59,294 bases of DNA, taken from the IMG/VR virus record IMGVR_UViG_3300007609_000022, positions 1-59,294 of that record; one strand, given 5' to 3'. The position numbers were made by a program, and so were the translations under genes. The notes under the pieces are model-generated. The model saw only the letters and a list, made by a program, of their open reading frames with translations, had not been told where the DNA came from and did no database searches. Positions 1 to 59,294 of the stretch are shown here, piece after piece. Positions within the stretch are counted from its first letter, which is position 1; each line of letters begins with the position of its first letter. Source of the stretch: a virus.

Positions 1-364
1 CGTTATAGTATTCATCCGTTTCTAGTACACGCCTGTCGAATTGCTCTTTAGCCTCTAGATAACTTAATACGCCTCTGCTAGGACAAAAATGAAGGATTTC
101 TCTTGTGAATTTGTCTGGGCCTAATGCCTTTACATCAGCATTTAGATGATCTGAAGATCCCCAATAGTCTCTCCAGTCACTTTCTACTGTGCTACGCCTT
201 TTATTTTTTCTGCCTTTGAGTGGTGGTCTAGTTTTTTTGAATCGTGCTAGTTTTTTGCCTATGTATTTTTTATTGTTAGTAATATTTGTGATCAGATAGA
301 CAAAGCCTTCGCAATCTTTAGGAAGTTCTTGTACTATTTGACCGTTGTAAGTCCACTCTGACAT
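1..364 (-). CDS. GIY-YIG-type putative endonuclease, 3' end outside window
   Basis: The reading frame is open from an ATG at 362-364 to the left edge, about 121 codons, so the C-terminus is missing. The protein starts MSEWTYNG and near residue 21 has FVYLITN, then KKYIGKK, which is the two-strand signature of the GIY-YIG nuclease superfamily (the Y-x-Y and Y-I-G elements). A basic stretch follows (KKTRPPLKGRKNKRR), which fits DNA binding. Such proteins in T4-like phages can be homing (Seg-like) or uncharacterised nucleases. It lies 5 bases beyond the stop of the next minus-strand gene and is probably co-transcribed with gp46/gp47. Nuclease activity is inferred from the fold signature only. 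Confidence 0.7.
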   Translation of the reverse strand, partial: MSEWTYNGQIVQELPKDCEGFVYLITNITNNKKYIGKKLARFKKTRPPLKGRKNKRRSTVESDWRDYWGSSDHLNADVKALGPDKFTREILHFCPSRGVLSYLEAKEQFDRRVLETDEYYN

Positions 365-369
365 CAGAC

Positions 370-597
370 TTACTTAGTTTTCTTCGGTCTCCCTACCATG
401 CCTTTTCTGGCGGCCTTTCGCGCTTCACGCTTTGCTTGTATTTCTTTGCGCCTCTCGGAAGCATGGTTTCTAATTTCACTCAGCCAAAAACGTGCTTTAA
501 TACCTGCTTCGTCAGAGCCTTTGTATTCAAAGTTTGTTTGCCATTTGAAGTATTCTTGGAATGCTTCAATCATTTTATCGTGACTGTCAGTGGCCAT
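370..597 (-). CDS. Small conserved T4-like hypothetical protein (75 aa)
   Basis: A 75-residue protein whose ATG overlaps the gp46 stop codon in a TAATG junction, so it is probably translated by coupling to gp46. The N-terminal half is mixed and aromatic (EAFQEYFKWQ). The C-terminal third is strongly basic, with repeated Lys/Arg (KREARKAARK, then GRPKKTK), which suggests nucleic-acid contact. I do not recognise a named family. Its position next to gp46 and a GIY-YIG protein places it in the DNA-metabolism transcript. The antisense frames across this interval are shadows. Confidence 0.7.
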   Translation of the reverse strand: MATDSHDKMIEAFQEYFKWQTNFEYKGSDEAGIKARFWLSEIRNHASERRKEIQAKREARKAARKGMVGRPKKTK

Positions 598-2372
598 TAC
601 ACTATATCTACATCCGTTGAGTAGGAAGTGAATCCGTTTTCCTTGATCACTTTCAGAACTTGGCTGACTCTATTAGTTAAGTCATCTCTGTGAGATATTA
701 AAAACACATTTTTGTCACGCTCACGGGTCATCTTTTTCAGCACACTTATGCTGTTTTCAACACCGTTCGCATCTAATCCGTTGTCAATCAGTTCGTCAAT
801 GAACAACAGGTTGATCGAGTGATACAGATTTTCCCACACATCTCTAAACGCAAAACTTAAAGACAGGATTAATCTGTTGCGTTCACCTCTTGATAGATTG
901 TCAAAATCTAAATCCTGACCTAACTGTGTGATAATCACGCTGAGGTCATTTTGAAACTCCACTAGATGTGGCAGACCTGTCTTGTTCAAATAGTATGTAA
1001 GACGTTGATTTAAAAATGCAAGATTCTGATCGATAATGCGTTTGCGAATATAACTGTCCTTGTTGGTAAGCAGTTTGTATAAAAACTCTTGATGCTCTTT
1101 GATCCGAGTAAGTTCATTGACAGTGTCCCAGTTAATTTCTTGCATTGCACTGTCTTTCAGTTCTGCAATTTGATCGTCGTAAGGATTGGTTTCTGTGTTT
1201 TTGTTCTCTAATTCTTTTTCTAATCCGTCAATCGTTGCTCTATGATTAAGAGCTTCTTCTAACGTACTGTATTCTACACTGGGACAATCACCGAGTTCTC
1301 CAATCAAAGACAGTGCTTCATTATAATCTCCAAGCTCACTAGACTGTGTATCCACACGCTTTTGATAGTCAGCAACCTGCTCTGCTTTTTTCTCAACCAT
1401 CGATTCGTGCTGATCGTCGTGAACTTCTTGACCGCAAGCGTGGCACTTGTGATCTGCCAGTTTTTCCAATTCGATTTGCAATTTGTCTAAATGACGTTGA
1501 TCATTTTCTACCTGTGTAACCAATCTTGCGACTGTTTTTTCAAGCTGATCTTTTTCTCTCTTGTGTTCACGCCATTGCTGTAGTGCTTTTTGTTTTTCAA
1601 TTTCTACATCAATATCAATATGATCCAAGACAGAAATACTCTGTGCAATGTCTTTGAGAGACTGTGCTTTGTTATCATCCCACATACGCTTCTTGCGTTC
1701 AAGGCTTTCGATGCTTTGTTGTATACGTTCGTTTGATGCTTTAATTGCTTCAATTTTGGTAGTTTCTGTCTGTATTTCGTCTTTGGTAAATTTAATCTGT
1801 TCTTTGAGATTTTCTGCTTTTTCTGAAAGCATAGTAATACCCAGTAACTGTTCAATGATAGCTCGTTGGTCATTACTTCGCATACTCAAAAACGGTTCAG
1901 TATATGTGTTCAATGCCACAAGATGCTTGAACATATCGTGACTCATTCCGAACAGTTCTTCGATAGACTTTTGTGTTTCTCGGCTATCGCCTTGACTTTC
2001 GTCAGCATCTTCGGGTGTGTGTTCGTGACCGTTTACACTTAATTTTAGAAAATTGGGTTTGCGTCCACGTTCAATATGATATTCAACGCCGTCCTTTTCA
2101 AAGGAACATGTAACCAGCATATTCTTGCCATTGATTTTGTTAATAAGATTGTCTTTTTTAATATTAGTCAATGCAGAACCGTAAATGGCATAAGAAAGCC
2201 CGTTCACAATGGTAGTTTTACCTGTTCCGTTTCTAGCACCACCATCATCGCCTCCTAGATCTAAGTTCTCACCTAACACCAAAGTAAGATGACCTTTATC
2301 AAAATCAATAGCCTGCGTTTGATTGCCCACACTCATAAAATTTTGTACTGTTAGTGTCTTGATTTTAATCAT
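597..2372 (-). CDS. 46: gp46-like recombination endonuclease subunit (SbcC/Rad50 family)
   Basis: This is the ATPase subunit of the phage Mre11-Rad50-type nuclease, used for end resection in recombination-dependent replication and host DNA breakdown. The P-loop (RNGTGKTT) is at residues 47-54. Long coiled-coil-like segments flank a zinc hook CHACG near residue 310. The ABC signature LSRGERNR is near 495 and the Walker B stretch LLFIDEL near 524. The length of 591 aa is close to T4 gp46 (560 aa). Its start overlaps the stop of the gp47 gene in an ATGA junction, so the two subunits are translationally coupled. A three-residue shift in start is possible but unlikely given this junction. Confidence 0.95.
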   Translation of the reverse strand: MIKIKTLTVQNFMSVGNQTQAIDFDKGHLTLVLGENLDLGGDDGGARNGTGKTTIVNGLSYAIYGSALTNIKKDNLINKINGKNMLVTCSFEKDGVEYHIERGRKPNFLKLSVNGHEHTPEDADESQGDSRETQKSIEELFGMSHDMFKHLVALNTYTEPFLSMRSNDQRAIIEQLLGITMLSEKAENLKEQIKFTKDEIQTETTKIEAIKASNERIQQSIESLERKKRMWDDNKAQSLKDIAQSISVLDHIDIDVEIEKQKALQQWREHKREKDQLEKTVARLVTQVENDQRHLDKLQIELEKLADHKCHACGQEVHDDQHESMVEKKAEQVADYQKRVDTQSSELGDYNEALSLIGELGDCPSVEYSTLEEALNHRATIDGLEKELENKNTETNPYDDQIAELKDSAMQEINWDTVNELTRIKEHQEFLYKLLTNKDSYIRKRIIDQNLAFLNQRLTYYLNKTGLPHLVEFQNDLSVIITQLGQDLDFDNLSRGERNRLILSLSFAFRDVWENLYHSINLLFIDELIDNGLDANGVENSISVLKKMTRERDKNVFLISHRDDLTNRVSQVLKVIKENGFTSYSTDVDIV

Positions 2373-3379
2373 AAGTTTTGATAGATATCCAGTAATATTT
2401 TTTGATCGTAATTTTCACTTTCGATTTGATTGAGCTGATTCATCACAATAGTATCAACACTTTCAAAGTTTAAATCAATAGGCTCTGATTGTGAATCCAG
2501 TTCTACTTTTTCTGGAATCATCATTAGTTCGCGAAGCCCGTATCTAGGAATAAGTTCTTCTTTAATAAAGTTTGCTTCTTCAAACGAAATTTCAACATCG
2601 ATCGTTGCTCGAACATGCATTTTTTCTCGGAGAACAGAATCTGTGTCTTCTAGTAATTCACTGAGTTTCATGGTTCTGTAAACAGGCTGTTCAGGCCACG
2701 CTTCGTACTCAGGTACGCCTCCCCATTCTAAGGTCATCATTCCTCGATCATCGTCCCACGCATCTGCATAATTGTGCGGAAATGCATTGCCCATATACAC
2801 AATATTGCCTTTTTGCTGACGTTTGTGAAAATGACCTGAAAACACATATTCTGCATTTTGAAAGTGACTAGAACGGAGAGTTCCGTGATCTGGCATTTGT
2901 ACCATTGCATTCATATAGAAACTAGGCAGTTCAAAATGTCCAAACATATATCTTGAAGTGTCTTTTTCAATCAGCTTCCATTCGTCACCCACTAACCAGG
3001 GAAATATAGTTACTTCGCCTTCTGTGAATGGTTCTCTGATAGGAACAACATTAGGAAACAGTCGCATAAACTCCACTGAGTTAATCTCACGCTTGTCTTT
3101 GTAAAACAGATCGTGATTTCCTAGAATAAAATATACTTTTTCAAAGTTTTTGCTCAGTGTTTCTAGATTGCTCAGAGTATAGTTCATTGTGGATACATCT
3201 GTAGAACTACGATTGTGATGCCAGTCGCCTAAAAAGATACAGGTTTCTGCACCTTTTTCTTGTGCTCTTTTACAGAACCAATCCACAAACTGTTCACAGT
3301 CGATATTGTGAACTCTGCTACCGCTTTTCATACCAAAATGAATATCGGTAAAGCAGGCCGCTTTTTTAAATAAAGACAT
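2369..3379 (-). CDS. 47: gp47-like recombination endonuclease subunit (SbcD/Mre11 family)
   Basis: The metallophosphoesterase nuclease partner of gp46. The metal-binding motifs appear in order: DIHFG at residues 12-16, GDWHH at 51-55, GNHD at 87-90 and GHFHKR near 185. The length of 336 aa matches T4 gp47 (339 aa). The start is supported by a strong GGAGG Shine-Dalgarno at 3386-3390, seven bases upstream of the ATG. A sigma70-like promoter lies directly upstream, in the 46-base gap after gp55. It heads a minus-strand unit with gp46, the 75-aa protein and the GIY-YIG protein. Confidence 0.95.
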   Translation of the reverse strand: MSLFKKAACFTDIHFGMKSGSRVHNIDCEQFVDWFCKRAQEKGAETCIFLGDWHHNRSSTDVSTMNYTLSNLETLSKNFEKVYFILGNHDLFYKDKREINSVEFMRLFPNVVPIREPFTEGEVTIFPWLVGDEWKLIEKDTSRYMFGHFELPSFYMNAMVQMPDHGTLRSSHFQNAEYVFSGHFHKRQQKGNIVYMGNAFPHNYADAWDDDRGMMTLEWGGVPEYEAWPEQPVYRTMKLSELLEDTDSVLREKMHVRATIDVEISFEEANFIKEELIPRYGLRELMMIPEKVELDSQSEPIDLNFESVDTIVMNQLNQIESENYDQKILLDIYQNL

Positions 3380-3396
3380 TATCTACCTCCATTAAG

Positions 3397-3425
3397 AGTA
3401 TAGTTTAAATTTAAATAAAAGTCAA
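3397..3425 (-). promoter_or_regulatory. Sigma70-like promoter for gp47-gp46
   Basis: On the minus strand the gap between gp55 and gp47 reads TTGACT (3425-3420), a 17-base AT-rich spacer, then TATACT (3402-3397). The gp47 Shine-Dalgarno follows within a few bases. Both hexamers are 5/6 matches to the bacterial consensus and the spacing is ideal, so this is probably an early promoter read by host RNA polymerase. Confidence 0.7.
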
Positions 3426-4268
3426 TCATTCGTCCCCGCTTGTGCCTCTTTCTTGGGTAAGTCCATTATCTCTACCTTCGTTCTGTCTGGTCCAACTAGG
3501 ATTCATACCATTCATTTCTAAAATATCGTCACGAATGTTTTGATTGCGTTTTTCAATGTTAATGATCCTTACAAATGAATTTGTAACAGCCGCAGTGTAG
3601 TATGCAAAAGGATTGTCTGATTTTGATTCATCGAACTGTAGTCCGATCTGTGCTAGCTGTAAAATAGCCTGCCCTTGCATTTCGTCATTGTAGGTATATC
3701 CTCGAACGTTGCCTCGTGTACCGTAACGTTCGCACAATTTCATCCACATTTTAGCCAGTTCGTTGGTGGCCATACCGTGGTCCTTAGAGAACTTACCACT
3801 GTCTAAAGGACCACGCCAGTGACTTTTTCCTACGCATTCTAACTCTCCTTCGTCATTACTAAATTTCCAATGTTGGAACGGAGGAAAATTAACTTTTTCG
3901 TGTGCATCGGCAACAGTCTTTACTGTTTTCTTTCTGCCAGGTGCAAGCGGAATATGATCAAATGTCATAATTCTAAAAATCAACTCTTCTTTGGTAATTT
4001 TTCTATAATCGATTTCGAAATCTTTTAGGCTGGGCTTTTTTCCTTTATAATCTTGACAAGCAAGTTCGTGTGCTTCTTTGGCCAATCTTGCGGCCTTGTT
4101 TCGCTTTGCTTCAGCAACAGTCCGAATATTGATTTTGTCGATGCTAGGCAAAATTATATCGTACCGATGGTAATCTTTTTGAAGGTAAGAACAGAATGTA
4201 TTCTTGCTCCTGTGAATTTCTTTCAATAAATCTTTATTGTTTAAATATTTTACTCGGCGCTGTGTCAT
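3426..4268 (-). CDS. 55: gp55-like sigma factor for late transcription
   Basis: A divergent sigma factor that directs host RNA polymerase to the TATAAATA-type late promoters of T4-like phages. The C-terminal part, residues about 185-250, holds the recognisable sigma region-2-like block: YTYNDEMQ, then FDESKSDNPFAYYT, FVRIINIEKR and IRDDILEM. The 280-aa length exceeds T4 gp55 (185 aa) because of an N-terminal extension rich in Lys and Glu, as in marine T4-like phages. It is transcribed divergently from the late tail genes, from an 82-base gap. An AGGAG lies about 12 bases upstream of the ATG, which is rather far, so the start is less certain than the identity. Confidence 0.88.
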   Translation of the reverse strand: MTQRRVKYLNNKDLLKEIHRSKNTFCSYLQKDYHRYDIILPSIDKINIRTVAEAKRNKAARLAKEAHELACQDYKGKKPSLKDFEIDYRKITKEELIFRIMTFDHIPLAPGRKKTVKTVADAHEKVNFPPFQHWKFSNDEGELECVGKSHWRGPLDSGKFSKDHGMATNELAKMWMKLCERYGTRGNVRGYTYNDEMQGQAILQLAQIGLQFDESKSDNPFAYYTAAVTNSFVRIINIEKRNQNIRDDILEMNGMNPSWTRQNEGRDNGLTQERGTSGDE

Positions 4269-4288
4269 GTTATGTGTATACTCCTATC

Positions 4289-4302
4289 GCTATTATAATA
4301 GC
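4289..4302. promoter_or_regulatory. Perfect 14-bp palindrome carrying TATAAT on both strands
   Basis: GCTATTATAATAGC is its own reverse complement and lies in the divergent gap between gp55 and gp48. It contains a perfect -10 hexamer on each strand. On the minus strand it lies 21 bases upstream of the gp55 start codon, with AGGAG between the two, so it could serve as the gp55 early promoter. I see no good -35 at 17 bases. It could also be an operator. Confidence 0.4.
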
Positions 4303-4315
4303 ATATTTTTCTAAG

Positions 4316-4323
4316 AATAAATA
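4316..4323 (+). promoter_or_regulatory. Late promoter box upstream of gp48
   Basis: AATAAATA matches the T4 late -10 element TATAAATA at 7 of 8 positions. It sits 27 bases before the gp48 ATG, with a Shine-Dalgarno-like AGGAAA between them. It is the natural start of the plus-strand tail block, and gp55, the factor that would read it, is encoded next door. Confidence 0.6.
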
Positions 4324-4350
4324 GAGTTAAGAATAGGAAATTTTACCAAA

Positions 4351-5415
4351 ATGGCATTAAAAATTAATCCTTTAGCAATTGCTGTTGGAGCAATTGCGGT
4401 ACAAGCTGCAAGCCAGGCATCAAATGAAAACTCTGCAACAGTTCCGTCGCAGGTTTCAGAAAGCTCAAAACAAAGTCTAGATTCAACAGTTTCTAGATTG
4501 TCCGATGGACTTGCAGAAGCACAACGAGGTGTTTCTGAAACCTTAGGAAATCTTGACGAAAGAATTAGCGATTTTGCAAATGATACATTCGGCAGTCTAA
4601 CTGATACAGTTAGTACATTTCGAGATACAGCTGATATTGCAGGCGCATTAGACAAATTAACAGGCGGCAACCTCGCCGGCGGTTTATCTGACTTGGCATC
4701 GGGAATCTCTAAATCAGCAGGCATTCTTAACGATATTCTCAGTTTAAAAAGGGGAGCGAATCTCCCCGCAGGTGCTGATTTATTTCAAGCTTCAGGTCCA
4801 GCAATTAAAGTTCAACCTAACGCTAAAAATGACTGGAGAGTAAAAATTAATACTAATTGGGCAATTTTTAACTCTGCGTTATTCAAAAGACTAGAAGAAA
4901 CTGGAGGTGTAGTATTTCCTTTTACACCTCAAATAACCTTTTCAACTTCTGCCAGTTATAACGAAATAGAACCAACACATAGTAATTATCCTTTCAATGC
5001 ATATCAAAATAGCAAAATTGAAGATATACAAATTAATGCAAATTTTGTAAATCAAACCGAACGAGATGCAGAATATTTTATAGCCGCTATGACATTTTTT
5101 AAAACAGCTACAAAAATGTTCTACGGACAAGGCGCAAATGTAGGCAACCCGCCAATAATTTGTCATCTTTCGGGTTACGGCAGTCAAATGTTTGATAGGG
5201 TTCCGGTAGTTGTAACGAGTGTTAACTTAGATTTGCCGAATGATTGTGATTATATCAGATACACATCAGGAAACGATACTACCTGGGTACCATCAGACCT
5301 CAGTTTAAATCTTAGTGTAAGACCGGTATACAATAGAGCACAATTGCGCCAGTTTAGTTTACAACAGTATGCTCAGGGTAATATGATCTCGCCAACCGGA
5401 GGAAGATACTTATAA
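4351..5415 (+). CDS. 48: gp48-like baseplate tail-tube cap protein
   Basis: A structural protein that caps the baseplate hub and starts tail-tube polymerisation. The N-terminal 150 residues are Ala/Ser-rich and look helical. The conserved body follows: DWRVKI, VVFPFTPQI, THSNYPF, then ATKMFYGQ and HLSGYG, ending in a block with LPNDCDYIRY. This resembles gp48 of marine T4-like phages, and the 354-aa length is close to T4 gp48 (364 aa). An AGGAAA motif precedes the ATG. The stop overlaps the gp53 start by one base (TAATG). This gene opens the late structural block. Confidence 0.85.
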   Translation: MALKINPLAIAVGAIAVQAASQASNENSATVPSQVSESSKQSLDSTVSRLSDGLAEAQRGVSETLGNLDERISDFANDTFGSLTDTVSTFRDTADIAGALDKLTGGNLAGGLSDLASGISKSAGILNDILSLKRGANLPAGADLFQASGPAIKVQPNAKNDWRVKINTNWAIFNSALFKRLEETGGVVFPFTPQITFSTSASYNEIEPTHSNYPFNAYQNSKIEDIQINANFVNQTERDAEYFIAAMTFFKTATKMFYGQGANVGNPPIICHLSGYGSQMFDRVPVVVTSVNLDLPNDCDYIRYTSGNDTTWVPSDLSLNLSVRPVYNRAQLRQFSLQQYAQGNMISPTGGRYL

Positions 5416-5714
5416 TGGCAAGTTACAGTAAAAGTTCTCCGTATTCGTCTACTCCGCAAAATAGACTCTATCTGGAATTGTTAGATATAAGACCTGTTCC
5501 TGCAGAACCCGACGATTTTTTGTATACAATCGAAAGCCAATATCAACATCGTCCTGATTTATTAGCTTACGATTTATATGGCAACGAAAAGCTTTGGTGG
5601 GTATTTGCTCAAAGAAACATGGCAATTATTAAAGACCCTATATATGATTTTGAAATAGGAAATAAAATTTATTTGCCTAAAAAAACAAATTTAGAAAGAT
5701 TTTTAGGAGTCTAA
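5415..5714 (+). CDS. 53: gp53-like baseplate wedge protein
   Basis: A short wedge component, 99 aa against 196 aa in T4. The conserved core is visible: RPDLLAYDLYGN, then LWWVFAQRN and IKDPIYDFEIG, followed by KIYLPK. This is a LysM-like segment in the gp53 family and is what the short marine versions retain. It starts inside the gp48 stop (TAATG) and ends two bases before the next gene. Gene order gp48-gp53 is the same as in related phages, which supports the call. Confidence 0.85.
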   Translation: MASYSKSSPYSSTPQNRLYLELLDIRPVPAEPDDFLYTIESQYQHRPDLLAYDLYGNEKLWWVFAQRNMAIIKDPIYDFEIGNKIYLPKKTNLERFLGV

Positions 5715-5715
5715 T

Positions 5716-8178
5716 GTGGCTGCAGAATTCACTGAAAGACGGCTACAGTCGACTGGTAGCACCACAAATGCTAATATTGATAGAAGCCAGCCATATGTTG
5801 ATATTCAAAAGAACGGCAAGACTGAAAGAATATACGGAGATCAAGCACAACTTGAATCTTTTAAACAGAAACAAGCCGCCCGAAAATCCACAAACACTGG
5901 AACTCAAAACGTTTCAGTTGCATCTGGACAAGCAACTAATATAACAGGAATAGATGTTCCAGGCGCTATTAGTGAATTTATTAATAATTCACCCGAAGAA
6001 ACATTGCAATCGGCTACTAAAACTCAAACTCAAGGCGGCCGAGGACTTACAAACATAGTTGCTAACCCAATGGAGCAATTTGCTTCGTATACTCCATTGT
6101 GGACCATGGCTGTTTTAACTCCTACACAATTCAATGATCCTGCTTCGTATCGCACCGACGATTTAAGTTTTGCTGGAGATTTCGACATCAATTTCGAAAC
6201 AGGAAATACAATCGAATCAAGTATAATTTTTTCTAGTGCAGGAAGAGGAGACGAATATCGAACGACAACATTTTATGGATCTCCTGAATATTTTGTAGAT
6301 AATTTTGTTATGCGTTCAATAATATCAGCAACTCCTGCAACCGGAAATTCAAATGCAATAAAATTTGATTTTGAAATACACGAACCGTACTCTATGGGCC
6401 TTTTGTTACAGAGTATGCAAAATGCAGCTTTAAAAGCCGGATATGCAAATTATCTTGATAATTGTCCATATTTGCTAAGATTAGACTTCAAAGGATTTTC
6501 AGAAACCGGACAAGAATATACTTCTATTAAACCGAAGTATTTTGTTATGAAATTGTCTAGCGTTAAATTTGAAGTAAATGAAGGCGGAAGTCTTTACAAA
6601 GTAGAAGCTATTCCTTATAACCATCAAGCATTTAGTGATGCAATGGATATAACATTTAAGGATTTATCTTTAAAGGCCGGTAGCAAAGGAACAGTTGAAG
6701 AGTTGTTGGTTAACGGCCCAGAAAGTTTGGTGGCTGCACTTAATGCAAATGAACTGAAACTTGTAGAAGAAAAAAGAATTACTGTGCCTGACGAGTATGA
6801 TATTCAATTTCCAGAAAAATCTAGCGACTTTCAGTCAAGATCTAAATTACCAGTTGAAAAAGGTGCTACAAAAAACCCAAAAGCAGGCAGCGGAAGAAAA
6901 GTCATCAAAGGAACAGATGTAGAAGTTGTTACTGATTTTACATCTAATCCTATAGGAAAATCATCTTTCGGATATGATGCAGGCCAAGGCGGCAATTTTG
7001 TTTTTAAGAAAGAAGGCGATGTTGTTGACGAAAAAACAGGAAAGATAAGAAGGGATCAAATGATAATTGATCCAAAAAACAGAACCTTTATGTTTAGTCA
7101 AGGACAGAGTTTAACAGACATTATAACACAAGTTGTTTTAAGTTCGCAATATGTAAAAAATGCAATTTCTCCTCCTGTAAATTCAGACGGATTTATTAGA
7201 TGGTTTCGATTGGATATACAGATAGAGTTTGGCCAGTTTGACTATCTAGTGGGAGATTACGCTAGAAAAATTACATTTCGTGTTGTACCGTTTTTGGTTC
7301 ATCACAGCATTTTTTCAAATCCCAATTCTGCACCAATCGGATACGATCAATTAGAAAAGAAAATTGCTAAACGGTACGACTATATCTATACCGGACAAAA
7401 CAATGACATTATAAATTTTGATATACAGATAAACAATTTATTTTATTCAGGAACTAATTCTAGTTCAGAAGGCAATACAGCCTCAGAACAGAATCCTGAT
7501 ATTAAAGGAGCCTCGCCGGATCCAGGACTTGAAACAGAAACTCCTGCAGGTGCCGCACCGGAGACGCAAGCTGCCCAGACTGGACGAGCTAGACCGATGG
7601 CAGATCCTGATAATCTAAAAACTAAGTTTAAAGGAGGATCAGGATCTAAAGACACAGAACAGATGGTTGCTGAATCTTTTCATAATGCATTTATTACTGG
7701 AAGTAGTGCTGACATGGTAAGTTTAGATCTAGAAGTTTTAGGAGATCCGTATTGGCTAGTCGACAGCGGAATGTCAAATTATTTTGCAGACACTAACGAG
7801 CCTACTGATCTTATAAATGCTGATGGCACAGCAAATTATGAAGGCAGCGATGTCTATATCTATATTACATTCAGAACTCCTGCTGATATAGACATAGCAT
7901 CGGGAATGTATCAATTTAGTAAAAATCAAACTGAAAGCCCGTTCGGCGGCATATACAGGGTTACTATGTGTGAAAATACATTTAATGAAGGCAGATTTAC
8001 ACAAAAACTTAGATGCATAAGAATGCCGGGACAACCAGCAGATTACGACGGCGAGACTGCCACTAAAGATCCACAAAATGCACTGGCAGTCCAAACCGGA
8101 AAACAAAAATCTGAAAAAACTGGAGTAAATGACGACTCGAAATCAGTAGCTAAAAGAGTGCTCGGAGGCAGCATTTAA
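5716..8178 (+). CDS. Large baseplate-associated structural protein between gp53 and gp5 (820 aa)
   Basis: The frame begins with a GTG directly after the gp53 stop. An ATG two bases upstream belongs to another frame that stops after 76 codons. Residues about 110-330 form a conserved-looking block (QFASYTPLWTMAVLTP, FGYDAG later at about 420). A second block lies at 450-570. A Pro/Glu/Thr/Ala-rich low-complexity linker spans about 576-646, and a C-terminal domain ends in LRCIRMPGQPADYD. No enzyme motif is visible. The position immediately before gp5 suggests a hub or hub-proximal component, possibly doing the work of T4 gp27. That is inference from order, not from a motif. Confidence 0.7.
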   Translation: MAAEFTERRLQSTGSTTNANIDRSQPYVDIQKNGKTERIYGDQAQLESFKQKQAARKSTNTGTQNVSVASGQATNITGIDVPGAISEFINNSPEETLQSATKTQTQGGRGLTNIVANPMEQFASYTPLWTMAVLTPTQFNDPASYRTDDLSFAGDFDINFETGNTIESSIIFSSAGRGDEYRTTTFYGSPEYFVDNFVMRSIISATPATGNSNAIKFDFEIHEPYSMGLLLQSMQNAALKAGYANYLDNCPYLLRLDFKGFSETGQEYTSIKPKYFVMKLSSVKFEVNEGGSLYKVEAIPYNHQAFSDAMDITFKDLSLKAGSKGTVEELLVNGPESLVAALNANELKLVEEKRITVPDEYDIQFPEKSSDFQSRSKLPVEKGATKNPKAGSGRKVIKGTDVEVVTDFTSNPIGKSSFGYDAGQGGNFVFKKEGDVVDEKTGKIRRDQMIIDPKNRTFMFSQGQSLTDIITQVVLSSQYVKNAISPPVNSDGFIRWFRLDIQIEFGQFDYLVGDYARKITFRVVPFLVHHSIFSNPNSAPIGYDQLEKKIAKRYDYIYTGQNNDIINFDIQINNLFYSGTNSSSEGNTASEQNPDIKGASPDPGLETETPAGAAPETQAAQTGRARPMADPDNLKTKFKGGSGSKDTEQMVAESFHNAFITGSSADMVSLDLEVLGDPYWLVDSGMSNYFADTNEPTDLINADGTANYEGSDVYIYITFRTPADIDIASGMYQFSKNQTESPFGGIYRVTMCENTFNEGRFTQKLRCIRMPGQPADYDGETATKDPQNALAVQTGKQKSEKTGVNDDSKSVAKRVLGGSI

Positions 8179-9992
8179 TGTCACAACAACGAAGAAGAGC
8201 ACAAAATCAAAGACAGCGTCTTAACGAATCGCTTCCTACAAGTCCTATACTTGCAAGAGTTATAAGTCATCTTGATTCTAAGGTAATGGGCGGTCTTGAA
8301 GTTACTCTATTGCGTAATCAGGGAAACACGCTAGGCGAAGACACAGAAACGTATTCTTGCTGGCCAGCATTTCCGTTCTTTGGATATACCGGATATGAAT
8401 TTCAAGGGCTAAACAACCAAGACTTTAACGACACACAAAAAAGTTACGGAATGTGGATGGTTCCACCAGACGTTGGAGTAACTGTAATGGTAGTGTTCAT
8501 TGAAGGAGATCCTAGTAAAGGTTATTGGATTGCCTGTGTTCCTCCTGACTTCAATAATCATATGGTTCCTGCTCTAGGAGCGAGCACAGAAGTTGATTTA
8601 AGTAAGGAGGATCAACAAAAGTACAATACTACACAACCACTACCTGTAGGAAATCCTAACAAAAAATATATGCGCGATATTGGGTTTCCTGCAGAAAACA
8701 TTGATTTTCTAAAAAAACCAGTTCATCCAATAGCCGATAGATTTTTAGAACAAGGCACACTTGAAGACGATATTAGAGGTCCTACTACAACGACAGCCCG
8801 CCGCGATATTCCTAGTGCGGTATACGGCATTTCGACTCCAGGTCCGTTAGACAGACGTCCAGGATCTAAAAGAGCAAGAATAGGAAAAAATAATAATCAA
8901 ACTCCTGCTCCTGTTCCTGTAAGTCGACTAGGTGGTACAACTTTTGTAATGGACGATGGCGATGATCGTTATCAAAGAAAAACGCCAGCCAGCGAAGGTC
9001 CTGTAGATTATGCTGATACACTTAATGATGAAACAGGCGATCCTACAATACCATACAATGAATATTTTCGTATAAGAACCAGAACCGGGCATCAAATTTT
9101 GATGCATAATTCAGAAGATTTAATTTATATCGGAAATGCCAAAGGCACTACTTGGATTGAATTAACCGCCAACGGAAAAATTGACATCTATGCAGAAGAC
9201 TCTATTTCAGTACATACACAAACAGACATAAATTTTCGTGCCGACAGAGACGTCAACATCGAAGCAGGCCGCAATATTAATATGAAGGCTACCGCCGAGT
9301 ACCAAAGTCCAGACAGCTTGATTAACGAAAAGAAAATTCAAGATGCCAGAGAGTTTGAAAACGGCAGGATACAATTTGAAAGTGCTTTCAATACTAATAT
9401 TTTAGTCGGTGCAAATTTAAAAGTCGAAACTAGAAAATATAAAAATATAGACGATGAAGATGTTGATGGAAACTTAGATATTAACATCAAAGGTAACACT
9501 AAAATAGCGACCGGCACTGGAGATGTAGAAGATCTATATAGGCTTGATATAAACACCGACGGCAATGTGTTTGTAACTACAACAAATAATGTTGATCTTT
9601 ATACCGAAGCAAATGTTAAAATCAAAACTGGTGGAAATTTAGATCTGAATACCGATGGCAATAATGCCTATACTGCAGGTGGGTCAACTGATATTTTAAG
9701 TGGCGGAAACCACACAGAAACTGCCGCAAGAATTGATATGAACGGCCCAACAGCTAGAACAGCAGAAGAAGCTGTCGAAAGCAATATTGCCGAAGTCATA
9801 ACTGATCTTATATTACATGATAATGTAAGAACCGACGGAACACAAGTTTGGGCTGATACAAAATATCAAACAGAAATAATAAAGAGCATTATGCGAAGAG
9901 TGCCTATGCACGAACCCTGGGCACAGCATGAACATCTTGCTCCGCAAATACAAACGCCCAACGATACAGATAGAGAGTTAGGAGAAGAATAA
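8178..9992 (+). CDS. 5: gp5-like baseplate hub / spike protein without lysozyme domain
   Basis: The central spike at the baseplate tip. Residues about 20-135 form a gp5/VgrG-type OB-fold (SPILARVISHLD, then YGMWMVPPDVGVTVMVVF and GDPSKGYWIACVPPDF). Residues about 290-520 are the repetitive beta-helix typical of VgrG-like spikes (RTGHQILMHN, WIELTANGKIDIYAEDSI, NIEAGRNINMKA). The C-terminus has MHEPWAQHEH. Between OB-fold and helix there is only a linker, with no T4-type lysozyme domain, as in marine relatives. T4 gp5 is 575 aa with lysozyme, so here the beta-helical part is longer. Start and stop overlap both neighbours. Confidence 0.88.
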   Translation: MSQQRRRAQNQRQRLNESLPTSPILARVISHLDSKVMGGLEVTLLRNQGNTLGEDTETYSCWPAFPFFGYTGYEFQGLNNQDFNDTQKSYGMWMVPPDVGVTVMVVFIEGDPSKGYWIACVPPDFNNHMVPALGASTEVDLSKEDQQKYNTTQPLPVGNPNKKYMRDIGFPAENIDFLKKPVHPIADRFLEQGTLEDDIRGPTTTTARRDIPSAVYGISTPGPLDRRPGSKRARIGKNNNQTPAPVPVSRLGGTTFVMDDGDDRYQRKTPASEGPVDYADTLNDETGDPTIPYNEYFRIRTRTGHQILMHNSEDLIYIGNAKGTTWIELTANGKIDIYAEDSISVHTQTDINFRADRDVNIEAGRNINMKATAEYQSPDSLINEKKIQDAREFENGRIQFESAFNTNILVGANLKVETRKYKNIDDEDVDGNLDINIKGNTKIATGTGDVEDLYRLDINTDGNVFVTTTNNVDLYTEANVKIKTGGNLDLNTDGNNAYTAGGSTDILSGGNHTETAARIDMNGPTARTAEEAVESNIAEVITDLILHDNVRTDGTQVWADTKYQTEIIKSIMRRVPMHEPWAQHEHLAPQIQTPNDTDRELGEE

Positions 9993-10435
9993 TGGCCACT
10001 ACTAGATTGTATAATCAAACAGTTGTTGCAAGAAATAAAGTCAGTGTCGGTGATGCAAATACAGGATCGTTTACTTATAAAGGATTTAGTTCGAAAGAAA
10101 AAACTAAAGGTTTTAAACTATATGATATAGATCTTGTAAAGCAGGATTTAATAAACCATTTTTACATAAGAAAAGGTGAAAAGTTAGAAAATCCTGCGTT
10201 CGGAACCGTAATATGGGATATGTTGTTTGAGCAATTTACAGAAGAAGTAAAAGAAATTATTGCCAAAGACGTCGAAGATGTTATTAATTATGACCCTAGG
10301 ATAACTGTTAATTCTATTGCAATCGATGCAACAAGCATGGGTATAAGAATAGAAGCAGATATAACATATCTTCCTTTTGATGTTAACGAAAGGATGACCT
10401 TTAATTTCGATAGAGATAACAATACAATAAACTGA
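9992..10435 (+). CDS. 25: gp25-like baseplate wedge protein
   Basis: A wedge core protein of the gp25/gpW family that joins wedges and sheath. The sequence shows the family landmarks: DLVKQDLINHFYIRKGE, then ENPAFGTVIWDMLFE, and a mixed alpha/beta C-terminal half ending in MTFNFDRDN. The length is 147 aa against 132 aa in T4. The ATG overlaps the gp5 stop. A 41-base gap follows before gp6, one of the few gaps in this block. Confidence 0.92.
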   Translation: MATTRLYNQTVVARNKVSVGDANTGSFTYKGFSSKEKTKGFKLYDIDLVKQDLINHFYIRKGEKLENPAFGTVIWDMLFEQFTEEVKEIIAKDVEDVINYDPRITVNSIAIDATSMGIRIEADITYLPFDVNERMTFNFDRDNNTIN

Positions 10436-10448
10436 CCAGTTTATCAAG

Positions 10449-10464
10449 TATGGTAAATACCATA
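10449..10464 (+). other. Small inverted repeat between gp25 and gp6
   Basis: TATGGTA and TACCATA, separated by two bases, can form a 6-7 bp hairpin in the 41-base gap. The overlapping GGTAAATA resembles a degraded late promoter (6/8). AGGAA at 10466-10470 is the gp6 ribosome binding site. The element could modulate gp6 translation or stabilise mRNA ends. It is too weak and lacks the T-tract of a terminator. Confidence 0.35.
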
Positions 10465-10476
10465 TAGGAAACATTT

Positions 10477-13400
10477 ATGAGTTCAACAGCTAGACAAAAC
10501 AACCTTATTTTAAACGAGGACTGGACGAGAATATATCAGACATTTAAAAATGCTGATTTCAAAAGTTACGACTTTGAAAATCTTCGTCGTGTAATTATTG
10601 CATATCTACGTGAAAATTATCCCGAAGATTTTAACGATTATATTGAAAGTTCCGAGTATCTTGCTCTTATCGATGCTGTTGCATTTTTAGGACAAAGTCT
10701 CAGTTTTCGTGTAGATTTAGCCAGTCGCGAAAATTTTATTGAGCTTGCAGAACGCAAAGAAAGTGTCTTGCGTATCGCAAAAATGTTAGGATATAACGCT
10801 AAAAGAAATATCCCTGCCACCGGATTATTAAAGTTTACGTCAGTAACGACCACAGAACGCATTACCGATTCTAACGGAAGAAATTTAGCACAACAGTTGG
10901 TAACATGGAACGATCCTACTAATACAAATTGGGCAGAGCAATTTATTTTAATTCTTAATGCAGCTATGTCTGACAACACAGAATTTGGTAGAAGCCAAGG
11001 CAGTGCAACTATTTTGGGTGTTCCAGCAGAACAGTATAGATTTAGAACGAGTACCAGTGACATACCATTATTTACTTTTTCAAAAACTGTTTCAGGCAGG
11101 TCGGCAGCTTTTGAATTGGTAAGCACAGTTTTTAAAGATGCAGAAAATTTTTACGAAGAAGCACCTACTCCTGGTAGTCAACTAGGTTTTGTATATCGAC
11201 AAGATGGTCAAGGTCCGGGTAGTATAAATACCGGTTTTTTCTTGCAATTTAAACAAGGCAGTTTAGAGTTTGCCGATTTCAATATCGAAGTTCCTACCAC
11301 AAACGAAAGAGTTACAGTAGATAGTCAAAATATTAACAACGACGACGTGTGGTTGTTTAAATTAAATTCAAACGGACAGCAACTTTCAGAATGGACTAAA
11401 GTTTCTAATTTTGTAGGAAATAATATTGCATATAACAGTGTTATTGGTAATATAAAAGATATCTATGCTGTAGAAACAAAAGAAAATGATAGAATTGATT
11501 TAGTTTTTGCAGACGGAGTATATGGAAATCTGCCCCAAGGACCTTTCAGAGTATATTACCGTGTTAGTAACGGACTAAATTATTCAATTACACCTCAAGA
11601 AATGCGGAATATTTCTATTTCGATAGATTATGTAAACAATAATGGAGAAAGCCACACATTAACAATCGGCTTATCTTTGCAATCGACGGTTGCTAATGCC
11701 AGCGAAACTGAAAACATTGATACAATAAGACAGAATGCTCCTGCATTGTACTATACTCAAAATAGAATGATTACAGGAGAAGATTACAATCTAGCTCCAT
11801 TTTCTAGTTCTCAAGATATATTAAAAGTTAAAGCCATAAACAGAACATCTAGCGGAATAAGCAGAAATTTTGATATTGTCGATGCTAGTGGAAAGTATTC
11901 TAGCATTAACGTATTTGCCGACGATGGCTTTATCTATAAAAACGAAAGCGAAAGAAATTTTTCTTTTAAGTTTACCAACAGAACAGATATTATAAATGTT
12001 ATAAAAAGACAATTAGAACCTGTTTTTAGTAGTACTGGTGTTTATAATTTTTATCTTACCAAATATGATAAAGTTGTATTCACTGATAATAACAAGGTAT
12101 GGAATCAATCTACATCGGATATAAATTCGTCAACAGGTTATTTTACAGATGCGGTAGATTTAACTTTTCAAAAAGTCGGAGTGTTTTCAACTAGTTCATT
12201 ACAATACCTTAAGGTCGGTTCCACAATAAAGTTTATTGCACCTTCTGGACAATCTTTTAAGAATGGAAAGTTAGTTACTTCTAATTCGTCAGATTCTGAT
12301 CAAACTTCGTATATTTGGACCAAAGTTGTTAATATTTTAGGTGACGGTACAAATGCAAGCCGAGGTAATCTGCCGTCGGGTTTAGGTCCTATTACATTTA
12401 GTGATCCTGTTCCTACTGGTGCAATTGCTAACAGAATTCTTCCTAGATTTGTTACCGATCTTCCTATATCTCTTGAAAATGAAATTGTTAATTATGTTTT
12501 TCAAAATATTAATTTTGGACTTCGTTATGATAATCTTGCGTCTCAATGGAAAATTATTCAAGCATCCAATTTAGATTTAATTAGTCCTTTTACACAAGGT
12601 CGTGCTGGAGATACTTCTAACACAAATCTTGACGGAAGTTGGAGTGTTGCTTTTGTGAAAGAAGCCGACGAATATGTTGTGCGTATTAGAACAATTGACT
12701 ATATTTTTGGAAGTGTAGAACAGAATAGATTTTATTTTGACGCTAACGAAAAAAATTACAATAGTCAAACAGGACAGGTTGTAAAAGATCAAGTAAAAGT
12801 TTTAGGAATTAATACCGGAAAAGACTTTATTACACCACTTAATAATGATTTTTCTTTTGAAATATCTGATACAATTAAATTTGATGACGGATACGAAAGC
12901 ACAGAATCTATTAAAATTTCGTTCAGCGACTCAGATGACGACGGAGCAATTGATAATCCAGAATCTTTTGAAAATATAGTCGGCGAAGATACAGATTTAA
13001 ATTACCTTTACTTTCAAGAAACTACCGACGAATATGGCAGTGTTATCTATGAAAAAATTGATAATTCAAATGAAACAATAAAAATATTGCAAACAGAAAC
13101 AACATTTACATTTGATGATGAAGAAACATACCCAGACGGGCAATTAATTTACTTCTATGATGCAAACGAAGACAGAGTTAAGCGTGTAGATAGAACAACA
13201 AACACTCTTGTTCTAGAAAGCAGTTACCGAGCTAATATAGGACGAGATGGTTTAAAATTCCAGTATATTCACAATGCAAGCGAAGATAGAAGAATAGATC
13301 CTAGTTCTAGTAATATAATCGATCTCTTTCTGTTAACAAGAGGATACGACACCGCATATCGAAATTATCTCCGCTCCGGAGGTTCAAGACCTCAAGAACC

Positions 13401-13881
13401 CAGTACTGATGAATTAAGGATTACATATGGTGCTAGATTAAATCCTATTAAAAGCATCAGCGATGAAATTATATACCAGCCTGCCAAATATAAAGTTCTC
13501 TTTGGGTCAGAGGCACAAGAATCATTAAGGGCTAAATTTAAAGTTGTTAAAAACAAAGACAAAGTAATTAACGATAACGACTTAAAGGTTAGAATTGTAG
13601 ACGCTATTGATGAATTTTTTAATGTCGCTAACTGGGATTTTGGAGATAAATTTTATCTGAGCGAATTGACAACCTACATTTTAAATTCTGTGTCGCCCGA
13701 CATTAGTAATATTGTGATATTGCCTAGACAGGCAGATCAAATTTTTGGAAATTTATTCGAAATACAGAGTAATCCCGATGAAATATTTGTAAGCGGAACA
13801 AGTGTAGATGATATTGAAATTGTTTCTTCTATAACAACAGCAGAAGTTAGGACTGGAACCAATCAACAGGATAATTATTAA
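10477..13881 (+). CDS. 6: gp6-like baseplate wedge protein, enlarged (1134 aa)
   Basis: The wedge protein that forms the inner ring of the baseplate. The conserved N-terminus is clear: residues about 30-110 contain NLRRVIIAYLRENYP, then YLALIDAVAFLGQSLSFR and RENFIELAERKESVLRIAKMLGY, typical of gp6 in T4-like marine phages. T4 gp6 is 660 aa, so this protein carries about 470 extra residues, mainly beta-rich insertions in the middle and an acidic stretch near residues 815-890. The C-terminal part (residues about 985-1100) returns to a conserved pattern with FGSEAQESLRAKFKVV and INDNDLKVRIVDAIDEFF. An AGGAA ribosome site precedes the ATG. Confidence 0.85.
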   Translation: MSSTARQNNLILNEDWTRIYQTFKNADFKSYDFENLRRVIIAYLRENYPEDFNDYIESSEYLALIDAVAFLGQSLSFRVDLASRENFIELAERKESVLRIAKMLGYNAKRNIPATGLLKFTSVTTTERITDSNGRNLAQQLVTWNDPTNTNWAEQFILILNAAMSDNTEFGRSQGSATILGVPAEQYRFRTSTSDIPLFTFSKTVSGRSAAFELVSTVFKDAENFYEEAPTPGSQLGFVYRQDGQGPGSINTGFFLQFKQGSLEFADFNIEVPTTNERVTVDSQNINNDDVWLFKLNSNGQQLSEWTKVSNFVGNNIAYNSVIGNIKDIYAVETKENDRIDLVFADGVYGNLPQGPFRVYYRVSNGLNYSITPQEMRNISISIDYVNNNGESHTLTIGLSLQSTVANASETENIDTIRQNAPALYYTQNRMITGEDYNLAPFSSSQDILKVKAINRTSSGISRNFDIVDASGKYSSINVFADDGFIYKNESERNFSFKFTNRTDIINVIKRQLEPVFSSTGVYNFYLTKYDKVVFTDNNKVWNQSTSDINSSTGYFTDAVDLTFQKVGVFSTSSLQYLKVGSTIKFIAPSGQSFKNGKLVTSNSSDSDQTSYIWTKVVNILGDGTNASRGNLPSGLGPITFSDPVPTGAIANRILPRFVTDLPISLENEIVNYVFQNINFGLRYDNLASQWKIIQASNLDLISPFTQGRAGDTSNTNLDGSWSVAFVKEADEYVVRIRTIDYIFGSVEQNRFYFDANEKNYNSQTGQVVKDQVKVLGINTGKDFITPLNNDFSFEISDTIKFDDGYESTESIKISFSDSDDDGAIDNPESFENIVGEDTDLNYLYFQETTDEYGSVIYEKIDNSNETIKILQTETTFTFDDEETYPDGQLIYFYDANEDRVKRVDRTTNTLVLESSYRANIGRDGLKFQYIHNASEDRRIDPSSSNIIDLFLLTRGYDTAYRNYLRSGGSRPQEPSTDELRITYGARLNPIKSISDEIIYQPAKYKVLFGSEAQESLRAKFKVVKNKDKVINDNDLKVRIVDAIDEFFNVANWDFGDKFYLSELTTYILNSVSPDISNIVILPRQADQIFGNLFEIQSNPDEIFVSGTSVDDIEIVSSITTAEVRTGTNQQDNY

Positions 13882-16800
13882 TGGCAAATAGATCATACCC
13901 TAAAAGTAACTTACCTATAAGAAAAACATCGGAGTTACTACCACAAGTATTTCAAACAGATACCAATAATAAATTTTTATCCGGAGTAGTAGACCCGTTG
14001 GTTCAGCCAGGAGTCTTAGATAAGACTGTCGGTTATATAGGCAGACGCTACGGTAAAACATTTAAAGGTTCTGAGGTATACCTAGATAATGATCAAACCT
14101 TACGAAGTAGGTATCAGTTAGAGCCAGGCGTAACAATTTCTGAAGACGGAAAAATAAATTCTTTCTACGATTATTTAGATTTCAAAAATCAATTAAAGTT
14201 TTTTGGAAATGATAATGATAGAGATGATAAAATAACCTCACAAGAACACTATAGTTGGAACCCTCCTATTAACTGGGATATGTTTGTAAACTATAGAGAA
14301 TATTATTGGATGCCATTGGGGCCAGAACCTGTTTCCATAACCGGTCAAACAGGATCTATTGTTAGCACATACAAGGTAATGGCTTCAACAGGCACAAGCT
14401 GGATTTTTACTCCTGATGGATTAACAAACAACCCGTCGATTACATTGTATAGAGGACAGACTTATGAATTTAATGTAAACTCTCCCGACGAAGGATTTAC
14501 CATAAGAACAAATTATGATACTGGATCGTTACTATTTGATCCTAACAAAACATATTTTTCTGGCGATCTTGCTGTATTCGATGAGAAACTATGGAGAGCC
14601 GATACAGAAATATCACCACTAGATGGTAGCACAATAGATATTAATTCTCAAGATTGGACTTTGATAGATTCGAGTGTTGCTAATTCTAGCTTAAATTATA
14701 ATCAAGGTATCGAAAATAACGGAGTGAAAAATGGAAAATTAACATTTACTGTTCCTCTAGATGCTCCGGATATTCTTTATTACCAAAGTGATGTGATACC
14801 TGATAGGTTAGGAACATTTATAATCGCCGATATAGAATCTAATACTTTTATAAATGTTGAACGCGAAGTAATAGGAAAAACAACCTACAAATCGAGTAAC
14901 GACATCGAGTTAACAAACGGGCTGGTTGTAGAGTTTAAAGGAAATGTAACTCCGGAGAGTTATTCAAAATCAAGATGGTTAGTCGAAGGAGTTGGTAATG
15001 CTATCACACTAACAAAGTTCGAAGATTTAGTTCCTCCTGCGTTAGCACAAGACACTCCAGAAGTCCTTTTCGATAATGAAGGGTTTGATACTCAGCCATT
15101 TGATGATGCTGATCAATTCCCTGCAGAAAAAGATTATATAGTAATTTCTAAAAACAGTAAAGATCTTAATCCGTGGAGTAGATATAATCGTTGGTTCCAT
15201 CGTAGCGTAATCGAGCAATCGGCTAATTTTAATAATTCTAGTTTTAGTGCGTCTGAAGAATCTAGAGCTAAAAGACCTATAATTGAATTTAAACCGAACA
15301 CAAAATTGTTTAATCACGGCGTTGTTGCGAAAAGAACAGTCGATTATATTGATACTGTTACAGACGATGTATTTTCACAAATAGAAGGAAGTATAGGCTA
15401 CAGCATCGATGGAGAATTTTTATTCGAAGGCGCCCGCATTCTTATTGTTGCTGACACTGATTCTCTTGTGAATAATAAAATCTATGAAGTTAAATTTATA
15501 ACACACAATGGAATAAGAATTATTAATTTGCAAGAAACTGAGGATAGTGATTCTTTACTAGATGAAAGTGTGTTAATTAGACGAGGACAGTTAAACGCTG
15601 GACTAATGTATCATTTTAATGGCGTTGCTTGGATAAGAAGCCAGCAAAAAACATCTGTAAATCAATCGCCGCTGTTTGATGCATTTGATTCCAACGGTGT
15701 TAGTTTTAGTGATATTGAGACATATCCTGTTTCGACCTTTCAAGGAACTAAATTATTAAGTTACCAAATTGGAACTAGTATTAATGATTCGGAGTTAGGG
15801 TTCAGTTTAAGTTATCTAAATATCGACAATGTTGGTGATATACAGTTTAACTGGAATTGGGATATTGATAATTTTCAGTATACTGAAAATCAAGTTACTA
15901 ACACCGTAAAATTAAACACAGGATTTTATAAAATTGATTCCGATTTTGATAATGGGTGGACCCAAACAGATCTAACTTTTACCCAACCAATAATTGACAG
16001 TGTTATTTTAGATACAGACACTAACGAAGTTGAACTTAGAACAGTACAGTGGGAAAATTTAACAGATTCTGCGATAATTAATTTTTATCTAAACGGACAA
16101 CGAATAAACAATAATTACAGCAGACAAGGTAACAAATTTTTATTTCAAACAACATTTTCTCAAAACGATGTAATATCTATTAAGATAATAGATAATATAG
16201 AACCTGATCAAGGATACTATGAAATTCCGTTAGGGTTGGAAAAAAATCCGCTGAATCAGGAAATTACGAGTTTTACACTAGGACAGGCGATAGATCATGT
16301 CGAATCGTCTTTGGAATTTGATAGAGAGTTTGTAGGTTCTATACCAGGTTCGTCAAATTTAAGAGATTTATCAAATTATCAATCTAAGACTACTCGATTT
16401 ATAAAGCACGGCGGCGTTTCTGCATTACCGATTGTATTCTTGTGCAATAAAGATCAAAATTTAATAAAAGCATTAAAGTATGCTAAACAAGAATACACTA
16501 GATTTAAAAACAATTTTATCGAAACAGCAACAAGTTTAAATTTTGATGGAAATACAGCAGATTTTGTAGACGAAATAGTTAACCAGTTATCAAAAACAAA
16601 GACGGTTGATAGTCCTTTTATCGACTCGGACATGATCGGAAGCGGCGCCTACACTTCTTTAGATTATACGGTAGACGATGAAGGCATTAAAACATTTGCT
16701 CTTAGTGAAAATTTTGATCTAGACACTCTAAGTAATCGAGCGGTGTATGTCTATTTAAATGATAACCAATTATTGCATGGAGCTGAATATACTTTCGACA

Positions 16801-19800
16801 GCACCTTTGGTTTTATTACAATAAACAAAGATCTAAGCAGAGGTGATCAGTTACAAATTAGAGAGTATGTGTCTACAACATTTAGTCACATTCCTTCGAC
16901 ACCAACCTCACTTGGCCTTTTTAAAAAATATACACCGTCTAAATTTATTGATAATACTTTTCTGGAACCTAGAGAAGTAATTATTGGACACGATGGAAGC
17001 TTAACACCTACCTATAATGATTTCCGAGACGATCTAATATTAGAATTAGAGTATCGAATTTATAACAACATCAAAGTTAATTACGACGAAACTGTATTTG
17101 ATATTGATAGTGTACTAGGAGGATATTATCAGCAAGGCGATTTTACAAAATCAGATGTAGATGCAATTGTTTCGCAAGAATTTCTTTCTTGGGTTTCTAA
17201 TACCGGTGTAAATTATGCAATTAATCAGTATTTTGATAGCGAAAACGCATTCACCTATACTTATTCTAATATGACCGATCCGACTGGTACACAAAACTTA
17301 CCAGGTTATTGGAGAGGTGTATATCAATGGTTCTACGACACCGACAGACCGCACCGTTCTCCTTGGGAAATGTTAGGATTTAGCGAAAAGCCTACTTGGT
17401 GGAATGATGAATATGGTCCTTCTCCATATACTCGAGGAAATTTATTATTGTGGGAAGATATACAGCAAGGCATAGTTCGTCAAGGACCTAGAGCAGGAAG
17501 ATATTCTAGATATGCTAGACCGACAATATTGAATCATATTCCAGTTGACGATGACGGTAATTTGTTAGATCCGCTATCATCTGGACTTGCAAGAGATTTT
17601 ACATTGGTTAATAATCAAGGAAGTTTTAAACTAGGTGATGTAGCTCCTGTTGAACATGCCTGGAGATCAAGTTCTGAATGGCCGTATGCTGTTTTGATTG
17701 CTTTATCATTGTTAAAACCATTTGATTTTATTACTAGATGTCTTGATAGGTCTTCTGTTACTACAAACTTGATCGGACAAGTAGTAACTAAAAATACTGG
17801 ATATTTTCCAACAATTAAAGACATTGTGGTACCTGAGCCTACTGTTCGCTTAACGAGTGGTTTAATTAATTATATGTCGTCTTATTTAAGATCTATAGGA
17901 TTAAGCCCTGGCTTGTTGACAGATACCATTCAAAATATATCTGTTAGTTTATCTTCTAGATTAAGTGGATTCGTTGATAAGACACAACAAAAATATCTTT
18001 TAGATAGCAAAAATCCTAATTCTGCATCGGGTAGTATTTTCATCCCACCTGAAAATTATGATATCATTTTTAATGTTAGTTCTCCTATAGATACTATTAC
18101 CTACAGCGGTGTAATTTTAGAAAAAACGTCTAGGGGATGGATAGTAAGAGGGTACGACAATATAAGTCCCTTCTTTAAATTTTATCAAGCCGTGCCGAAT
18201 CAACGAGATCCTATAATTAAAGTAGGCGGTATAAGCGAAACATTTGTTGAATGGGCTCCTGAGCAAACATACAACAACGGATCTATAGTATTATATAGAA
18301 ATGATTATTATAGATCGTTAAAAACACATGTATCGGGTGAAACACTTGATACTTCTTTATGGAATAAATTACCTAATCTTCCGTTAGTAGGGGCTATCGA
18401 AGCACAGCGTAGAAGAAACTTTAATAAACTGAAATTACAACAAATAACATATGGACATGAATTTAATACAATTCAACAAGTTGTAGATTTCTTATTAGGT
18501 TACGAAGAATACTTAAAATCCACCGGCTTTGTTTTTGACAATTACGATACTGAAAATCAAGTTTCGCAAGATTGGACAACTAGCTGTAAAGAATTTATGT
18601 TTTGGACCAAGCATAATTGGGCGGAAGGCTCGATTATTACATTAAGTCCATCAGCTACCAAGATCCAGATCACGGCACCGGTAGGAGTAGTGGATAATAT
18701 TTTAGACAGTTTCTACGAATATAGTGTTTTTAAAGGCGATGGAAACCCGTTAGATCCGAAGTTTATAGATGTAAACAGGGATTTTCAATCAGTAACAATT
18801 AATACAACTAATACAAATCAAGGAATATATTTTCTAAAATTAAATTATGTCCTTAAAGAACATGTTGTTGTATTTGATGATAGAACTGTTTTTAATGATG
18901 TAATATACGATAAACCTACCGGGTACCGCCAGCTTAGAATTAAATCTAGAGGATTTCGGACGGTTGATTGGGACGGCGATTATACGAGTCCTGGATTTTT
19001 ATTTGATAATGTTAATATCGAATCTTGGCAACCGTTTAGAGATTACAGTTTAGGGGATATTGTTTCTTATCGTTCGAATAACTGGGTCGCACGAGTTTCA
19101 CACCCAGGCAATGAGAATTTTGATGATGCCCAGTGGAGCCTATTAGATTCGGAACCAGAAAAGAAATTAATACCTAATTTTGATTATCGAATTAATCAAT
19201 TTGAAGATTATTTCGAAACCGGTGCTGAAGGAGTTAGCGAAGTTCAACGCCAATTAGCTAGAAATACTATAGGATTTCAATCTAGACAATATCTGAATAA
19301 TTTAGCAGAAGACACAGTTACTCAGTACCGCTTATACCAAGGCTTTATAAGAGAAAAAGGAACTAATAACGCACTTACTAAACTTTTTACAAAATTAAGT
19401 GACGATACAGAAGATACTAGTTTGTTGTTAAACGAAGAATGGGCTTTTAAAGTCGGTGAATTTGGAGGTACAGACCAGTCATCAGAAGTCGAGTTCGAAA
19501 TTAAAATAAACAATTTTGAAATCAATCCTCAACCGTTGTTAGTTACATCGACCCTGCCAACTAGTAATTTAGATCAAAATTACAGAGTCACGGGAGACGA
19601 ATTTACAATTTCTGCTATACCGTTCTCAACAAACATTATTCCGGTATCTTACAACTCTGAACCTGTTAAAACAGCAGGATATGTAAAATTAGACCAACCC
19701 GAATGGACGGTTAGAGATAGAATATCTCTTAATAATTTAGATATAGATCAAATTGTAGAAAATGATCATATATGGATTACATTCGACACTATTGACTGGG

Positions 19801-22800
19801 ACGTTGTAAGATTCAACCAAATACCCGGAGTAATCATTACAGATATCGAATTGACCGCAAATTCAACTGCATTAATATTTTTGAATAAAGAAAGCGGTTT
19901 AGAAATTGGTAGCTATATTGGTATTAAAAATATAACAAATCTTTCAGGCTTTTTTGAAATTGTAGATAAGTTTGTAGAAAGAAGTGAAGTTTTGCTAACA
20001 CATATTATAGAAATATCTATTCCTGAAGGCACCCAGACGCCGGAATTTGAAGGAAGCACTGTAAATAATTTGTATACATTAACTGATGCTAGATTCGATG
20101 CATATGACAATTTAGATCCTCAGTTATCGGCATTGCTAGATGAAAATAGCAAGTTATGGGTCGATAACAATGGAAATGATCTCTGGGAAGTTGTTGAAAA
20201 GAAAAAACAATTTATATCTAAAAAGATAGAAAATTTTGGATTAATCGACCCTAGCAAAGTAGGAAGTAAAGTAGTTTATAATTCCACTTTAAATCAGACA
20301 CTAACTGCCATTCCAGATCCAGGATTTGTAATTGCATATACCGAAGCCCCAGAGTTTTTATCAGTAAGACAAATATTATCTCCTCCAGATTTTCTGCAAA
20401 GCACAGTAACAGGACTCTTCGGCGAAGAAATATCAGTCAGTCCTGATGGAAAATGGCTTGCTGTAGGATCACCTCTTGCCAGCGGCGTCGGAAGTTATTA
20501 TAAAGGATTGTTTAATCCTACCATTACATATAACCCTCTAGATATAGTATTATATGAAGGAAAATTATGGAGAGCAACCCAGCAGTATGACAGAGATCTT
20601 CTTGCCAGTTTAGACGACTCAACTTGGATAGCACCAGGAACAGAAGGTTGGGAACCTGCTACTATCGTGGAAGCGGTCAACAATCCTTCAGCTGAAGGAC
20701 ACACCGAGCAAGGAGTTGTTACGTTATATGAATTTGCAAATAATCAATGGTCACGAAGAATAAGCGTAGTTAGTCCAAGACCTAATAATAGAGAAAAATT
20801 CGGATCATCTATCAGCATAGGTGTTGCAGACGGAATATATTATATGGCTGTCTCTGCACCAGGTGCCGCAGAAAATAGAGGAAGAGTATATCTGTACATT
20901 TTTGAAAACTCAGAATGGAAACATATCGAAAATGTAAAATACAGAGGAATTTATGACGACGAAGCATCTGTCTACTATGCAGGAGACATTGTTTGGTACA
21001 ATGGAAATCTTTATGAGTGTCTCGACAATTCAACAACCTATGTTGATGTTAAAGATACCGGCGACTTATCATCTACAGGAAATTGGGTCAAATTAAACAA
21101 TGTTGCTACACAGAACTCTTTACCTCAAAGTGTATCTGTGGAAGATGATGGTTCGACTTTGCAAAGTGGTATACTTAATCCTATCCAAATGGCCGAACTA
21201 ATAAAGGTAGGAGATCAATTTGGATCCAGTGTAGCAATGAATTACGATGCTAGTATTTTAGTAGTCGGCGCTCCGTTCTCTGATGATCAATATTTTCCTA
21301 ACTATAAAGGAGTTTGGCGCCCGGATTACGAGTACACTCAAAACGACACTGTTAGACACAAAGGTAATTATTATCAGTTAGCTAACATAGGCGAAACCGC
21401 AGTTGCTTTAGATTCTACCATTACTAGTTACAATCAAGAACCTGTCGGAGAACCATGGATAGAAATTGGCGATAGTTCGACAGATCCGACCGGAAAAGTT
21501 TTTGTCTATCAACGATCATTGCTTGGTACATACGAGCTCAAACAAACCGTTTCCGCAGATAATTTTATAAACCAAAGCGGAACAGCTATATCTATTAACA
21601 CAGGTGACGAGTTTGGATCGTCGGTTGATATAGATTTTTCAGGAACAACGATAGTTGCATCAAGTCCTAAGTCGGATATTGAATTTTCAAATCAAGGGTC
21701 TGCATATATTCTAAGAACCGATTCTGTAATCTTGCCCGAATACAAGCTAGTTCAAAAAATACAAAGTTATGAAAAATATCCAAATGAATTTTTCGGATTT
21801 AATGTTAGTATAAGTCCAAATACCTCTAAAATTGCAATAGGTGCAAACAATGCACAATTTAGTTCTCCTATAAGATTTGATTCAAGCTCTACTACATTCG
21901 ACGAAGGCAGATCGTTATTTTATAGTTCTAGAGGATTTGTTGGAGCTGTATATGTTTACGAATTAAAAGATGATATCTATTTTTTAACAGAAAAACTTGA
22001 AGCTGATTTCCAAGTAGGCGAGTCTTTTGGATACAGTGTTGATTGTGACGATTCAGTGGTTGTTGTCGGGTCCCCCTTCTATAAAACAACTGGTATGGTT
22101 AGAACATTTAGAAAAGATCCAACAAAGAACAGTTGGGAAATTTTAGCTCAACAAACTCCTGTAACTCAAATAGAAAAAGTTAAAAGTATTGCATTGTATG
22201 ATAACATAAACAATATTAAAATTCAAGATCTTGATTATGTCGATCCTGCAAAATTAAAAATTTTAAACGAAGCCGAACAAGAATTAAAATTCAAAACACC
22301 TTACGACCCAGCGGTATATTCAATAGGCACCGAAACTGTGGTAGTTGATTCAGACATCGCATGGACTACAAAAAATGTCGGCGAGCTGTGGTGGGATTTA
22401 AGTACAGCAAAATGGATATACTACGAGCAAGGCGATACAGCCTATAGAACAGGAAATTGGGGAGTTCTTGCTGAAGGAGCAAGCATAGACGTGTACGAAT
22501 GGGTTGAATCTTCGATCCTTCCGGCAGATTGGGCGATATTAGCAGACACCACAGAAGGTCTTGCCGAAGGTATAAGTGGACAGCCGTTGTATCCTGATAA
22601 CTCTGTGTATAGTATTAAAGAATTATACAATGTACAAACATTAGAACCTACAGAAACATTGTATTATTTCTGGGTAAGAAATAAAACAACAGTGCCTAAT
22701 GATATGAACAACAGAAGACTGTCAGCATCTTCGGTTGCAAATTTAATTTTAAATCCTTCAGCTAACAATACTTTTATAACATTGGCAGGGTCTGATAAAT

Positions 22801-25800
22801 TATTGGCATATAATTTTGAGACTGTGATTAATGAAGAAACAGCCCTGGTAAATTTAGATTTTTTCAACAAATTAGAAAAACAAAATGCGGTCCATAAAGA
22901 GTATCAATTAATATCTGAAGGTATTGCAGACAGTTTACCTTCAGATCAATTAGAAGCAAAATGGATTGATAGCTTAATAGGTTACGACAAAGAAGGAAAC
23001 AGGGTTCCGGATACAAATTTACCATCTAAGCAAAAATACGGTTTAAATTTCAGACCTAGACAAAGTATGTTTGTAGATAGAATACCTCCTTTAAGAACGG
23101 CTATCATAAACGTAAACCGTGTATTACAGAGAGAACCATTTGCCGACATCATAAATTTTGAAACTTTAAATTCGTTCGACGAAAAACCTAATGCAATTTT
23201 AAATTTGTATGATGTTGCTGTTCAAACATTAATAGATTTAGAAACAGTAGGAACTGTAAGAATCAAACAAGCTGTACTAAGGGCCAACCTTATCGATGGC
23301 AGTATCGATACTGTTGATATTTTAGATCCGGGATATGGATATAGAGTACCACCGCCTGTAGAATTTGAAGGAGATGGTACAGATGCAAAAGTATCTGTGG
23401 AATTAGATAATCAAGGACGCATTGTTAATACGATTATCGAAAACCCAGGAAGAAAATACGCAAATATAACGACAAAAGTTAGAAATTTTTCTGTACTAGT
23501 AGAATCAGATAGTACATTAAATGGTTTTTGGAGTATATATGCTTGGGACGATGTAAGAAAATCATTTTTTAGAAGCAGATCGCAATCATTCAACACCACT
23601 AGATATTGGGATCTAGTTGACTGGTGGAAAGAAGGATATTCACCGACCACACGTATTGTAAAAGAAGTTAATTTAGCATTTGAAGAACAAACCATAAATG
23701 TAGAAATAGGCGATTTAATTAGAATTAAAGAATATGGTTCCGGCGGCTGGGCGGTATTTGAAAAAGTTTCTCAGTCTTCTGAGACTTTATTAGACAACTA
23801 TACACTGGTCGGAAGACAGTTAGGTACTATAGAATTCAGTTCAACCTTGTATGATACATCTCAGTCCGGTATTGGATTTGATAATGTAAATTCTTTTGAT
23901 ACAGGATTATATGACATAGAAAATTCTAAGGAACTTAGAAATATTTTACAAACAATAAAAGAAGATATTTTTATAGGAGATTATAGTGCTGAGTGGAATA
24001 AACTATTTTTTACTTCGATTAGATATGCATTCGCAGAACAAACGTATGTAGATTGGGCATTTAAAACAAGTTTCTTAAATGCTGTACACAATGTCGGTTC
24101 TTTGAAGCAAAAAACAAACTATAAAAACGATAGTTTAGAAAGTTATAGAGATTATATAAATGAAGTTAAACCTTATAAAACGTCAATAAGAGAATATACA
24201 AGTAGATATACGAGTCAGGAAAACACGCAAACTGCTGTTGGCGACTTTGATCTTCCTCCAGTATACTCCGAAATCGAAGGAAAAATTGTTTCTGTAAATC
24301 AATCGTTAGCATTTATTGATCAATACCCGTGGAAGCTCTGGAAAGACAGCCAAGGATATTCTATCGAGTCTATACAAATTGCAGATCAAGGTACTGGATA
24401 TAAGCAACCTCCGTCTGTTTTAATTCAAGGAGACGGTACAGGTGCAACCGCACAAGCATATATATCTAACGGAAAAGTAGTAGCAGTACGAATGATTAAT
24501 GAAGGCATCGGTTACACTGTTGCAACCGTAACTTTAGTCGGAGGAAACGATAATGCGTCTACAACAGCAAAAGTTGTTCCAATTTTAGGTAAATCTAAAT
24601 TTAGAACTCTAGATTTAACAGTAAAATTTGACAGATATACAAAGGAAGGGCTTTATACACAGTTTAATTATACACAAGAATTTATAGCAGATGGAAATTC
24701 TTCAGTGTTTAATTTAAATTATGCTCCTACTAGAGATAAAAGCAAAATTTCTGTAATACGTAATGACAACCCTGTTCTCGATGGAGAATATACAATATCT
24801 TTATTTTCGTCTGATACTGATTCGTACAGTTTGTTAAAAGGTAAAATAACATTCATAGAAGTTCCTAACAATGGCGATATAATATCAATTGAGTACGAAA
24901 AGAATGACGAACTACTAGATTCAGTAAATCGAATTAACAAATATTATTCTCCGGTATCTGGTATGAAAGGTTCTGATATTAACCAATTAATGACAGGTAT
25001 CGATTTCGGTGGAGTACAGGTTCAAGGAACTACTTTTGATGTTACAGGCGGCTGGGACGCATTACCATGGTTCACTGATAGTTGGGATAGCGTGGAAGTC
25101 TCTTCGGATTATTATGTTGTAGCAGACGGTAGTACAACTGAAATAACGCTACCATATATTCCTTCAGAAGGACAAATAATTAACATCTATCTCAAGCGAA
25201 ATACCACGGTAGAACCGAGATCGATTAATGATTTACAATATACTACTGAAATACCTGATAGTGCTACAATTCGAATTGACGATCCCGAGTATGGAACTCA
25301 AAATCAAACCAATGAAAATGCATTATTGCCTACATTTGTAGGAGACGGCTCGACTAGCACTATTGAAATTGGCACTTCTGTAAGAACCAGTACAGGCGAT
25401 ATCTTAATTTTCCGCCCTATCGAAAGTGATGGCTCGGTGACAATTACCGATCCTACAATTGTAGATACAAACATTCGCGGCGGCACTCTATCTGCAATGA
25501 ACGGAGCTTATTCGACAGCAACTGGATTAACAGCAGAAGAAATAGTTATCGACGGCGAAACGTTTATAAGTCCCGATCAAGTACCTGCTCCTGAAGAAAA
25601 TATTCCGGGACAGATACTTGATAGTGTTAGTATCAAAGTTTTTACTACAGACTCACAAGGAGCAGCTCCATTAAAATCAAAAATAAGCTATGGTGATAAT
25701 TCTACGTCAGTGTTTGAAATAGGACAAACTATATTAGAAAATAGTTCAGTTATTGTTTACATAGACAAAGAACAACAAATCTTAGACACGGACTATTCAA

Positions 25801-27662
25801 TAGACATAGAAAATAACAATGTAGTTTTTGCAGATCCGCCTGCCGCAGAAGAAGTTATTGAAATTGTTTCTTTAGGCATCGGCGGCATTTCTATTTTAGA
25901 TTATCAAGAATTTGTTGGCGACGGCAATACCAAGAACTTCTTTACCGGAGCAAGATTCGAAGATACAACTTCTACGGTTGTTATTGTGGACGGGGAAGAA
26001 ATTAACATTGATTTTATTAATGGTCTCGATGTCGGCGCAGATTCTGATATTACCGCAATTCAGTTTGTCAATAGCCCGCAAACTGGCAGTGTTATTAAAG
26101 TTATAGTATTAGCAGGATCTGTATCGAATCAGCAACTTGTTAGAGTTAATCAGCAAACCGAGTTATATGACGGTTCAACAAGATCATATGATCTTAACAA
26201 CTTCGTTAATTTAAACAGAGGAAGTGCATTATCTTCATTAATTGTTGAAGTGAATAATAGAGCATTGCAAGGTGTAGATACTCGATATTTTACTGTTAGT
26301 AACGAGTTCCTAGTGCCAAAAACTACTACAAACCAAGCAGGAGAGGTGATCGATACTTTTAACGAATGGGAATTTGAGATAGGTATTGATCCTGCAGAAT
26401 CTGCAGGTGCAATTTTAACAGAGAATATCAGGGTTGAAGTTAACGGATCTACTCTTACTGGTGGACAAAACTTTGTTTACGATGGAATTAACAGAATCTT
26501 AATTTTCAGTGAATCGGTGTTATCGGAAGGCGATATATTAAAAATAGAAAATAATTTTAGAACAGAATACAATATATCTGGAAACATTTTAACTATAGAT
26601 TCGGAATATACTTTAACAGAAGGCGACGAAATAAAAATAACCTGGTTCAGCGAATATCCGTCTATGGAAATTTTATCAGATGAATACACTGGAGGAAAAG
26701 TTAATTTTGAATTAAAGTATCAACCTATATCCTCAGATTTTGTTTGGGTATATAAAAACGGATTGAGACTGGCCCCTGAAGTTGATTATTCGGTAGACCA
26801 GCGAAATAAAACAGTTTATTTAAAAGATCGCACCAGCGTAAACGATATAATTAAAATTATTTTATTTGGAACACAATCCTTTAAATTATCAAGTGCATAC
26901 GAAATACACAAAGATATGTTTAATGTTTATCAATATAAGCGATACTCTCAAGGATCAGTTAAACTTGCAAAATCTCTAAATTATTATGATACTTCTATTG
27001 AAGTTACAAATGGCGATTTACTAGGAGAACCTAATTTATCTAGAAATATACCCGGAGTAATTGAAATTAACCAAGAAAGAATTGAATATCTAGTTAAGTC
27101 GGGAAATATTTTATCTCAAATTAGAAGAGGAGCGACCGGAACCGCAATTAACGAAATTGTTGAATCGGGTGCAGGCATTATTGATCTAGGAGTTAATGAA
27201 AGTTTGCCATACGTTGAAGATCAAGAAAGATACGATTTCTTTAGTGACGGAAGCTCACAAGATATAGGACCGTTGCCGTTTACTCCGAATGCAACTGAAA
27301 TCGATAACTGGTATAGAGATACTATTTCGGAAGACCATAAACAGTGCGACGATATTGAAGTATTTGTCGGCGGCCGTCGCTTGCGTAAAAACCCTATTAG
27401 AATATATGATGAAAATTTAGGAGCCTCTAGTACGTCTGCCGATAAGACAGTTGAAGCAGAATTTAGTGTAACTGGTAATGATGCAGAAATAAGATTAACA
27501 GTCGCTCCGCCGGCCGGAACACGTATATCCGTAATACGGAAAGTTGGCAAAGTTTGGTATGATACAGGAGAAAATAGTGCAACTTCTGGAATAACTTTGC
27601 TTGAAAACGAATCGTCGATAGCTAAATTCATTGCTCAGAAGTCAACGGATTTACCTGAATAA
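13881..27662 (+). CDS. Giant multimodular baseplate/tail protein (4593 aa), gp7 position
   Basis: A single unbroken frame of 13.8 kb whose ATG overlaps the gp6 stop. The N-terminal 150 residues resemble large tail proteins of marine T4-like phages (SYPKSNLPIRKTSELLPQ; NPPINWDMFVNYREYYWMP). At least six short Trp/Tyr modules resemble carbohydrate-binding CBM5/12 folds (near residues 220, 1460, 1720, 2210, 2355 and 2470). Six FG-GAP-like repeats lie at about 2180-2745. Two GYxxPPxV...GDGT modules lie near 3145 and 3500. About eight beta repeats fill 3590-4400. It occupies the gene position of T4 gp7 (1032 aa), but I cannot show homology. A peripheral baseplate protein with glycan-binding capacity is the most plausible role. 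Confidence 0.8.
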   Translation: MANRSYPKSNLPIRKTSELLPQVFQTDTNNKFLSGVVDPLVQPGVLDKTVGYIGRRYGKTFKGSEVYLDNDQTLRSRYQLEPGVTISEDGKINSFYDYLDFKNQLKFFGNDNDRDDKITSQEHYSWNPPINWDMFVNYREYYWMPLGPEPVSITGQTGSIVSTYKVMASTGTSWIFTPDGLTNNPSITLYRGQTYEFNVNSPDEGFTIRTNYDTGSLLFDPNKTYFSGDLAVFDEKLWRADTEISPLDGSTIDINSQDWTLIDSSVANSSLNYNQGIENNGVKNGKLTFTVPLDAPDILYYQSDVIPDRLGTFIIADIESNTFINVEREVIGKTTYKSSNDIELTNGLVVEFKGNVTPESYSKSRWLVEGVGNAITLTKFEDLVPPALAQDTPEVLFDNEGFDTQPFDDADQFPAEKDYIVISKNSKDLNPWSRYNRWFHRSVIEQSANFNNSSFSASEESRAKRPIIEFKPNTKLFNHGVVAKRTVDYIDTVTDDVFSQIEGSIGYSIDGEFLFEGARILIVADTDSLVNNKIYEVKFITHNGIRIINLQETEDSDSLLDESVLIRRGQLNAGLMYHFNGVAWIRSQQKTSVNQSPLFDAFDSNGVSFSDIETYPVSTFQGTKLLSYQIGTSINDSELGFSLSYLNIDNVGDIQFNWNWDIDNFQYTENQVTNTVKLNTGFYKIDSDFDNGWTQTDLTFTQPIIDSVILDTDTNEVELRTVQWENLTDSAIINFYLNGQRINNNYSRQGNKFLFQTTFSQNDVISIKIIDNIEPDQGYYEIPLGLEKNPLNQEITSFTLGQAIDHVESSLEFDREFVGSIPGSSNLRDLSNYQSKTTRFIKHGGVSALPIVFLCNKDQNLIKALKYAKQEYTRFKNNFIETATSLNFDGNTADFVDEIVNQLSKTKTVDSPFIDSDMIGSGAYTSLDYTVDDEGIKTFALSENFDLDTLSNRAVYVYLNDNQLLHGAEYTFDSTFGFITINKDLSRGDQLQIREYVSTTFSHIPSTPTSLGLFKKYTPSKFIDNTFLEPREVIIGHDGSLTPTYNDFRDDLILELEYRIYNNIKVNYDETVFDIDSVLGGYYQQGDFTKSDVDAIVSQEFLSWVSNTGVNYAINQYFDSENAFTYTYSNMTDPTGTQNLPGYWRGVYQWFYDTDRPHRSPWEMLGFSEKPTWWNDEYGPSPYTRGNLLLWEDIQQGIVRQGPRAGRYSRYARPTILNHIPVDDDGNLLDPLSSGLARDFTLVNNQGSFKLGDVAPVEHAWRSSSEWPYAVLIALSLLKPFDFITRCLDRSSVTTNLIGQVVTKNTGYFPTIKDIVVPEPTVRLTSGLINYMSSYLRSIGLSPGLLTDTIQNISVSLSSRLSGFVDKTQQKYLLDSKNPNSASGSIFIPPENYDIIFNVSSPIDTITYSGVILEKTSRGWIVRGYDNISPFFKFYQAVPNQRDPIIKVGGISETFVEWAPEQTYNNGSIVLYRNDYYRSLKTHVSGETLDTSLWNKLPNLPLVGAIEAQRRRNFNKLKLQQITYGHEFNTIQQVVDFLLGYEEYLKSTGFVFDNYDTENQVSQDWTTSCKEFMFWTKHNWAEGSIITLSPSATKIQITAPVGVVDNILDSFYEYSVFKGDGNPLDPKFIDVNRDFQSVTINTTNTNQGIYFLKLNYVLKEHVVVFDDRTVFNDVIYDKPTGYRQLRIKSRGFRTVDWDGDYTSPGFLFDNVNIESWQPFRDYSLGDIVSYRSNNWVARVSHPGNENFDDAQWSLLDSEPEKKLIPNFDYRINQFEDYFETGAEGVSEVQRQLARNTIGFQSRQYLNNLAEDTVTQYRLYQGFIREKGTNNALTKLFTKLSDDTEDTSLLLNEEWAFKVGEFGGTDQSSEVEFEIKINNFEINPQPLLVTSTLPTSNLDQNYRVTGDEFTISAIPFSTNIIPVSYNSEPVKTAGYVKLDQPEWTVRDRISLNNLDIDQIVENDHIWITFDTIDWDVVRFNQIPGVIITDIELTANSTALIFLNKESGLEIGSYIGIKNITNLSGFFEIVDKFVERSEVLLTHIIEISIPEGTQTPEFEGSTVNNLYTLTDARFDAYDNLDPQLSALLDENSKLWVDNNGNDLWEVVEKKKQFISKKIENFGLIDPSKVGSKVVYNSTLNQTLTAIPDPGFVIAYTEAPEFLSVRQILSPPDFLQSTVTGLFGEEISVSPDGKWLAVGSPLASGVGSYYKGLFNPTITYNPLDIVLYEGKLWRATQQYDRDLLASLDDSTWIAPGTEGWEPATIVEAVNNPSAEGHTEQGVVTLYEFANNQWSRRISVVSPRPNNREKFGSSISIGVADGIYYMAVSAPGAAENRGRVYLYIFENSEWKHIENVKYRGIYDDEASVYYAGDIVWYNGNLYECLDNSTTYVDVKDTGDLSSTGNWVKLNNVATQNSLPQSVSVEDDGSTLQSGILNPIQMAELIKVGDQFGSSVAMNYDASILVVGAPFSDDQYFPNYKGVWRPDYEYTQNDTVRHKGNYYQLANIGETAVALDSTITSYNQEPVGEPWIEIGDSSTDPTGKVFVYQRSLLGTYELKQTVSADNFINQSGTAISINTGDEFGSSVDIDFSGTTIVASSPKSDIEFSNQGSAYILRTDSVILPEYKLVQKIQSYEKYPNEFFGFNVSISPNTSKIAIGANNAQFSSPIRFDSSSTTFDEGRSLFYSSRGFVGAVYVYELKDDIYFLTEKLEADFQVGESFGYSVDCDDSVVVVGSPFYKTTGMVRTFRKDPTKNSWEILAQQTPVTQIEKVKSIALYDNINNIKIQDLDYVDPAKLKILNEAEQELKFKTPYDPAVYSIGTETVVVDSDIAWTTKNVGELWWDLSTAKWIYYEQGDTAYRTGNWGVLAEGASIDVYEWVESSILPADWAILADTTEGLAEGISGQPLYPDNSVYSIKELYNVQTLEPTETLYYFWVRNKTTVPNDMNNRRLSASSVANLILNPSANNTFITLAGSDKLLAYNFETVINEETALVNLDFFNKLEKQNAVHKEYQLISEGIADSLPSDQLEAKWIDSLIGYDKEGNRVPDTNLPSKQKYGLNFRPRQSMFVDRIPPLRTAIINVNRVLQREPFADIINFETLNSFDEKPNAILNLYDVAVQTLIDLETVGTVRIKQAVLRANLIDGSIDTVDILDPGYGYRVPPPVEFEGDGTDAKVSVELDNQGRIVNTIIENPGRKYANITTKVRNFSVLVESDSTLNGFWSIYAWDDVRKSFFRSRSQSFNTTRYWDLVDWWKEGYSPTTRIVKEVNLAFEEQTINVEIGDLIRIKEYGSGGWAVFEKVSQSSETLLDNYTLVGRQLGTIEFSSTLYDTSQSGIGFDNVNSFDTGLYDIENSKELRNILQTIKEDIFIGDYSAEWNKLFFTSIRYAFAEQTYVDWAFKTSFLNAVHNVGSLKQKTNYKNDSLESYRDYINEVKPYKTSIREYTSRYTSQENTQTAVGDFDLPPVYSEIEGKIVSVNQSLAFIDQYPWKLWKDSQGYSIESIQIADQGTGYKQPPSVLIQGDGTGATAQAYISNGKVVAVRMINEGIGYTVATVTLVGGNDNASTTAKVVPILGKSKFRTLDLTVKFDRYTKEGLYTQFNYTQEFIADGNSSVFNLNYAPTRDKSKISVIRNDNPVLDGEYTISLFSSDTDSYSLLKGKITFIEVPNNGDIISIEYEKNDELLDSVNRINKYYSPVSGMKGSDINQLMTGIDFGGVQVQGTTFDVTGGWDALPWFTDSWDSVEVSSDYYVVADGSTTEITLPYIPSEGQIINIYLKRNTTVEPRSINDLQYTTEIPDSATIRIDDPEYGTQNQTNENALLPTFVGDGSTSTIEIGTSVRTSTGDILIFRPIESDGSVTITDPTIVDTNIRGGTLSAMNGAYSTATGLTAEEIVIDGETFISPDQVPAPEENIPGQILDSVSIKVFTTDSQGAAPLKSKISYGDNSTSVFEIGQTILENSSVIVYIDKEQQILDTDYSIDIENNNVVFADPPAAEEVIEIVSLGIGGISILDYQEFVGDGNTKNFFTGARFEDTTSTVVIVDGEEINIDFINGLDVGADSDITAIQFVNSPQTGSVIKVIVLAGSVSNQQLVRVNQQTELYDGSTRSYDLNNFVNLNRGSALSSLIVEVNNRALQGVDTRYFTVSNEFLVPKTTTNQAGEVIDTFNEWEFEIGIDPAESAGAILTENIRVEVNGSTLTGGQNFVYDGINRILIFSESVLSEGDILKIENNFRTEYNISGNILTIDSEYTLTEGDEIKITWFSEYPSMEILSDEYTGGKVNFELKYQPISSDFVWVYKNGLRLAPEVDYSVDQRNKTVYLKDRTSVNDIIKIILFGTQSFKLSSAYEIHKDMFNVYQYKRYSQGSVKLAKSLNYYDTSIEVTNGDLLGEPNLSRNIPGVIEINQERIEYLVKSGNILSQIRRGATGTAINEIVESGAGIIDLGVNESLPYVEDQERYDFFSDGSSQDIGPLPFTPNATEIDNWYRDTISEDHKQCDDIEVFVGGRRLRKNPIRIYDENLGASSTSADKTVEAEFSVTGNDAEIRLTVAPPAGTRISVIRKVGKVWYDTGENSATSGITLLENESSIAKFIAQKSTDLPE
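20418..22115 (+). repeat. Six FG-GAP-like repeats interleaved with CBM-like modules in the giant tail protein
   Basis: Within the 4593-aa frame, six segments share the pattern F-G-x-x-[IV] ... V-G-[AS]-P: FGEEISVSPDGKWLAVGSPL, FGSSISIG, FGSSVAMNYDASILVVGAPF, FGSSVDIDF, FGFNVSISP and FGYSVDCDDSVVVVGSPF. Each is followed by a strand such as GRVYLYIF or GAVYVYEL. FG-GAP repeats fold as beta-propeller blades. Three Trp/Tyr-rich binding-like modules are inserted between the blades. Confidence 0.65.
24660..27000 (+). repeat. Tandem beta-module array at the C-terminus of the giant tail protein
   Basis: About eight degenerate copies of a module of roughly 70-100 residues: [FY]-x-[GA]-D-G-[NS]-[ST], then a strand with VxVxxxxxxxxxDYxI, then [IV]xFxxxPxxGdxIxI. 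Examples begin FIADGNSSVF, YVVADGSTTEI, FVGDGSTSTIEI, ISYGDNSTSVF and FVGDGNTKNFF. Such arrays form the rods of phage fibres and large baseplate proteins. Confidence 0.6.
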
Positions 27663-27665
27663 ATA
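27658..27665 (+). promoter_or_regulatory. Late promoter box overlapping the stop of the giant gene
   Basis: AATAAATA, 7/8 to the T4 late box, covers the stop codon of the 4593-aa gene. It is 26 bases upstream of the chosen ATG of the next gene, the same geometry as the box before gp48. It could restart transcription for the fibre genes. Confidence 0.45.
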
Positions 27666-27690
27666 CACTATGAAACCTAAAGAGACCAAG

Positions 27691-28335
27691 ATGACAGATC
27701 AAGAAATTGAACCAAAATCAGAAAGCAAAAGTCCTGATGAAAACAGCGGATTCCACGTCGAAGGACATATAAAAATATTCGACCCAAACACCGATGAAGT
27801 GTTTGTTGATAAAAGAAATGCTATACATTATGAAAACATGAGTGTGGCAATGGTAAATTCTTTATCTAATCAAGGTCAAGGTTGGATATATGAAATGAGT
27901 TTTGGAAGTGGCGGTACCACTGTCGATCCTACAGGATTAATAACTTATCTCACTCCGAATACAGTTGGCAGAAATTCTAGTTTGTATAATCAAACATTTT
28001 CTAAAATAGTTGATCAAAACTCTATTGCCAATACTGATCCTGTAAGAAATAAAATGGAGATTCGACATATCAGTGGCGCATCTTATAGTGATATAGTAGT
28101 TAGTTGTATATTAGATTATGGCGAACCATTGGAACAAGAAGCGTTTGATAATTCAGTTGACATGGATAGTGATTTTGTTTTTGACGAATTAGGTTTAAGA
28201 TCATACGATCCTGCAGGAACAGGAGATTTGTTAACACATGTTATTTTTCACCCTGTTCAAAAATCTTTGAATAGGCTTTTGCAGATCGATTATACAATAC
28301 GTGTTCAGAGTTTAACTGGTTTTACCGAGGTATAA
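27691..28335 (+). CDS. Putative baseplate/tail structural protein (214 aa)
   Basis: I chose the ATG at 27691 (MTDQEIEPKSES) because it leaves room for the late box at 27658. An ATG at 27670 and an upstream in-frame start at 27631 inside the giant gene are possible. The N-terminus is acidic and disordered. From about residue 30 it is a compact domain (HIKIFDPNTDEVFVDKRNA, then WIYEMSFGSGGTT and a C-terminal TRVQSL-like strand). No enzyme motif is seen. Located between the giant wedge-type protein and the fibre genes, it may be a fibre-attachment or wedge protein (T4 gp8 to gp10 territory). I cannot name a homologue. Confidence 0.65.
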   Translation: MTDQEIEPKSESKSPDENSGFHVEGHIKIFDPNTDEVFVDKRNAIHYENMSVAMVNSLSNQGQGWIYEMSFGSGGTTVDPTGLITYLTPNTVGRNSSLYNQTFSKIVDQNSIANTDPVRNKMEIRHISGASYSDIVVSCILDYGEPLEQEAFDNSVDMDSDFVFDELGLRSYDPAGTGDLLTHVIFHPVQKSLNRLLQIDYTIRVQSLTGFTEV

Positions 28336-28338
28336 TAA

Positions 28339-30498
28339 ATGCCGTATATTATTAATTTTACAGACAGCGAAAATAAGACACCGATAACGGTCTTTGATAA
28401 CACATCAAGTAACGACACCAGTTTAACTTTTCCTGGAAGAAACGTTACAGGATACGGTCAGATAATTGGAGAAAATTTTCTTGCCCTTTTAGAAAATTTT
28501 GCTAATGCTAGTGAGCCTATCAATCCAGTTGAAGGACAATTATGGTATGATAGCAGCGACGGTGTACAACAATTAAAAATTTGGAACAATACACAGTGGA
28601 CAGCTGCTTCGGGTATTCAGCGTGGACCAACTGCACCTGCTGTTGAAGAATCAAAAATTGGCGAATTGTGGGTTGATACAACAAAGCAACAACTTAATAT
28701 CTTTACAGGAAATCGGTGGATTTTAGTAGGCCCAACAGAAAGTTCTATTGACGGGTTACGATATGGTCCGTCTGTTGAACAGATATCAGATACCGATGAC
28801 GATATTCGAGTTGTACTGATTTTGTATATTGCTGATCAACCGGTAGCAATAGTTAGTAAAGACTCGTTCACTCCCAAAATTACAATTTCAGGATACAGTG
28901 ATATCAGGGCCGGAATAAACGTTATAACACCAACAGATGCGGCACAAATAGCATTGTTTGAAGGGGGGCTGATACCGAAATTGGTTGGTACCGCATCAAA
29001 TGCAGACGCACTGAATATAGGCGGCACTGAAGTTCCGGCAAGTTTATTTTTAAGATCAGATACAACTAATACCACAGAATTTGGCTTCAATATAAGGAAT
29101 AATTTTGGATTAACAATAGGTGTCGATGGAAGTCTGAGCATTTCTACATCATCTACTGGTGCTAGAATTTATAATGCAACTCCGGGTGCGTCTTTAGACC
29201 TACAATTAAACCGAAACAGTGTTCCGAGTACAATTTTAAGAGTAATTGACAATACTGTAGGCATAAACAAATTAGATCCGAATTATGAATTAGATGTTGC
29301 TGGCGATATTGGCCTGTCTGGATCTTTGATTATTGAAGGCACAGCAGAAACAACCAATTTAAATAATGGTAGTTTAAGAACAGCCGGCGGATTAGCTGTG
29401 ACTAAAAGCGCCAGAATAGGACAGAATTTGTTTGTGGAAGGTACAACACAAGCAGAAAATATTCTACCAGCAACCGACGAGTTATACGATATAGGATCTT
29501 CTACAAGAAGATGGAACAGAGTTTTTTCTAAAGATATCATCGCAGACACCATCACAGGAACAATTGTTGGCGATATTCAAGGCAACTCTCAGACAGCAAC
29601 ATCGTTGCGAAGTGTATCTTCGTTTGAACTAACTGGAGATATTGTATCTCAGAAAGCTACATTTGACGGGTCTCCTAACACACAAATCGAATTCAATACA
29701 AGTCTTTCTGCTTCCTTGATTAGAGAACGACCTGATGCCCAGCCAAATTTGTCAGAACCTAATGATTTAATACTAGTATATAGATCATCTGCAGAAGCCG
29801 CAGGAACAGGAGAATCAGCAGGATTAATTAAACAAACTAGAGATACATTTATAGGTGATTTAGGAATTCCGCTAGGTACTATTTTACCGTATGCCGGAGT
29901 AAATCCACCTGAAGGATTTTTATTGTGTGACGGATCTGAACTAGAAATTAATCAATACATTCAACTATACGGAATATTAGGCGATAGGTACAACGGTAAT
30001 GCTCCTCTTGCAGGCGACAACACGTTTAGACTTCCAGATCTAAGAGGTAGATTTGCCCTAGGTAGACATAATATGGATAATAACAGAAATGTTCCGGCAG
30101 CTTCGGGATCAGGAGCACTAGTCAGTGCAGGCGGCGGCGAGCCAAGTCCTGCAAGGGTCGAAGGTGTAGAAGCGTCGACATTATCTGCATCTGCTGGACA
30201 AAGTTCGCTATCATTAGAATTAACAAATATCCCCCAACATGAGCATAGTTTGAATGTGGATAATGTACAATACTCTGCTGTAAGGGTCGATAATGCTATT
30301 CGACCAGCCGCTCAGACCGGAAACGGCCCGACAGCTCCAGGACAAGCTCAGTATTTAAATCGATCGGGAGGTGTGCTGTCTGGCGCAAGAATACCTCTTG
30401 ATGCCAGTCAGTTAGGACAACCTTTTGGTATAATGAATCCGTTTTTAACTTTAAACTACATTATCAGAGCTGGCCAGCCAGAATTTACAAGAGATTAA
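28339..30498 (+). CDS. Tail-fibre-type protein with C-terminal collar domain (paralogue 1)
   Basis: The first of four consecutive fibre-type genes sharing an N-terminal attachment-like module: GYGQIIGENFLALLENFANA, then GQLWYDSS, GELWVDT and WILVGP. The middle region has YDIGSSTRRWNRVF, which recurs in the paralogues. Residues about 510-585 are a phage tail-collar domain (GTILPYAG, PPEGFLLCDGSEL, FRLPDLRGRFALG). Near residue 633 lies PQHEHSLN, the HxH pattern that binds metal in T4 gp12-type trimers. This is most likely a short-tail-fibre-like receptor binder. GAGGT lies upstream of the ATG. Confidence 0.85.
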   Translation: MPYIINFTDSENKTPITVFDNTSSNDTSLTFPGRNVTGYGQIIGENFLALLENFANASEPINPVEGQLWYDSSDGVQQLKIWNNTQWTAASGIQRGPTAPAVEESKIGELWVDTTKQQLNIFTGNRWILVGPTESSIDGLRYGPSVEQISDTDDDIRVVLILYIADQPVAIVSKDSFTPKITISGYSDIRAGINVITPTDAAQIALFEGGLIPKLVGTASNADALNIGGTEVPASLFLRSDTTNTTEFGFNIRNNFGLTIGVDGSLSISTSSTGARIYNATPGASLDLQLNRNSVPSTILRVIDNTVGINKLDPNYELDVAGDIGLSGSLIIEGTAETTNLNNGSLRTAGGLAVTKSARIGQNLFVEGTTQAENILPATDELYDIGSSTRRWNRVFSKDIIADTITGTIVGDIQGNSQTATSLRSVSSFELTGDIVSQKATFDGSPNTQIEFNTSLSASLIRERPDAQPNLSEPNDLILVYRSSAEAAGTGESAGLIKQTRDTFIGDLGIPLGTILPYAGVNPPEGFLLCDGSELEINQYIQLYGILGDRYNGNAPLAGDNTFRLPDLRGRFALGRHNMDNNRNVPAASGSGALVSAGGGEPSPARVEGVEASTLSASAGQSSLSLELTNIPQHEHSLNVDNVQYSAVRVDNAIRPAAQTGNGPTAPGQAQYLNRSGGVLSGARIPLDASQLGQPFGIMNPFLTLNYIIRAGQPEFTRD

Positions 30499-30511
30499 GG
30501 GTTAGATATAC

Positions 30512-32440
30512 ATGGCTTATCAAATTAACAAAACAGACGGAACAATAATTGCAACAGTAGCTGATGGGCAACTCGATGATCTCTCAACAGATTTAACTCT
30601 TATTGGAAAAAATTATAGCGGTTACGGAGAAGCTTTCAACGAAAATTTTGTAAAAATCTTAGAAAATTTTGCTGATGTTTCTCAACCAAGTAATCCTATA
30701 AAAGGACAAGTTTGGTTCGACTCGTCAGAATCAAAATTAAAAGTTTATAATGGAACAACATTTGTTCCAGTTAGCTCTGCTACTGTAAGCAACACACAAC
30801 CAGATACATTAGCCATTGGAGATCTGTGGTTTAATAATGTTGATAAACAATTGTATTTTTTCGACGGTAGCAATGCAATTCTTTTAGGGCCGGATTATTC
30901 TGAATCTCAATTGTTAAGCGGGTTAAGAGTAGAAAATATTCTCGATAATCTAAACCAAACTCGAGTAATAACAAAACTATTTACTAACGGTATTTTGTTA
31001 GGAATATTTTCTAAAGATACATTTACACCCAAAGATCCTATTGTAGGATTTGCAGGAAGTATTCAGCCGGGATTTAATGCCAGTACTTTGGCAGGAATAA
31101 AATTTAATGTAACCGCTACAAATTCTGAATCTCTAGGCGGAGCAGATGCAGGACTGTACGTGAGAAATGATTCGTCTAATAACATCAACGGACAATTGTC
31201 ATTACGAAATGATCTAGGACTTGTAGTAGGCTCGAGTGGTACCGCATCGTTCCGTGTGGAAAATAGAGATCTTGTTATTAGAAATTCTGCAGATAATAGA
31301 CAATTTATTATAGACGTAAGAAGAGATACTAGAGGAGAAGACGCTGTAGTAATTGATGCGGCTGATAGAAGCATTGGGCTGTACGAAGAATTTAGCGATA
31401 GTCAAGTTAATATAGGTGGCGATCTAACTATAAACGGTGACATTACTATTAAAGGTAATTTTACCATTAATGACGGCGATGTCACCCAGGTCAAGACATC
31501 TGAACTAGTTATTGAAGATAAAGTTGTTATTCTAGGACAAACAGGCGATAGTTCATTAAACACAGATGAAAATGCAGATGGTGGCGGAATTGTATTAAAA
31601 GGATCTAATGATCATATAATTTTATGGAGTGACGCTGGACAGGCGGCTACAGGATCATATCCTGCGTTACTAAGCAATTCGTGGACTTTTTCAGATCATA
31701 TAAATCTTGCTACTAACAAATATTTTGCGATTGACGGAATTCCTATAATCGAACAAACTAATAGTACTCCAGGTTCTCAAACTTTTAAATTAACTTCGGC
31801 GGTTACATCAGTCGAAGGTGTTAGCTCTTTTGGTAAACAAACTGTAATTACAGTAGGTCCGGGAGCTGTATCAGCCGATCCGCTTTTAAGACTAGAAGAT
31901 GCTAAAATATCTACCGAGCAAAATCAAGATTTAACAATTTCTCCCGACTCTGGACAGAATATTGTTCTAGAAAACTCCCCTAGAATACAAGGCCTAGCAG
32001 ATCCTAGAAGCGGTTCGTCTGGAGAGCAAGATGCAGCCACAAGAGAATATGTAGATAGTGAAATTGAATCTAGACCGATCCTTTTAAGTATTGATCTTTC
32101 AGACGGTAAACCGAATAGCTACATTATTAGCAATATATTAGACAACATGGCTCCTGTTTCTGAATACAGATCAGGAACTGTTGCAAGAATTTTGTGTAAT
32201 ATTTTGAATAATTCAGCATCGTCTTTAGATTTTGATCCGTTATTGGCAGCCGGAACTTCGAAATCAACATTCAACACGCCAACAGGAACCGCGCCGGCTG
32301 TTACAGATGTACTTCCGGGTATTATTAATTTTCCTGCGGCAGGGCATTCAACGACCAGAATCATAAAAACATTTCAAATTACCGGACCAGAGAGTGCTAA
32401 AAATTGGAGCTTTGTTAATGACACAATTTTGGCACCATAA
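30512..32440 (+). CDS. Tail-fibre-type protein (paralogue 2)
   Basis: 642 aa, with the same N-terminal module as its neighbours: GKNYSGYGEAFNENFVKILE, GQVWFDSSESKLKVYNG, GDLWFNN and LLGP. The centre holds short beta repeats (INGDITIKGNFTINDGDV). Around residues 500-525 there is a DAATREYVDSEI motif, a common head of trimeric coiled-coil or fibre C-domains in phage fibres. The C-terminal 120 residues differ entirely from the other paralogues, as expected for a receptor-contact region under diversification. It starts 13 bases after the previous stop. Confidence 0.8.
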   Translation: MAYQINKTDGTIIATVADGQLDDLSTDLTLIGKNYSGYGEAFNENFVKILENFADVSQPSNPIKGQVWFDSSESKLKVYNGTTFVPVSSATVSNTQPDTLAIGDLWFNNVDKQLYFFDGSNAILLGPDYSESQLLSGLRVENILDNLNQTRVITKLFTNGILLGIFSKDTFTPKDPIVGFAGSIQPGFNASTLAGIKFNVTATNSESLGGADAGLYVRNDSSNNINGQLSLRNDLGLVVGSSGTASFRVENRDLVIRNSADNRQFIIDVRRDTRGEDAVVIDAADRSIGLYEEFSDSQVNIGGDLTINGDITIKGNFTINDGDVTQVKTSELVIEDKVVILGQTGDSSLNTDENADGGGIVLKGSNDHIILWSDAGQAATGSYPALLSNSWTFSDHINLATNKYFAIDGIPIIEQTNSTPGSQTFKLTSAVTSVEGVSSFGKQTVITVGPGAVSADPLLRLEDAKISTEQNQDLTISPDSGQNIVLENSPRIQGLADPRSGSSGEQDAATREYVDSEIESRPILLSIDLSDGKPNSYIISNILDNMAPVSEYRSGTVARILCNILNNSASSLDFDPLLAAGTSKSTFNTPTGTAPAVTDVLPGIINFPAAGHSTTRIIKTFQITGPESAKNWSFVNDTILAP

Positions 32441-32461
32441 TAGACAATCAGGAGCGAATAG

Positions 32462-34843
32462 ATGTCCTACTTAATTAATAAATTCAACGGAGACGAACTA
32501 GTCATCTTAGAAGATGGAACAGTTAATGTATCCACTAGTTTAGGATTGGTCGGTAGAAACTACGTCGGATACGGAGAAATACAAAATGAAAATTTTGTAT
32601 TTCTATTGGAAAATTTTGCAAATGCCGAAGCTCCAAGCAGGCCCATTACCGGACAATTATGGTATGACACTGATATAGAAACTCTTAAAATATATAACGG
32701 TAACGCCTGGGGAATTGTAGGATCTGCTCAACTTAGCGACACAGCACCTGAGGATAAAAGAGAAGGCAGTTTATGGATTGACACTGTTAATAATATATTA
32801 TACGTATGGTCCGGTGCAGAATGGATTTTTATAGGGCCAGAATCTGCTCCGGGATTTGGGGTTACTAGAGCCAGGTCGGCCACAGTAATTGACAACACCG
32901 AGTTAGGCCATCCAGTTATCTTGTTAACCATTAATGATACTGTAATCGGTATAATTGCTAACGATTCATTTAGATTATCGGGCGATCCGGGCGATTCTTT
33001 TAATGGATTTTTAGATATTGAGCCGGGTATAAATTTATCAAATACTGTAACTGTAAACGGTGACTTAAAAGGTACAGCATCTAGAGCAACGGTTTTAGAA
33101 ACCAGAAGAACAATAAATGGAATTGGATTCGACGGCTCTCAAAATATAACAATTACCGCAAATACAACCAATCATTTAGTTTCGGGACCGTATATATCCG
33201 GTTCGGATTTTAACGGGTCTACTCAAGTAACCTGGGAAGTAGACGCTAGTCCAGAAAATCGAGCAGGTAAAATAGTAGCAAGAAATGCAAACGGTGACTT
33301 CAGTGCAAATATTATTACATCTGATGTCGTAGGAAATCTAACAGGAAACGTAAATTCTACAGGAACAAGCAATTTTAATATTGTAACAGCTAGCGAATTT
33401 AGAGGTGCAGTACTAACTGGAAATGCGTTTACAGCAACTAAATTAAATAACTCTAGAGAAATTAACGGAGTAGAGTTTGACGGAAGTCAAAACATCACTG
33501 TTCCTGTAAGCGGTAGAGATGTTACAGGAGACACTCTTGCGTCTGCTGTTAAATTTTCGTCTTTGCAATCTGTTGGTGTACTACAAAGTTTAGATGTAGA
33601 CAACACAGGAATAGAAATTGGATCCGGAAAAGAATTAAAATTATCGGTCGATAGCGGTGCTCCTGTAATCGAAAGTAGTCAAGCAAGCCTAACGTTAGAA
33701 ATAGATCAAGGATCTAGTAGAGTTCAATTTTTGTCTTCCAGTGTTATAGATGGTTCAGACAATCCTACAATATCGGCACAGAACTGGAATATTGGATCTC
33801 CAGCAGAAACATTAGATAACATATACGCAGATAATTTTATAGGTAGATTAGTAGGTAATTCTGATACAGCTACACTTGCTACTACAGCTACAAATATTCA
33901 AGGCGGCGGCCTAGGTGCTATTCCGTATCAAACCGCATCAGGAACTACTAGTTTTGTTGCTCCTCTTGCTAATAAAATTTTAAGATCAAACGGCTCAGGA
34001 GTGCCATCTTGGGGAGAAGCTACCTTTGCAGATCTTATCCCTGGAGATTATATAAACGGATCGACATATACAGGTCTTTCGGAAGAAACATGGAGTATAA
34101 ATGCTACCGATGCTAATACTTCTTCTGCAATTGTAGCAAGAGACACAAATGGTAATTTTAGTGCAGGAACAATCACGGCAGACTTATCAGGTACCGCATC
34201 TCAAGCAACTTCTGTGTATATTGAGGAAACCGGAACCGGCGGCGGGCTATTCACTAGCGGTGATCCTAACGAGGATTTTAACGTTGTATTCCAAGGAGAG
34301 TCCAGTGCCGGTGATAGATTTACTAATTTGCAAGTTGACAACGGTGGCCTCCAATTTAATCCTTTTACTAACACCATTTCAGGAACAAACTTAACTTTAG
34401 ATGGTAGAGCAACAGATAATGTAGAAAAAGCCGGCGATACAATGACAGGTTCATTAACATTGAATGCCGATCCAACTGCAAACTTGCATGCCGCTACAAA
34501 ACAATATGTTGATTCGGTAGTACAGACTGAAATTACAGCATTAGGAGCAGGGTTAGTAAGAGCATTTGTAAAATTTGATGGTAGTGATCTTAACATTGCA
34601 AACACGTTAAATGTATCTGCTGTACAAAGAATTTCAGCAGGTAGGTATCGTCTAACATTTATTCCAGGAACATTTGAAAACGCCGATTATGTTATGAGCG
34701 GTATGGCAAGTGATACCGATCATTTTGTGGCGTTTAGGAATTCTTCAGTAGATAGCGTTGATATTTTTACGGTTGACAACGGTTCGGGAAATAATACTCC
34801 TAGCAATACCAGCGGAGCCGTAATGGTAACGTTCTTTACATAA
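32462..34843 (+). CDS. Tail-fibre-type protein (paralogue 3)
   Basis: 793 aa. The N-terminal module is again GRNYVGYGEIQNENFVFLLE, GQLWYDTDIETLKIYNG, GSLWIDT and WIFIGPES. The long middle region has repeated EINGVxFDGSQNIT segments (twice) and GNLTGNV-type beta-helix turns. Near residue 670 is LHAATKQYVDSVV, the same fibre motif as in paralogue 2. The C-terminal domain, beginning FVKFDGSDLNI and ending VMVTFFT, looks like a compact head of phage fibre type. CAGGAG lies just before the ATG. Confidence 0.8.
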   Translation: MSYLINKFNGDELVILEDGTVNVSTSLGLVGRNYVGYGEIQNENFVFLLENFANAEAPSRPITGQLWYDTDIETLKIYNGNAWGIVGSAQLSDTAPEDKREGSLWIDTVNNILYVWSGAEWIFIGPESAPGFGVTRARSATVIDNTELGHPVILLTINDTVIGIIANDSFRLSGDPGDSFNGFLDIEPGINLSNTVTVNGDLKGTASRATVLETRRTINGIGFDGSQNITITANTTNHLVSGPYISGSDFNGSTQVTWEVDASPENRAGKIVARNANGDFSANIITSDVVGNLTGNVNSTGTSNFNIVTASEFRGAVLTGNAFTATKLNNSREINGVEFDGSQNITVPVSGRDVTGDTLASAVKFSSLQSVGVLQSLDVDNTGIEIGSGKELKLSVDSGAPVIESSQASLTLEIDQGSSRVQFLSSSVIDGSDNPTISAQNWNIGSPAETLDNIYADNFIGRLVGNSDTATLATTATNIQGGGLGAIPYQTASGTTSFVAPLANKILRSNGSGVPSWGEATFADLIPGDYINGSTYTGLSEETWSINATDANTSSAIVARDTNGNFSAGTITADLSGTASQATSVYIEETGTGGGLFTSGDPNEDFNVVFQGESSAGDRFTNLQVDNGGLQFNPFTNTISGTNLTLDGRATDNVEKAGDTMTGSLTLNADPTANLHAATKQYVDSVVQTEITALGAGLVRAFVKFDGSDLNIANTLNVSAVQRISAGRYRLTFIPGTFENADYVMSGMASDTDHFVAFRNSSVDSVDIFTVDNGSGNNTPSNTSGAVMVTFFT

Positions 34844-34846
34844 ATA
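34839..34846 (+). promoter_or_regulatory. Late promoter box before fibre paralogue 4
   Basis: CATAAATA, 7/8 to the T4 late box, overlaps the stop of paralogue 3. It lies 22 bases before the ATG at 34869, with TAGGAAA as ribosome site between them. It shares this arrangement with the boxes at 4316 and 27658. Confidence 0.5.
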
Positions 34847-34868
34847 TTAGACAACATAGGAAATAATA

Positions 34869-36698
34869 ATGTCATATCAGGTAGACAAATTTAATGGAAC
34901 ATTTCTAACAGCGGTTGAAGATGGAACCATCGATACAACCACGGATATTCGACTTGTTGGTAAAAATTATGCTGGTTACGGCGAAGTTCAAAATGAAAAT
35001 TTTGTTCATATGCTTGAACATTTTGCTAATACAACTGCTCCTCCGAGATCAATTACAGGCCAAATTTGGTTCGATTCTACAACTACTGAGAAAAAATTAA
35101 AGTATTACGACGGTACCAGATGGAAAGTGATAGGCGGCGCACAAGTAAGTTCTTCTGCTCCTGCTGGATTATCGAAAGGTGAATTCTGGTGGGACGATTC
35201 GGCTAAACAATTATATACCTGGTCCGGAACAGATTTTATTTTGGTAGGTCCAGAAACCAGCCCCGAGCTTGGCGCAACTGGCTTAACAGCTCGAACAGTA
35301 AAAGATGACCAAGAAAACGATAAAACAATTTTACAATTAACCGCTAATGATATTCCAGTAGCTATTATTAGTTCTGAAGAATTTAATCTTAATAAAACAT
35401 CAGGACTATATGAAGATTTAACAGCATTTAATTTAATCGGTAAAGGCATAACAATTGCAGGTGCTACTACCGGTATTTCAGACGCCAATAACTACAAGTA
35501 CAGAGGCACAGCTACAAACTCTGATCGACTCGGCGGATTCGCAGTAGACCAATTTGTGAGAACTGGGTCTATCATATTCGATGAAACTATTTCTTTTGGA
35601 AAAACTGGATTTATAGTAGGAATAGATGATCCTTTAGATTTAGTTGGAAATTTACATATTAAAACAGAAACTTTCCGTCCGAGTATTTTTGATCAACCGC
35701 AAGAGCGTACAGTTTTAGATTCCGTTAAAAATGAAAATGTTGTCTTTAGATTTACAGATGACCTAATTGAATTAACACCGAATTCTATAATTCCAGGACA
35801 ACACAATACATACGATATAGGTATTGATGACGAGCAAACCCCATCAAATAACAGATATTTTAGAAATATATATTCTACTAATTTTATCGGAACATTACAA
35901 GGTAATGTTGTTGGAAATGTGACTGGTAACATAACCGGAAATGTAATTAATGATACAGGATCGGTAATTGTAAGTGCTGAAACCAATTCTGTTGGTAATT
36001 CGACCACAACTTATTCTGGAACATTTAATGGCAATGTTGTAGGAGAATTACAAGGTAATGCATCAAATGCAATTACATTAGGAAATAATCTTCCAGTAGA
36101 GTCTGTACCGTCAGGCGCAGATAAGCGTTCGATACCTGTACGAGACGCCGACGGTGACATTTATGCTACTAATTTTGTCGGAACAGCATCGAATGCTAAC
36201 AGGCTTAAAATAGACGATAGTGCAACTGACCCAGACTCTAATTATCGTTCAGCAAAAACTACAGCAACAGCAAATACCATTGTAGCAAGAGACGGTGCCT
36301 CGGATATCTATGCCAATATATTTAACGGAACAGCTACATCAGCTAGATATGCTGACCTAGCAGAAAAATATTTAACTGATAACGATTATGAACCCGGAAC
36401 GGTTGTTGCTGTAGGAGGCGAAGCTGAAGTAACGGCCTGTACACCTGGATCTCATGCAATTGGTGTAGTTTCAACAGATCCTGCATTTATGATGAATAAA
36501 GACCTTGAAGGAGGCACATATATTGCACTGAAAGGCCGAGTCCCAGTCAAGGTAGGGGGCAAGGTTAAAAAGGGAGACACATTAGTTGCAGGCGTAAACG
36601 GATATGCGGTATCAGGTTCAGAAGGACACATATTCGGTATAGCTCTAGAAACTAACGATAACGAATCAGTTAAACTTATTGAATCGGTAATTTTATAA
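34869..36698 (+). CDS. Tail-fibre-type protein (paralogue 4)
   Basis: 609 aa, sharing the N-terminal module (GKNYAGYGEVQNENFVHMLE, GQIWFDSTT, GEFWWDDS, FILVGPE). The middle has a YDIGIDDEQTP...YFRNIY segment and Gly-Asn-Val ladders (GNVVGNVTGNITGNV), which suggest a beta-helix. The last 120 residues form a separate domain: ARYADLAEKYL, then DYEPGTVVAVGG, GVVSTDPA and KGRVPVKVGGKV. This type of C-terminal domain is seen in fibre and structural proteins of marine myoviruses and may act as an intramolecular chaperone or head domain. The function is inferred. Confidence 0.8.
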   Translation: MSYQVDKFNGTFLTAVEDGTIDTTTDIRLVGKNYAGYGEVQNENFVHMLEHFANTTAPPRSITGQIWFDSTTTEKKLKYYDGTRWKVIGGAQVSSSAPAGLSKGEFWWDDSAKQLYTWSGTDFILVGPETSPELGATGLTARTVKDDQENDKTILQLTANDIPVAIISSEEFNLNKTSGLYEDLTAFNLIGKGITIAGATTGISDANNYKYRGTATNSDRLGGFAVDQFVRTGSIIFDETISFGKTGFIVGIDDPLDLVGNLHIKTETFRPSIFDQPQERTVLDSVKNENVVFRFTDDLIELTPNSIIPGQHNTYDIGIDDEQTPSNNRYFRNIYSTNFIGTLQGNVVGNVTGNITGNVINDTGSVIVSAETNSVGNSTTTYSGTFNGNVVGELQGNASNAITLGNNLPVESVPSGADKRSIPVRDADGDIYATNFVGTASNANRLKIDDSATDPDSNYRSAKTTATANTIVARDGASDIYANIFNGTATSARYADLAEKYLTDNDYEPGTVVAVGGEAEVTACTPGSHAIGVVSTDPAFMMNKDLEGGTYIALKGRVPVKVGGKVKKGDTLVAGVNGYAVSGSEGHIFGIALETNDNESVKLIESVIL

Positions 36699-37636
36699 TG
36701 GCATTAGGCGGTGATATTGAAGCTCTCGATTACAATACTATTCGAGAAAAAATAAGTGAAGTTTTAGGAACTGGCGCAGGAACATACGGCTACGGTCAAT
36801 CTTTACAGAGTAGCGCAGTGTTTTCTGGAGACACCATTACAAAAGCACAATGGAACAATTTAAGATTTGATATATTAAACACACTAATACATCAACGTGG
36901 AACAGGATCCTTGGTTGAGATAGCGGACAGTCAATTAATCGATGATACTGCAGCCGATCCGGTAATAAACTTTAATACACAGACAGATCTAGCTAGACTC
37001 AATAGATTTAACATAGACACTACCAGACGAACGGTTTCGGCTATCGGCTCGGGTAATGCTACACCTACTCCGGTAGAAGGAGAATATGTTTATTCATCTC
37101 CTTGGAGTAGTCTTTTAGAAATAGAATTAACATGTACCTTTAATAATTCAAATGAAGCAAGGTATTTTTTTAACAGTGGCGGAAAAATTCAAGTTACTCC
37201 GTCGATTGAAGGATTTACTTCTACTCAACAAACCGAAAGTTGGAGTACTTTATTTTCTCAGGTAGGAACTCAATCGTTTGGTGCAGATACTGATCCTGCA
37301 GTTAATTATTATAGTTTGACAGATCAATATCAAACATACTACCTTGCCACCGCAAGTGCTTCGTATGCAAATAACTCTGTACAGCTGAAAGCAAAAACAA
37401 ATGTTGCTGACAATTCGACCGGAACAGCCACTATCTTATACATTAAAGTTTCGTTGGTCGACGGTTATGTTGATCCTGATGTATCATCGCCTACAAATAA
37501 TCCTCCCGATGACGTTGTTGACGGCACGACAAAATTAACATTTACAGAATTAAAAGACGACGGATCTCTACAACCATCCGGAAGCTTTTCTATAACCAGC
37601 CCGTTTTATAGTTTTGGTTCGTTTTCTGCAAGCTGA
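36698..37636 (+). CDS. Virion structural protein, paralogue of the next gene (312 aa)
   Basis: The ATG overlaps the previous stop (TAATG). The N-terminal 80 residues contain YGYGQSLQSSAVFSGDTITKA, then WNNLRFDILNTLIHQRGTG, which aligns with the next gene's FGYGQPVRSS...LRADIVNIALHQTGT. Both also have a central FFNSGGKIQ block. It has no catalytic motif and is beta-rich, with many Thr/Ser/Asn. The position after the fibre genes and the absence of enzyme features suggest an additional fibre or decoration protein. The exact role is unknown. Confidence 0.7.
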   Translation: MALGGDIEALDYNTIREKISEVLGTGAGTYGYGQSLQSSAVFSGDTITKAQWNNLRFDILNTLIHQRGTGSLVEIADSQLIDDTAADPVINFNTQTDLARLNRFNIDTTRRTVSAIGSGNATPTPVEGEYVYSSPWSSLLEIELTCTFNNSNEARYFFNSGGKIQVTPSIEGFTSTQQTESWSTLFSQVGTQSFGADTDPAVNYYSLTDQYQTYYLATASASYANNSVQLKAKTNVADNSTGTATILYIKVSLVDGYVDPDVSSPTNNPPDDVVDGTTKLTFTELKDDGSLQPSGSFSITSPFYSFGSFSAS

Positions 37637-37660
37637 TAAAATACATAGGTAAATAAAAAC

Positions 37661-38725
37661 ATGGCAGGAGTTGGACTTAAAATAAAAGTTGATGATTTCA
37701 ATAATCTACAAGAAGATGTTGAAAAAATCTTAGGTTCTTCGTTTACAACCGATCCTCAGTTTGGTTATGGTCAACCAGTACGAAGTTCTCAGGTAACTGT
37801 ATCTGACAAAGTTTCTGTAAGTGATTTTTCTGCATTAAGGGCTGATATTGTTAATATTGCACTTCATCAAACAGGAACCCTTCCAAGTGACGCCGTTGGC
37901 GAAGATAATTTAATTACACCAATTGAAGACGAAATAATAAGATTTGATACCACCGACGAACCTTTTGATCAGTATGTAAATTTAACTACAACATTGCTGT
38001 CTAATACATTCGATATAAACGAAAATTATCGACAAACAGTTAATATATTAGTTGATTCTGACGATCCGGATACAGAAACACCTATTTTAAGGAACTGGGA
38101 TCCTGCACTAGGAGAGCAATGGGGTGTTGAAGATACCGGAATAGAAGTAACTGTAACTGTGGATTTTTCATCGGCTGGCGCCGCCCGTCATTTTTTTAAC
38201 AGTGGCGGAAAAATTCAATTCAGTTCTAGAAGATACGGCGGAACTGTTAGTGGCGGCACACAAACTATCCGAGCCCAAAACGAAAACTGGTCAAATTTCT
38301 TATTACTTAATGTAGGCACAAGAGAATTTGGAGGCAACACACCCGGAACAGGAGTGTCTCCAAGTAACGGACTAAATTTTTATAGATTAAGAAGCACCTA
38401 TCAAGATCCTTTTGTAGATTTATCATCTTCGAGTGTGTACTCAAACAACTATTTTCAAATTTGGGCCAGAACGCCCGATGTTGCTGATAACGACGACGGA
38501 GAAGCCAAAACTATAGAATTTACAGTTCGATGGATTGACGACCATGTTCCTATACTCGATTCTCCGGTCGATGGTGTTGACGGCACAATTGAATTGTACA
38601 TCCAATCTTTAGAGCCAGTTCAAACTTTATTTCCTAGCGGCCAGTGGGAAGTAGAAAGACCGACTATAACAAGTTTCACAGATATTACAACTGTAGATCC
38701 ATCAAATCGTTCAGCCACTCCTTAA
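37661..38725 (+). CDS. Virion structural protein, paralogue of the previous gene (354 aa)
   Basis: Shares the FGYGQ...SS and HQTGT N-terminal block and the central AARHFFNSGGKIQF block with the 312-aa protein, so the pair arose by tandem duplication. About 40 residues are inserted after the N-terminal block. The downstream sequence ends in SGQWEVERPTITSF, comparable to SGSFSITSPFYSF in the partner. It is the last structural gene before the accessory cassette; a 65-base gap with promoter signals follows. Confidence 0.7.
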   Translation: MAGVGLKIKVDDFNNLQEDVEKILGSSFTTDPQFGYGQPVRSSQVTVSDKVSVSDFSALRADIVNIALHQTGTLPSDAVGEDNLITPIEDEIIRFDTTDEPFDQYVNLTTTLLSNTFDINENYRQTVNILVDSDDPDTETPILRNWDPALGEQWGVEDTGIEVTVTVDFSSAGAARHFFNSGGKIQFSSRRYGGTVSGGTQTIRAQNENWSNFLLLNVGTREFGGNTPGTGVSPSNGLNFYRLRSTYQDPFVDLSSSSVYSNNYFQIWARTPDVADNDDGEAKTIEFTVRWIDDHVPILDSPVDGVDGTIELYIQSLEPVQTLFPSGQWEVERPTITSFTDITTVDPSNRSATP

Positions 38726-38740
38726 AATTTATCTACCAAG

Positions 38741-38775
38741 TTGACATAATATAAATAATATGCTACTATTATAAT
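38741..38775 (+). promoter_or_regulatory. Late promoter TATAAATA with sigma70-like elements, ahead of the accessory cassette
   Basis: In the 65-base gap before the cassette, 38750-38757 is an exact T4 late box TATAAATA. It overlaps a sigma70-like arrangement: TTGACA at 38741-38746, a 17-base spacer, and TACTAT at 38764-38769, with TATAAT at 38770-38775. An AGGAG ribosome site precedes the ATG at 38791. The cassette may thus be readable by both host-type and gp55-modified polymerase. Confidence 0.6.
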
Positions 38776-38790
38776 GTAGGAGTATATTAT

Positions 38791-39144
38791 ATGGATGAAC
38801 GCTTAAAAAATGCACTAGAGTTCGCAAATTATCGACAAACACTGTCGGCACAACGAAAGATTCTTAAAGAAAAAAGTCAAGCAAAGTTAACATATGGATT
38901 TAACGGTGGTCTTTTTAAAATCGATCAAACGCTAATTAACTTTATTTTTACATTAGAATCTGCAGGAAGAATTACAAATGTAGTAATTTTAGATTCTAAT
39001 GAAAACCCGATTTTAATTGAAGATTTGAATAAGTTTAAAGACGAAGTGTTTGACAGATATTTCACTGTAACTAATGAATATTATGAAGAATACAAGAAAA
39101 TTAAATCTAGTAGAACAATAGAAAAACTTATTAGTTATGAATAA
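38791..39144 (+). CDS. Small protein of unknown function at the head of the cassette (117 aa)
   Basis: It begins MDERLKNALEFANYRQTLSAQ behind a strong AGGAG. The N-terminal helix is Lys/Gln-rich. The centre has a beta-type stretch (KLTYGFNGGLFKIDQTLINF), followed by VVILDSNENPILIEDL and a charged helical tail. I recognise this kind of protein from similar regions of marine T4-like phages but cannot give a function. Its stop overlaps the next start by eight bases, so it is coupled to the first glycosyltransferase. A regulatory or assembly role for the cassette is possible. Confidence 0.6.
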   Translation: MDERLKNALEFANYRQTLSAQRKILKEKSQAKLTYGFNGGLFKIDQTLINFIFTLESAGRITNVVILDSNENPILIEDLNKFKDEVFDRYFTVTNEYYEEYKKIKSSRTIEKLISYE

Positions 39145-40000
39145 GGGTGTTGTTCTGTTTGCGCATAATAATAGAAAAATTGACTATGCACTAATGTCTG
39201 TAATTTCCGGCGGATTTGCAAAAAAACATCTGAAAGTTCCTGTTAGTTTAATTACTGACAGTTCTACGCTTGACTGGATGAAAAAATCTAAAATTTATTC
39301 TAAAGCTAAATCTGTTTTTGATAAAATTATATTAACTGATCGCCCCGAAACTAATAATAATAGAATTTTATATGACGGTCTTGAAAAAGACGTTGTGCCT
39401 TTCAATAATAGTAATAGATCATCTGTGTGGGAATTAACACCCTATGATAGAACACTCTTAATAGACAGTGATTATTTAATTATGTCTCAAGATTTATCAA
39501 AATATTGGAGTGTCGACTCGGATTTATTAATTTCCTCAGCCATAAATGATCCAATCGGTGATAAAAGAACCGGATATTTAGATAAACATGTTTCTGCGAC
39601 TGGTGTAAAATTATTTTGGGCAACGACAGTTATGTTTACCAAAAACGAAAAAACAAAAAAGTTTTTTGAAACAGTAGATCTAATAAAAGAAAAATACAAT
39701 ATGTTTAGCGACATTTACAGATTTAGTAATACCCAGTATAGAAATGATATCAGTTTCAGTATTGCTAAACATATTTTTGATGGTTTTCAAGAATTATACT
39801 CGTATGATTTGCCAGAAGTGTTGACGTTTACTGATAAAGATATTTTACAAGAAGTTACTAAAACTGGAGATCTAATATTTTTAGTAAGCGAAACATTTAA
39901 TGATAACTATTTTCCAATTTTAATTAAAGATCGAGACGTACACATTATCAATAAACAGAGTATTACTAGACATTCTAAAAAATTGTTGGATCTTATATGA
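39137..40000 (+). CDS. Glycosyltransferase-like protein, DSD type (287 aa)
   Basis: A GT-A-like fold is suggested by an N-terminal strand (GVVLFAHNNRKIDYALMSV), a nucleotide-sugar-type region (VPVSLITDSSTLDWM) and the acidic motif IDSDYLI near residue 112, following WELTPYDRTLL. The DxD-type acid pair would bind metal and nucleotide sugar. The next gene repeats the same layout (SPWEYTVCLDSDML), so the two are paralogues. No signal peptide or membrane segment is present, indicating action in the host cytoplasm. The sugar donor and acceptor cannot be read from the sequence. Confidence 0.65.
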   Translation: MNKGVVLFAHNNRKIDYALMSVISGGFAKKHLKVPVSLITDSSTLDWMKKSKIYSKAKSVFDKIILTDRPETNNNRILYDGLEKDVVPFNNSNRSSVWELTPYDRTLLIDSDYLIMSQDLSKYWSVDSDLLISSAINDPIGDKRTGYLDKHVSATGVKLFWATTVMFTKNEKTKKFFETVDLIKEKYNMFSDIYRFSNTQYRNDISFSIAKHIFDGFQELYSYDLPEVLTFTDKDILQEVTKTGDLIFLVSETFNDNYFPILIKDRDVHIINKQSITRHSKKLLDLI

Positions 40001-40836
40001 ATTTTGGATACTTGCTCTTTGTATCAGATCACGATACTATTGATTACACCAAGCTTGCGTATGCTTTAGCCCTTAGTATCAAGGGTACACAAAAGCCAGG
40101 TTATGATAAAGTAGCACTAGTAATAGATAATCCTGACAGGTTGCATGAGCTAAACAGCTCATGGGTGTTTGACGAAGTTATCGAATGGAGTGAGCAAGCA
40201 GGATGGGATGGAAGATCATGGATGGACAAACTAAGTCCTTGGGAATACACCGTTTGTTTAGATTCCGATATGTTATTTTTGCGTGATTACAGTCACTGGA
40301 TTGATTATTTTATCGAAAATACAGAATTATATGTTTCTAATAAAAGTTATACATACAGAGGACACAAAGTTACTAACGATTACTATAGGAAAACATTTAC
40401 AAAAAATGATCTTCCGAATTTGTATAGCTTTTATACATTTTTTAAAAAAAATAGTAATTTATCACAGGAATTTTTTGAATTAGGTAGATATATAATTAAA
40501 AATCCTATAGAATTTTCAAATAAATTTCTATCAAAATTGAAACCTAAGGTAATAGGAACAGATGAAGCATTTTCTTTAAGTGCTAAAATTCTAGACATTC
40601 AAGATGAAATTGCGTATGATTTAGAATTTCCAAAAGTTTTACATATGAAAGGACAAATACAGGATTTTCCGTTTCCTGCAGAGTTAGTATCGGATCACTT
40701 AGGGTTTTATTTCGATTCAAATTGCAATTTAAAAGTAGGAAACTATCAGCAGACCGATATTATACACTACGTTGAAAAAGACAAAATAACTTTAGAAGTT
40801 TTGCATTTATTAGAGAAAAAAGTATGGAAGATCTAG
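39997..40836 (+). CDS. Glycosyltransferase-like protein, DSD type (279 aa)
   Basis: The start overlaps the previous stop by four bases (ATGA). The N-terminus GYLLFVSDHDTIDYTKLAYALALS matches the preceding protein. The likely metal and nucleotide-sugar motif is CLDSDMLFLRDYSHW near residues 87-101. A basic/aromatic region follows (SYTYRGHKV) and then an EAFSLSAKILDI helix, typical of the acceptor side in GT-A enzymes. It is a cytoplasmic protein. Tandem duplication with divergence suggests successive transfer steps. Confidence 0.65.
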   Translation: MNFGYLLFVSDHDTIDYTKLAYALALSIKGTQKPGYDKVALVIDNPDRLHELNSSWVFDEVIEWSEQAGWDGRSWMDKLSPWEYTVCLDSDMLFLRDYSHWIDYFIENTELYVSNKSYTYRGHKVTNDYYRKTFTKNDLPNLYSFYTFFKKNSNLSQEFFELGRYIIKNPIEFSNKFLSKLKPKVIGTDEAFSLSAKILDIQDEIAYDLEFPKVLHMKGQIQDFPFPAELVSDHLGFYFDSNCNLKVGNYQQTDIIHYVEKDKITLEVLHLLEKKVWKI

Positions 40837-41450
40837 AGGATATTGGAAGATTAATTAAGGAGTATATATCACAAGAAGTCTCATACTCAGCAGAATTTAA
40901 TATAAAAACAGGAAGAGTTGTTAGAGTAGGACCTAGTCATGGGTTTAATTTAGAAAACAAAAATGTAATATCAGTCGACGACGAAATAGCCGAAAAAATA
41001 TTATCTGGAGGGCTTTCAATATCTAATTGTTTTGTAGATATTGTAAATGAAACCTTCGAAATCATAGAAACAAAAAGTCTAAGCAAGTTGGACGATTTGC
41101 TTCATAGGATAATGTATATAGAACATGCTAATATAGAATCTCCTGATTTATATGTGCTGTATGAAAATAATTCTTTGATTGTTGAATTATCAGAAGAATT
41201 AGGAGGATCATATAAGTTATCTAAAAATTTAAACCCGATCAAAAAAAGAAAACTATTGTGGTCGGGCGACACCGATGTAAGCTTTCTTTTAACTAGTTAT
41301 AATGATCCTCATATTGTATTTGATGAATATCAATGCTCATTGCAAGATTTATTAAAAGGGCCTGTTATATTTGATGATGTTAAATTTTCTAATAATAATA
41401 GCTTATACACTAAAAGATTGTTTAAAAATTATGTAATGGAGATTAAATGA
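40824..41450 (+). CDS. Unknown cassette protein (208 aa)
   Basis: Overlaps the previous gene by 13 bases and the next by four. No known catalytic motif is seen. Acidic, leucine-rich segments dominate (ETKSLSKLDDLLHRIMYIEH; LIVELSEELGGSYKLS). The C-terminal third has LLWSGDTDVSFLLTSYNDP, and the protein ends in a basic patch (TKRLFKNYVMEIK). Its tight coupling to the glycosyltransferases suggests a helper role. It could also be a degenerate glycosyltransferase. Confidence 0.55.
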   Translation: MEDLEDIGRLIKEYISQEVSYSAEFNIKTGRVVRVGPSHGFNLENKNVISVDDEIAEKILSGGLSISNCFVDIVNETFEIIETKSLSKLDDLLHRIMYIEHANIESPDLYVLYENNSLIVELSEELGGSYKLSKNLNPIKKRKLLWSGDTDVSFLLTSYNDPHIVFDEYQCSLQDLLKGPVIFDDVKFSNNNSLYTKRLFKNYVMEIK

Positions 41451-42334
41451 AGATATTGGATTTTGATATAATATTCCTAAGTTATGATGAGCCGAATGCA
41501 GAAGAACATTATGCAGATTTGTGTAATAAATTACCGTGGGTACAACGTATTCACGGAGTAAAAGGATCTGATGCTGCACATAAGGCAGCAGCCGAACTAA
41601 GTGAAACTGACTGGTTTATAACAATTGATGCTGACAACATAGTTCGTCCCTCATTTTTCGACTTAGATTTAGATATGAGTGATCCGAATATAGAAGTGTA
41701 TGGTTGGTGCGGACGTAATAATATTAACGGTCTTCGGTACGGAAACGGAGGCCCTAAGATCTGGAAGAAAGATTTTGTTTTAAATATGAAAACACACGAA
41801 GCTGCCGAAACAGAAAATGCTCAAGTAGATTTTTGTTGGGAAGCTGGATATAAAAATTTTCCAGTAACCTACAGTGATAGTATAATAAATTCTACACCTT
41901 TTCAAGCATGGCGAGCAGGTTTTAGAGAAGGTGTTAAAATGACACTCAAGGACGGTATTAAAGTACCTCCTCAAGAAATACAACAACATATTTGGTGGCA
42001 CAATATACATCGTCTGCGTATGTGGTCAACCGTAGGCTCTCATGTCGAAAACGGAAAATATGCGATTCTTGGAGCTCGCCAAGGAACTCATATGACTAAC
42101 TGTACTGATTGGAATCATGTGCAAGTTAGAGATTTTGAATATCTTAAGGAACTATATAAAGAAATAGTAGAACCTTTAGAAAATAATATTGATTCGAAAA
42201 TTGAACATTTAGGAAAAGAGATTAAGTACGGTCTGGGATTAGATTGGCCAGATTTTGATGCAAGACAGAGCCAATACACACTAGATTTATATGAAGAAAC
42301 ACTAAACCTAGGTATAACTTATTATAATGTATGA
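41447..42334 (+). CDS. Glycosyltransferase-like protein of the phage DEPNAEE type (295 aa)
   Basis: Begins DIIFLSYDEPNAEEHYADL, followed by VQRIHGVKGSDAAHKAAAEL and the acidic strand WFITIDADNIV near residue 65, then NGLRYGNGGPKIW. This pattern fits a GT-A-like domain and recurs in the C-terminal domain of the next protein (FISYEEPNAEDNY, RVHGVKG, WVVDGDAKIV, YGYGGIKL). A second half, with WRAGFREGVKM and HMTNCTDWNH, also has a counterpart there. Acceptor specificity is unknown. Confidence 0.65.
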   Translation: MKILDFDIIFLSYDEPNAEEHYADLCNKLPWVQRIHGVKGSDAAHKAAAELSETDWFITIDADNIVRPSFFDLDLDMSDPNIEVYGWCGRNNINGLRYGNGGPKIWKKDFVLNMKTHEAAETENAQVDFCWEAGYKNFPVTYSDSIINSTPFQAWRAGFREGVKMTLKDGIKVPPQEIQQHIWWHNIHRLRMWSTVGSHVENGKYAILGARQGTHMTNCTDWNHVQVRDFEYLKELYKEIVEPLENNIDSKIEHLGKEIKYGLGLDWPDFDARQSQYTLDLYEETLNLGITYYNV

Positions 42335-43670
42335 TATATTGTTTGTTGGTAACGATGAAAAACAATTTAAACAACTGAGTAAGTGTTATCCTAACAGCCA
42401 GTGGGTAACATTCAACGACTTCGACGACCTCAAAAAACAATCATTTACAAAACATTTTTGGTTGGTTCATGATGACTATAATATAGTAGAAACCTTTAAT
42501 CTAAATTCATACAAGATCGATAAATGGGATTCTCAATACCATCATGTGTTTTTAAACGATAATGAATATGACGGATTAGTTCTATTAAATAAAACCCTAA
42601 CCGTATCTACTAAGGAATTAAAACATAGATTTTATACAAACCAAAAAAAAATAGAAAAAAAAGTATCCTTGCCGAAAAAATTCGATATTTTTAGTGTTAA
42701 AAATTACGATGATTATTTAGAAATTTATAATCAGGTTGATAAAGATCTTTTTTGGATTGTGTTTGATGACTTAACCGTTGTTGAAGATTTTGATTTTTCT
42801 TTTTATATTCCTCATCATAATTTTGCAGATCGTAAACAAAATCATATCTTTTTAAACGATAATGTTTTTGATGGAATTATACTTGCCAGTAGATATAAGA
42901 AGATTTCTAAAAAAGAGTTCGAATACAGATTTTTAATTAGTAAAAAAGAAATTAATATAAAGGCAAGTATACCTAATCCTTTTGATATAGTTTTTATATC
43001 ATATGAAGAACCTAATGCAGAAGATAATTATAAAGATCTACAACAGCGATTTCCTAACGTAAAGCGGGTACATGGTGTTAAAGGTATTCACCAAGCACAC
43101 ATCGCCGCAGCAAAGCTCTGTGACACCAAAATGTTTTGGGTAGTTGACGGCGATGCAAAAATTGTGGAAAATTTTAATTTTAATTACCAAGTAGCAGCAT
43201 GGGATAAAAATGTAGTTCATGTTTGGCGAAGTAAAAACCCAATCAATGATCTTGTTTACGGATACGGCGGCATTAAATTACTACCAAGAGATTTAACAAT
43301 AAATATGGATACTTCAAAGCCCGACATGACTACTAGTATCAGTAGTAAATTTAAACCAGTAAACGAAATATCTAATATTACAGAATTTAATACTGATCCA
43401 TTTAATACCTGGAAGTCTGCATTTAGAGAATGTGCTAAGTTAGCTAGTAAAACCATACAAGGACAAATTGATGAAGAAACAGAACAGCGGTTACAGGCCT
43501 GGACAACACAAGGCAGAGAACGGAGATTCGGAGATACCGCAATTCGAGGAGCAAGACTTGGTAGTGTTTTCGGTAGTACTAATAGGAATAATCCTGCTGA
43601 GCTTGCTCTTATAAATGATTTTGATTGGCTTAAACAAGAATTTATTAAAAGTGAAGTAAATGAACAGTGA
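42327..43670 (+). CDS. Three-repeat glycosyltransferase-like protein (447 aa)
   Basis: The C-terminal domain (residues about 217-447) is a paralogue of the whole preceding protein. Two further degenerate copies of its first half precede it. Residues 44-110 (FWLVHDDYNIVETF...HHVFLNDNEYDGLVLL) and 142-210 (FWIVFDDLTVVEDF...NHIFLNDNVFDGIILA) align with 270 onward (FWVVDGDAKIVENF). The first two copies have HDD or FDD where the last has DGD, so they may be substrate-binding rather than catalytic. It starts inside the previous stop region and ends 11 bases into the first radical SAM gene. Confidence 0.65.
   Translation: MYDILFVGNDEKQFKQLSKCYPNSQWVTFNDFDDLKKQSFTKHFWLVHDDYNIVETFNLNSYKIDKWDSQYHHVFLNDNEYDGLVLLNKTLTVSTKELKHRFYTNQKKIEKKVSLPKKFDIFSVKNYDDYLEIYNQVDKDLFWIVFDDLTVVEDFDFSFYIPHHNFADRKQNHIFLNDNVFDGIILASRYKKISKKEFEYRFLISKKEINIKASIPNPFDIVFISYEEPNAEDNYKDLQQRFPNVKRVHGVKGIHQAHIAAAKLCDTKMFWVVDGDAKIVENFNFNYQVAAWDKNVVHVWRSKNPINDLVYGYGGIKLLPRDLTINMDTSKPDMTTSISSKFKPVNEISNITEFNTDPFNTWKSAFRECAKLASKTIQGQIDEETEQRLQAWTTQGRERRFGDTAIRGARLGSVFGSTNRNNPAELALINDFDWLKQEFIKSEVNEQ
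42456..43300 (+). repeat. Threefold internal repeat in the 447-aa glycosyltransferase-like protein
   Basis: Copies near residues 44-110, 142-210 and 269-320 share FW[IL]V...D...[IV]V[E]xF[ND][FL]N and H[VI][FW]LNDN..DG[LI][VI]L. The periodicity is about 97 residues between copies 1 and 2 and about 128 between copies 2 and 3. Confidence 0.6.
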
Positions 43671-45039
43671 ATTAGAACAAATAAAAAACATTATTCCTAT
43701 AACAAATCAGGAAGTTAGTAATACTTTTTGCATGGCAAAGTGGCATCACACAACTATATATCTGCAAACAGGAGAGACACATAGTTGTTATCATCCTCCC
43801 CCTCACAAAATTCCTCTAGATGAAATTCAAGAGGATCCTAGTGCGTTGCATAATACAAAAGAGAAAAAAGAACAACGTAAGCAAATGTTGCAGGGAAATA
43901 AACCAAGCGGTTGCAATTACTGTTGGAAAATTGAAGAAATGGGAGAAGACTATATTAGCGATCGTCACATAAAAACAGCTAGTATATATACTCCTGAAAG
44001 GTTGCAGGAAATAAAACAAGGCAATTTTGATTATAATATCAATCCTGAATATATTGAAATTAGTTTTTCTAACGAGTGCAATTTTAAATGCGGCTATTGT
44101 CATCCCAAAGCTAGCAGCCGATATTGGAATGAAATTAACAAATATGGTCCTTACGATGTTAGTACAGATCATAGACAGGATATTGATTGGTTTGATGTAT
44201 TTCATAAAGAAGAAGAAAATCCTTATGTAGATGCTTGGTGGAAATGGTGGCCTGAAGTTAGTAAAACATTAAACATTTTACGCATTACTGGAGGAGAGCC
44301 TTTAATGCATCGGAGCACATGGGAATTGTTTGATAGATTAGACCGAGACCCTAAGCCACACATTCAAATTGAATTAAACAGTAATTTGGGAGTAAAATCT
44401 AAACTGGTTGAAAAATTAGTAGAGCGTGTTACCAAGCTTAAAACAGAAAATAAAATTCGCAGTTTTAAACTTTATACCAGCATCGATACTTGGACAACTC
44501 GTGCAGAGTATACCAGAACAGGATTAGATATAAATCTCTGGGAACGTAACTTAGATTATTACTTGTCTAATACTGGCTGGCCTGTAACATTTATGATTAC
44601 ATTTAATTTGTTCAGTGTGACTAGCTTTAATTCGTTGCTTGAGAAAATTCTAGAATGGCGAAAAAAATATAATACTGATGACAACAGTACTCAATGGCAG
44701 CGTGTAAGATTCGACACTCCTCATTTAAAAGAACCTAGTATATATGATATGAATATACTTCCTAAAACAGAGTTTATGCCTTACATGCATATGCATCTAG
44801 AGTTTATAAAAAATAATATAGATGATGATAATCGTACTAAGTTTACCTCTATTGAGTACGAAAAGTTTAAGCGTGTGGTTGATTATATGGAGAAAACAGT
44901 GTATCATGATAATAAATTACAAGAGTCAAGAAGAAATTTTTCCAGATGGTTTGATGAACACGACAAGAGAAGAGCGGTTAACAAAGAAGAAATTTTTCCA
45001 GAAATGAAAGATTTTTTTGAATTGTGTCGCCAACAGTAG
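43660..45039 (+). CDS. Radical SAM protein with N-terminal twitch-like domain (459 aa)
   Basis: The N-terminal cysteines C24 (FCMAKW), C43, C85 and C88 (SGCNYCW) match the four ligands of an auxiliary iron-sulphur cluster. The radical SAM core follows, with C140-x3-C144-x2-C147 (CNFKCGYC) and GGEPL at 211-215. Later comes the family signature SIDTW...YTRTG...LWERN, then a C-terminal tail EEIFPEM. Such enzymes cleave SAM to the 5'-deoxyadenosyl radical and modify a peptide or small molecule. The start at 43660 is preferred because a downstream ATG would lose C24. Overlap with the glycosyltransferase gene shows shared translation. Substrate unknown. Confidence 0.85.
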   Translation: MNSELEQIKNIIPITNQEVSNTFCMAKWHHTTIYLQTGETHSCYHPPPHKIPLDEIQEDPSALHNTKEKKEQRKQMLQGNKPSGCNYCWKIEEMGEDYISDRHIKTASIYTPERLQEIKQGNFDYNINPEYIEISFSNECNFKCGYCHPKASSRYWNEINKYGPYDVSTDHRQDIDWFDVFHKEEENPYVDAWWKWWPEVSKTLNILRITGGEPLMHRSTWELFDRLDRDPKPHIQIELNSNLGVKSKLVEKLVERVTKLKTENKIRSFKLYTSIDTWTTRAEYTRTGLDINLWERNLDYYLSNTGWPVTFMITFNLFSVTSFNSLLEKILEWRKKYNTDDNSTQWQRVRFDTPHLKEPSIYDMNILPKTEFMPYMHMHLEFIKNNIDDDNRTKFTSIEYEKFKRVVDYMEKTVYHDNKLQESRRNFSRWFDEHDKRRAVNKEEIFPEMKDFFELCRQQ

Positions 45040-45047
45040 GAAACAAA

Positions 45048-45590
45048 ATGATATTAAAACCTTTAAAATTGGATTATAATTTTGATGTTTTTTTAAATGC
45101 AGATTATAGTGTTCATTACGGTAGTTGTATATCGTACCAAAAAAAAGAACAAAGCGATCTGCATGAAAAATTTGGTACAGGATTTCCTGATAGCTATCAT
45201 GAAGATAATACCAGAATACAACAACTTTGGTGGACCGATGACCAAATCGATTATAAAGAACTTGGGAATCAACTCGGAATGAAAGTAATTACAGTCAGTA
45301 CTATTCTTCAACCTCCAGGAAATGTAGTAACCTTACATCGCGACATGTTTTTTCAAATCAATAAACAATATCCTAATGACAAAAGAACTAAAGTTAGAGC
45401 TAACATTTATTTAGAAGATTGGAAAGTAGGACATTTTTTACAATATACAGATGGAAAAAAATGGCATTCGCACACCGATTGGAAACAAGGACAAGGATGG
45501 CTTTGGGATAGCGAGCCTTTGCATCTTAGTGCAAATGCCGGACTCGAGCCAAAATATACATTGCAAGTGAGCGGATTTTATAATGCATGA
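45048..45590 (+). CDS. Putative Fe(II)/2-oxoglutarate-dependent oxygenase (180 aa)
   Basis: I place the start at the ATG at 45048, behind TAGGAAAC, rather than at a GTG at 45024 inside the previous gene. The protein has the order expected of a double-stranded beta-helix oxygenase: PPGNVVTLHRDMFF gives the HxD pair (H97, D99), then RANIYLEDWKVGHF, and WLWDSEPLHLSANAG supplies the distal histidine (H159), followed by KYTLQVSGF. This resembles phage proteins of the aspartyl/asparaginyl hydroxylase-like 2OG group. Lying between two radical SAM genes, it could hydroxylate the same substrate. The assignment rests on the motif order only. Confidence 0.6.
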   Translation: MILKPLKLDYNFDVFLNADYSVHYGSCISYQKKEQSDLHEKFGTGFPDSYHEDNTRIQQLWWTDDQIDYKELGNQLGMKVITVSTILQPPGNVVTLHRDMFFQINKQYPNDKRTKVRANIYLEDWKVGHFLQYTDGKKWHSHTDWKQGQGWLWDSEPLHLSANAGLEPKYTLQVSGFYNA

Positions 45591-47961
45591 TATATTAATT
45601 TTTACCACACAAAACGATATTAATTTTCATGGACCTATTACAATTAATTCATTACCTAAACATAGTTCTTTATTTTTAGAAAAATTATTTATTGGGTTTA
45701 AAAACTTCGATCGAAATCAAATTATGAGATTTGAATTTTTTGATTCGTTTGGGGGTGATAACATTAAATTAGTGATGAATATTAATTATATTCCTTCGGA
45801 TAATAACATATATGTTGATGAACACGTTCTAAATAAAATTAATAAAACAGCTAATGCTTATTTATGGATAGTATCTCCGTGGGAAGCGGTGATTCACAGA
45901 GATAAATTAATGGAGCATATTAATAATAGTCCTATAAAAAATGAAAAGGTTATTGTCACTACTAGTAATACTGAATATGCTGGAAGTACTATCGACGGCG
46001 TAAAATTTACCTGTATACATGATTTCTGGGAAGGACAATACAGACATCATATTAAACATTTTTCTGATGTAAGCTATATTCATCCAAACCAAAAGAAAAA
46101 AACACTAAAATCAGCATCTAAAAAATTTTTATCGTTAAATAGAAATCTTAAACATCACCGCGTGTGGACCTATTATCAGCTTTTAAACTCTCCTACATGG
46201 AACGAGAGTCACGTAAGTTATCATTTACCGAGTATTGCAAAAGAAGAAGGCATGGACTTTAAGTCTTTTGTAAACCGTGCTCTTTTAAAAATTGATAACA
46301 AGCTTAAACGTAAAAAAGTAAATCAATTGTATAAAAACAAAACACTGGATAAATTAGATAGTACATGGATTATTAACCATAAAAATGATATTATTCCTTA
46401 TTATCATGATTCTTTATTCAGTATTGTAACAGAAAGTTTATTAGATGAACAGTTTATTACTGAAAAAACTTTTAAGCCGATGATGCACGGACATCCTTTT
46501 GTATTTTTAGGATCACAAAAAAACTTAGAAAGACTAAAGCTTCGAGGCTACGAAACATTCGAAGATGTATTCGGTATAGGTGCAATTGAAACTCCTAAAC
46601 AATTAGAACAATTTTTGAATCATGTTCATAAAACACCTCTAGAAGAATGGCGACAGAAAATCATCGATGTATGGGACAGAGTTGAATTTAATTATTTTCA
46701 TTTTTTAGGTTCTACACACGATTACGAATTTTTTGTTAATGAAATTAATAAAATTACAGATCAAGACAGATCTAAAGGATATTTTTGTATGGCACCTTGG
46801 GTTCATATGAGTATCTGGCAAAAAGGCGAAGCATTTCCGTGTTGTGTGTACGACTGGAGAACTCCGATTGGAAATATAAAAGATCAAGGAATTGCTGGTG
46901 CCTGGAATAGCGAAGATATGAAAAATCTTCGACTTGAAATGTTAGCAGGCAATGCACCTAAAGGATGCGAACGATGTACTAAATTAGATAAACAGGGAAT
47001 TTATAGTTATCGTAGAAAAATTACCGAAGATTACAAACATCATCTGCCATTAGTAGATACAACTAACGAAGACGGCTCAGTCGATAAAGTTAATCTTGCA
47101 TATTTTGATATACGTTTCAGCAATCTATGCAACATGAAATGTCGTTCGTGCGGTCCGCATTTTAGTAGTAAATGGGCTGAAGATACTGTAGGCAAACCTG
47201 TAATAATACAGATAGATCATGAAGAAATGTGGGATGAGATCGAACAATATATCGATACGATTGAAGAGATATATTTTACAGGCGGCGAAAGTTTGTTTAT
47301 GGATCAGCACTATAGACTTTTAGATATGATAATCGCTAATAACAAGCATCCTAAACTTGTTTATAATAGCAATGGCTCTAAATTAGAACACAAAGGTAAA
47401 AGTGTAACTGATTACTGGAAAAAAATTAAAAATAATATTGAATTTCAGGTAAGTTTAGATCAAATTGGTAAAAAAGCAGAATATACAAGGCACGGTCAAA
47501 AATGGAGTACCATTGAAAATAATTTAAAATTTATTAGAGATAATATTCCAAATGTAGCAATTATTCCTAATCCTACAATAAGTGTTTTAAATATTATGGA
47601 TCTAAAAGAAATTATTGAATATCTATTTGAAAATAAACTAGTAACTGAATGTAATATAAATTTAAATAATATTTTAATGACCCCAGAATGGATGAGTATT
47701 CAAATATTACCTAAACATTTAAAACGCAAAGTCGAAGAAAATCTTAATTTATTTTTATATAACTCTCTAGATAACTACGAAATGGAGCCAGTAATTAGAA
47801 ATATCTATATGGATTGTATTCCTAAAATTATAAACATAATGAATGAAAGTGACGAAAGTCACAGAATATCTGAGTTTAAACAAGAAATGCAAAAACTGGA
47901 TAAAATAAGAGAAGAAAATTTCTTAGAAGTCTTTCCAGAATTGGGTGAATTATATGAATAA
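45583..47961 (+). CDS. Fusion of GT10-like glycosyltransferase with N-twitch radical SAM domain (792 aa)
   Basis: Residues about 1-390 are glycosyltransferase-like. The segment FSIVTESLLDEQFITEKTFK at 279-298, followed by MHGHPFVFLGS, resembles the nucleotide-sugar site of GT10 fucosyltransferase-type enzymes. From residue 400 a complete N-twitch radical SAM protein begins: C402 (FCMAPW), C420/C421, C462 and C465, then C516-x3-C520-x2-C523 (CNMKCRSC), GGES at 567-570, SLDQIG...YTRHG...W, and a tail ending EVFPELGELYE. The reading frame is continuous, with no stop or frameshift at the junction near 46770. A fused pair implies that sugar transfer and radical chemistry act on one substrate or pathway. 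Confidence 0.82.
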   Translation: MHDILIFTTQNDINFHGPITINSLPKHSSLFLEKLFIGFKNFDRNQIMRFEFFDSFGGDNIKLVMNINYIPSDNNIYVDEHVLNKINKTANAYLWIVSPWEAVIHRDKLMEHINNSPIKNEKVIVTTSNTEYAGSTIDGVKFTCIHDFWEGQYRHHIKHFSDVSYIHPNQKKKTLKSASKKFLSLNRNLKHHRVWTYYQLLNSPTWNESHVSYHLPSIAKEEGMDFKSFVNRALLKIDNKLKRKKVNQLYKNKTLDKLDSTWIINHKNDIIPYYHDSLFSIVTESLLDEQFITEKTFKPMMHGHPFVFLGSQKNLERLKLRGYETFEDVFGIGAIETPKQLEQFLNHVHKTPLEEWRQKIIDVWDRVEFNYFHFLGSTHDYEFFVNEINKITDQDRSKGYFCMAPWVHMSIWQKGEAFPCCVYDWRTPIGNIKDQGIAGAWNSEDMKNLRLEMLAGNAPKGCERCTKLDKQGIYSYRRKITEDYKHHLPLVDTTNEDGSVDKVNLAYFDIRFSNLCNMKCRSCGPHFSSKWAEDTVGKPVIIQIDHEEMWDEIEQYIDTIEEIYFTGGESLFMDQHYRLLDMIIANNKHPKLVYNSNGSKLEHKGKSVTDYWKKIKNNIEFQVSLDQIGKKAEYTRHGQKWSTIENNLKFIRDNIPNVAIIPNPTISVLNIMDLKEIIEYLFENKLVTECNINLNNILMTPEWMSIQILPKHLKRKVEENLNLFLYNSLDNYEMEPVIRNIYMDCIPKIINIMNESDESHRISEFKQEMQKLDKIREENFLEVFPELGELYE

Positions 47962-49150
47962 TAAACATTTTTGTATGATACCGTGGATACATATGCATCT
48001 TTGGCCAGCCGGTACCACGTATCCGTGTTGCATGTCCGATCCAGATCTACCAATTGGCGATACTCAAACACAAAGTTTGCAAGAAATTTGGAACGGTGAA
48101 CAACTACGAACAATACGACAAAACATGCTGGCTGATAAACCTAGCCCGGAATGCCGACGCTGTTATGAACTGGAAGAGAATAACATGTGGACCTTGCGCA
48201 ACAGTTCAAACGTTAACTTCAAACATCATTACGATAAAGTAATTGCTACTGATAAGGATGGTTATGCCGGCGAGGTTAATATGGCATATATGGATATACG
48301 CTTTTCGAACCTGTGCAATTTAAAATGTCGTTCTTGCGGTCCGCAATTTTCTTCAAGTTGGTTTGAAGATCACAAAGCCACAAACGGTGATCCGGGACAT
48401 CCTAAGATATTAAAGGTTCGAGATGACATGCTTAATTTCATGGACGAATTAGAACCGCTATTAACGTCTGTAGAGCGTGTGTATTGGGCCGGCGGCGAAC
48501 CGCTTATTACAGATGAGCACTATAGAATTTTAGATTTTTGGATAGCACACGGAATGCACGATGTGAAATTGGACTATACTACTAATTTTACACAAATGCG
48601 TTTTAAAAAGAAAACAATTTTTGATTATTGGAACGCATTTAAAAATGTCCGGGTTGCGGCAAGCTTAGATGCAAACCATGCAAGAGGCGAATATCTTAGA
48701 AAGAACATGGATTGGTCTCAAGTTGTTCAAAACAGACGCGACATGATTGAACAATGCCCTCACGTATATTTTGAATTGACACCTACAGTAAGTGTGTATA
48801 ATGTATTGAATCTTCCAGACTTTCACAAAGAATGGGTCGAAGAAGGATTATTAGAACCCGCAAATGTTAGAATTAACATTTTGCTAGATCCAACCTACAT
48901 GCGATTGCAGATACTACCTGAAAAAATAAAAGATAAAGTTCGCCGTAGATATGACGATCATATAAAATATTTGAGATCTTTCAATGGCACAGAAGAAGCA
49001 ATACAAAATTATAAAAATATACTCCAGTTTTTAGAAACAGACCGAAGCGACGAAATTCTAATGTGGCAATATAAGACTGAGAAAATTGACAAGTTACGCA
49101 ATGAAAAAGTGTTTGATGTTTTTCCAGAATTGGGGGATATTAATGTATAA
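47954..49150 (+). CDS. Radical SAM protein with N-terminal twitch-like domain (398 aa)
   Basis: The ATG at 47954 overlaps the stop of the fusion gene; an upstream GTG at 47945 would add three residues. It is the closest paralogue of the radical SAM half of that fusion (FCMIPWIHMHLW; DIRFSNLCNLKCRSCGP shared almost exactly). Ligands: C7, C25/C26, C67, C70 for the auxiliary cluster, and C121-x3-C125-x2-C128 for the radical cluster. GGEPL is at 180-184. The signature is SLDANH...YLRKN...WSQVVQN, and the tail is DVFPELGDINV. Recent duplication from, or into, the fusion is likely. Substrate unknown. Confidence 0.88.
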   Translation: MNNKHFCMIPWIHMHLWPAGTTYPCCMSDPDLPIGDTQTQSLQEIWNGEQLRTIRQNMLADKPSPECRRCYELEENNMWTLRNSSNVNFKHHYDKVIATDKDGYAGEVNMAYMDIRFSNLCNLKCRSCGPQFSSSWFEDHKATNGDPGHPKILKVRDDMLNFMDELEPLLTSVERVYWAGGEPLITDEHYRILDFWIAHGMHDVKLDYTTNFTQMRFKKKTIFDYWNAFKNVRVAASLDANHARGEYLRKNMDWSQVVQNRRDMIEQCPHVYFELTPTVSVYNVLNLPDFHKEWVEEGLLEPANVRINILLDPTYMRLQILPEKIKDKVRRRYDDHIKYLRSFNGTEEAIQNYKNILQFLETDRSDEILMWQYKTEKIDKLRNEKVFDVFPELGDINV

Positions 49151-51356
49151 TAAATCTCAAAAAACATTTTTTGAGTTAGGAGATGATAATTGGACCCCAC
49201 CACCAAAACCATCTGGAGTTACCGCGGAAGATAAACATGTTGCTACGTTAGAAGCAATGCAACAATATGCGAAACCACCGCAGAAGAATTTGGAAGATCT
49301 GTCTATTGAATATTCAGTAGATCGTAAAACAAAAATATCTATGGTACTGTGTCCGGAATGGGATCCTGCATTTGTTCCTTATAATATTGCAAAACTAGCA
49401 GGTGCATTAAAGTCTGCAGGATATTTTTGTAAATGCTATGACCTTAATGTGGAAAGTTATTACAAATATAATCAAGATAAACAGAATAACCTTTTAAATA
49501 ATAAAATAGATTATTTTCCTTGGGATCCTATGCGAGACTGGCACTGGATCGGAGACAAATATTATAACGAACTCCATGAATACATAGAACCTATACTTGA
49601 GGATTGTGCTCAAAAAATTGTATATGAAGACGAAGCCGATGTTGTAGGATTTACTTTGTATTATTGTAATGAAGAACCTAGTAAATGGCTAGCAAATAGA
49701 ATTAAGGAATTAAATCCTAAAATCAAAATAGTTGTAGGAGGACCTCATACTCACTCCAGTCATTATTATGGTGATAAAATTTTTGACATAGTAGTAAATG
49801 GCGAAGGCGAAAAATCTTTGCTGTCAATTTTAGAAAGGTTAGAATCGGAAAATGAAATAATTGCAACAGATTCGCTCCCTAATACCGGAGTGCCTGTAAT
49901 AAGACAGCCAGAAAAGGAGATTACTAATCTCAGCACAATGCCAAGACCTTATTACGGCGATTTTGATTTTAAAAAGTATAAGTTTCCTAACGGTGCCTTG
50001 TGTGAAATTAGCAGGGGGTGTGTTGCTAAATGTGTATTTTGTGACGAAACTCATTTTTGGAAATATAGACAGAGAACAGCAATCTCCACACTTGAAGAAA
50101 TAGAACATATGTACTATGAACACGGTGTTAATGTATTTTGGTTCATAGACAGTTTGGTTAACGGCAATCTAAACGAACTTAGAGCATTTGTTAAAGGAGT
50201 TGCCGCAAAGGGATTGGAAATTAACTGGACTGGATATGCAAGATGCAATGGTAAAATGGATCTTGAATACTTTAAAGATCTAAAAGCAGGCGGGTGCTCT
50301 CTTTTAAATTATGGAATTGAAAGCGGAAGTCAGAAAGTTTTAGACGACATGGATAAAAAAGTCACTGTAGAAGAAATGGAGCAAAACTTCATTGACGGCG
50401 AGAAAGTTGGCATAGGTGCAATGACAAACTGGATTGTGGGATTTCCAAGTGAAGGCCCAAAAGAATTTGAAGATACCTTAACTTTTCTTTGGAGGATTAA
50501 AGATAAAAAACTAGAAGCGATCGCCCAAGGTCCGGGATTCAATGTCGGAGTAGATACTATTGTTGGACAGAATTTTGACAGATTTAATTTACAAGATCAT
50601 TATTATTTTGATCATTGGATCACAAAAGATTTCAAACACAGCATCATGCATAAAATGATCAAAATGAAGTGTTTCAGTATTTTTACAGATTATCTTCCGA
50701 CAAAGTATTCGTGTGCAAAACCACACAGACCCGAGCTAGCAAAACGTCATTATAAAATACGGTTTGACAATCCTAATAAAGAAAAACAGGTTGAATATAA
50801 CTATGAAGATTTTGATTATGAAATTATAAAACCTGGCCTTGGCAATTTTGCAGATAGCGTGATAAATGTAATATGGCCCTTTTTGAGAATATTGTGGAGA
50901 ACACGAGGCGGCTATCAATTGCATTTGATTTTTGATAAAGAGTTAGACAGACAAGAATGGGGAGAACGCGGCTCTGCTCCGCTGGATGCTGTTTATAATT
51001 TTATCATAGACGATTCGGGAAATTGGCAGGCAGACTTCAGTTTTGATTATCAGCAACCCAAATACACTGACTGGAACGATGAGAAAATTGACATGGGCAA
51101 CGGCGAATACAGAATCGAACCCGACACAATGGGACCAGTGTGGAGTCTTATGGAGTTTAGTCAGCATACAAGCAATTCTGTGGTCCGTGCTAGGAAATTA
51201 GCGTGGAAAGGTGACGAATCGAAAAAACATAGAGATCCGCACAATGCGTTTGATATAGAGGAGTTTATTCGTAAAAAAGAATTTTTTCACAAAAATAGAG
51301 ATTTAGATCTCAGTTTCAGTTTTGATTGGCAAGGAAACGGTTCATGGAAGAAATAA
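49143..51356 (+). CDS. B12-binding-type radical SAM protein with extra C-terminal domain (737 aa)
   Basis: The ATG at 49143 lies eight bases before the previous stop, just behind GGGGGA; an earlier in-frame start is inside the upstream gene. Residues about 60-235 have a Rossmann-like cobalamin-binding layout (YNIAKLAGALKSAGY, ADVVGFTLYY, KIVVGGPHTHS, VNGEGEKSLLSIL). I see no DxHxxG base-off motif. The radical SAM core has C293-x3-C297-x2-C300 (RGCVAKCVFC) and GIESGSQKVLDDM. From about 560 to 737 there is an extra domain of unknown type with two Trp/Phe-rich segments (NWQADFSFDYQ; LSFSFDWQGNGSW). Class B enzymes often methylate or rearrange unactivated carbons. Confidence 0.82.
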   Translation: MYNKSQKTFFELGDDNWTPPPKPSGVTAEDKHVATLEAMQQYAKPPQKNLEDLSIEYSVDRKTKISMVLCPEWDPAFVPYNIAKLAGALKSAGYFCKCYDLNVESYYKYNQDKQNNLLNNKIDYFPWDPMRDWHWIGDKYYNELHEYIEPILEDCAQKIVYEDEADVVGFTLYYCNEEPSKWLANRIKELNPKIKIVVGGPHTHSSHYYGDKIFDIVVNGEGEKSLLSILERLESENEIIATDSLPNTGVPVIRQPEKEITNLSTMPRPYYGDFDFKKYKFPNGALCEISRGCVAKCVFCDETHFWKYRQRTAISTLEEIEHMYYEHGVNVFWFIDSLVNGNLNELRAFVKGVAAKGLEINWTGYARCNGKMDLEYFKDLKAGGCSLLNYGIESGSQKVLDDMDKKVTVEEMEQNFIDGEKVGIGAMTNWIVGFPSEGPKEFEDTLTFLWRIKDKKLEAIAQGPGFNVGVDTIVGQNFDRFNLQDHYYFDHWITKDFKHSIMHKMIKMKCFSIFTDYLPTKYSCAKPHRPELAKRHYKIRFDNPNKEKQVEYNYEDFDYEIIKPGLGNFADSVINVIWPFLRILWRTRGGYQLHLIFDKELDRQEWGERGSAPLDAVYNFIIDDSGNWQADFSFDYQQPKYTDWNDEKIDMGNGEYRIEPDTMGPVWSLMEFSQHTSNSVVRARKLAWKGDESKKHRDPHNAFDIEEFIRKKEFFHKNRDLDLSFSFDWQGNGSWKK

Positions 51357-52564
51357 GTAAAACTTTTTGTGTATATCCTTGGATAAACGTTCATACAAAT
51401 ACTGATGGCAGGTGTAAATTGTGTTGTCATGTTTACACTGAAGATTATGTACAGGTCAACGGAAAAGATGCTATCTTAGGCGTAGATGAATTTGATGATA
51501 TTTGGACGGGCGACAATATGACAAAAATACGTCGCAAAATGCTCTCTGGAGAAAAAGTTAAAGCATGTAAAAGATGTTATGAGCACGAAGAAAAAGGCCT
51601 AGAAAGTAGTAGGCAATGGGCCAATAAAAATTACCCTATTTCCTCTACAGAGGTATATAATCCTACACATCTAGAATTACGTTTAGGAAATCATTGCAAT
51701 CTCAAATGTAATAGTTGTTGGAGTGTTAGTAGTGATAATATCTATAAAGAACGCAAAAAAATTATTGCTAGCGATACCATTCCGGATTGGTTATCAGATC
51801 AATGGAATCATGAAATTAACAGCGTAGAAAAATTCAACTGGCAATGGTTCGAAACAGACCAATTTAAAATGTTCGTAGACAGGGTCGCTCCAACACTTAA
51901 ACGTCTGTATTTGACCGGTGGCGAACCTACCCTTATAAAAGCAAATCAGTATGTAATTGACAAACTGGTTGAGTCTGGAAACAAAGACTGTTATGTGTGC
52001 TGGACCACAAATATGACTATCTGGCCCGAAGAATTTTATGATAAGTTAGAATTTTTTAACTCGAGTGAAATACAGATGAGCATTGATGGTTATAAAGACG
52101 CAAACATGTATATTAGATATCCAACAGATTGGGATAAGTTAGAAACTAATTTTGCAAAAGCCCAAAAATTACCTAGTAAAGTAGCACTTAAAATATATTT
52201 TGTTTATCAAGCATGGAATGTGTTTGATGTAGGAAATTTGCTAGAATGGCTCGAAGAAAATCAAACAAGGCGTATCGATTTTGTTCCTATTTTTCTAGAG
52301 CACCCTGATCAATTACACAGTTCAGTATGGCCAACGCATGTGCAAACTGAAATTGTAAATTATCTTAAATCAATCGAAACAGCACGTCATCGAGATGCAT
52401 TAGATAGAATTATTAACTACGCGGTTAATACTGATAAATATTCTGTTGAACAAATGCAAAGAATGAATCAGTTTATTAAAATAAATGATAGGCACAGAAA
52501 GTATAGCTTTGCAGACATTTTCCCCTATCTAAATCAAATACTGGAAAAAGAATGCAAGATATAA
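51344..52564 (+). CDS. Radical SAM protein with N-terminal twitch-like domain (406 aa)
   Basis: Starts at an ATG at 51344 inside the previous gene's end, with AAGGA upstream. Auxiliary-cluster cysteines are C9 (FCVYPW), C24, C27/C28, C75 and C78. The radical cluster is C118-x3-C122-x2-C125 (CNLKCNSC), followed by TGGEPTLI. Then come the signature SIDGYKDANMYIRYP...W and a tail DIFPYLNQILEK. It is more divergent than the 398-aa copy and lacks the GPxFSS segment behind the radical cysteines, so a different substrate is likely. The stop overlaps the next start by 13 bases. Confidence 0.85.
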   Translation: MEEISKTFCVYPWINVHTNTDGRCKLCCHVYTEDYVQVNGKDAILGVDEFDDIWTGDNMTKIRRKMLSGEKVKACKRCYEHEEKGLESSRQWANKNYPISSTEVYNPTHLELRLGNHCNLKCNSCWSVSSDNIYKERKKIIASDTIPDWLSDQWNHEINSVEKFNWQWFETDQFKMFVDRVAPTLKRLYLTGGEPTLIKANQYVIDKLVESGNKDCYVCWTTNMTIWPEEFYDKLEFFNSSEIQMSIDGYKDANMYIRYPTDWDKLETNFAKAQKLPSKVALKIYFVYQAWNVFDVGNLLEWLEENQTRRIDFVPIFLEHPDQLHSSVWPTHVQTEIVNYLKSIETARHRDALDRIINYAVNTDKYSVEQMQRMNQFIKINDRHRKYSFADIFPYLNQILEKECKI

Positions 52565-53544
52565 AAGCAATTATACCCGCTAAAGAAAAATGGTGCAGTA
52601 TAGTATGGCAAGTAAACGATTGGTGCAACTATCGATGCTCCTATTGCAATGAATGGAATTGGGGCGGCCGAAACAAAAATGAAGACGAAATTAAAGTTAT
52701 TGTCGAAACACTTGAAAGGATAGTTGAACATTATCAGAGTAAAGGTTATAGATATTTTAAACTTTTTTTAAGCGGCGGCGAGCCAACTTTCTGGAAAGGG
52801 CTGATTCCTGTTGTAGAAAAATTTAGAGAAAAGGTAGAATGGCCTGGAAGTTGTGTAGGAATCAACACCAATCTTTCCAAATCTCTAAATTGGTGGAAAG
52901 GCCATCATTATCTATTTGAGGATGTAGTTGCTAGCTATCATCCCGAATTTTCCAAAGAACAAAAATATATTGAGACATTTAAATTTCTACAAGACAAAAA
53001 GAATTATTTGTGCTCGCGTGTTATGATGCAAAAAGAAAACTTCATACAGTGTATAGATTTTGCTGAAAAACTCAAGTCGGAGTGCGATAATTATATCATT
53101 GAATATGCACCTGTTTACGATCAACTTAGACCGGATGCAGAACCTTTTCATTATGACGAGGATTGGCATGTCGAATGGCTAAAAGAAAACAGTTATGAAA
53201 AGGTACAAACTGTGCCAATTAAAAAAGATCCCAATTATGCATACGCCAGAACCTGGTTCGAAGATGACACAATAACTCCTATAAACACAAATAATATTAT
53301 AGTACACGGAAAGAATTTTTTCAAAGGATGGTTTTGTAATATCCATGAAAGTTTGCATATTCATCCAAACGGAAACATTCAACAAGCAAGTTGCGGTGTA
53401 GGTCCGATTGTTGGTAATATCGTAAAAGGTGAATTTGATAAAAGTAGCACACAAGGAGTTTGGTGTCCCAAGAATCATTGTCATTGTGCAGCAGATTTTA
53501 ACATTTCCAAAGCAAGGCCCGAGCATGTCGATAAAATACAATAA
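52552..53544 (+). CDS. Radical SAM protein with C-terminal SPASM-like cysteines (330 aa)
   Basis: Unlike its neighbours, the radical SAM motif is near the N-terminus: C25-x3-C29-x2-C32 (CNYRCSYC), then SGGEPTFW at 74-81. The cysteine-rich part is at the C-terminus: C262, C281, C305, C310 and C312 (SCGVG; CPKNHCHC), as in SPASM/twitch enzymes that carry auxiliary clusters. SPASM enzymes typically modify peptides or proteins, which makes this the member most suggestive of a protein substrate. It overlaps the previous gene by 13 bases and the next by 20. Confidence 0.85.
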   Translation: MQDIKAIIPAKEKWCSIVWQVNDWCNYRCSYCNEWNWGGRNKNEDEIKVIVETLERIVEHYQSKGYRYFKLFLSGGEPTFWKGLIPVVEKFREKVEWPGSCVGINTNLSKSLNWWKGHHYLFEDVVASYHPEFSKEQKYIETFKFLQDKKNYLCSRVMMQKENFIQCIDFAEKLKSECDNYIIEYAPVYDQLRPDAEPFHYDEDWHVEWLKENSYEKVQTVPIKKDPNYAYARTWFEDDTITPINTNNIIVHGKNFFKGWFCNIHESLHIHPNGNIQQASCGVGPIVGNIVKGEFDKSSTQGVWCPKNHCHCAADFNISKARPEHVDKIQ

Positions 53545-54874
53545 TATTAAAGACTCAACATATTGTTTTTTTGCAATGCATAGTTTTAGTGTGCATGCAC
53601 ACGGCAAAGCGCGGGCTTGTTGTGTTAGCAGAGACAAGAGCAAGTCATATCTTGAAGGTTATAATGATCTAATAAGCCTCAAAGATGTGCATGGCAGTAG
53701 TCAGTATAAAGTCGTTCATTCGCTCGATGATTTTGTAAACGATCCTGTATTAATGCAAATGCGGAAAGATATGCTAGAAGGAATCCGCCCAGAAGCATGT
53801 ACCAGATGTTGGAATTTAGAAGAGCAAGGAATTAAAAGTTTTAGACAAATTAACAACACTACTTACTCTGATTTAATAGATACTGATTTATCTAACATAG
53901 ATGAAGACGGTAGAATGAACATATCGAGTATTAAATATCTTGATATTACATTGGGAAATGTATGTAATCTCAAATGCAGAAGTTGCAATCCGTGGAACAG
54001 TCATCGTTGGATAGAAGAAGGTCCTCATTTACCACACAACGGGTGGACTGAAAGTGCATATAACACAGGAAGATTAAGCTCCGAAGCACCTTGGTTTGCT
54101 CGAGCGTTTGCCGAAGGATTGTTCGATGATGTGTTGTCTAATATAACCAGTATAAACTTTTTAGGTGGCGAACCGCTGGTTGTAGAGGAACATTACGAGT
54201 GGTTACAAAAAATAATCGAAATGGGTCACGCAAACCATATCAATTTATATTATAATACAAATGCAACAACCATTCCAGACAAATTATACGATATATGGAA
54301 AGAATTTAATGGTGTAAATCTAGGTATAAGCATTGATGCTATAGGAGATTTAGCATATTATGTTCGGCATCCGAGTAAGTGGAAGGTGATCGAACGAAAT
54401 ATGCTTAAATTGGCAGAGTTTACAAAACAGCATAAAAATATATTTGTGCAGATGCATAGCACATTAAGCTGTCTAAACCTGCACGATCTTCCTAATCTTT
54501 TAGAATGGTCTCGACAAAATTATGAAGCTTGGCACTATACATGGAAATGGGGAAATTACGGTTACCAAAATTGTATCCCCCATTTTAACATAGTTGAATA
54601 TCCTTCTTTTATGCATATTAAGCACCTGCCAGATGAAATAAAAGAATCTTTAAACAATATGTTAGATCGAGAATATGAAAAATATTCGAATATGAACCTA
54701 AATGAATGGGAGTATTCGAGTTTGGATAACATAATTGGTATTAAAAATACGCTAAATCAAGAAAGAGATTCAAGCGAATGGAAAAAATTTATAGAAAATA
54801 CAAAGGCAAGCGATAATTTTAGAAGTTTAAATATTGTCGATTATGTACCTTGGATGGAACCCTACTTAAAATAG
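53525..54874 (+). CDS. Radical SAM protein with N-terminal twitch-like domain (449 aa)
   Basis: The start at ATG 53525 (MSIKYNNIKD) lies within the previous coding end; the frame is open further upstream but only inside the neighbour. Auxiliary cysteines: C14, C32/C33, C92 and C95 (CTRCW). Radical cluster C147-x3-C151-x2-C154 (CNLKCRSC), then LGGEPLVV. The signature is SIDAIGDLAYYVRHP...W, and the C-terminus reads IVDYVPWMEPYLK, a variant of the FPEL tail. The usual FCxxPW opening is replaced by YCFFAM. It is the last cassette gene, and its end overlaps the convergent minus-strand gene by nine bases. Confidence 0.85.
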   Translation: MSIKYNNIKDSTYCFFAMHSFSVHAHGKARACCVSRDKSKSYLEGYNDLISLKDVHGSSQYKVVHSLDDFVNDPVLMQMRKDMLEGIRPEACTRCWNLEEQGIKSFRQINNTTYSDLIDTDLSNIDEDGRMNISSIKYLDITLGNVCNLKCRSCNPWNSHRWIEEGPHLPHNGWTESAYNTGRLSSEAPWFARAFAEGLFDDVLSNITSINFLGGEPLVVEEHYEWLQKIIEMGHANHINLYYNTNATTIPDKLYDIWKEFNGVNLGISIDAIGDLAYYVRHPSKWKVIERNMLKLAEFTKQHKNIFVQMHSTLSCLNLHDLPNLLEWSRQNYEAWHYTWKWGNYGYQNCIPHFNIVEYPSFMHIKHLPDEIKESLNNMLDREYEKYSNMNLNEWEYSSLDNIIGIKNTLNQERDSSEWKKFIENTKASDNFRSLNIVDYVPWMEPYLK

Positions 54875-55159
54875 TTTTTTGGTTTCGTGTTTGACATCGT
54901 TCATTAATCTTTCGATGTCCATTTTAAAATCAATTTTAACAATTATGTCTTGATAATCTTCGACAGTATCTAAGAGTTTTTCTGCAACCAAATCCGGATC
55001 TTCTGAAAGTAATTTTGTAGTTATGTCTATCTCCCAGACAGATCCGTCGGAGAAATCTATTCGAACACTATCGATGTAAGCAACCGGCATTGTGTTTATT
55101 TCTAAATCAGTAAAAACTTCCGGCCATTGATCTATTAAGTGTTCAGGAGGTTTATACAT
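54866..55159 (-). CDS. Conserved small T4-like hypothetical protein (97 aa)
   Basis: A 97-residue acidic protein with WPEVFTDLEINTMPVAYIDS and VWEIDITTK, a pattern I know from small genes of marine T4-like phages, without a known role. No metal or nucleotide motif is present. It is the last gene of the right-hand minus-strand unit and converges on the radical SAM cassette, overlapping its end by nine bases. No terminator hairpin is visible at this convergence. Confidence 0.7.
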   Translation of the reverse strand: MYKPPEHLIDQWPEVFTDLEINTMPVAYIDSVRIDFSDGSVWEIDITTKLLSEDPDLVAEKLLDTVEDYQDIIVKIDFKMDIERLMNDVKHETKKLF

Positions 55160-55164
55160 ATAAA

Positions 55165-55806
55165 CTATGCATCAGCCTCTGTTTTTTTCTTTGTAGATTT
55201 TTTTGGTGCAGGATCTAGTTCTTCGGCCTCTCTGCGCAATCTGGCCGCTTCTTTATACATAGCATCAGCTTGACTACGATATGATTTTGCAAGATCTGCG
55301 TCGCTAAGAACGCCATCTGTAGAAACTGTTACAGGCTCGTCTGAAGGCAAGCTTTCTGCGACTGATGCTGTATTTTGTACTTCGTTAGTAGTTTGTGCTT
55401 TTGCAGGTGCGCCTTTAACAAAAGTATACAATTCATCTACAGTACAGTTTCTTTGCTCAGCTATGAATTTGTTAAGTTCGGATAAAACCACTTCCGAAGT
55501 AGGAGTAGGATTCATTATAATATTATCAGTTGCAACTTTTTGTAATCTATTATCTTGTTGCATTGCTTGCAGCATTGGACGACCGTCTGGAAAACTTCGA
55601 ATAAACATGATTTCTCCAAACTCAAATGCTTCCTGTGCTTGATCAGTTTCTACAAGAGTCATCATAGAATCATGATATTGATCTGGTAAAGTATGCACAG
55701 GCAATACTAATGCTTGATTACTTTCTCCGGGTAGTGTTCTAAAGATAACAATTACCCGGGTTCCGGTATTTTTAATTTTACCAACGTGTTTCATTTGCTT
55801 TGCCAT
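55165..55806 (-). CDS. Conserved T4-like hypothetical protein with charged tail (213 aa)
   Basis: The start is set at ATG 55806 (MAKQMKHVGK), behind AAGGAAG; a longer frame beginning nine codons earlier lacks a ribosome site. The N-terminal half is a compact domain (IKNTGTRVIVIFRTLPGES; LPDQYHDSMMTLVE; EFGEIMFIRSFPDGRPML). Residues about 100-140 contain a helix with QRNCTVDELYTFVKG. The C-terminus is a helix rich in Glu/Arg ending in KKSTKKKT. It occurs in the small-gene cluster next to rnh in similar phages. Function unknown. Confidence 0.72.
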   Translation of the reverse strand: MAKQMKHVGKIKNTGTRVIVIFRTLPGESNQALVLPVHTLPDQYHDSMMTLVETDQAQEAFEFGEIMFIRSFPDGRPMLQAMQQDNRLQKVATDNIIMNPTPTSEVVLSELNKFIAEQRNCTVDELYTFVKGAPAKAQTTNEVQNTASVAESLPSDEPVTVSTDGVLSDADLAKSYRSQADAMYKEAARLRREAEELDPAPKKSTKKKTEADA

Positions 55807-55807
55807 T

Positions 55808-56038
55808 TTATTCTTCCTTTTTAGAAACAGCATTTAAAAATGTGTCTAGTTTATTAAATACTTTGCCGACAGCTTCGAGTTCTTGTGCCTTAAATGCACC
55901 TCTTTGCGTAGCAACTTCTACAACATTTTTCAAAGCCGCTAAATCGCTGATATTTAAGTCAGGTCCAGCCGGCCCCGAATTTTCTGCACTTTCTGTAGTT
56001 TCTTCTACTTGCTGTGCTTCTACTTCTTGATTTTCCAT
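55808..56038 (-). CDS. Conserved small T4-like protein (76 aa)
   Basis: The true start is probably ATG 56038 (MENQEVEAQQ), with AGGAGA just upstream and a TAATG overlap with the preceding gene; a longer frame would extend into that gene. It has an acidic, disordered N-terminus, then a helical domain DLAALKNVVEVATQRGAF and AVGKVFNKLDTFLNAV, a conserved pattern among marine T4-like phages. It may be a small interaction partner in replication or transcription. No further function can be assigned. Confidence 0.72.
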   Translation of the reverse strand: MENQEVEAQQVEETTESAENSGPAGPDLNISDLAALKNVVEVATQRGAFKAQELEAVGKVFNKLDTFLNAVSKKEE

Positions 56039-56307
56039 TAATTTCTCCTTAGATATGGACAAGCTAACATAAAGTATGTCATTTCTTTTTCTTCTTCAAA
56101 CCCTATAAAAGATTCAACTTTTAAAGAATTTGAACTAGTAATAGTTGGCATCCTAGATAAGCAATACCGACCTTTTAGTTTAGATTTTATCCAATTTTCG
56201 ATGTCTAGTGTATGCCAATCGTCTAACTTTGTTTTAACAAAATGTATCGGCATTTTTTCTAACTTTCTTACTTTTAAAACATCTAAAGGGTTAAGATCTA
56301 ATTTCAT
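56038..56307 (-). CDS. Conserved small T4-like protein (89 aa)
   Basis: 89 aa with a distinctive conserved block: WIKSKLKGRYCLSRMP, then FIGFEEEKEMTYFMLACPYLRRN at the very end. The single Cys residues are not arranged for metal binding. It starts 32 bases after the previous stop and is coupled to the next gene. An exact TATAAATA lies just upstream but is too close to the ATG to be a sure promoter for this gene. Function unknown. Confidence 0.72.
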   Translation of the reverse strand: MKLDLNPLDVLKVRKLEKMPIHFVKTKLDDWHTLDIENWIKSKLKGRYCLSRMPTITSSNSLKVESFIGFEEEKEMTYFMLACPYLRRN

Positions 56308-56339
56308 ATAATATTTATAATGTGCTAAGTTTATTAAGT

Positions 56340-56729
56340 TTAATTCTGATTCATTCTTTTGGCCAATGCTTTAGTATATCCAAGTTTTTGTACATCTCCG
56401 GAAAATAAATAAAGCTCAAATGCCGCTTTTTCTTTCAAAACAACGATATACTTTTTAGTGATATAATAAGGCGACTCGATAAAGTTATCTAGCCAAACTA
56501 ACACCTGTGGAGTTATCGAAAAATTTTTTGGAAAATTAATTTTGTAAGTTTTTATTTCTGCTCGTTGTTCTATGTATTTAATAGCATATTCGGTTAATCT
56601 TAAACCGCCTTCTTCCTTGCTACGAACATTCCACCACCAATCTGCTCTTAACTTTTTAATTCGATTTTCAGTTGCTTCTTCTCCGCCTGCATTAAGAAAA
56701 ATAGAGGTAAATTGATCTTTTATGTCCAT
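56340..56729 (-). CDS. Conserved small T4-like protein (129 aa)
   Basis: 129 aa. The N-terminal half is helical and basic (RIKKLRADWWWNVRSKEEGG), then LRLTEYAIKYIEQRAEIKTY and a second half FSITPQVLVWLDNFIESPYYI, ending in a helical tail. The W-W-W cluster and charge suggest a protein or nucleic-acid contact surface. It is one base after the 94-aa gene. I know similar proteins near rnh in related phages, without a defined role. Confidence 0.72.
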   Translation of the reverse strand: MDIKDQFTSIFLNAGGEEATENRIKKLRADWWWNVRSKEEGGLRLTEYAIKYIEQRAEIKTYKINFPKNFSITPQVLVWLDNFIESPYYITKKYIVVLKEKAAFELYLFSGDVQKLGYTKALAKRMNQN

Positions 56730-56730
56730 C

Positions 56731-57015
56731 TCATGTTTCTACTTCGCCCGAAGTTAGTTTATAAACCTTAAAATCTTCTGTTTTAAACATTTTGTTTAGT
56801 TTTTTAGCTAGATTATGAGCATGACCGGGATTCGAAAAAGACACTTTTTTATATTTCGGACCCGGATAGCTAGATACAAAACTACCACTTTTTAAGTTAA
56901 AGGGATTTCCTTTATAAAATACAGCCCAAATAGCTTCAGATTCTAATATCTGTTCTACTTTATATGTATCTTTGTTTGTGTGTTCTAAAATTATTTTGGG
57001 CTTCGGCCTACTCAT
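56731..57015 (-). CDS. Conserved small T4-like protein (94 aa)
   Basis: 94 residues. Conserved features are RPKPKIILEHTNK, then ESEAIWAVFYKGNPFNL, YPGPKYKKVSFSNPGHA and HNLAKKLNKMFKTEDF. The globular alpha/beta pattern is typical of the small proteins in this T4-like gene cluster. It is preceded by a 40-base gap with an inverted repeat. No catalytic residues can be recognised. Confidence 0.75.
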   Translation of the reverse strand: MSRPKPKIILEHTNKDTYKVEQILESEAIWAVFYKGNPFNLKSGSFVSSYPGPKYKKVSFSNPGHAHNLAKKLNKMFKTEDFKVYKLTSGEVET

Positions 57016-57016
57016 C

Positions 57017-57042
57017 TGCGTAATTCCTTAATTAACTACGCA
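57017..57042. other. Inverted repeat in a minus-strand gap
   Basis: TGCGTA at 57017-57022 and TACGCA at 57037-57042 flank a 14-base loop containing the palindrome TTAATTAA. On the minus strand GATAAATA (57052-57045) lies just upstream. The element sits two bases before the 94-aa gene on that strand. It may be an operator or an mRNA-processing hairpin. No T-tract follows, so it is not a typical terminator. Confidence 0.3.
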
Positions 57043-57055
57043 TATATTTATCTTC

Positions 57056-57307
57056 TTAAAACTTACCGCCGTCAAATTTTACATCAATATTTGAGGTTGA
57101 TTCCTTAATGTCTTTTAGCATCTCGTTTACTTCAGTAATAGTTCCTGCTAATTTTGTAGAAAATAAAGCCAGATCGGAAACCATATCTCGGGCTTCTTGA
57201 ATTGACAGTCTGATATCTTTTGCTTGACTTTTTTCTGCAGATCGAACACGCTGAATAAATCGTTCAACACTGGGCAAAGACTGCGGAATATTACTTTGTG
57301 TTGGCAT
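57056..57307 (-). CDS. Conserved small T4-like protein (83 aa)
   Basis: 83 aa, largely helical: SLPSVERFIQRVRSAEKSQAKD, then RLSIQEARDMVSDLALFSTKLA and a Lys/Asp-rich end. Heptad-like spacing of hydrophobic residues suggests a coiled coil, hence a multimer or binding partner. It overlaps the 159-aa gene by 17 bases. Its position downstream of rnh recalls the dsbA/33/59 region of T4, but the sequence does not allow me to equate it with any of these. Confidence 0.7.
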   Translation of the reverse strand: MPTQSNIPQSLPSVERFIQRVRSAEKSQAKDIRLSIQEARDMVSDLALFSTKLAGTITEVNEMLKDIKESTSNIDVKFDGGKF

Positions 57308-57770
57308 GCGATAGTACCTGCTTCATTTCCATTTCTGTTTTAAAGGGTCCTTGATAGGGATATCTTTGTAAAGTAATAAGTTTAGGACAGAAGGATTTAA
57401 CCCATCCTTTATCGAACTTAATTATATAATACCCTGCACAATATAAGCTTTTAGAATCTAAACTTTTAGTGAATAGAGGAAGTTTTTTCTTAATATCAAA
57501 CATAGAATTATGCGGTTTTGTACTACATGCAAACCCGTGAACTTCTAAAGGTTCTGCATTATCGGCAGGTTTAACAATTTTAGCAACAAAAAAGTCCGAT
57601 CCAAATTCTGTTGTTAGACTCTTTTTATCTTTAAATATTCTCACACCGGATTCGTTACTCATTACGAAGCGATTGTCGTCGTTTTTTCTCAGTGTTGCAC
57701 ATTTCACACCATTTTGTTCGATAATCCAAAATTTATCATCGATAATAGGCTTTGCTTGCAATTCGTTCAT
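57291..57770 (-). CDS. Conserved hypothetical protein next to rnh (159 aa)
   Basis: 159 aa, beginning MNELQAKPIIDDKFWIIEQNG. It is a mixed alpha/beta protein with repeated Phe/Lys and a central segment GFACSTKPHNSMFDIKKKLPL, then YCAGYYIIKFDKGWVKSFCPKL and a C-terminal helix. Two Cys pairs are not in a recognisable zinc arrangement. It starts one base downstream of the rnh stop and is co-transcribed with it. Homologues in other marine myoviruses seem likely, but the role is unknown. Confidence 0.68.
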   Translation of the reverse strand: MNELQAKPIIDDKFWIIEQNGVKCATLRKNDDNRFVMSNESGVRIFKDKKSLTTEFGSDFFVAKIVKPADNAEPLEVHGFACSTKPHNSMFDIKKKLPLFTKSLDSKSLYCAGYYIIKFDKGWVKSFCPKLITLQRYPYQGPFKTEMEMKQVLSHANTK

Positions 57771-57771
57771 G

Positions 57772-58764
57772 TTATTCTCCGTTGATATATCTTGCGTTTA
57801 ATGGTTCTGCATAACTTTGTGCTTGATCAGCAATTTTTTGTAAATCCCAAAGATTACAAAATTTCATTAATCTGATCCCAACCTGGCTTATATTTTTAGG
57901 TTCGCTGGTCTTTTCTGTAATTGTGTTATTAATTATTTCTCTAATATCTTCAGGCTGTTGTGTTAAATCGATTAGTTGTCGATTGCGTTCATAGTCGTCT
58001 AACACACGATGTTCATCGCCGTTGTGATCTACCCACCGTTGTAACATAAGGTTATTCCAATTGAAACCTTTACTAGACTTGTCTTCAAATGCTTCTAATA
58101 ACCCGACTTTATTTTTAGTACCTTTTTTTCTAACACCCGGATACGCCGAAAACACATTGTCACTAGTATCGCCACGCATACATTTTTCAAATAACAACCA
58201 TTGTGGATCGGGTGCAGGCTTTGCTTCTTTAGTTTTCTTATCAACTACAGGCTTGTTGTTTTTATCAAAGTAACCTTCATGTGTAGTTGTGACTTCCTGC
58301 ACTCCGTTATACTGTTTTACGTTAGGAGCAATTAACTGAGCAAAGTCAGAATCGGTTGAAATAATTACGTGATCGTCATCAGGATGCTGTTGAATCCATC
58401 CTGCAATTAAGTCATCCGCTTCCAGTTGTTTATGCTGTAAAACTGTGCAATTCGTTTTCTCAGTAATAAAGTCCTTAAAGGTGTCGAACGCTTCCCAGAA
58501 GACTTTGTCTTCTTCTTGTTCTTTTTCAGTGAGCGCCGCCCGGGCGTCAGACCTATTTCTCTTATACGGCTCATAATAGTCTTTCCTCCAGCTACGACCT
58601 TCTAAGCAAAATACTACATGACTTCCATTGAAGTCTTGCCATGCTTTGCGAACACTGTTTAAGGTAATGTGAAAAGCCATACCTAATTTAATATCGGCAT
58701 CGCCTTTGATCACATGCCTGGCACGAAAAAATGTATTCGCGGTATCTACTAAAATATATGTCAT
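57772..58764 (-). CDS. rnh: 5'-3' exonuclease / RNase H of the FEN family (T4 rnh type)
   Basis: Removes RNA primers and 5' flaps during lagging-strand replication. The PIN/FEN acid motifs are present: VDTAN at 6-10, CLEG at 53-56, LEADDLI at 114-120, STDSDFAQLI at 136-145, and RGDTSDNV further on. The helix-hairpin-helix-like region follows (AYPGVRKKGTKNKVGL). The length of 330 aa agrees with T4 RNase H (305 aa). Its start overlaps the preceding gene by four bases (ATGA). It belongs to the minus-strand replication unit, together with the small conserved proteins downstream. Confidence 0.9.
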   Translation of the reverse strand: MTYILVDTANTFFRARHVIKGDADIKLGMAFHITLNSVRKAWQDFNGSHVVFCLEGRSWRKDYYEPYKRNRSDARAALTEKEQEEDKVFWEAFDTFKDFITEKTNCTVLQHKQLEADDLIAGWIQQHPDDDHVIISTDSDFAQLIAPNVKQYNGVQEVTTTHEGYFDKNNKPVVDKKTKEAKPAPDPQWLLFEKCMRGDTSDNVFSAYPGVRKKGTKNKVGLLEAFEDKSSKGFNWNNLMLQRWVDHNGDEHRVLDDYERNRQLIDLTQQPEDIREIINNTITEKTSEPKNISQVGIRLMKFCNLWDLQKIADQAQSYAEPLNARYINGE

Positions 58765-59165
58765 GAGTTATCTTTCTTCACTGAATTAATATCAATAACG
58801 CCGGTATTAACTTGTTCCATCGGGCCACCGTAGTCACCGTCGACTACAACATTAGCACACAACTCTCTAAACCAACGATCTACAATTTCTTCTTCGGGAT
58901 CACCTTCTAACCCATAACCTTGTGTTTTTAATTGTTCAATAAAGTATTTGTTCCAATCGAGTTCAAAAAATCCATTGCGAACATTTTCTTTATTTACGTG
59001 CGTATCTAACACGCCAACCCAAGGTTCTTTCTTGCGTGTAGCTTTTTCTTTTTCACTAAGTGTTTTAAGTTCTGCCTGATCTTCTAGTTCTTTAGCTTTA
59101 GCAAGAGTAGCTTCTGCTTCTGCTTTGATCTTATCGAGACCAGTTAGTTTTTCTAACCACTTCAT
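58761..59165 (-). CDS. Conserved T4-like hypothetical protein (134 aa)
   Basis: The start is set at ATG 59165 (MKWLEKLTGL), which overlaps the upstream stop in a TAATG junction; an in-frame ATG four codons earlier lies inside the neighbour. The N-terminal third is a charged coiled coil (AEAEATLAKAKELEDQAEL). The remainder is a conserved domain: KEPWVGVLDTHVN, NGFFELDWNKYFIEQLKTQGY and EEIVDRWFRELC. It is known to me as a conserved, unassigned protein of marine T4-like phages next to rnh. Function unknown. Confidence 0.75.
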   Translation of the reverse strand: MKWLEKLTGLDKIKAEAEATLAKAKELEDQAELKTLSEKEKATRKKEPWVGVLDTHVNKENVRNGFFELDWNKYFIEQLKTQGYGLEGDPEEEIVDRWFRELCANVVVDGDYGGPMEQVNTGVIDINSVKKDNS

Positions 59166-59294
59166 TATGTACCCCACTCATTCTTAAACAACGGCACTTG
59201 TAGTCTATCTGAATACCTAACACCGTTTGCCATAGCAAGTTCCGCTACACGGCGGTTGTTAAGCTCGTAGACACCTTCTGTGCCACCTACAGGC
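59165..59294 (-). CDS. C-terminal fragment of a minus-strand gene cut by the window edge
   Basis: A frame without stops enters from the right edge and ends at TAA (59167-59165), overlapping the next ATG. The 42 visible residues include GVYELNNRRVAELAMANG and SDRLQVPLFKNEWGT. This is too little to name a family. The TAATG junction and reading direction show that it belongs to the same operon as rnh. Confidence 0.65.
   Translation of the reverse strand, partial: PVGGTEGVYELNNRRVAELAMANGVRYSDRLQVPLFKNEWGT

Follow-up and report, generated by a model that had tools for sequence, protein, structure and literature searches.

A tandem array of radical SAM genes in a T4-like phage and its possible place in a glycan-building island

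BtrN is a twitch radical SAM (rSAM) enzyme acting on an aminocyclitol, and SPASM/twitch rSAMs are often peptide modifiers. The twitch family NF033640 (N_Twi_rSAM) also occurs in bacteria, where 67 of 79 fetched loci show a single copy in the flanks retrieved. In marine T4-like phages, large rSAM sets are already in print, as far as the available text of two papers goes: a T4-like TARA genome with 12 rSAM genes was reported in 2017 (PMC5332604), and the pelagimyophage host recognition cluster carries glycosyltransferase (GT) genes and rSAM cassettes (PMC7029224). The locus analysed here resembles both in being a T4-like phage with multiple rSAM genes, and the second also in its tail/GT region. 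The pelagimyophage cluster lies between VrlC and gp14; upstream of the island described here is a 4593-aa baseplate-type protein, with no VrlC or gp14 assignment. The available text of the two papers does not go down to the identity of paralogues, the twitch domain, the B12 type, a fusion or linkage to carbamoyltransferases.

The window (the whole stretch of 59,294 nucleotides) comes from a large T4-like phage. Open reading frame calls place seven intact rSAM genes and one small gene at 43660-54874, overlapping end to end, with neighbours sharing 8 to 31 bases according to which start codon is chosen. The row, its order and the overlapping starts and stops agree with a preliminary description made from the sequence. 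So do the CxxxCxxC core, found once per protein in all seven by motif scan, and the GGE-type motif after it, present as GG(E/D) in six and absent from the B12-type protein. Past 54.9 kb the genes run on the minus strand. The features of the island, which sits among baseplate and tail genes, are as follows.

36698..37636, plus strand: 312-aa putative virion/tail-region protein; in other contigs its relatives precede the GT block
38791..39144, plus strand: 117-aa small protein where tail and GT genes meet; relatives similarly placed in other contigs
39137..40000, plus strand: GT8-like (glycogenin-like) putative glycosyltransferase; profile shared with its 39997 neighbour
39997..40836, plus strand: second GT8-like putative glycosyltransferase; same profile as the 39137 protein
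40824..41450, plus strand: 208-aa protein; no Pfam or PHROG family match
41447..42334, plus strand: GT-A-like putative glycosyltransferase; AF2 model, pLDDT 70.7
42327..43670, plus strand: 447-aa protein, GT-A-like domain repeated in its C-terminal half, by similarity to 41447
43660..45039, plus strand: twitch rSAM t1; NF033640 305.8 bits, cut-off 170
45024..45590, plus strand: 188-aa protein, possible non-haem iron oxygenase; H105, D107 and H167 invariant in an alignment of 4
45583..47961, plus strand: fusion with twitch rSAM t2 at about 400-792; NF033640 379.8 bits at residues 401-791
47945..49150, plus strand: twitch rSAM t3; NF033640 394.3 bits; cysteines invariant in 17 sequences
49143..51356, plus strand: B12-binding rSAM; PF02310 36.8 bits, PF04055 54.5 bits
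51326..52564, plus strand: twitch rSAM t4, possible start ATG 51344; NF033640 306.2 bits
52552..53544, plus strand: 330-aa rSAM, loosely STM4011-like; PF04055 32.4 bits, over cut-off
53525..54874, plus strand: twitch rSAM t5; NF033640 326.2 bits

The window lies in a 152-kb contig, possibly from the same reads, and matches it at 100% over 1-7610 and 37945-59294, the two stretches compared. Since the compared parts are identical, a chimeric join at 38.7 or 54.9 kb, the danger raised in the preliminary description, is unlikely. The order tail gene, 117-aa gene, GT, GT, small gene, GT, rSAMs is repeated in diverged contigs (e.g. L018, L020, L021, L026 and L031), and relatives of the 117-aa protein occupy the same place in L017, L018, L020, L021, L024, L026-L028 and L031.

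Five of the seven rSAMs had been described as N-terminal twitch-like, and all five score 305.8-394.3 bits against NF033640 (curated cut-off 170) over nearly its full length. They differ from the mostly single-copy bacterial members in being tandem paralogues, one fused to a GT-like domain. Pfam SPASM is above cut-off in 45583, 47945 and 51326; 53525 scores under it, and 43660 has no hit. In the 47945 family, 17 sequences with identities to the window protein as low as 37% all share C10, C28, C29, C70, C73, C124, C128 and C131; the N-terminal auxiliary cysteines and CxxxCxxC were located by alignment for this family and by motif only in the other four. CxxxCxxC is kept in 745 of 755 twitch ORFs from 179 viral loci, some of which overlap, and the other 10 are all cut by the locus end. 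Of the refuting observations named beforehand (loss of cysteines in relatives, frameshifts in other isolates, a chimeric contig), none turned up in the material covered. These residues are the basis on which iron-sulphur/SAM chemistry is predicted for the rSAMs. The five proteins fall in separate clades, each with orthologues in other phages, and six rSAM genes (t2-t5, the B12-type and the 330-aa gene) are under purifying selection, with dN/dS medians of 0.057-0.118. Against the PDB at E<=0.01 the twitch profile matched only two BtrN sequences (best E 1.9e-4). The match is through the twitch domain, N-terminal here but located in the latter half of BtrN, and the rSAM core lies outside it. Matches of the rSAM fold are tied between enzymes acting on sugars and on peptides (BlsE Z 11.0, anSME 10.7, SkfB 10.4, DesII 10.2, with SuiB also among the best).

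The B12-binding type was correctly recognised: PF02310 and PF04055 are both over cut-off in one protein. Its start is most likely ATG 49143; the codon at 49122, used as the frame start in searches, is TTC. The profile of this protein matched 9ccb, TokK, CysS and others in the PDB, and it shares B12-binding and rSAM domains with B12-dependent rSAM methyltransferases (TokK, CysS and the RiPP C-methyltransferase TIGR03975). It differs from these in a long extra C-terminal region, and the best score to a named B12 rSAM NCBIfam family was 104.7 against a cut-off of 281.85 (all 25 listed of 26 were below cut-off). The 330-aa rSAM shares Cys 262, 281, 305 and 310 with all seven of the other sequences in its 8-sequence alignment. 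The cysteines of the proposed C-terminal SPASM-like region are thus conserved, but the name is only partly backed because Pfam SPASM does not call them; the STM4011 family NF038073 reached 44.7 bits (curated cut-off 200). The 188-aa protein found no support in Pfam, PHROG or the PDB, and its HxD...H pattern suggests a possible non-haem iron oxygenase.

The t2 gene had been taken as a plain rSAM. Its rSAM part stands, but residues 1-395 form a separate glycosyltransferase-like domain, hence a fusion. This domain weakly resembles GT10 fucosyltransferases: it matches PF00852 with 14.3 bits and E 0.002 at window positions 46306-46632, under the cut-off of 23.9, and its model matches fucosyltransferase 7yro (Z 8.3, rmsd 4.7, 224 aligned) in a low-pLDDT part. 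FucT-like profiles found no match in the PDB. The GT assignments in the window are weak, and no GT gene there has a Pfam match over cut-off. PF01501 (GT8) gave no match at E<=1 to the 39137 and 39997 proteins (25% identical over 210 aa), while a PDB search with their profile, limited to E<=1, returned glycogenins and nothing else (best E 5.6e-4); D112, H269 and K273 are invariant across 19 sequences. The best Foldseek match of the 41447 model is ArnC (GT2), with E 1.8e-4 yet a TM of only 0.27. Because its VIA rows (Z 8.1-10.0) mix nucleotidyltransferases (IspD, MobA) with GT-A glycosyltransferases, the model points to a fold of nucleotide-sugar type and falls short of proving a GT. The 447-aa protein is 36% identical to 41447 over 238 aa.

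The expectation that phages carry one or two rSAMs fails for this group. At least three twitch genes occur in each of 122 non-redundant viral loci, in arrays of 3-10, and a single contig of 347 kb carries 16 that pass the cut-off. Many of these loci end short of full flanks; 36 have long flanks. Using models built from these array loci, GT-like genes lie within the fetched flanks of 118 of the 122 (36/36 with long flanks) and tail-type genes in 64 (29/36). The proposed link to tail fibres is real, if less constant than that to GT-like genes. The tail-fibre model gave about equal hits near arrays (5) and in control stretches of the same contigs (4). With models made from array surroundings, GT-like ORFs were 42 of 171 non-twitch ORFs near arrays against 0 of 261 in control stretches; the 117-aa family likewise gave 6 and 0. 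A tail fibre is a possible substrate.

Sugar-enzyme linkage was examined in ten contigs with Pfam models built independently of these loci; where a gene was hit in pieces these were joined manually, and one sub-cut-off epimerase row was dropped. For seven of nine PF02543 carbamoyltransferase genes the distance to the main array is 1.2-2.7 kb; random placement gave a mean of 0.78 within 5 kb and reached 7 in 0 of 20,000 placements. Within 20 kb of the main array are 7/16 DegT genes (p 0.011) and 7/21 epimerases (p 0.068). The shuffles ignore kinship, and the seven linked contigs (G002-G007 and G009) may owe to descent their shared order of epimerase, DegT, GT-A-like, FucT-like (6/7), carbamoyltransferase, array and GT. 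FucT-like genes, found with a profile seeded from array loci, are nearer twitch genes than random in the ten whole contigs (n=38, median 6.0 vs 14.4 kb, p 0.002), and adjoin a same-strand twitch gene in 57 of the 92 loci having one. The contig that holds the window has its two carbamoyltransferases and its single DegT gene 83-135 kb away from the array and yields no epimerase hit. Neither a carbamoyltransferase nor a DegT hit came from G008 and G010, which are B12-type as well.

On balance the array probably supplies the radical chemistry of a glycan-building island that the phage encodes. A glycan is the best-supported substrate, with GT8-, GT-A- and weakly GT10-like genes flanking or fused to the array, and sugar remodelling on a glycan is the most likely role of similar arrays in more than 100 other phage contigs. 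We favour this because of the carbamoyltransferase, DegT and epimerase linkage, the proximity and fusion of FucT-like domains, the BtrN match, the selection, the separate clades, and the lack of a precursor-peptide gap or PqqD-type domain. It is weakened by the unlinked contigs (the window's own, G008 and G010), the peptide enzymes among the fold matches, the weak GT assignments, and the neighbours of single bacterial twitch genes. The last showed no glycan theme among 25 of 109 families listed (PTA_PTB commonest, 10), and GT2-type models hit 2 of 110 proteins. The multi-step viral pathway first proposed is plausible and partly supported, the paralogues being old, distinct, conserved and co-directional.

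The activities, substrate, order of steps and destination that we infer are these. Soluble phage GT8-, GT-A- and GT10-like glycosyltransferases would build a sugar chain in the host cytoplasm; a simple hydropathy scan found no membrane-spanning stretch in 27 window genes, which we count as fitting such work. The five twitch rSAMs, as distinct old paralogues, would cleave SAM at the CxxxCxxC cluster and abstract hydrogen from a sugar carbon, giving successive epimerisation, dehydrogenation or deoxygenation steps; their N-terminal auxiliary cluster may handle electrons or hold substrate. The B12 rSAM would place a methyl group on an unactivated carbon. In related phages the carbamoyltransferase, aminotransferase and epimerase would extend the island. 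Once complete, the glycan would most likely be attached to a tail-region protein of the virion or else to the host surface. The 312-aa protein, which has a paralogue at 37661-38725 (31% identity) and no match in Pfam or PHROG, is a candidate glycoprotein substrate.

The host surface is one branch of the favoured glycan reading, with sugars made for LPS or O-antigen so as to exclude competing phages; taken by itself, this destination seems to us less likely than not. The available text of PMC7029224 proposes O-chain change for the GTs of the host recognition cluster, that of PMC7824862 suggests that GT clusters of jumbo cyanophages make outer polysaccharides, and a gene annotated PagP lies near the rSAMs of one cultured phage. 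However, with no membrane protein among the 27 window genes, flippase, polymerase and lipid-linked steps would need host supply, and the location in the late structural region suits a virion product equally.

It is doubtful that the rSAMs instead modify proteins directly, by RiPP-like or anSME-like crosslinks, epimerisation or thioethers, most plausibly on tail-region proteins such as those at 36698-38725, with the GT-like genes glycosylating the same proteins. The peptide-modifying habit of SPASM/twitch rSAMs, the anSME, SkfB and SuiB matches, the frequency of tail-type genes beside arrays and the 312-aa family (8 near arrays, 0 in control stretches, by models built from arrays) point this way. 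Yet within the operon, the span that this check covered, no precursor peptide lies beside an rSAM maturase, as the genes overlap, and Pfam found no PqqD-type domain in the array proteins. Tail-type genes are absent from 7 of 36 long-flank arrays, including 5 of 11 B12-type ones, and the carbamoyltransferase, aminotransferase and epimerase linkage suits sugars better.

A boost to a host cofactor route such as haem is very improbable: the available text of a Baltic Sea study counts 261 viral 'ahbD' (PMC9301287) and AhbC/AhbD/NirJ models give sub-threshold scores here, but all are far under cut-off (AhbD 15.8 vs 500 bits) and one cofactor step ill suits five to sixteen paralogues per contig. We infer that such viral 'ahbD' calls may be misnamed twitch rSAMs. 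As T4 shows, phage GTs can glycosylate DNA. Hypermodification of phage DNA bases by rSAMs and GTs, an ability of the latter also given in the available text of PMC12619734, is equally remote, the island lying among baseplate and tail genes and its carbamoyltransferase and aminotransferase linkage seeming atypical of base modification.

Returning to the glycan reading, we suggest tentatively, as something short of probable, a radical editing line in large phages of the T4-like and jumbo kinds, so far uncultured: their many twitch rSAM paralogues, together with a B12 methylase, would act one after another on the sugars of a growing glycan, partly directed by a glycosyltransferase-rSAM fusion, giving exotic virion or host-surface glycans. 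Radical enzymes are oxygen-sensitive and iron-costly, and these phages retain many distinct rSAM paralogues under purifying selection despite that burden. If the arrays do edit glycans, they would amount to a viral pathway for making unusual sugars and could yield regio-selective enzymes, and rSAM genes that surveys have filed under metabolism would gain a testable explanation.

Eight intact genes, each overlapping the next, occupy the plus strand from 43660 to 54874 in the following order (start positions are given).

43660, plus strand: t1, twitch radical SAM gene
45024, plus strand: gene for a 188-aa protein
45583, plus strand: t2, twitch radical SAM gene fused to a FucT-like (GT10-like glycosyltransferase-like) domain
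47945, plus strand: t3, twitch radical SAM gene
49143 (probable start), plus strand: B12-type radical SAM gene
51326, plus strand: t4, twitch radical SAM gene
52552, plus strand: STM4011-like radical SAM gene
53525, plus strand: t5, twitch radical SAM gene

The preliminary description had claimed tightly packed radical SAM genes, five of them with an N-terminal twitch type, and this is borne out: t1 to t5 all exceed the NF033640 cut-off by a wide margin. The pairwise identity among these paralogues is 21–37%, thus the array does not stem from recent duplication. A PDB profile search with the 188-aa gene returned one chance-level row and nothing more. In a 102-row tree, which was built by a quick method and has some long branches, t1 to t5 each fall in a clade with orthologues of other phages. 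All 22 sampled bacterial sequences (of 67 single-copy loci, from the t3-based scan) sit on one side of one branch, beside t3 (support 87). We note that several t3-type twitch enzymes (fetched loci L056, L075, L102 and others; about 9.5–11.2 kb) have an N-terminal extension of about 150–165 aa. The possibility of a chimeric contig had also been raised. Chimerism is unsupported, because the window is contained in a longer contig of 152 kb and the same gene order is repeated in relatives; the comparison with the longer contig, which may derive from the same reads, covered 1–7610 and 37945–59294. If the 152-kb contig is circular, a carbamoyltransferase gene (position 207) and a DegT aminotransferase gene (position 10551) would lie about 5 kb and about 16 kb past the array.

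The putative substrates of the array are, on balance, glycans. The position of carbamoyltransferase genes, the fusion of the FucT-like domain in t2, the adjacency of FucT-like and twitch genes and a proximity test all point this way. The first is the clue least dependent on models built in this analysis. Pfam-defined carbamoyltransferases adjoin the array in seven of ten long contigs, where genes for an epimerase and a DegT aminotransferase lie 8–13 kb from it; this linkage is absent from the window's own contig and from the other two B12-style contigs among the ten, and the seven linked contigs may share their gene order by descent. Of 764 twitch ORFs, only those of this phage (the window and its fetched locus, L006) were seen to have the FucT-like domain joined on (window 45583–46767). 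Other phages encode the domain in a separate gene, often adjacent to a twitch gene (57/92 loci), and the whole-contig proximity test of FucT-like versus twitch genes agrees with the glycan reading. The FucT-like family drew no hits in PDB profile searches; across the ten contigs, the only PF00852 match over the cut-off (G007:161073) and all four PF00535 rows are distant from the main arrays. The median dN/dS (pairs outside dS 0.05–2 dropped) is 0.39 for the FucT-like domain versus 0.057–0.118 for six tested radical SAM genes, so the former evolves faster. The contrast looks as if the radical SAM chemistry were fixed while the choice of donor or acceptor varies, though this is indicative, since many pairs have high dS.

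Upstream of the array lie baseplate, tail-fibre and tail-region genes, then four genes within 39137–43670 that we assign, with moderate confidence, as glycosyltransferase-like. Profile matches for two of them are to glycogenin only; the third has a predicted fold of nucleotide-sugar type (GT-A or nucleotidyltransferase) and the fourth repeats its domain. None of the four has a Pfam match over the cut-off, and a PDB profile search with the family of the GT-A-like gene at 41447 gave chance-level rows only. The tail-region protein encoded at 36698–37636 has distant relatives in Pseudomonas jumbo phages (11 records; roughly 31% identity across 63% of its length) and, by single-sequence search, homologues in only 3/10 contigs. 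A scan found the window gene set free of membrane segments, which fits enzymes that modify a virion protein in the cytoplasm, or surface glycans that depend on export machinery of the host.

Against glycans, fold comparison does not separate sugar from peptide radical SAM enzymes, tail-type genes accompany 29 of 36 long-flank arrays, and the bacterial neighbour sample is without a glycan theme among the 25 of 109 families listed. This last sample was confined to the 67 of 79 bacterial loci that have a single twitch gene; a script drew 148 of their 237 eligible neighbours, and the scan covered the first 110 drawn. For the phage arrays, 120 of 714 near neighbours and 120 of 205 controls were scanned, the control results covering 25 of 102 families listed; absence is not provable from this listing or from the bacterial one. 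The 120 sampled array neighbours include one SufE and one FeS_assembly member. FeS_assembly_P was found in 0/10 contigs, so a phage Fe–S helper of this family is not general. The protein at L116:1802–2800, whose cluster spans 35 fetched loci, falls in a PHROG of unknown function and has no Pfam match; going by its sequence, it is a putative amidinotransferase-like protein.

Viral scans yielded 179 loci. Of these, 154 have three or more twitch genes, and removing loci with two or more twitch sequences in common leaves 122. All 402 adjacent twitch pairs in the full set of 179 are on the same strand, with a median overlap of 8 bases; these pair counts, and those of CxxxCxxC cysteines, take in overlapping loci. 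The ten long contigs hold 5–16 over-cut-off twitch members apiece (88 in total). Prevalence is a lower bound, the alignment-based scan with t3 having kept 80 of at least 594 relatives. The equivalent scan with the B12-type protein kept 80 of 213; a single-sequence scan matched the window's own contig alone. The 36 long-flank arrays split into two styles. Eleven have the B12 type, as does the window, with an STM4011-like enzyme in 10 and a carbamoyltransferase in 1; the other 25 have these in 4 and 21, respectively. Two to eight twitch genes occur in 12 of 79 bacterial-labelled loci (L186–L264), and some of these loci may come from phage contigs that ended up in MAG bins.

Among 50,697 isolate phage records, just 3 contain twitch relatives, namely a single-cell fragment and two Vibrio phages; the proteins of 41447, 38791 (117 aa), 39137 (GT8-like) and 52552 are without a match there. 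Cultured Vibrio phage K566 (locus L034, 19965–24367 and 29978–30427) has three clustered, annotated radical SAM genes and a PagP-annotated gene nearby; its radical SAM sequences form long branches in the tree. Published accounts include large radical SAM sets in marine T4-like phages (PMC5332604) and radical SAM cassettes in the host recognition cluster (PMC7029224); phage contigs from the Tasman Sea are also reported to be rich in radical SAM genes (PMC7150976). Literature searches of open PMC papers turned up no account of the twitch-paralogue array, of its linkage to carbamoyltransferase genes or of the glycosyltransferase–radical SAM fusion. Arrays of this kind are widespread and little described, and the window is typical of them.
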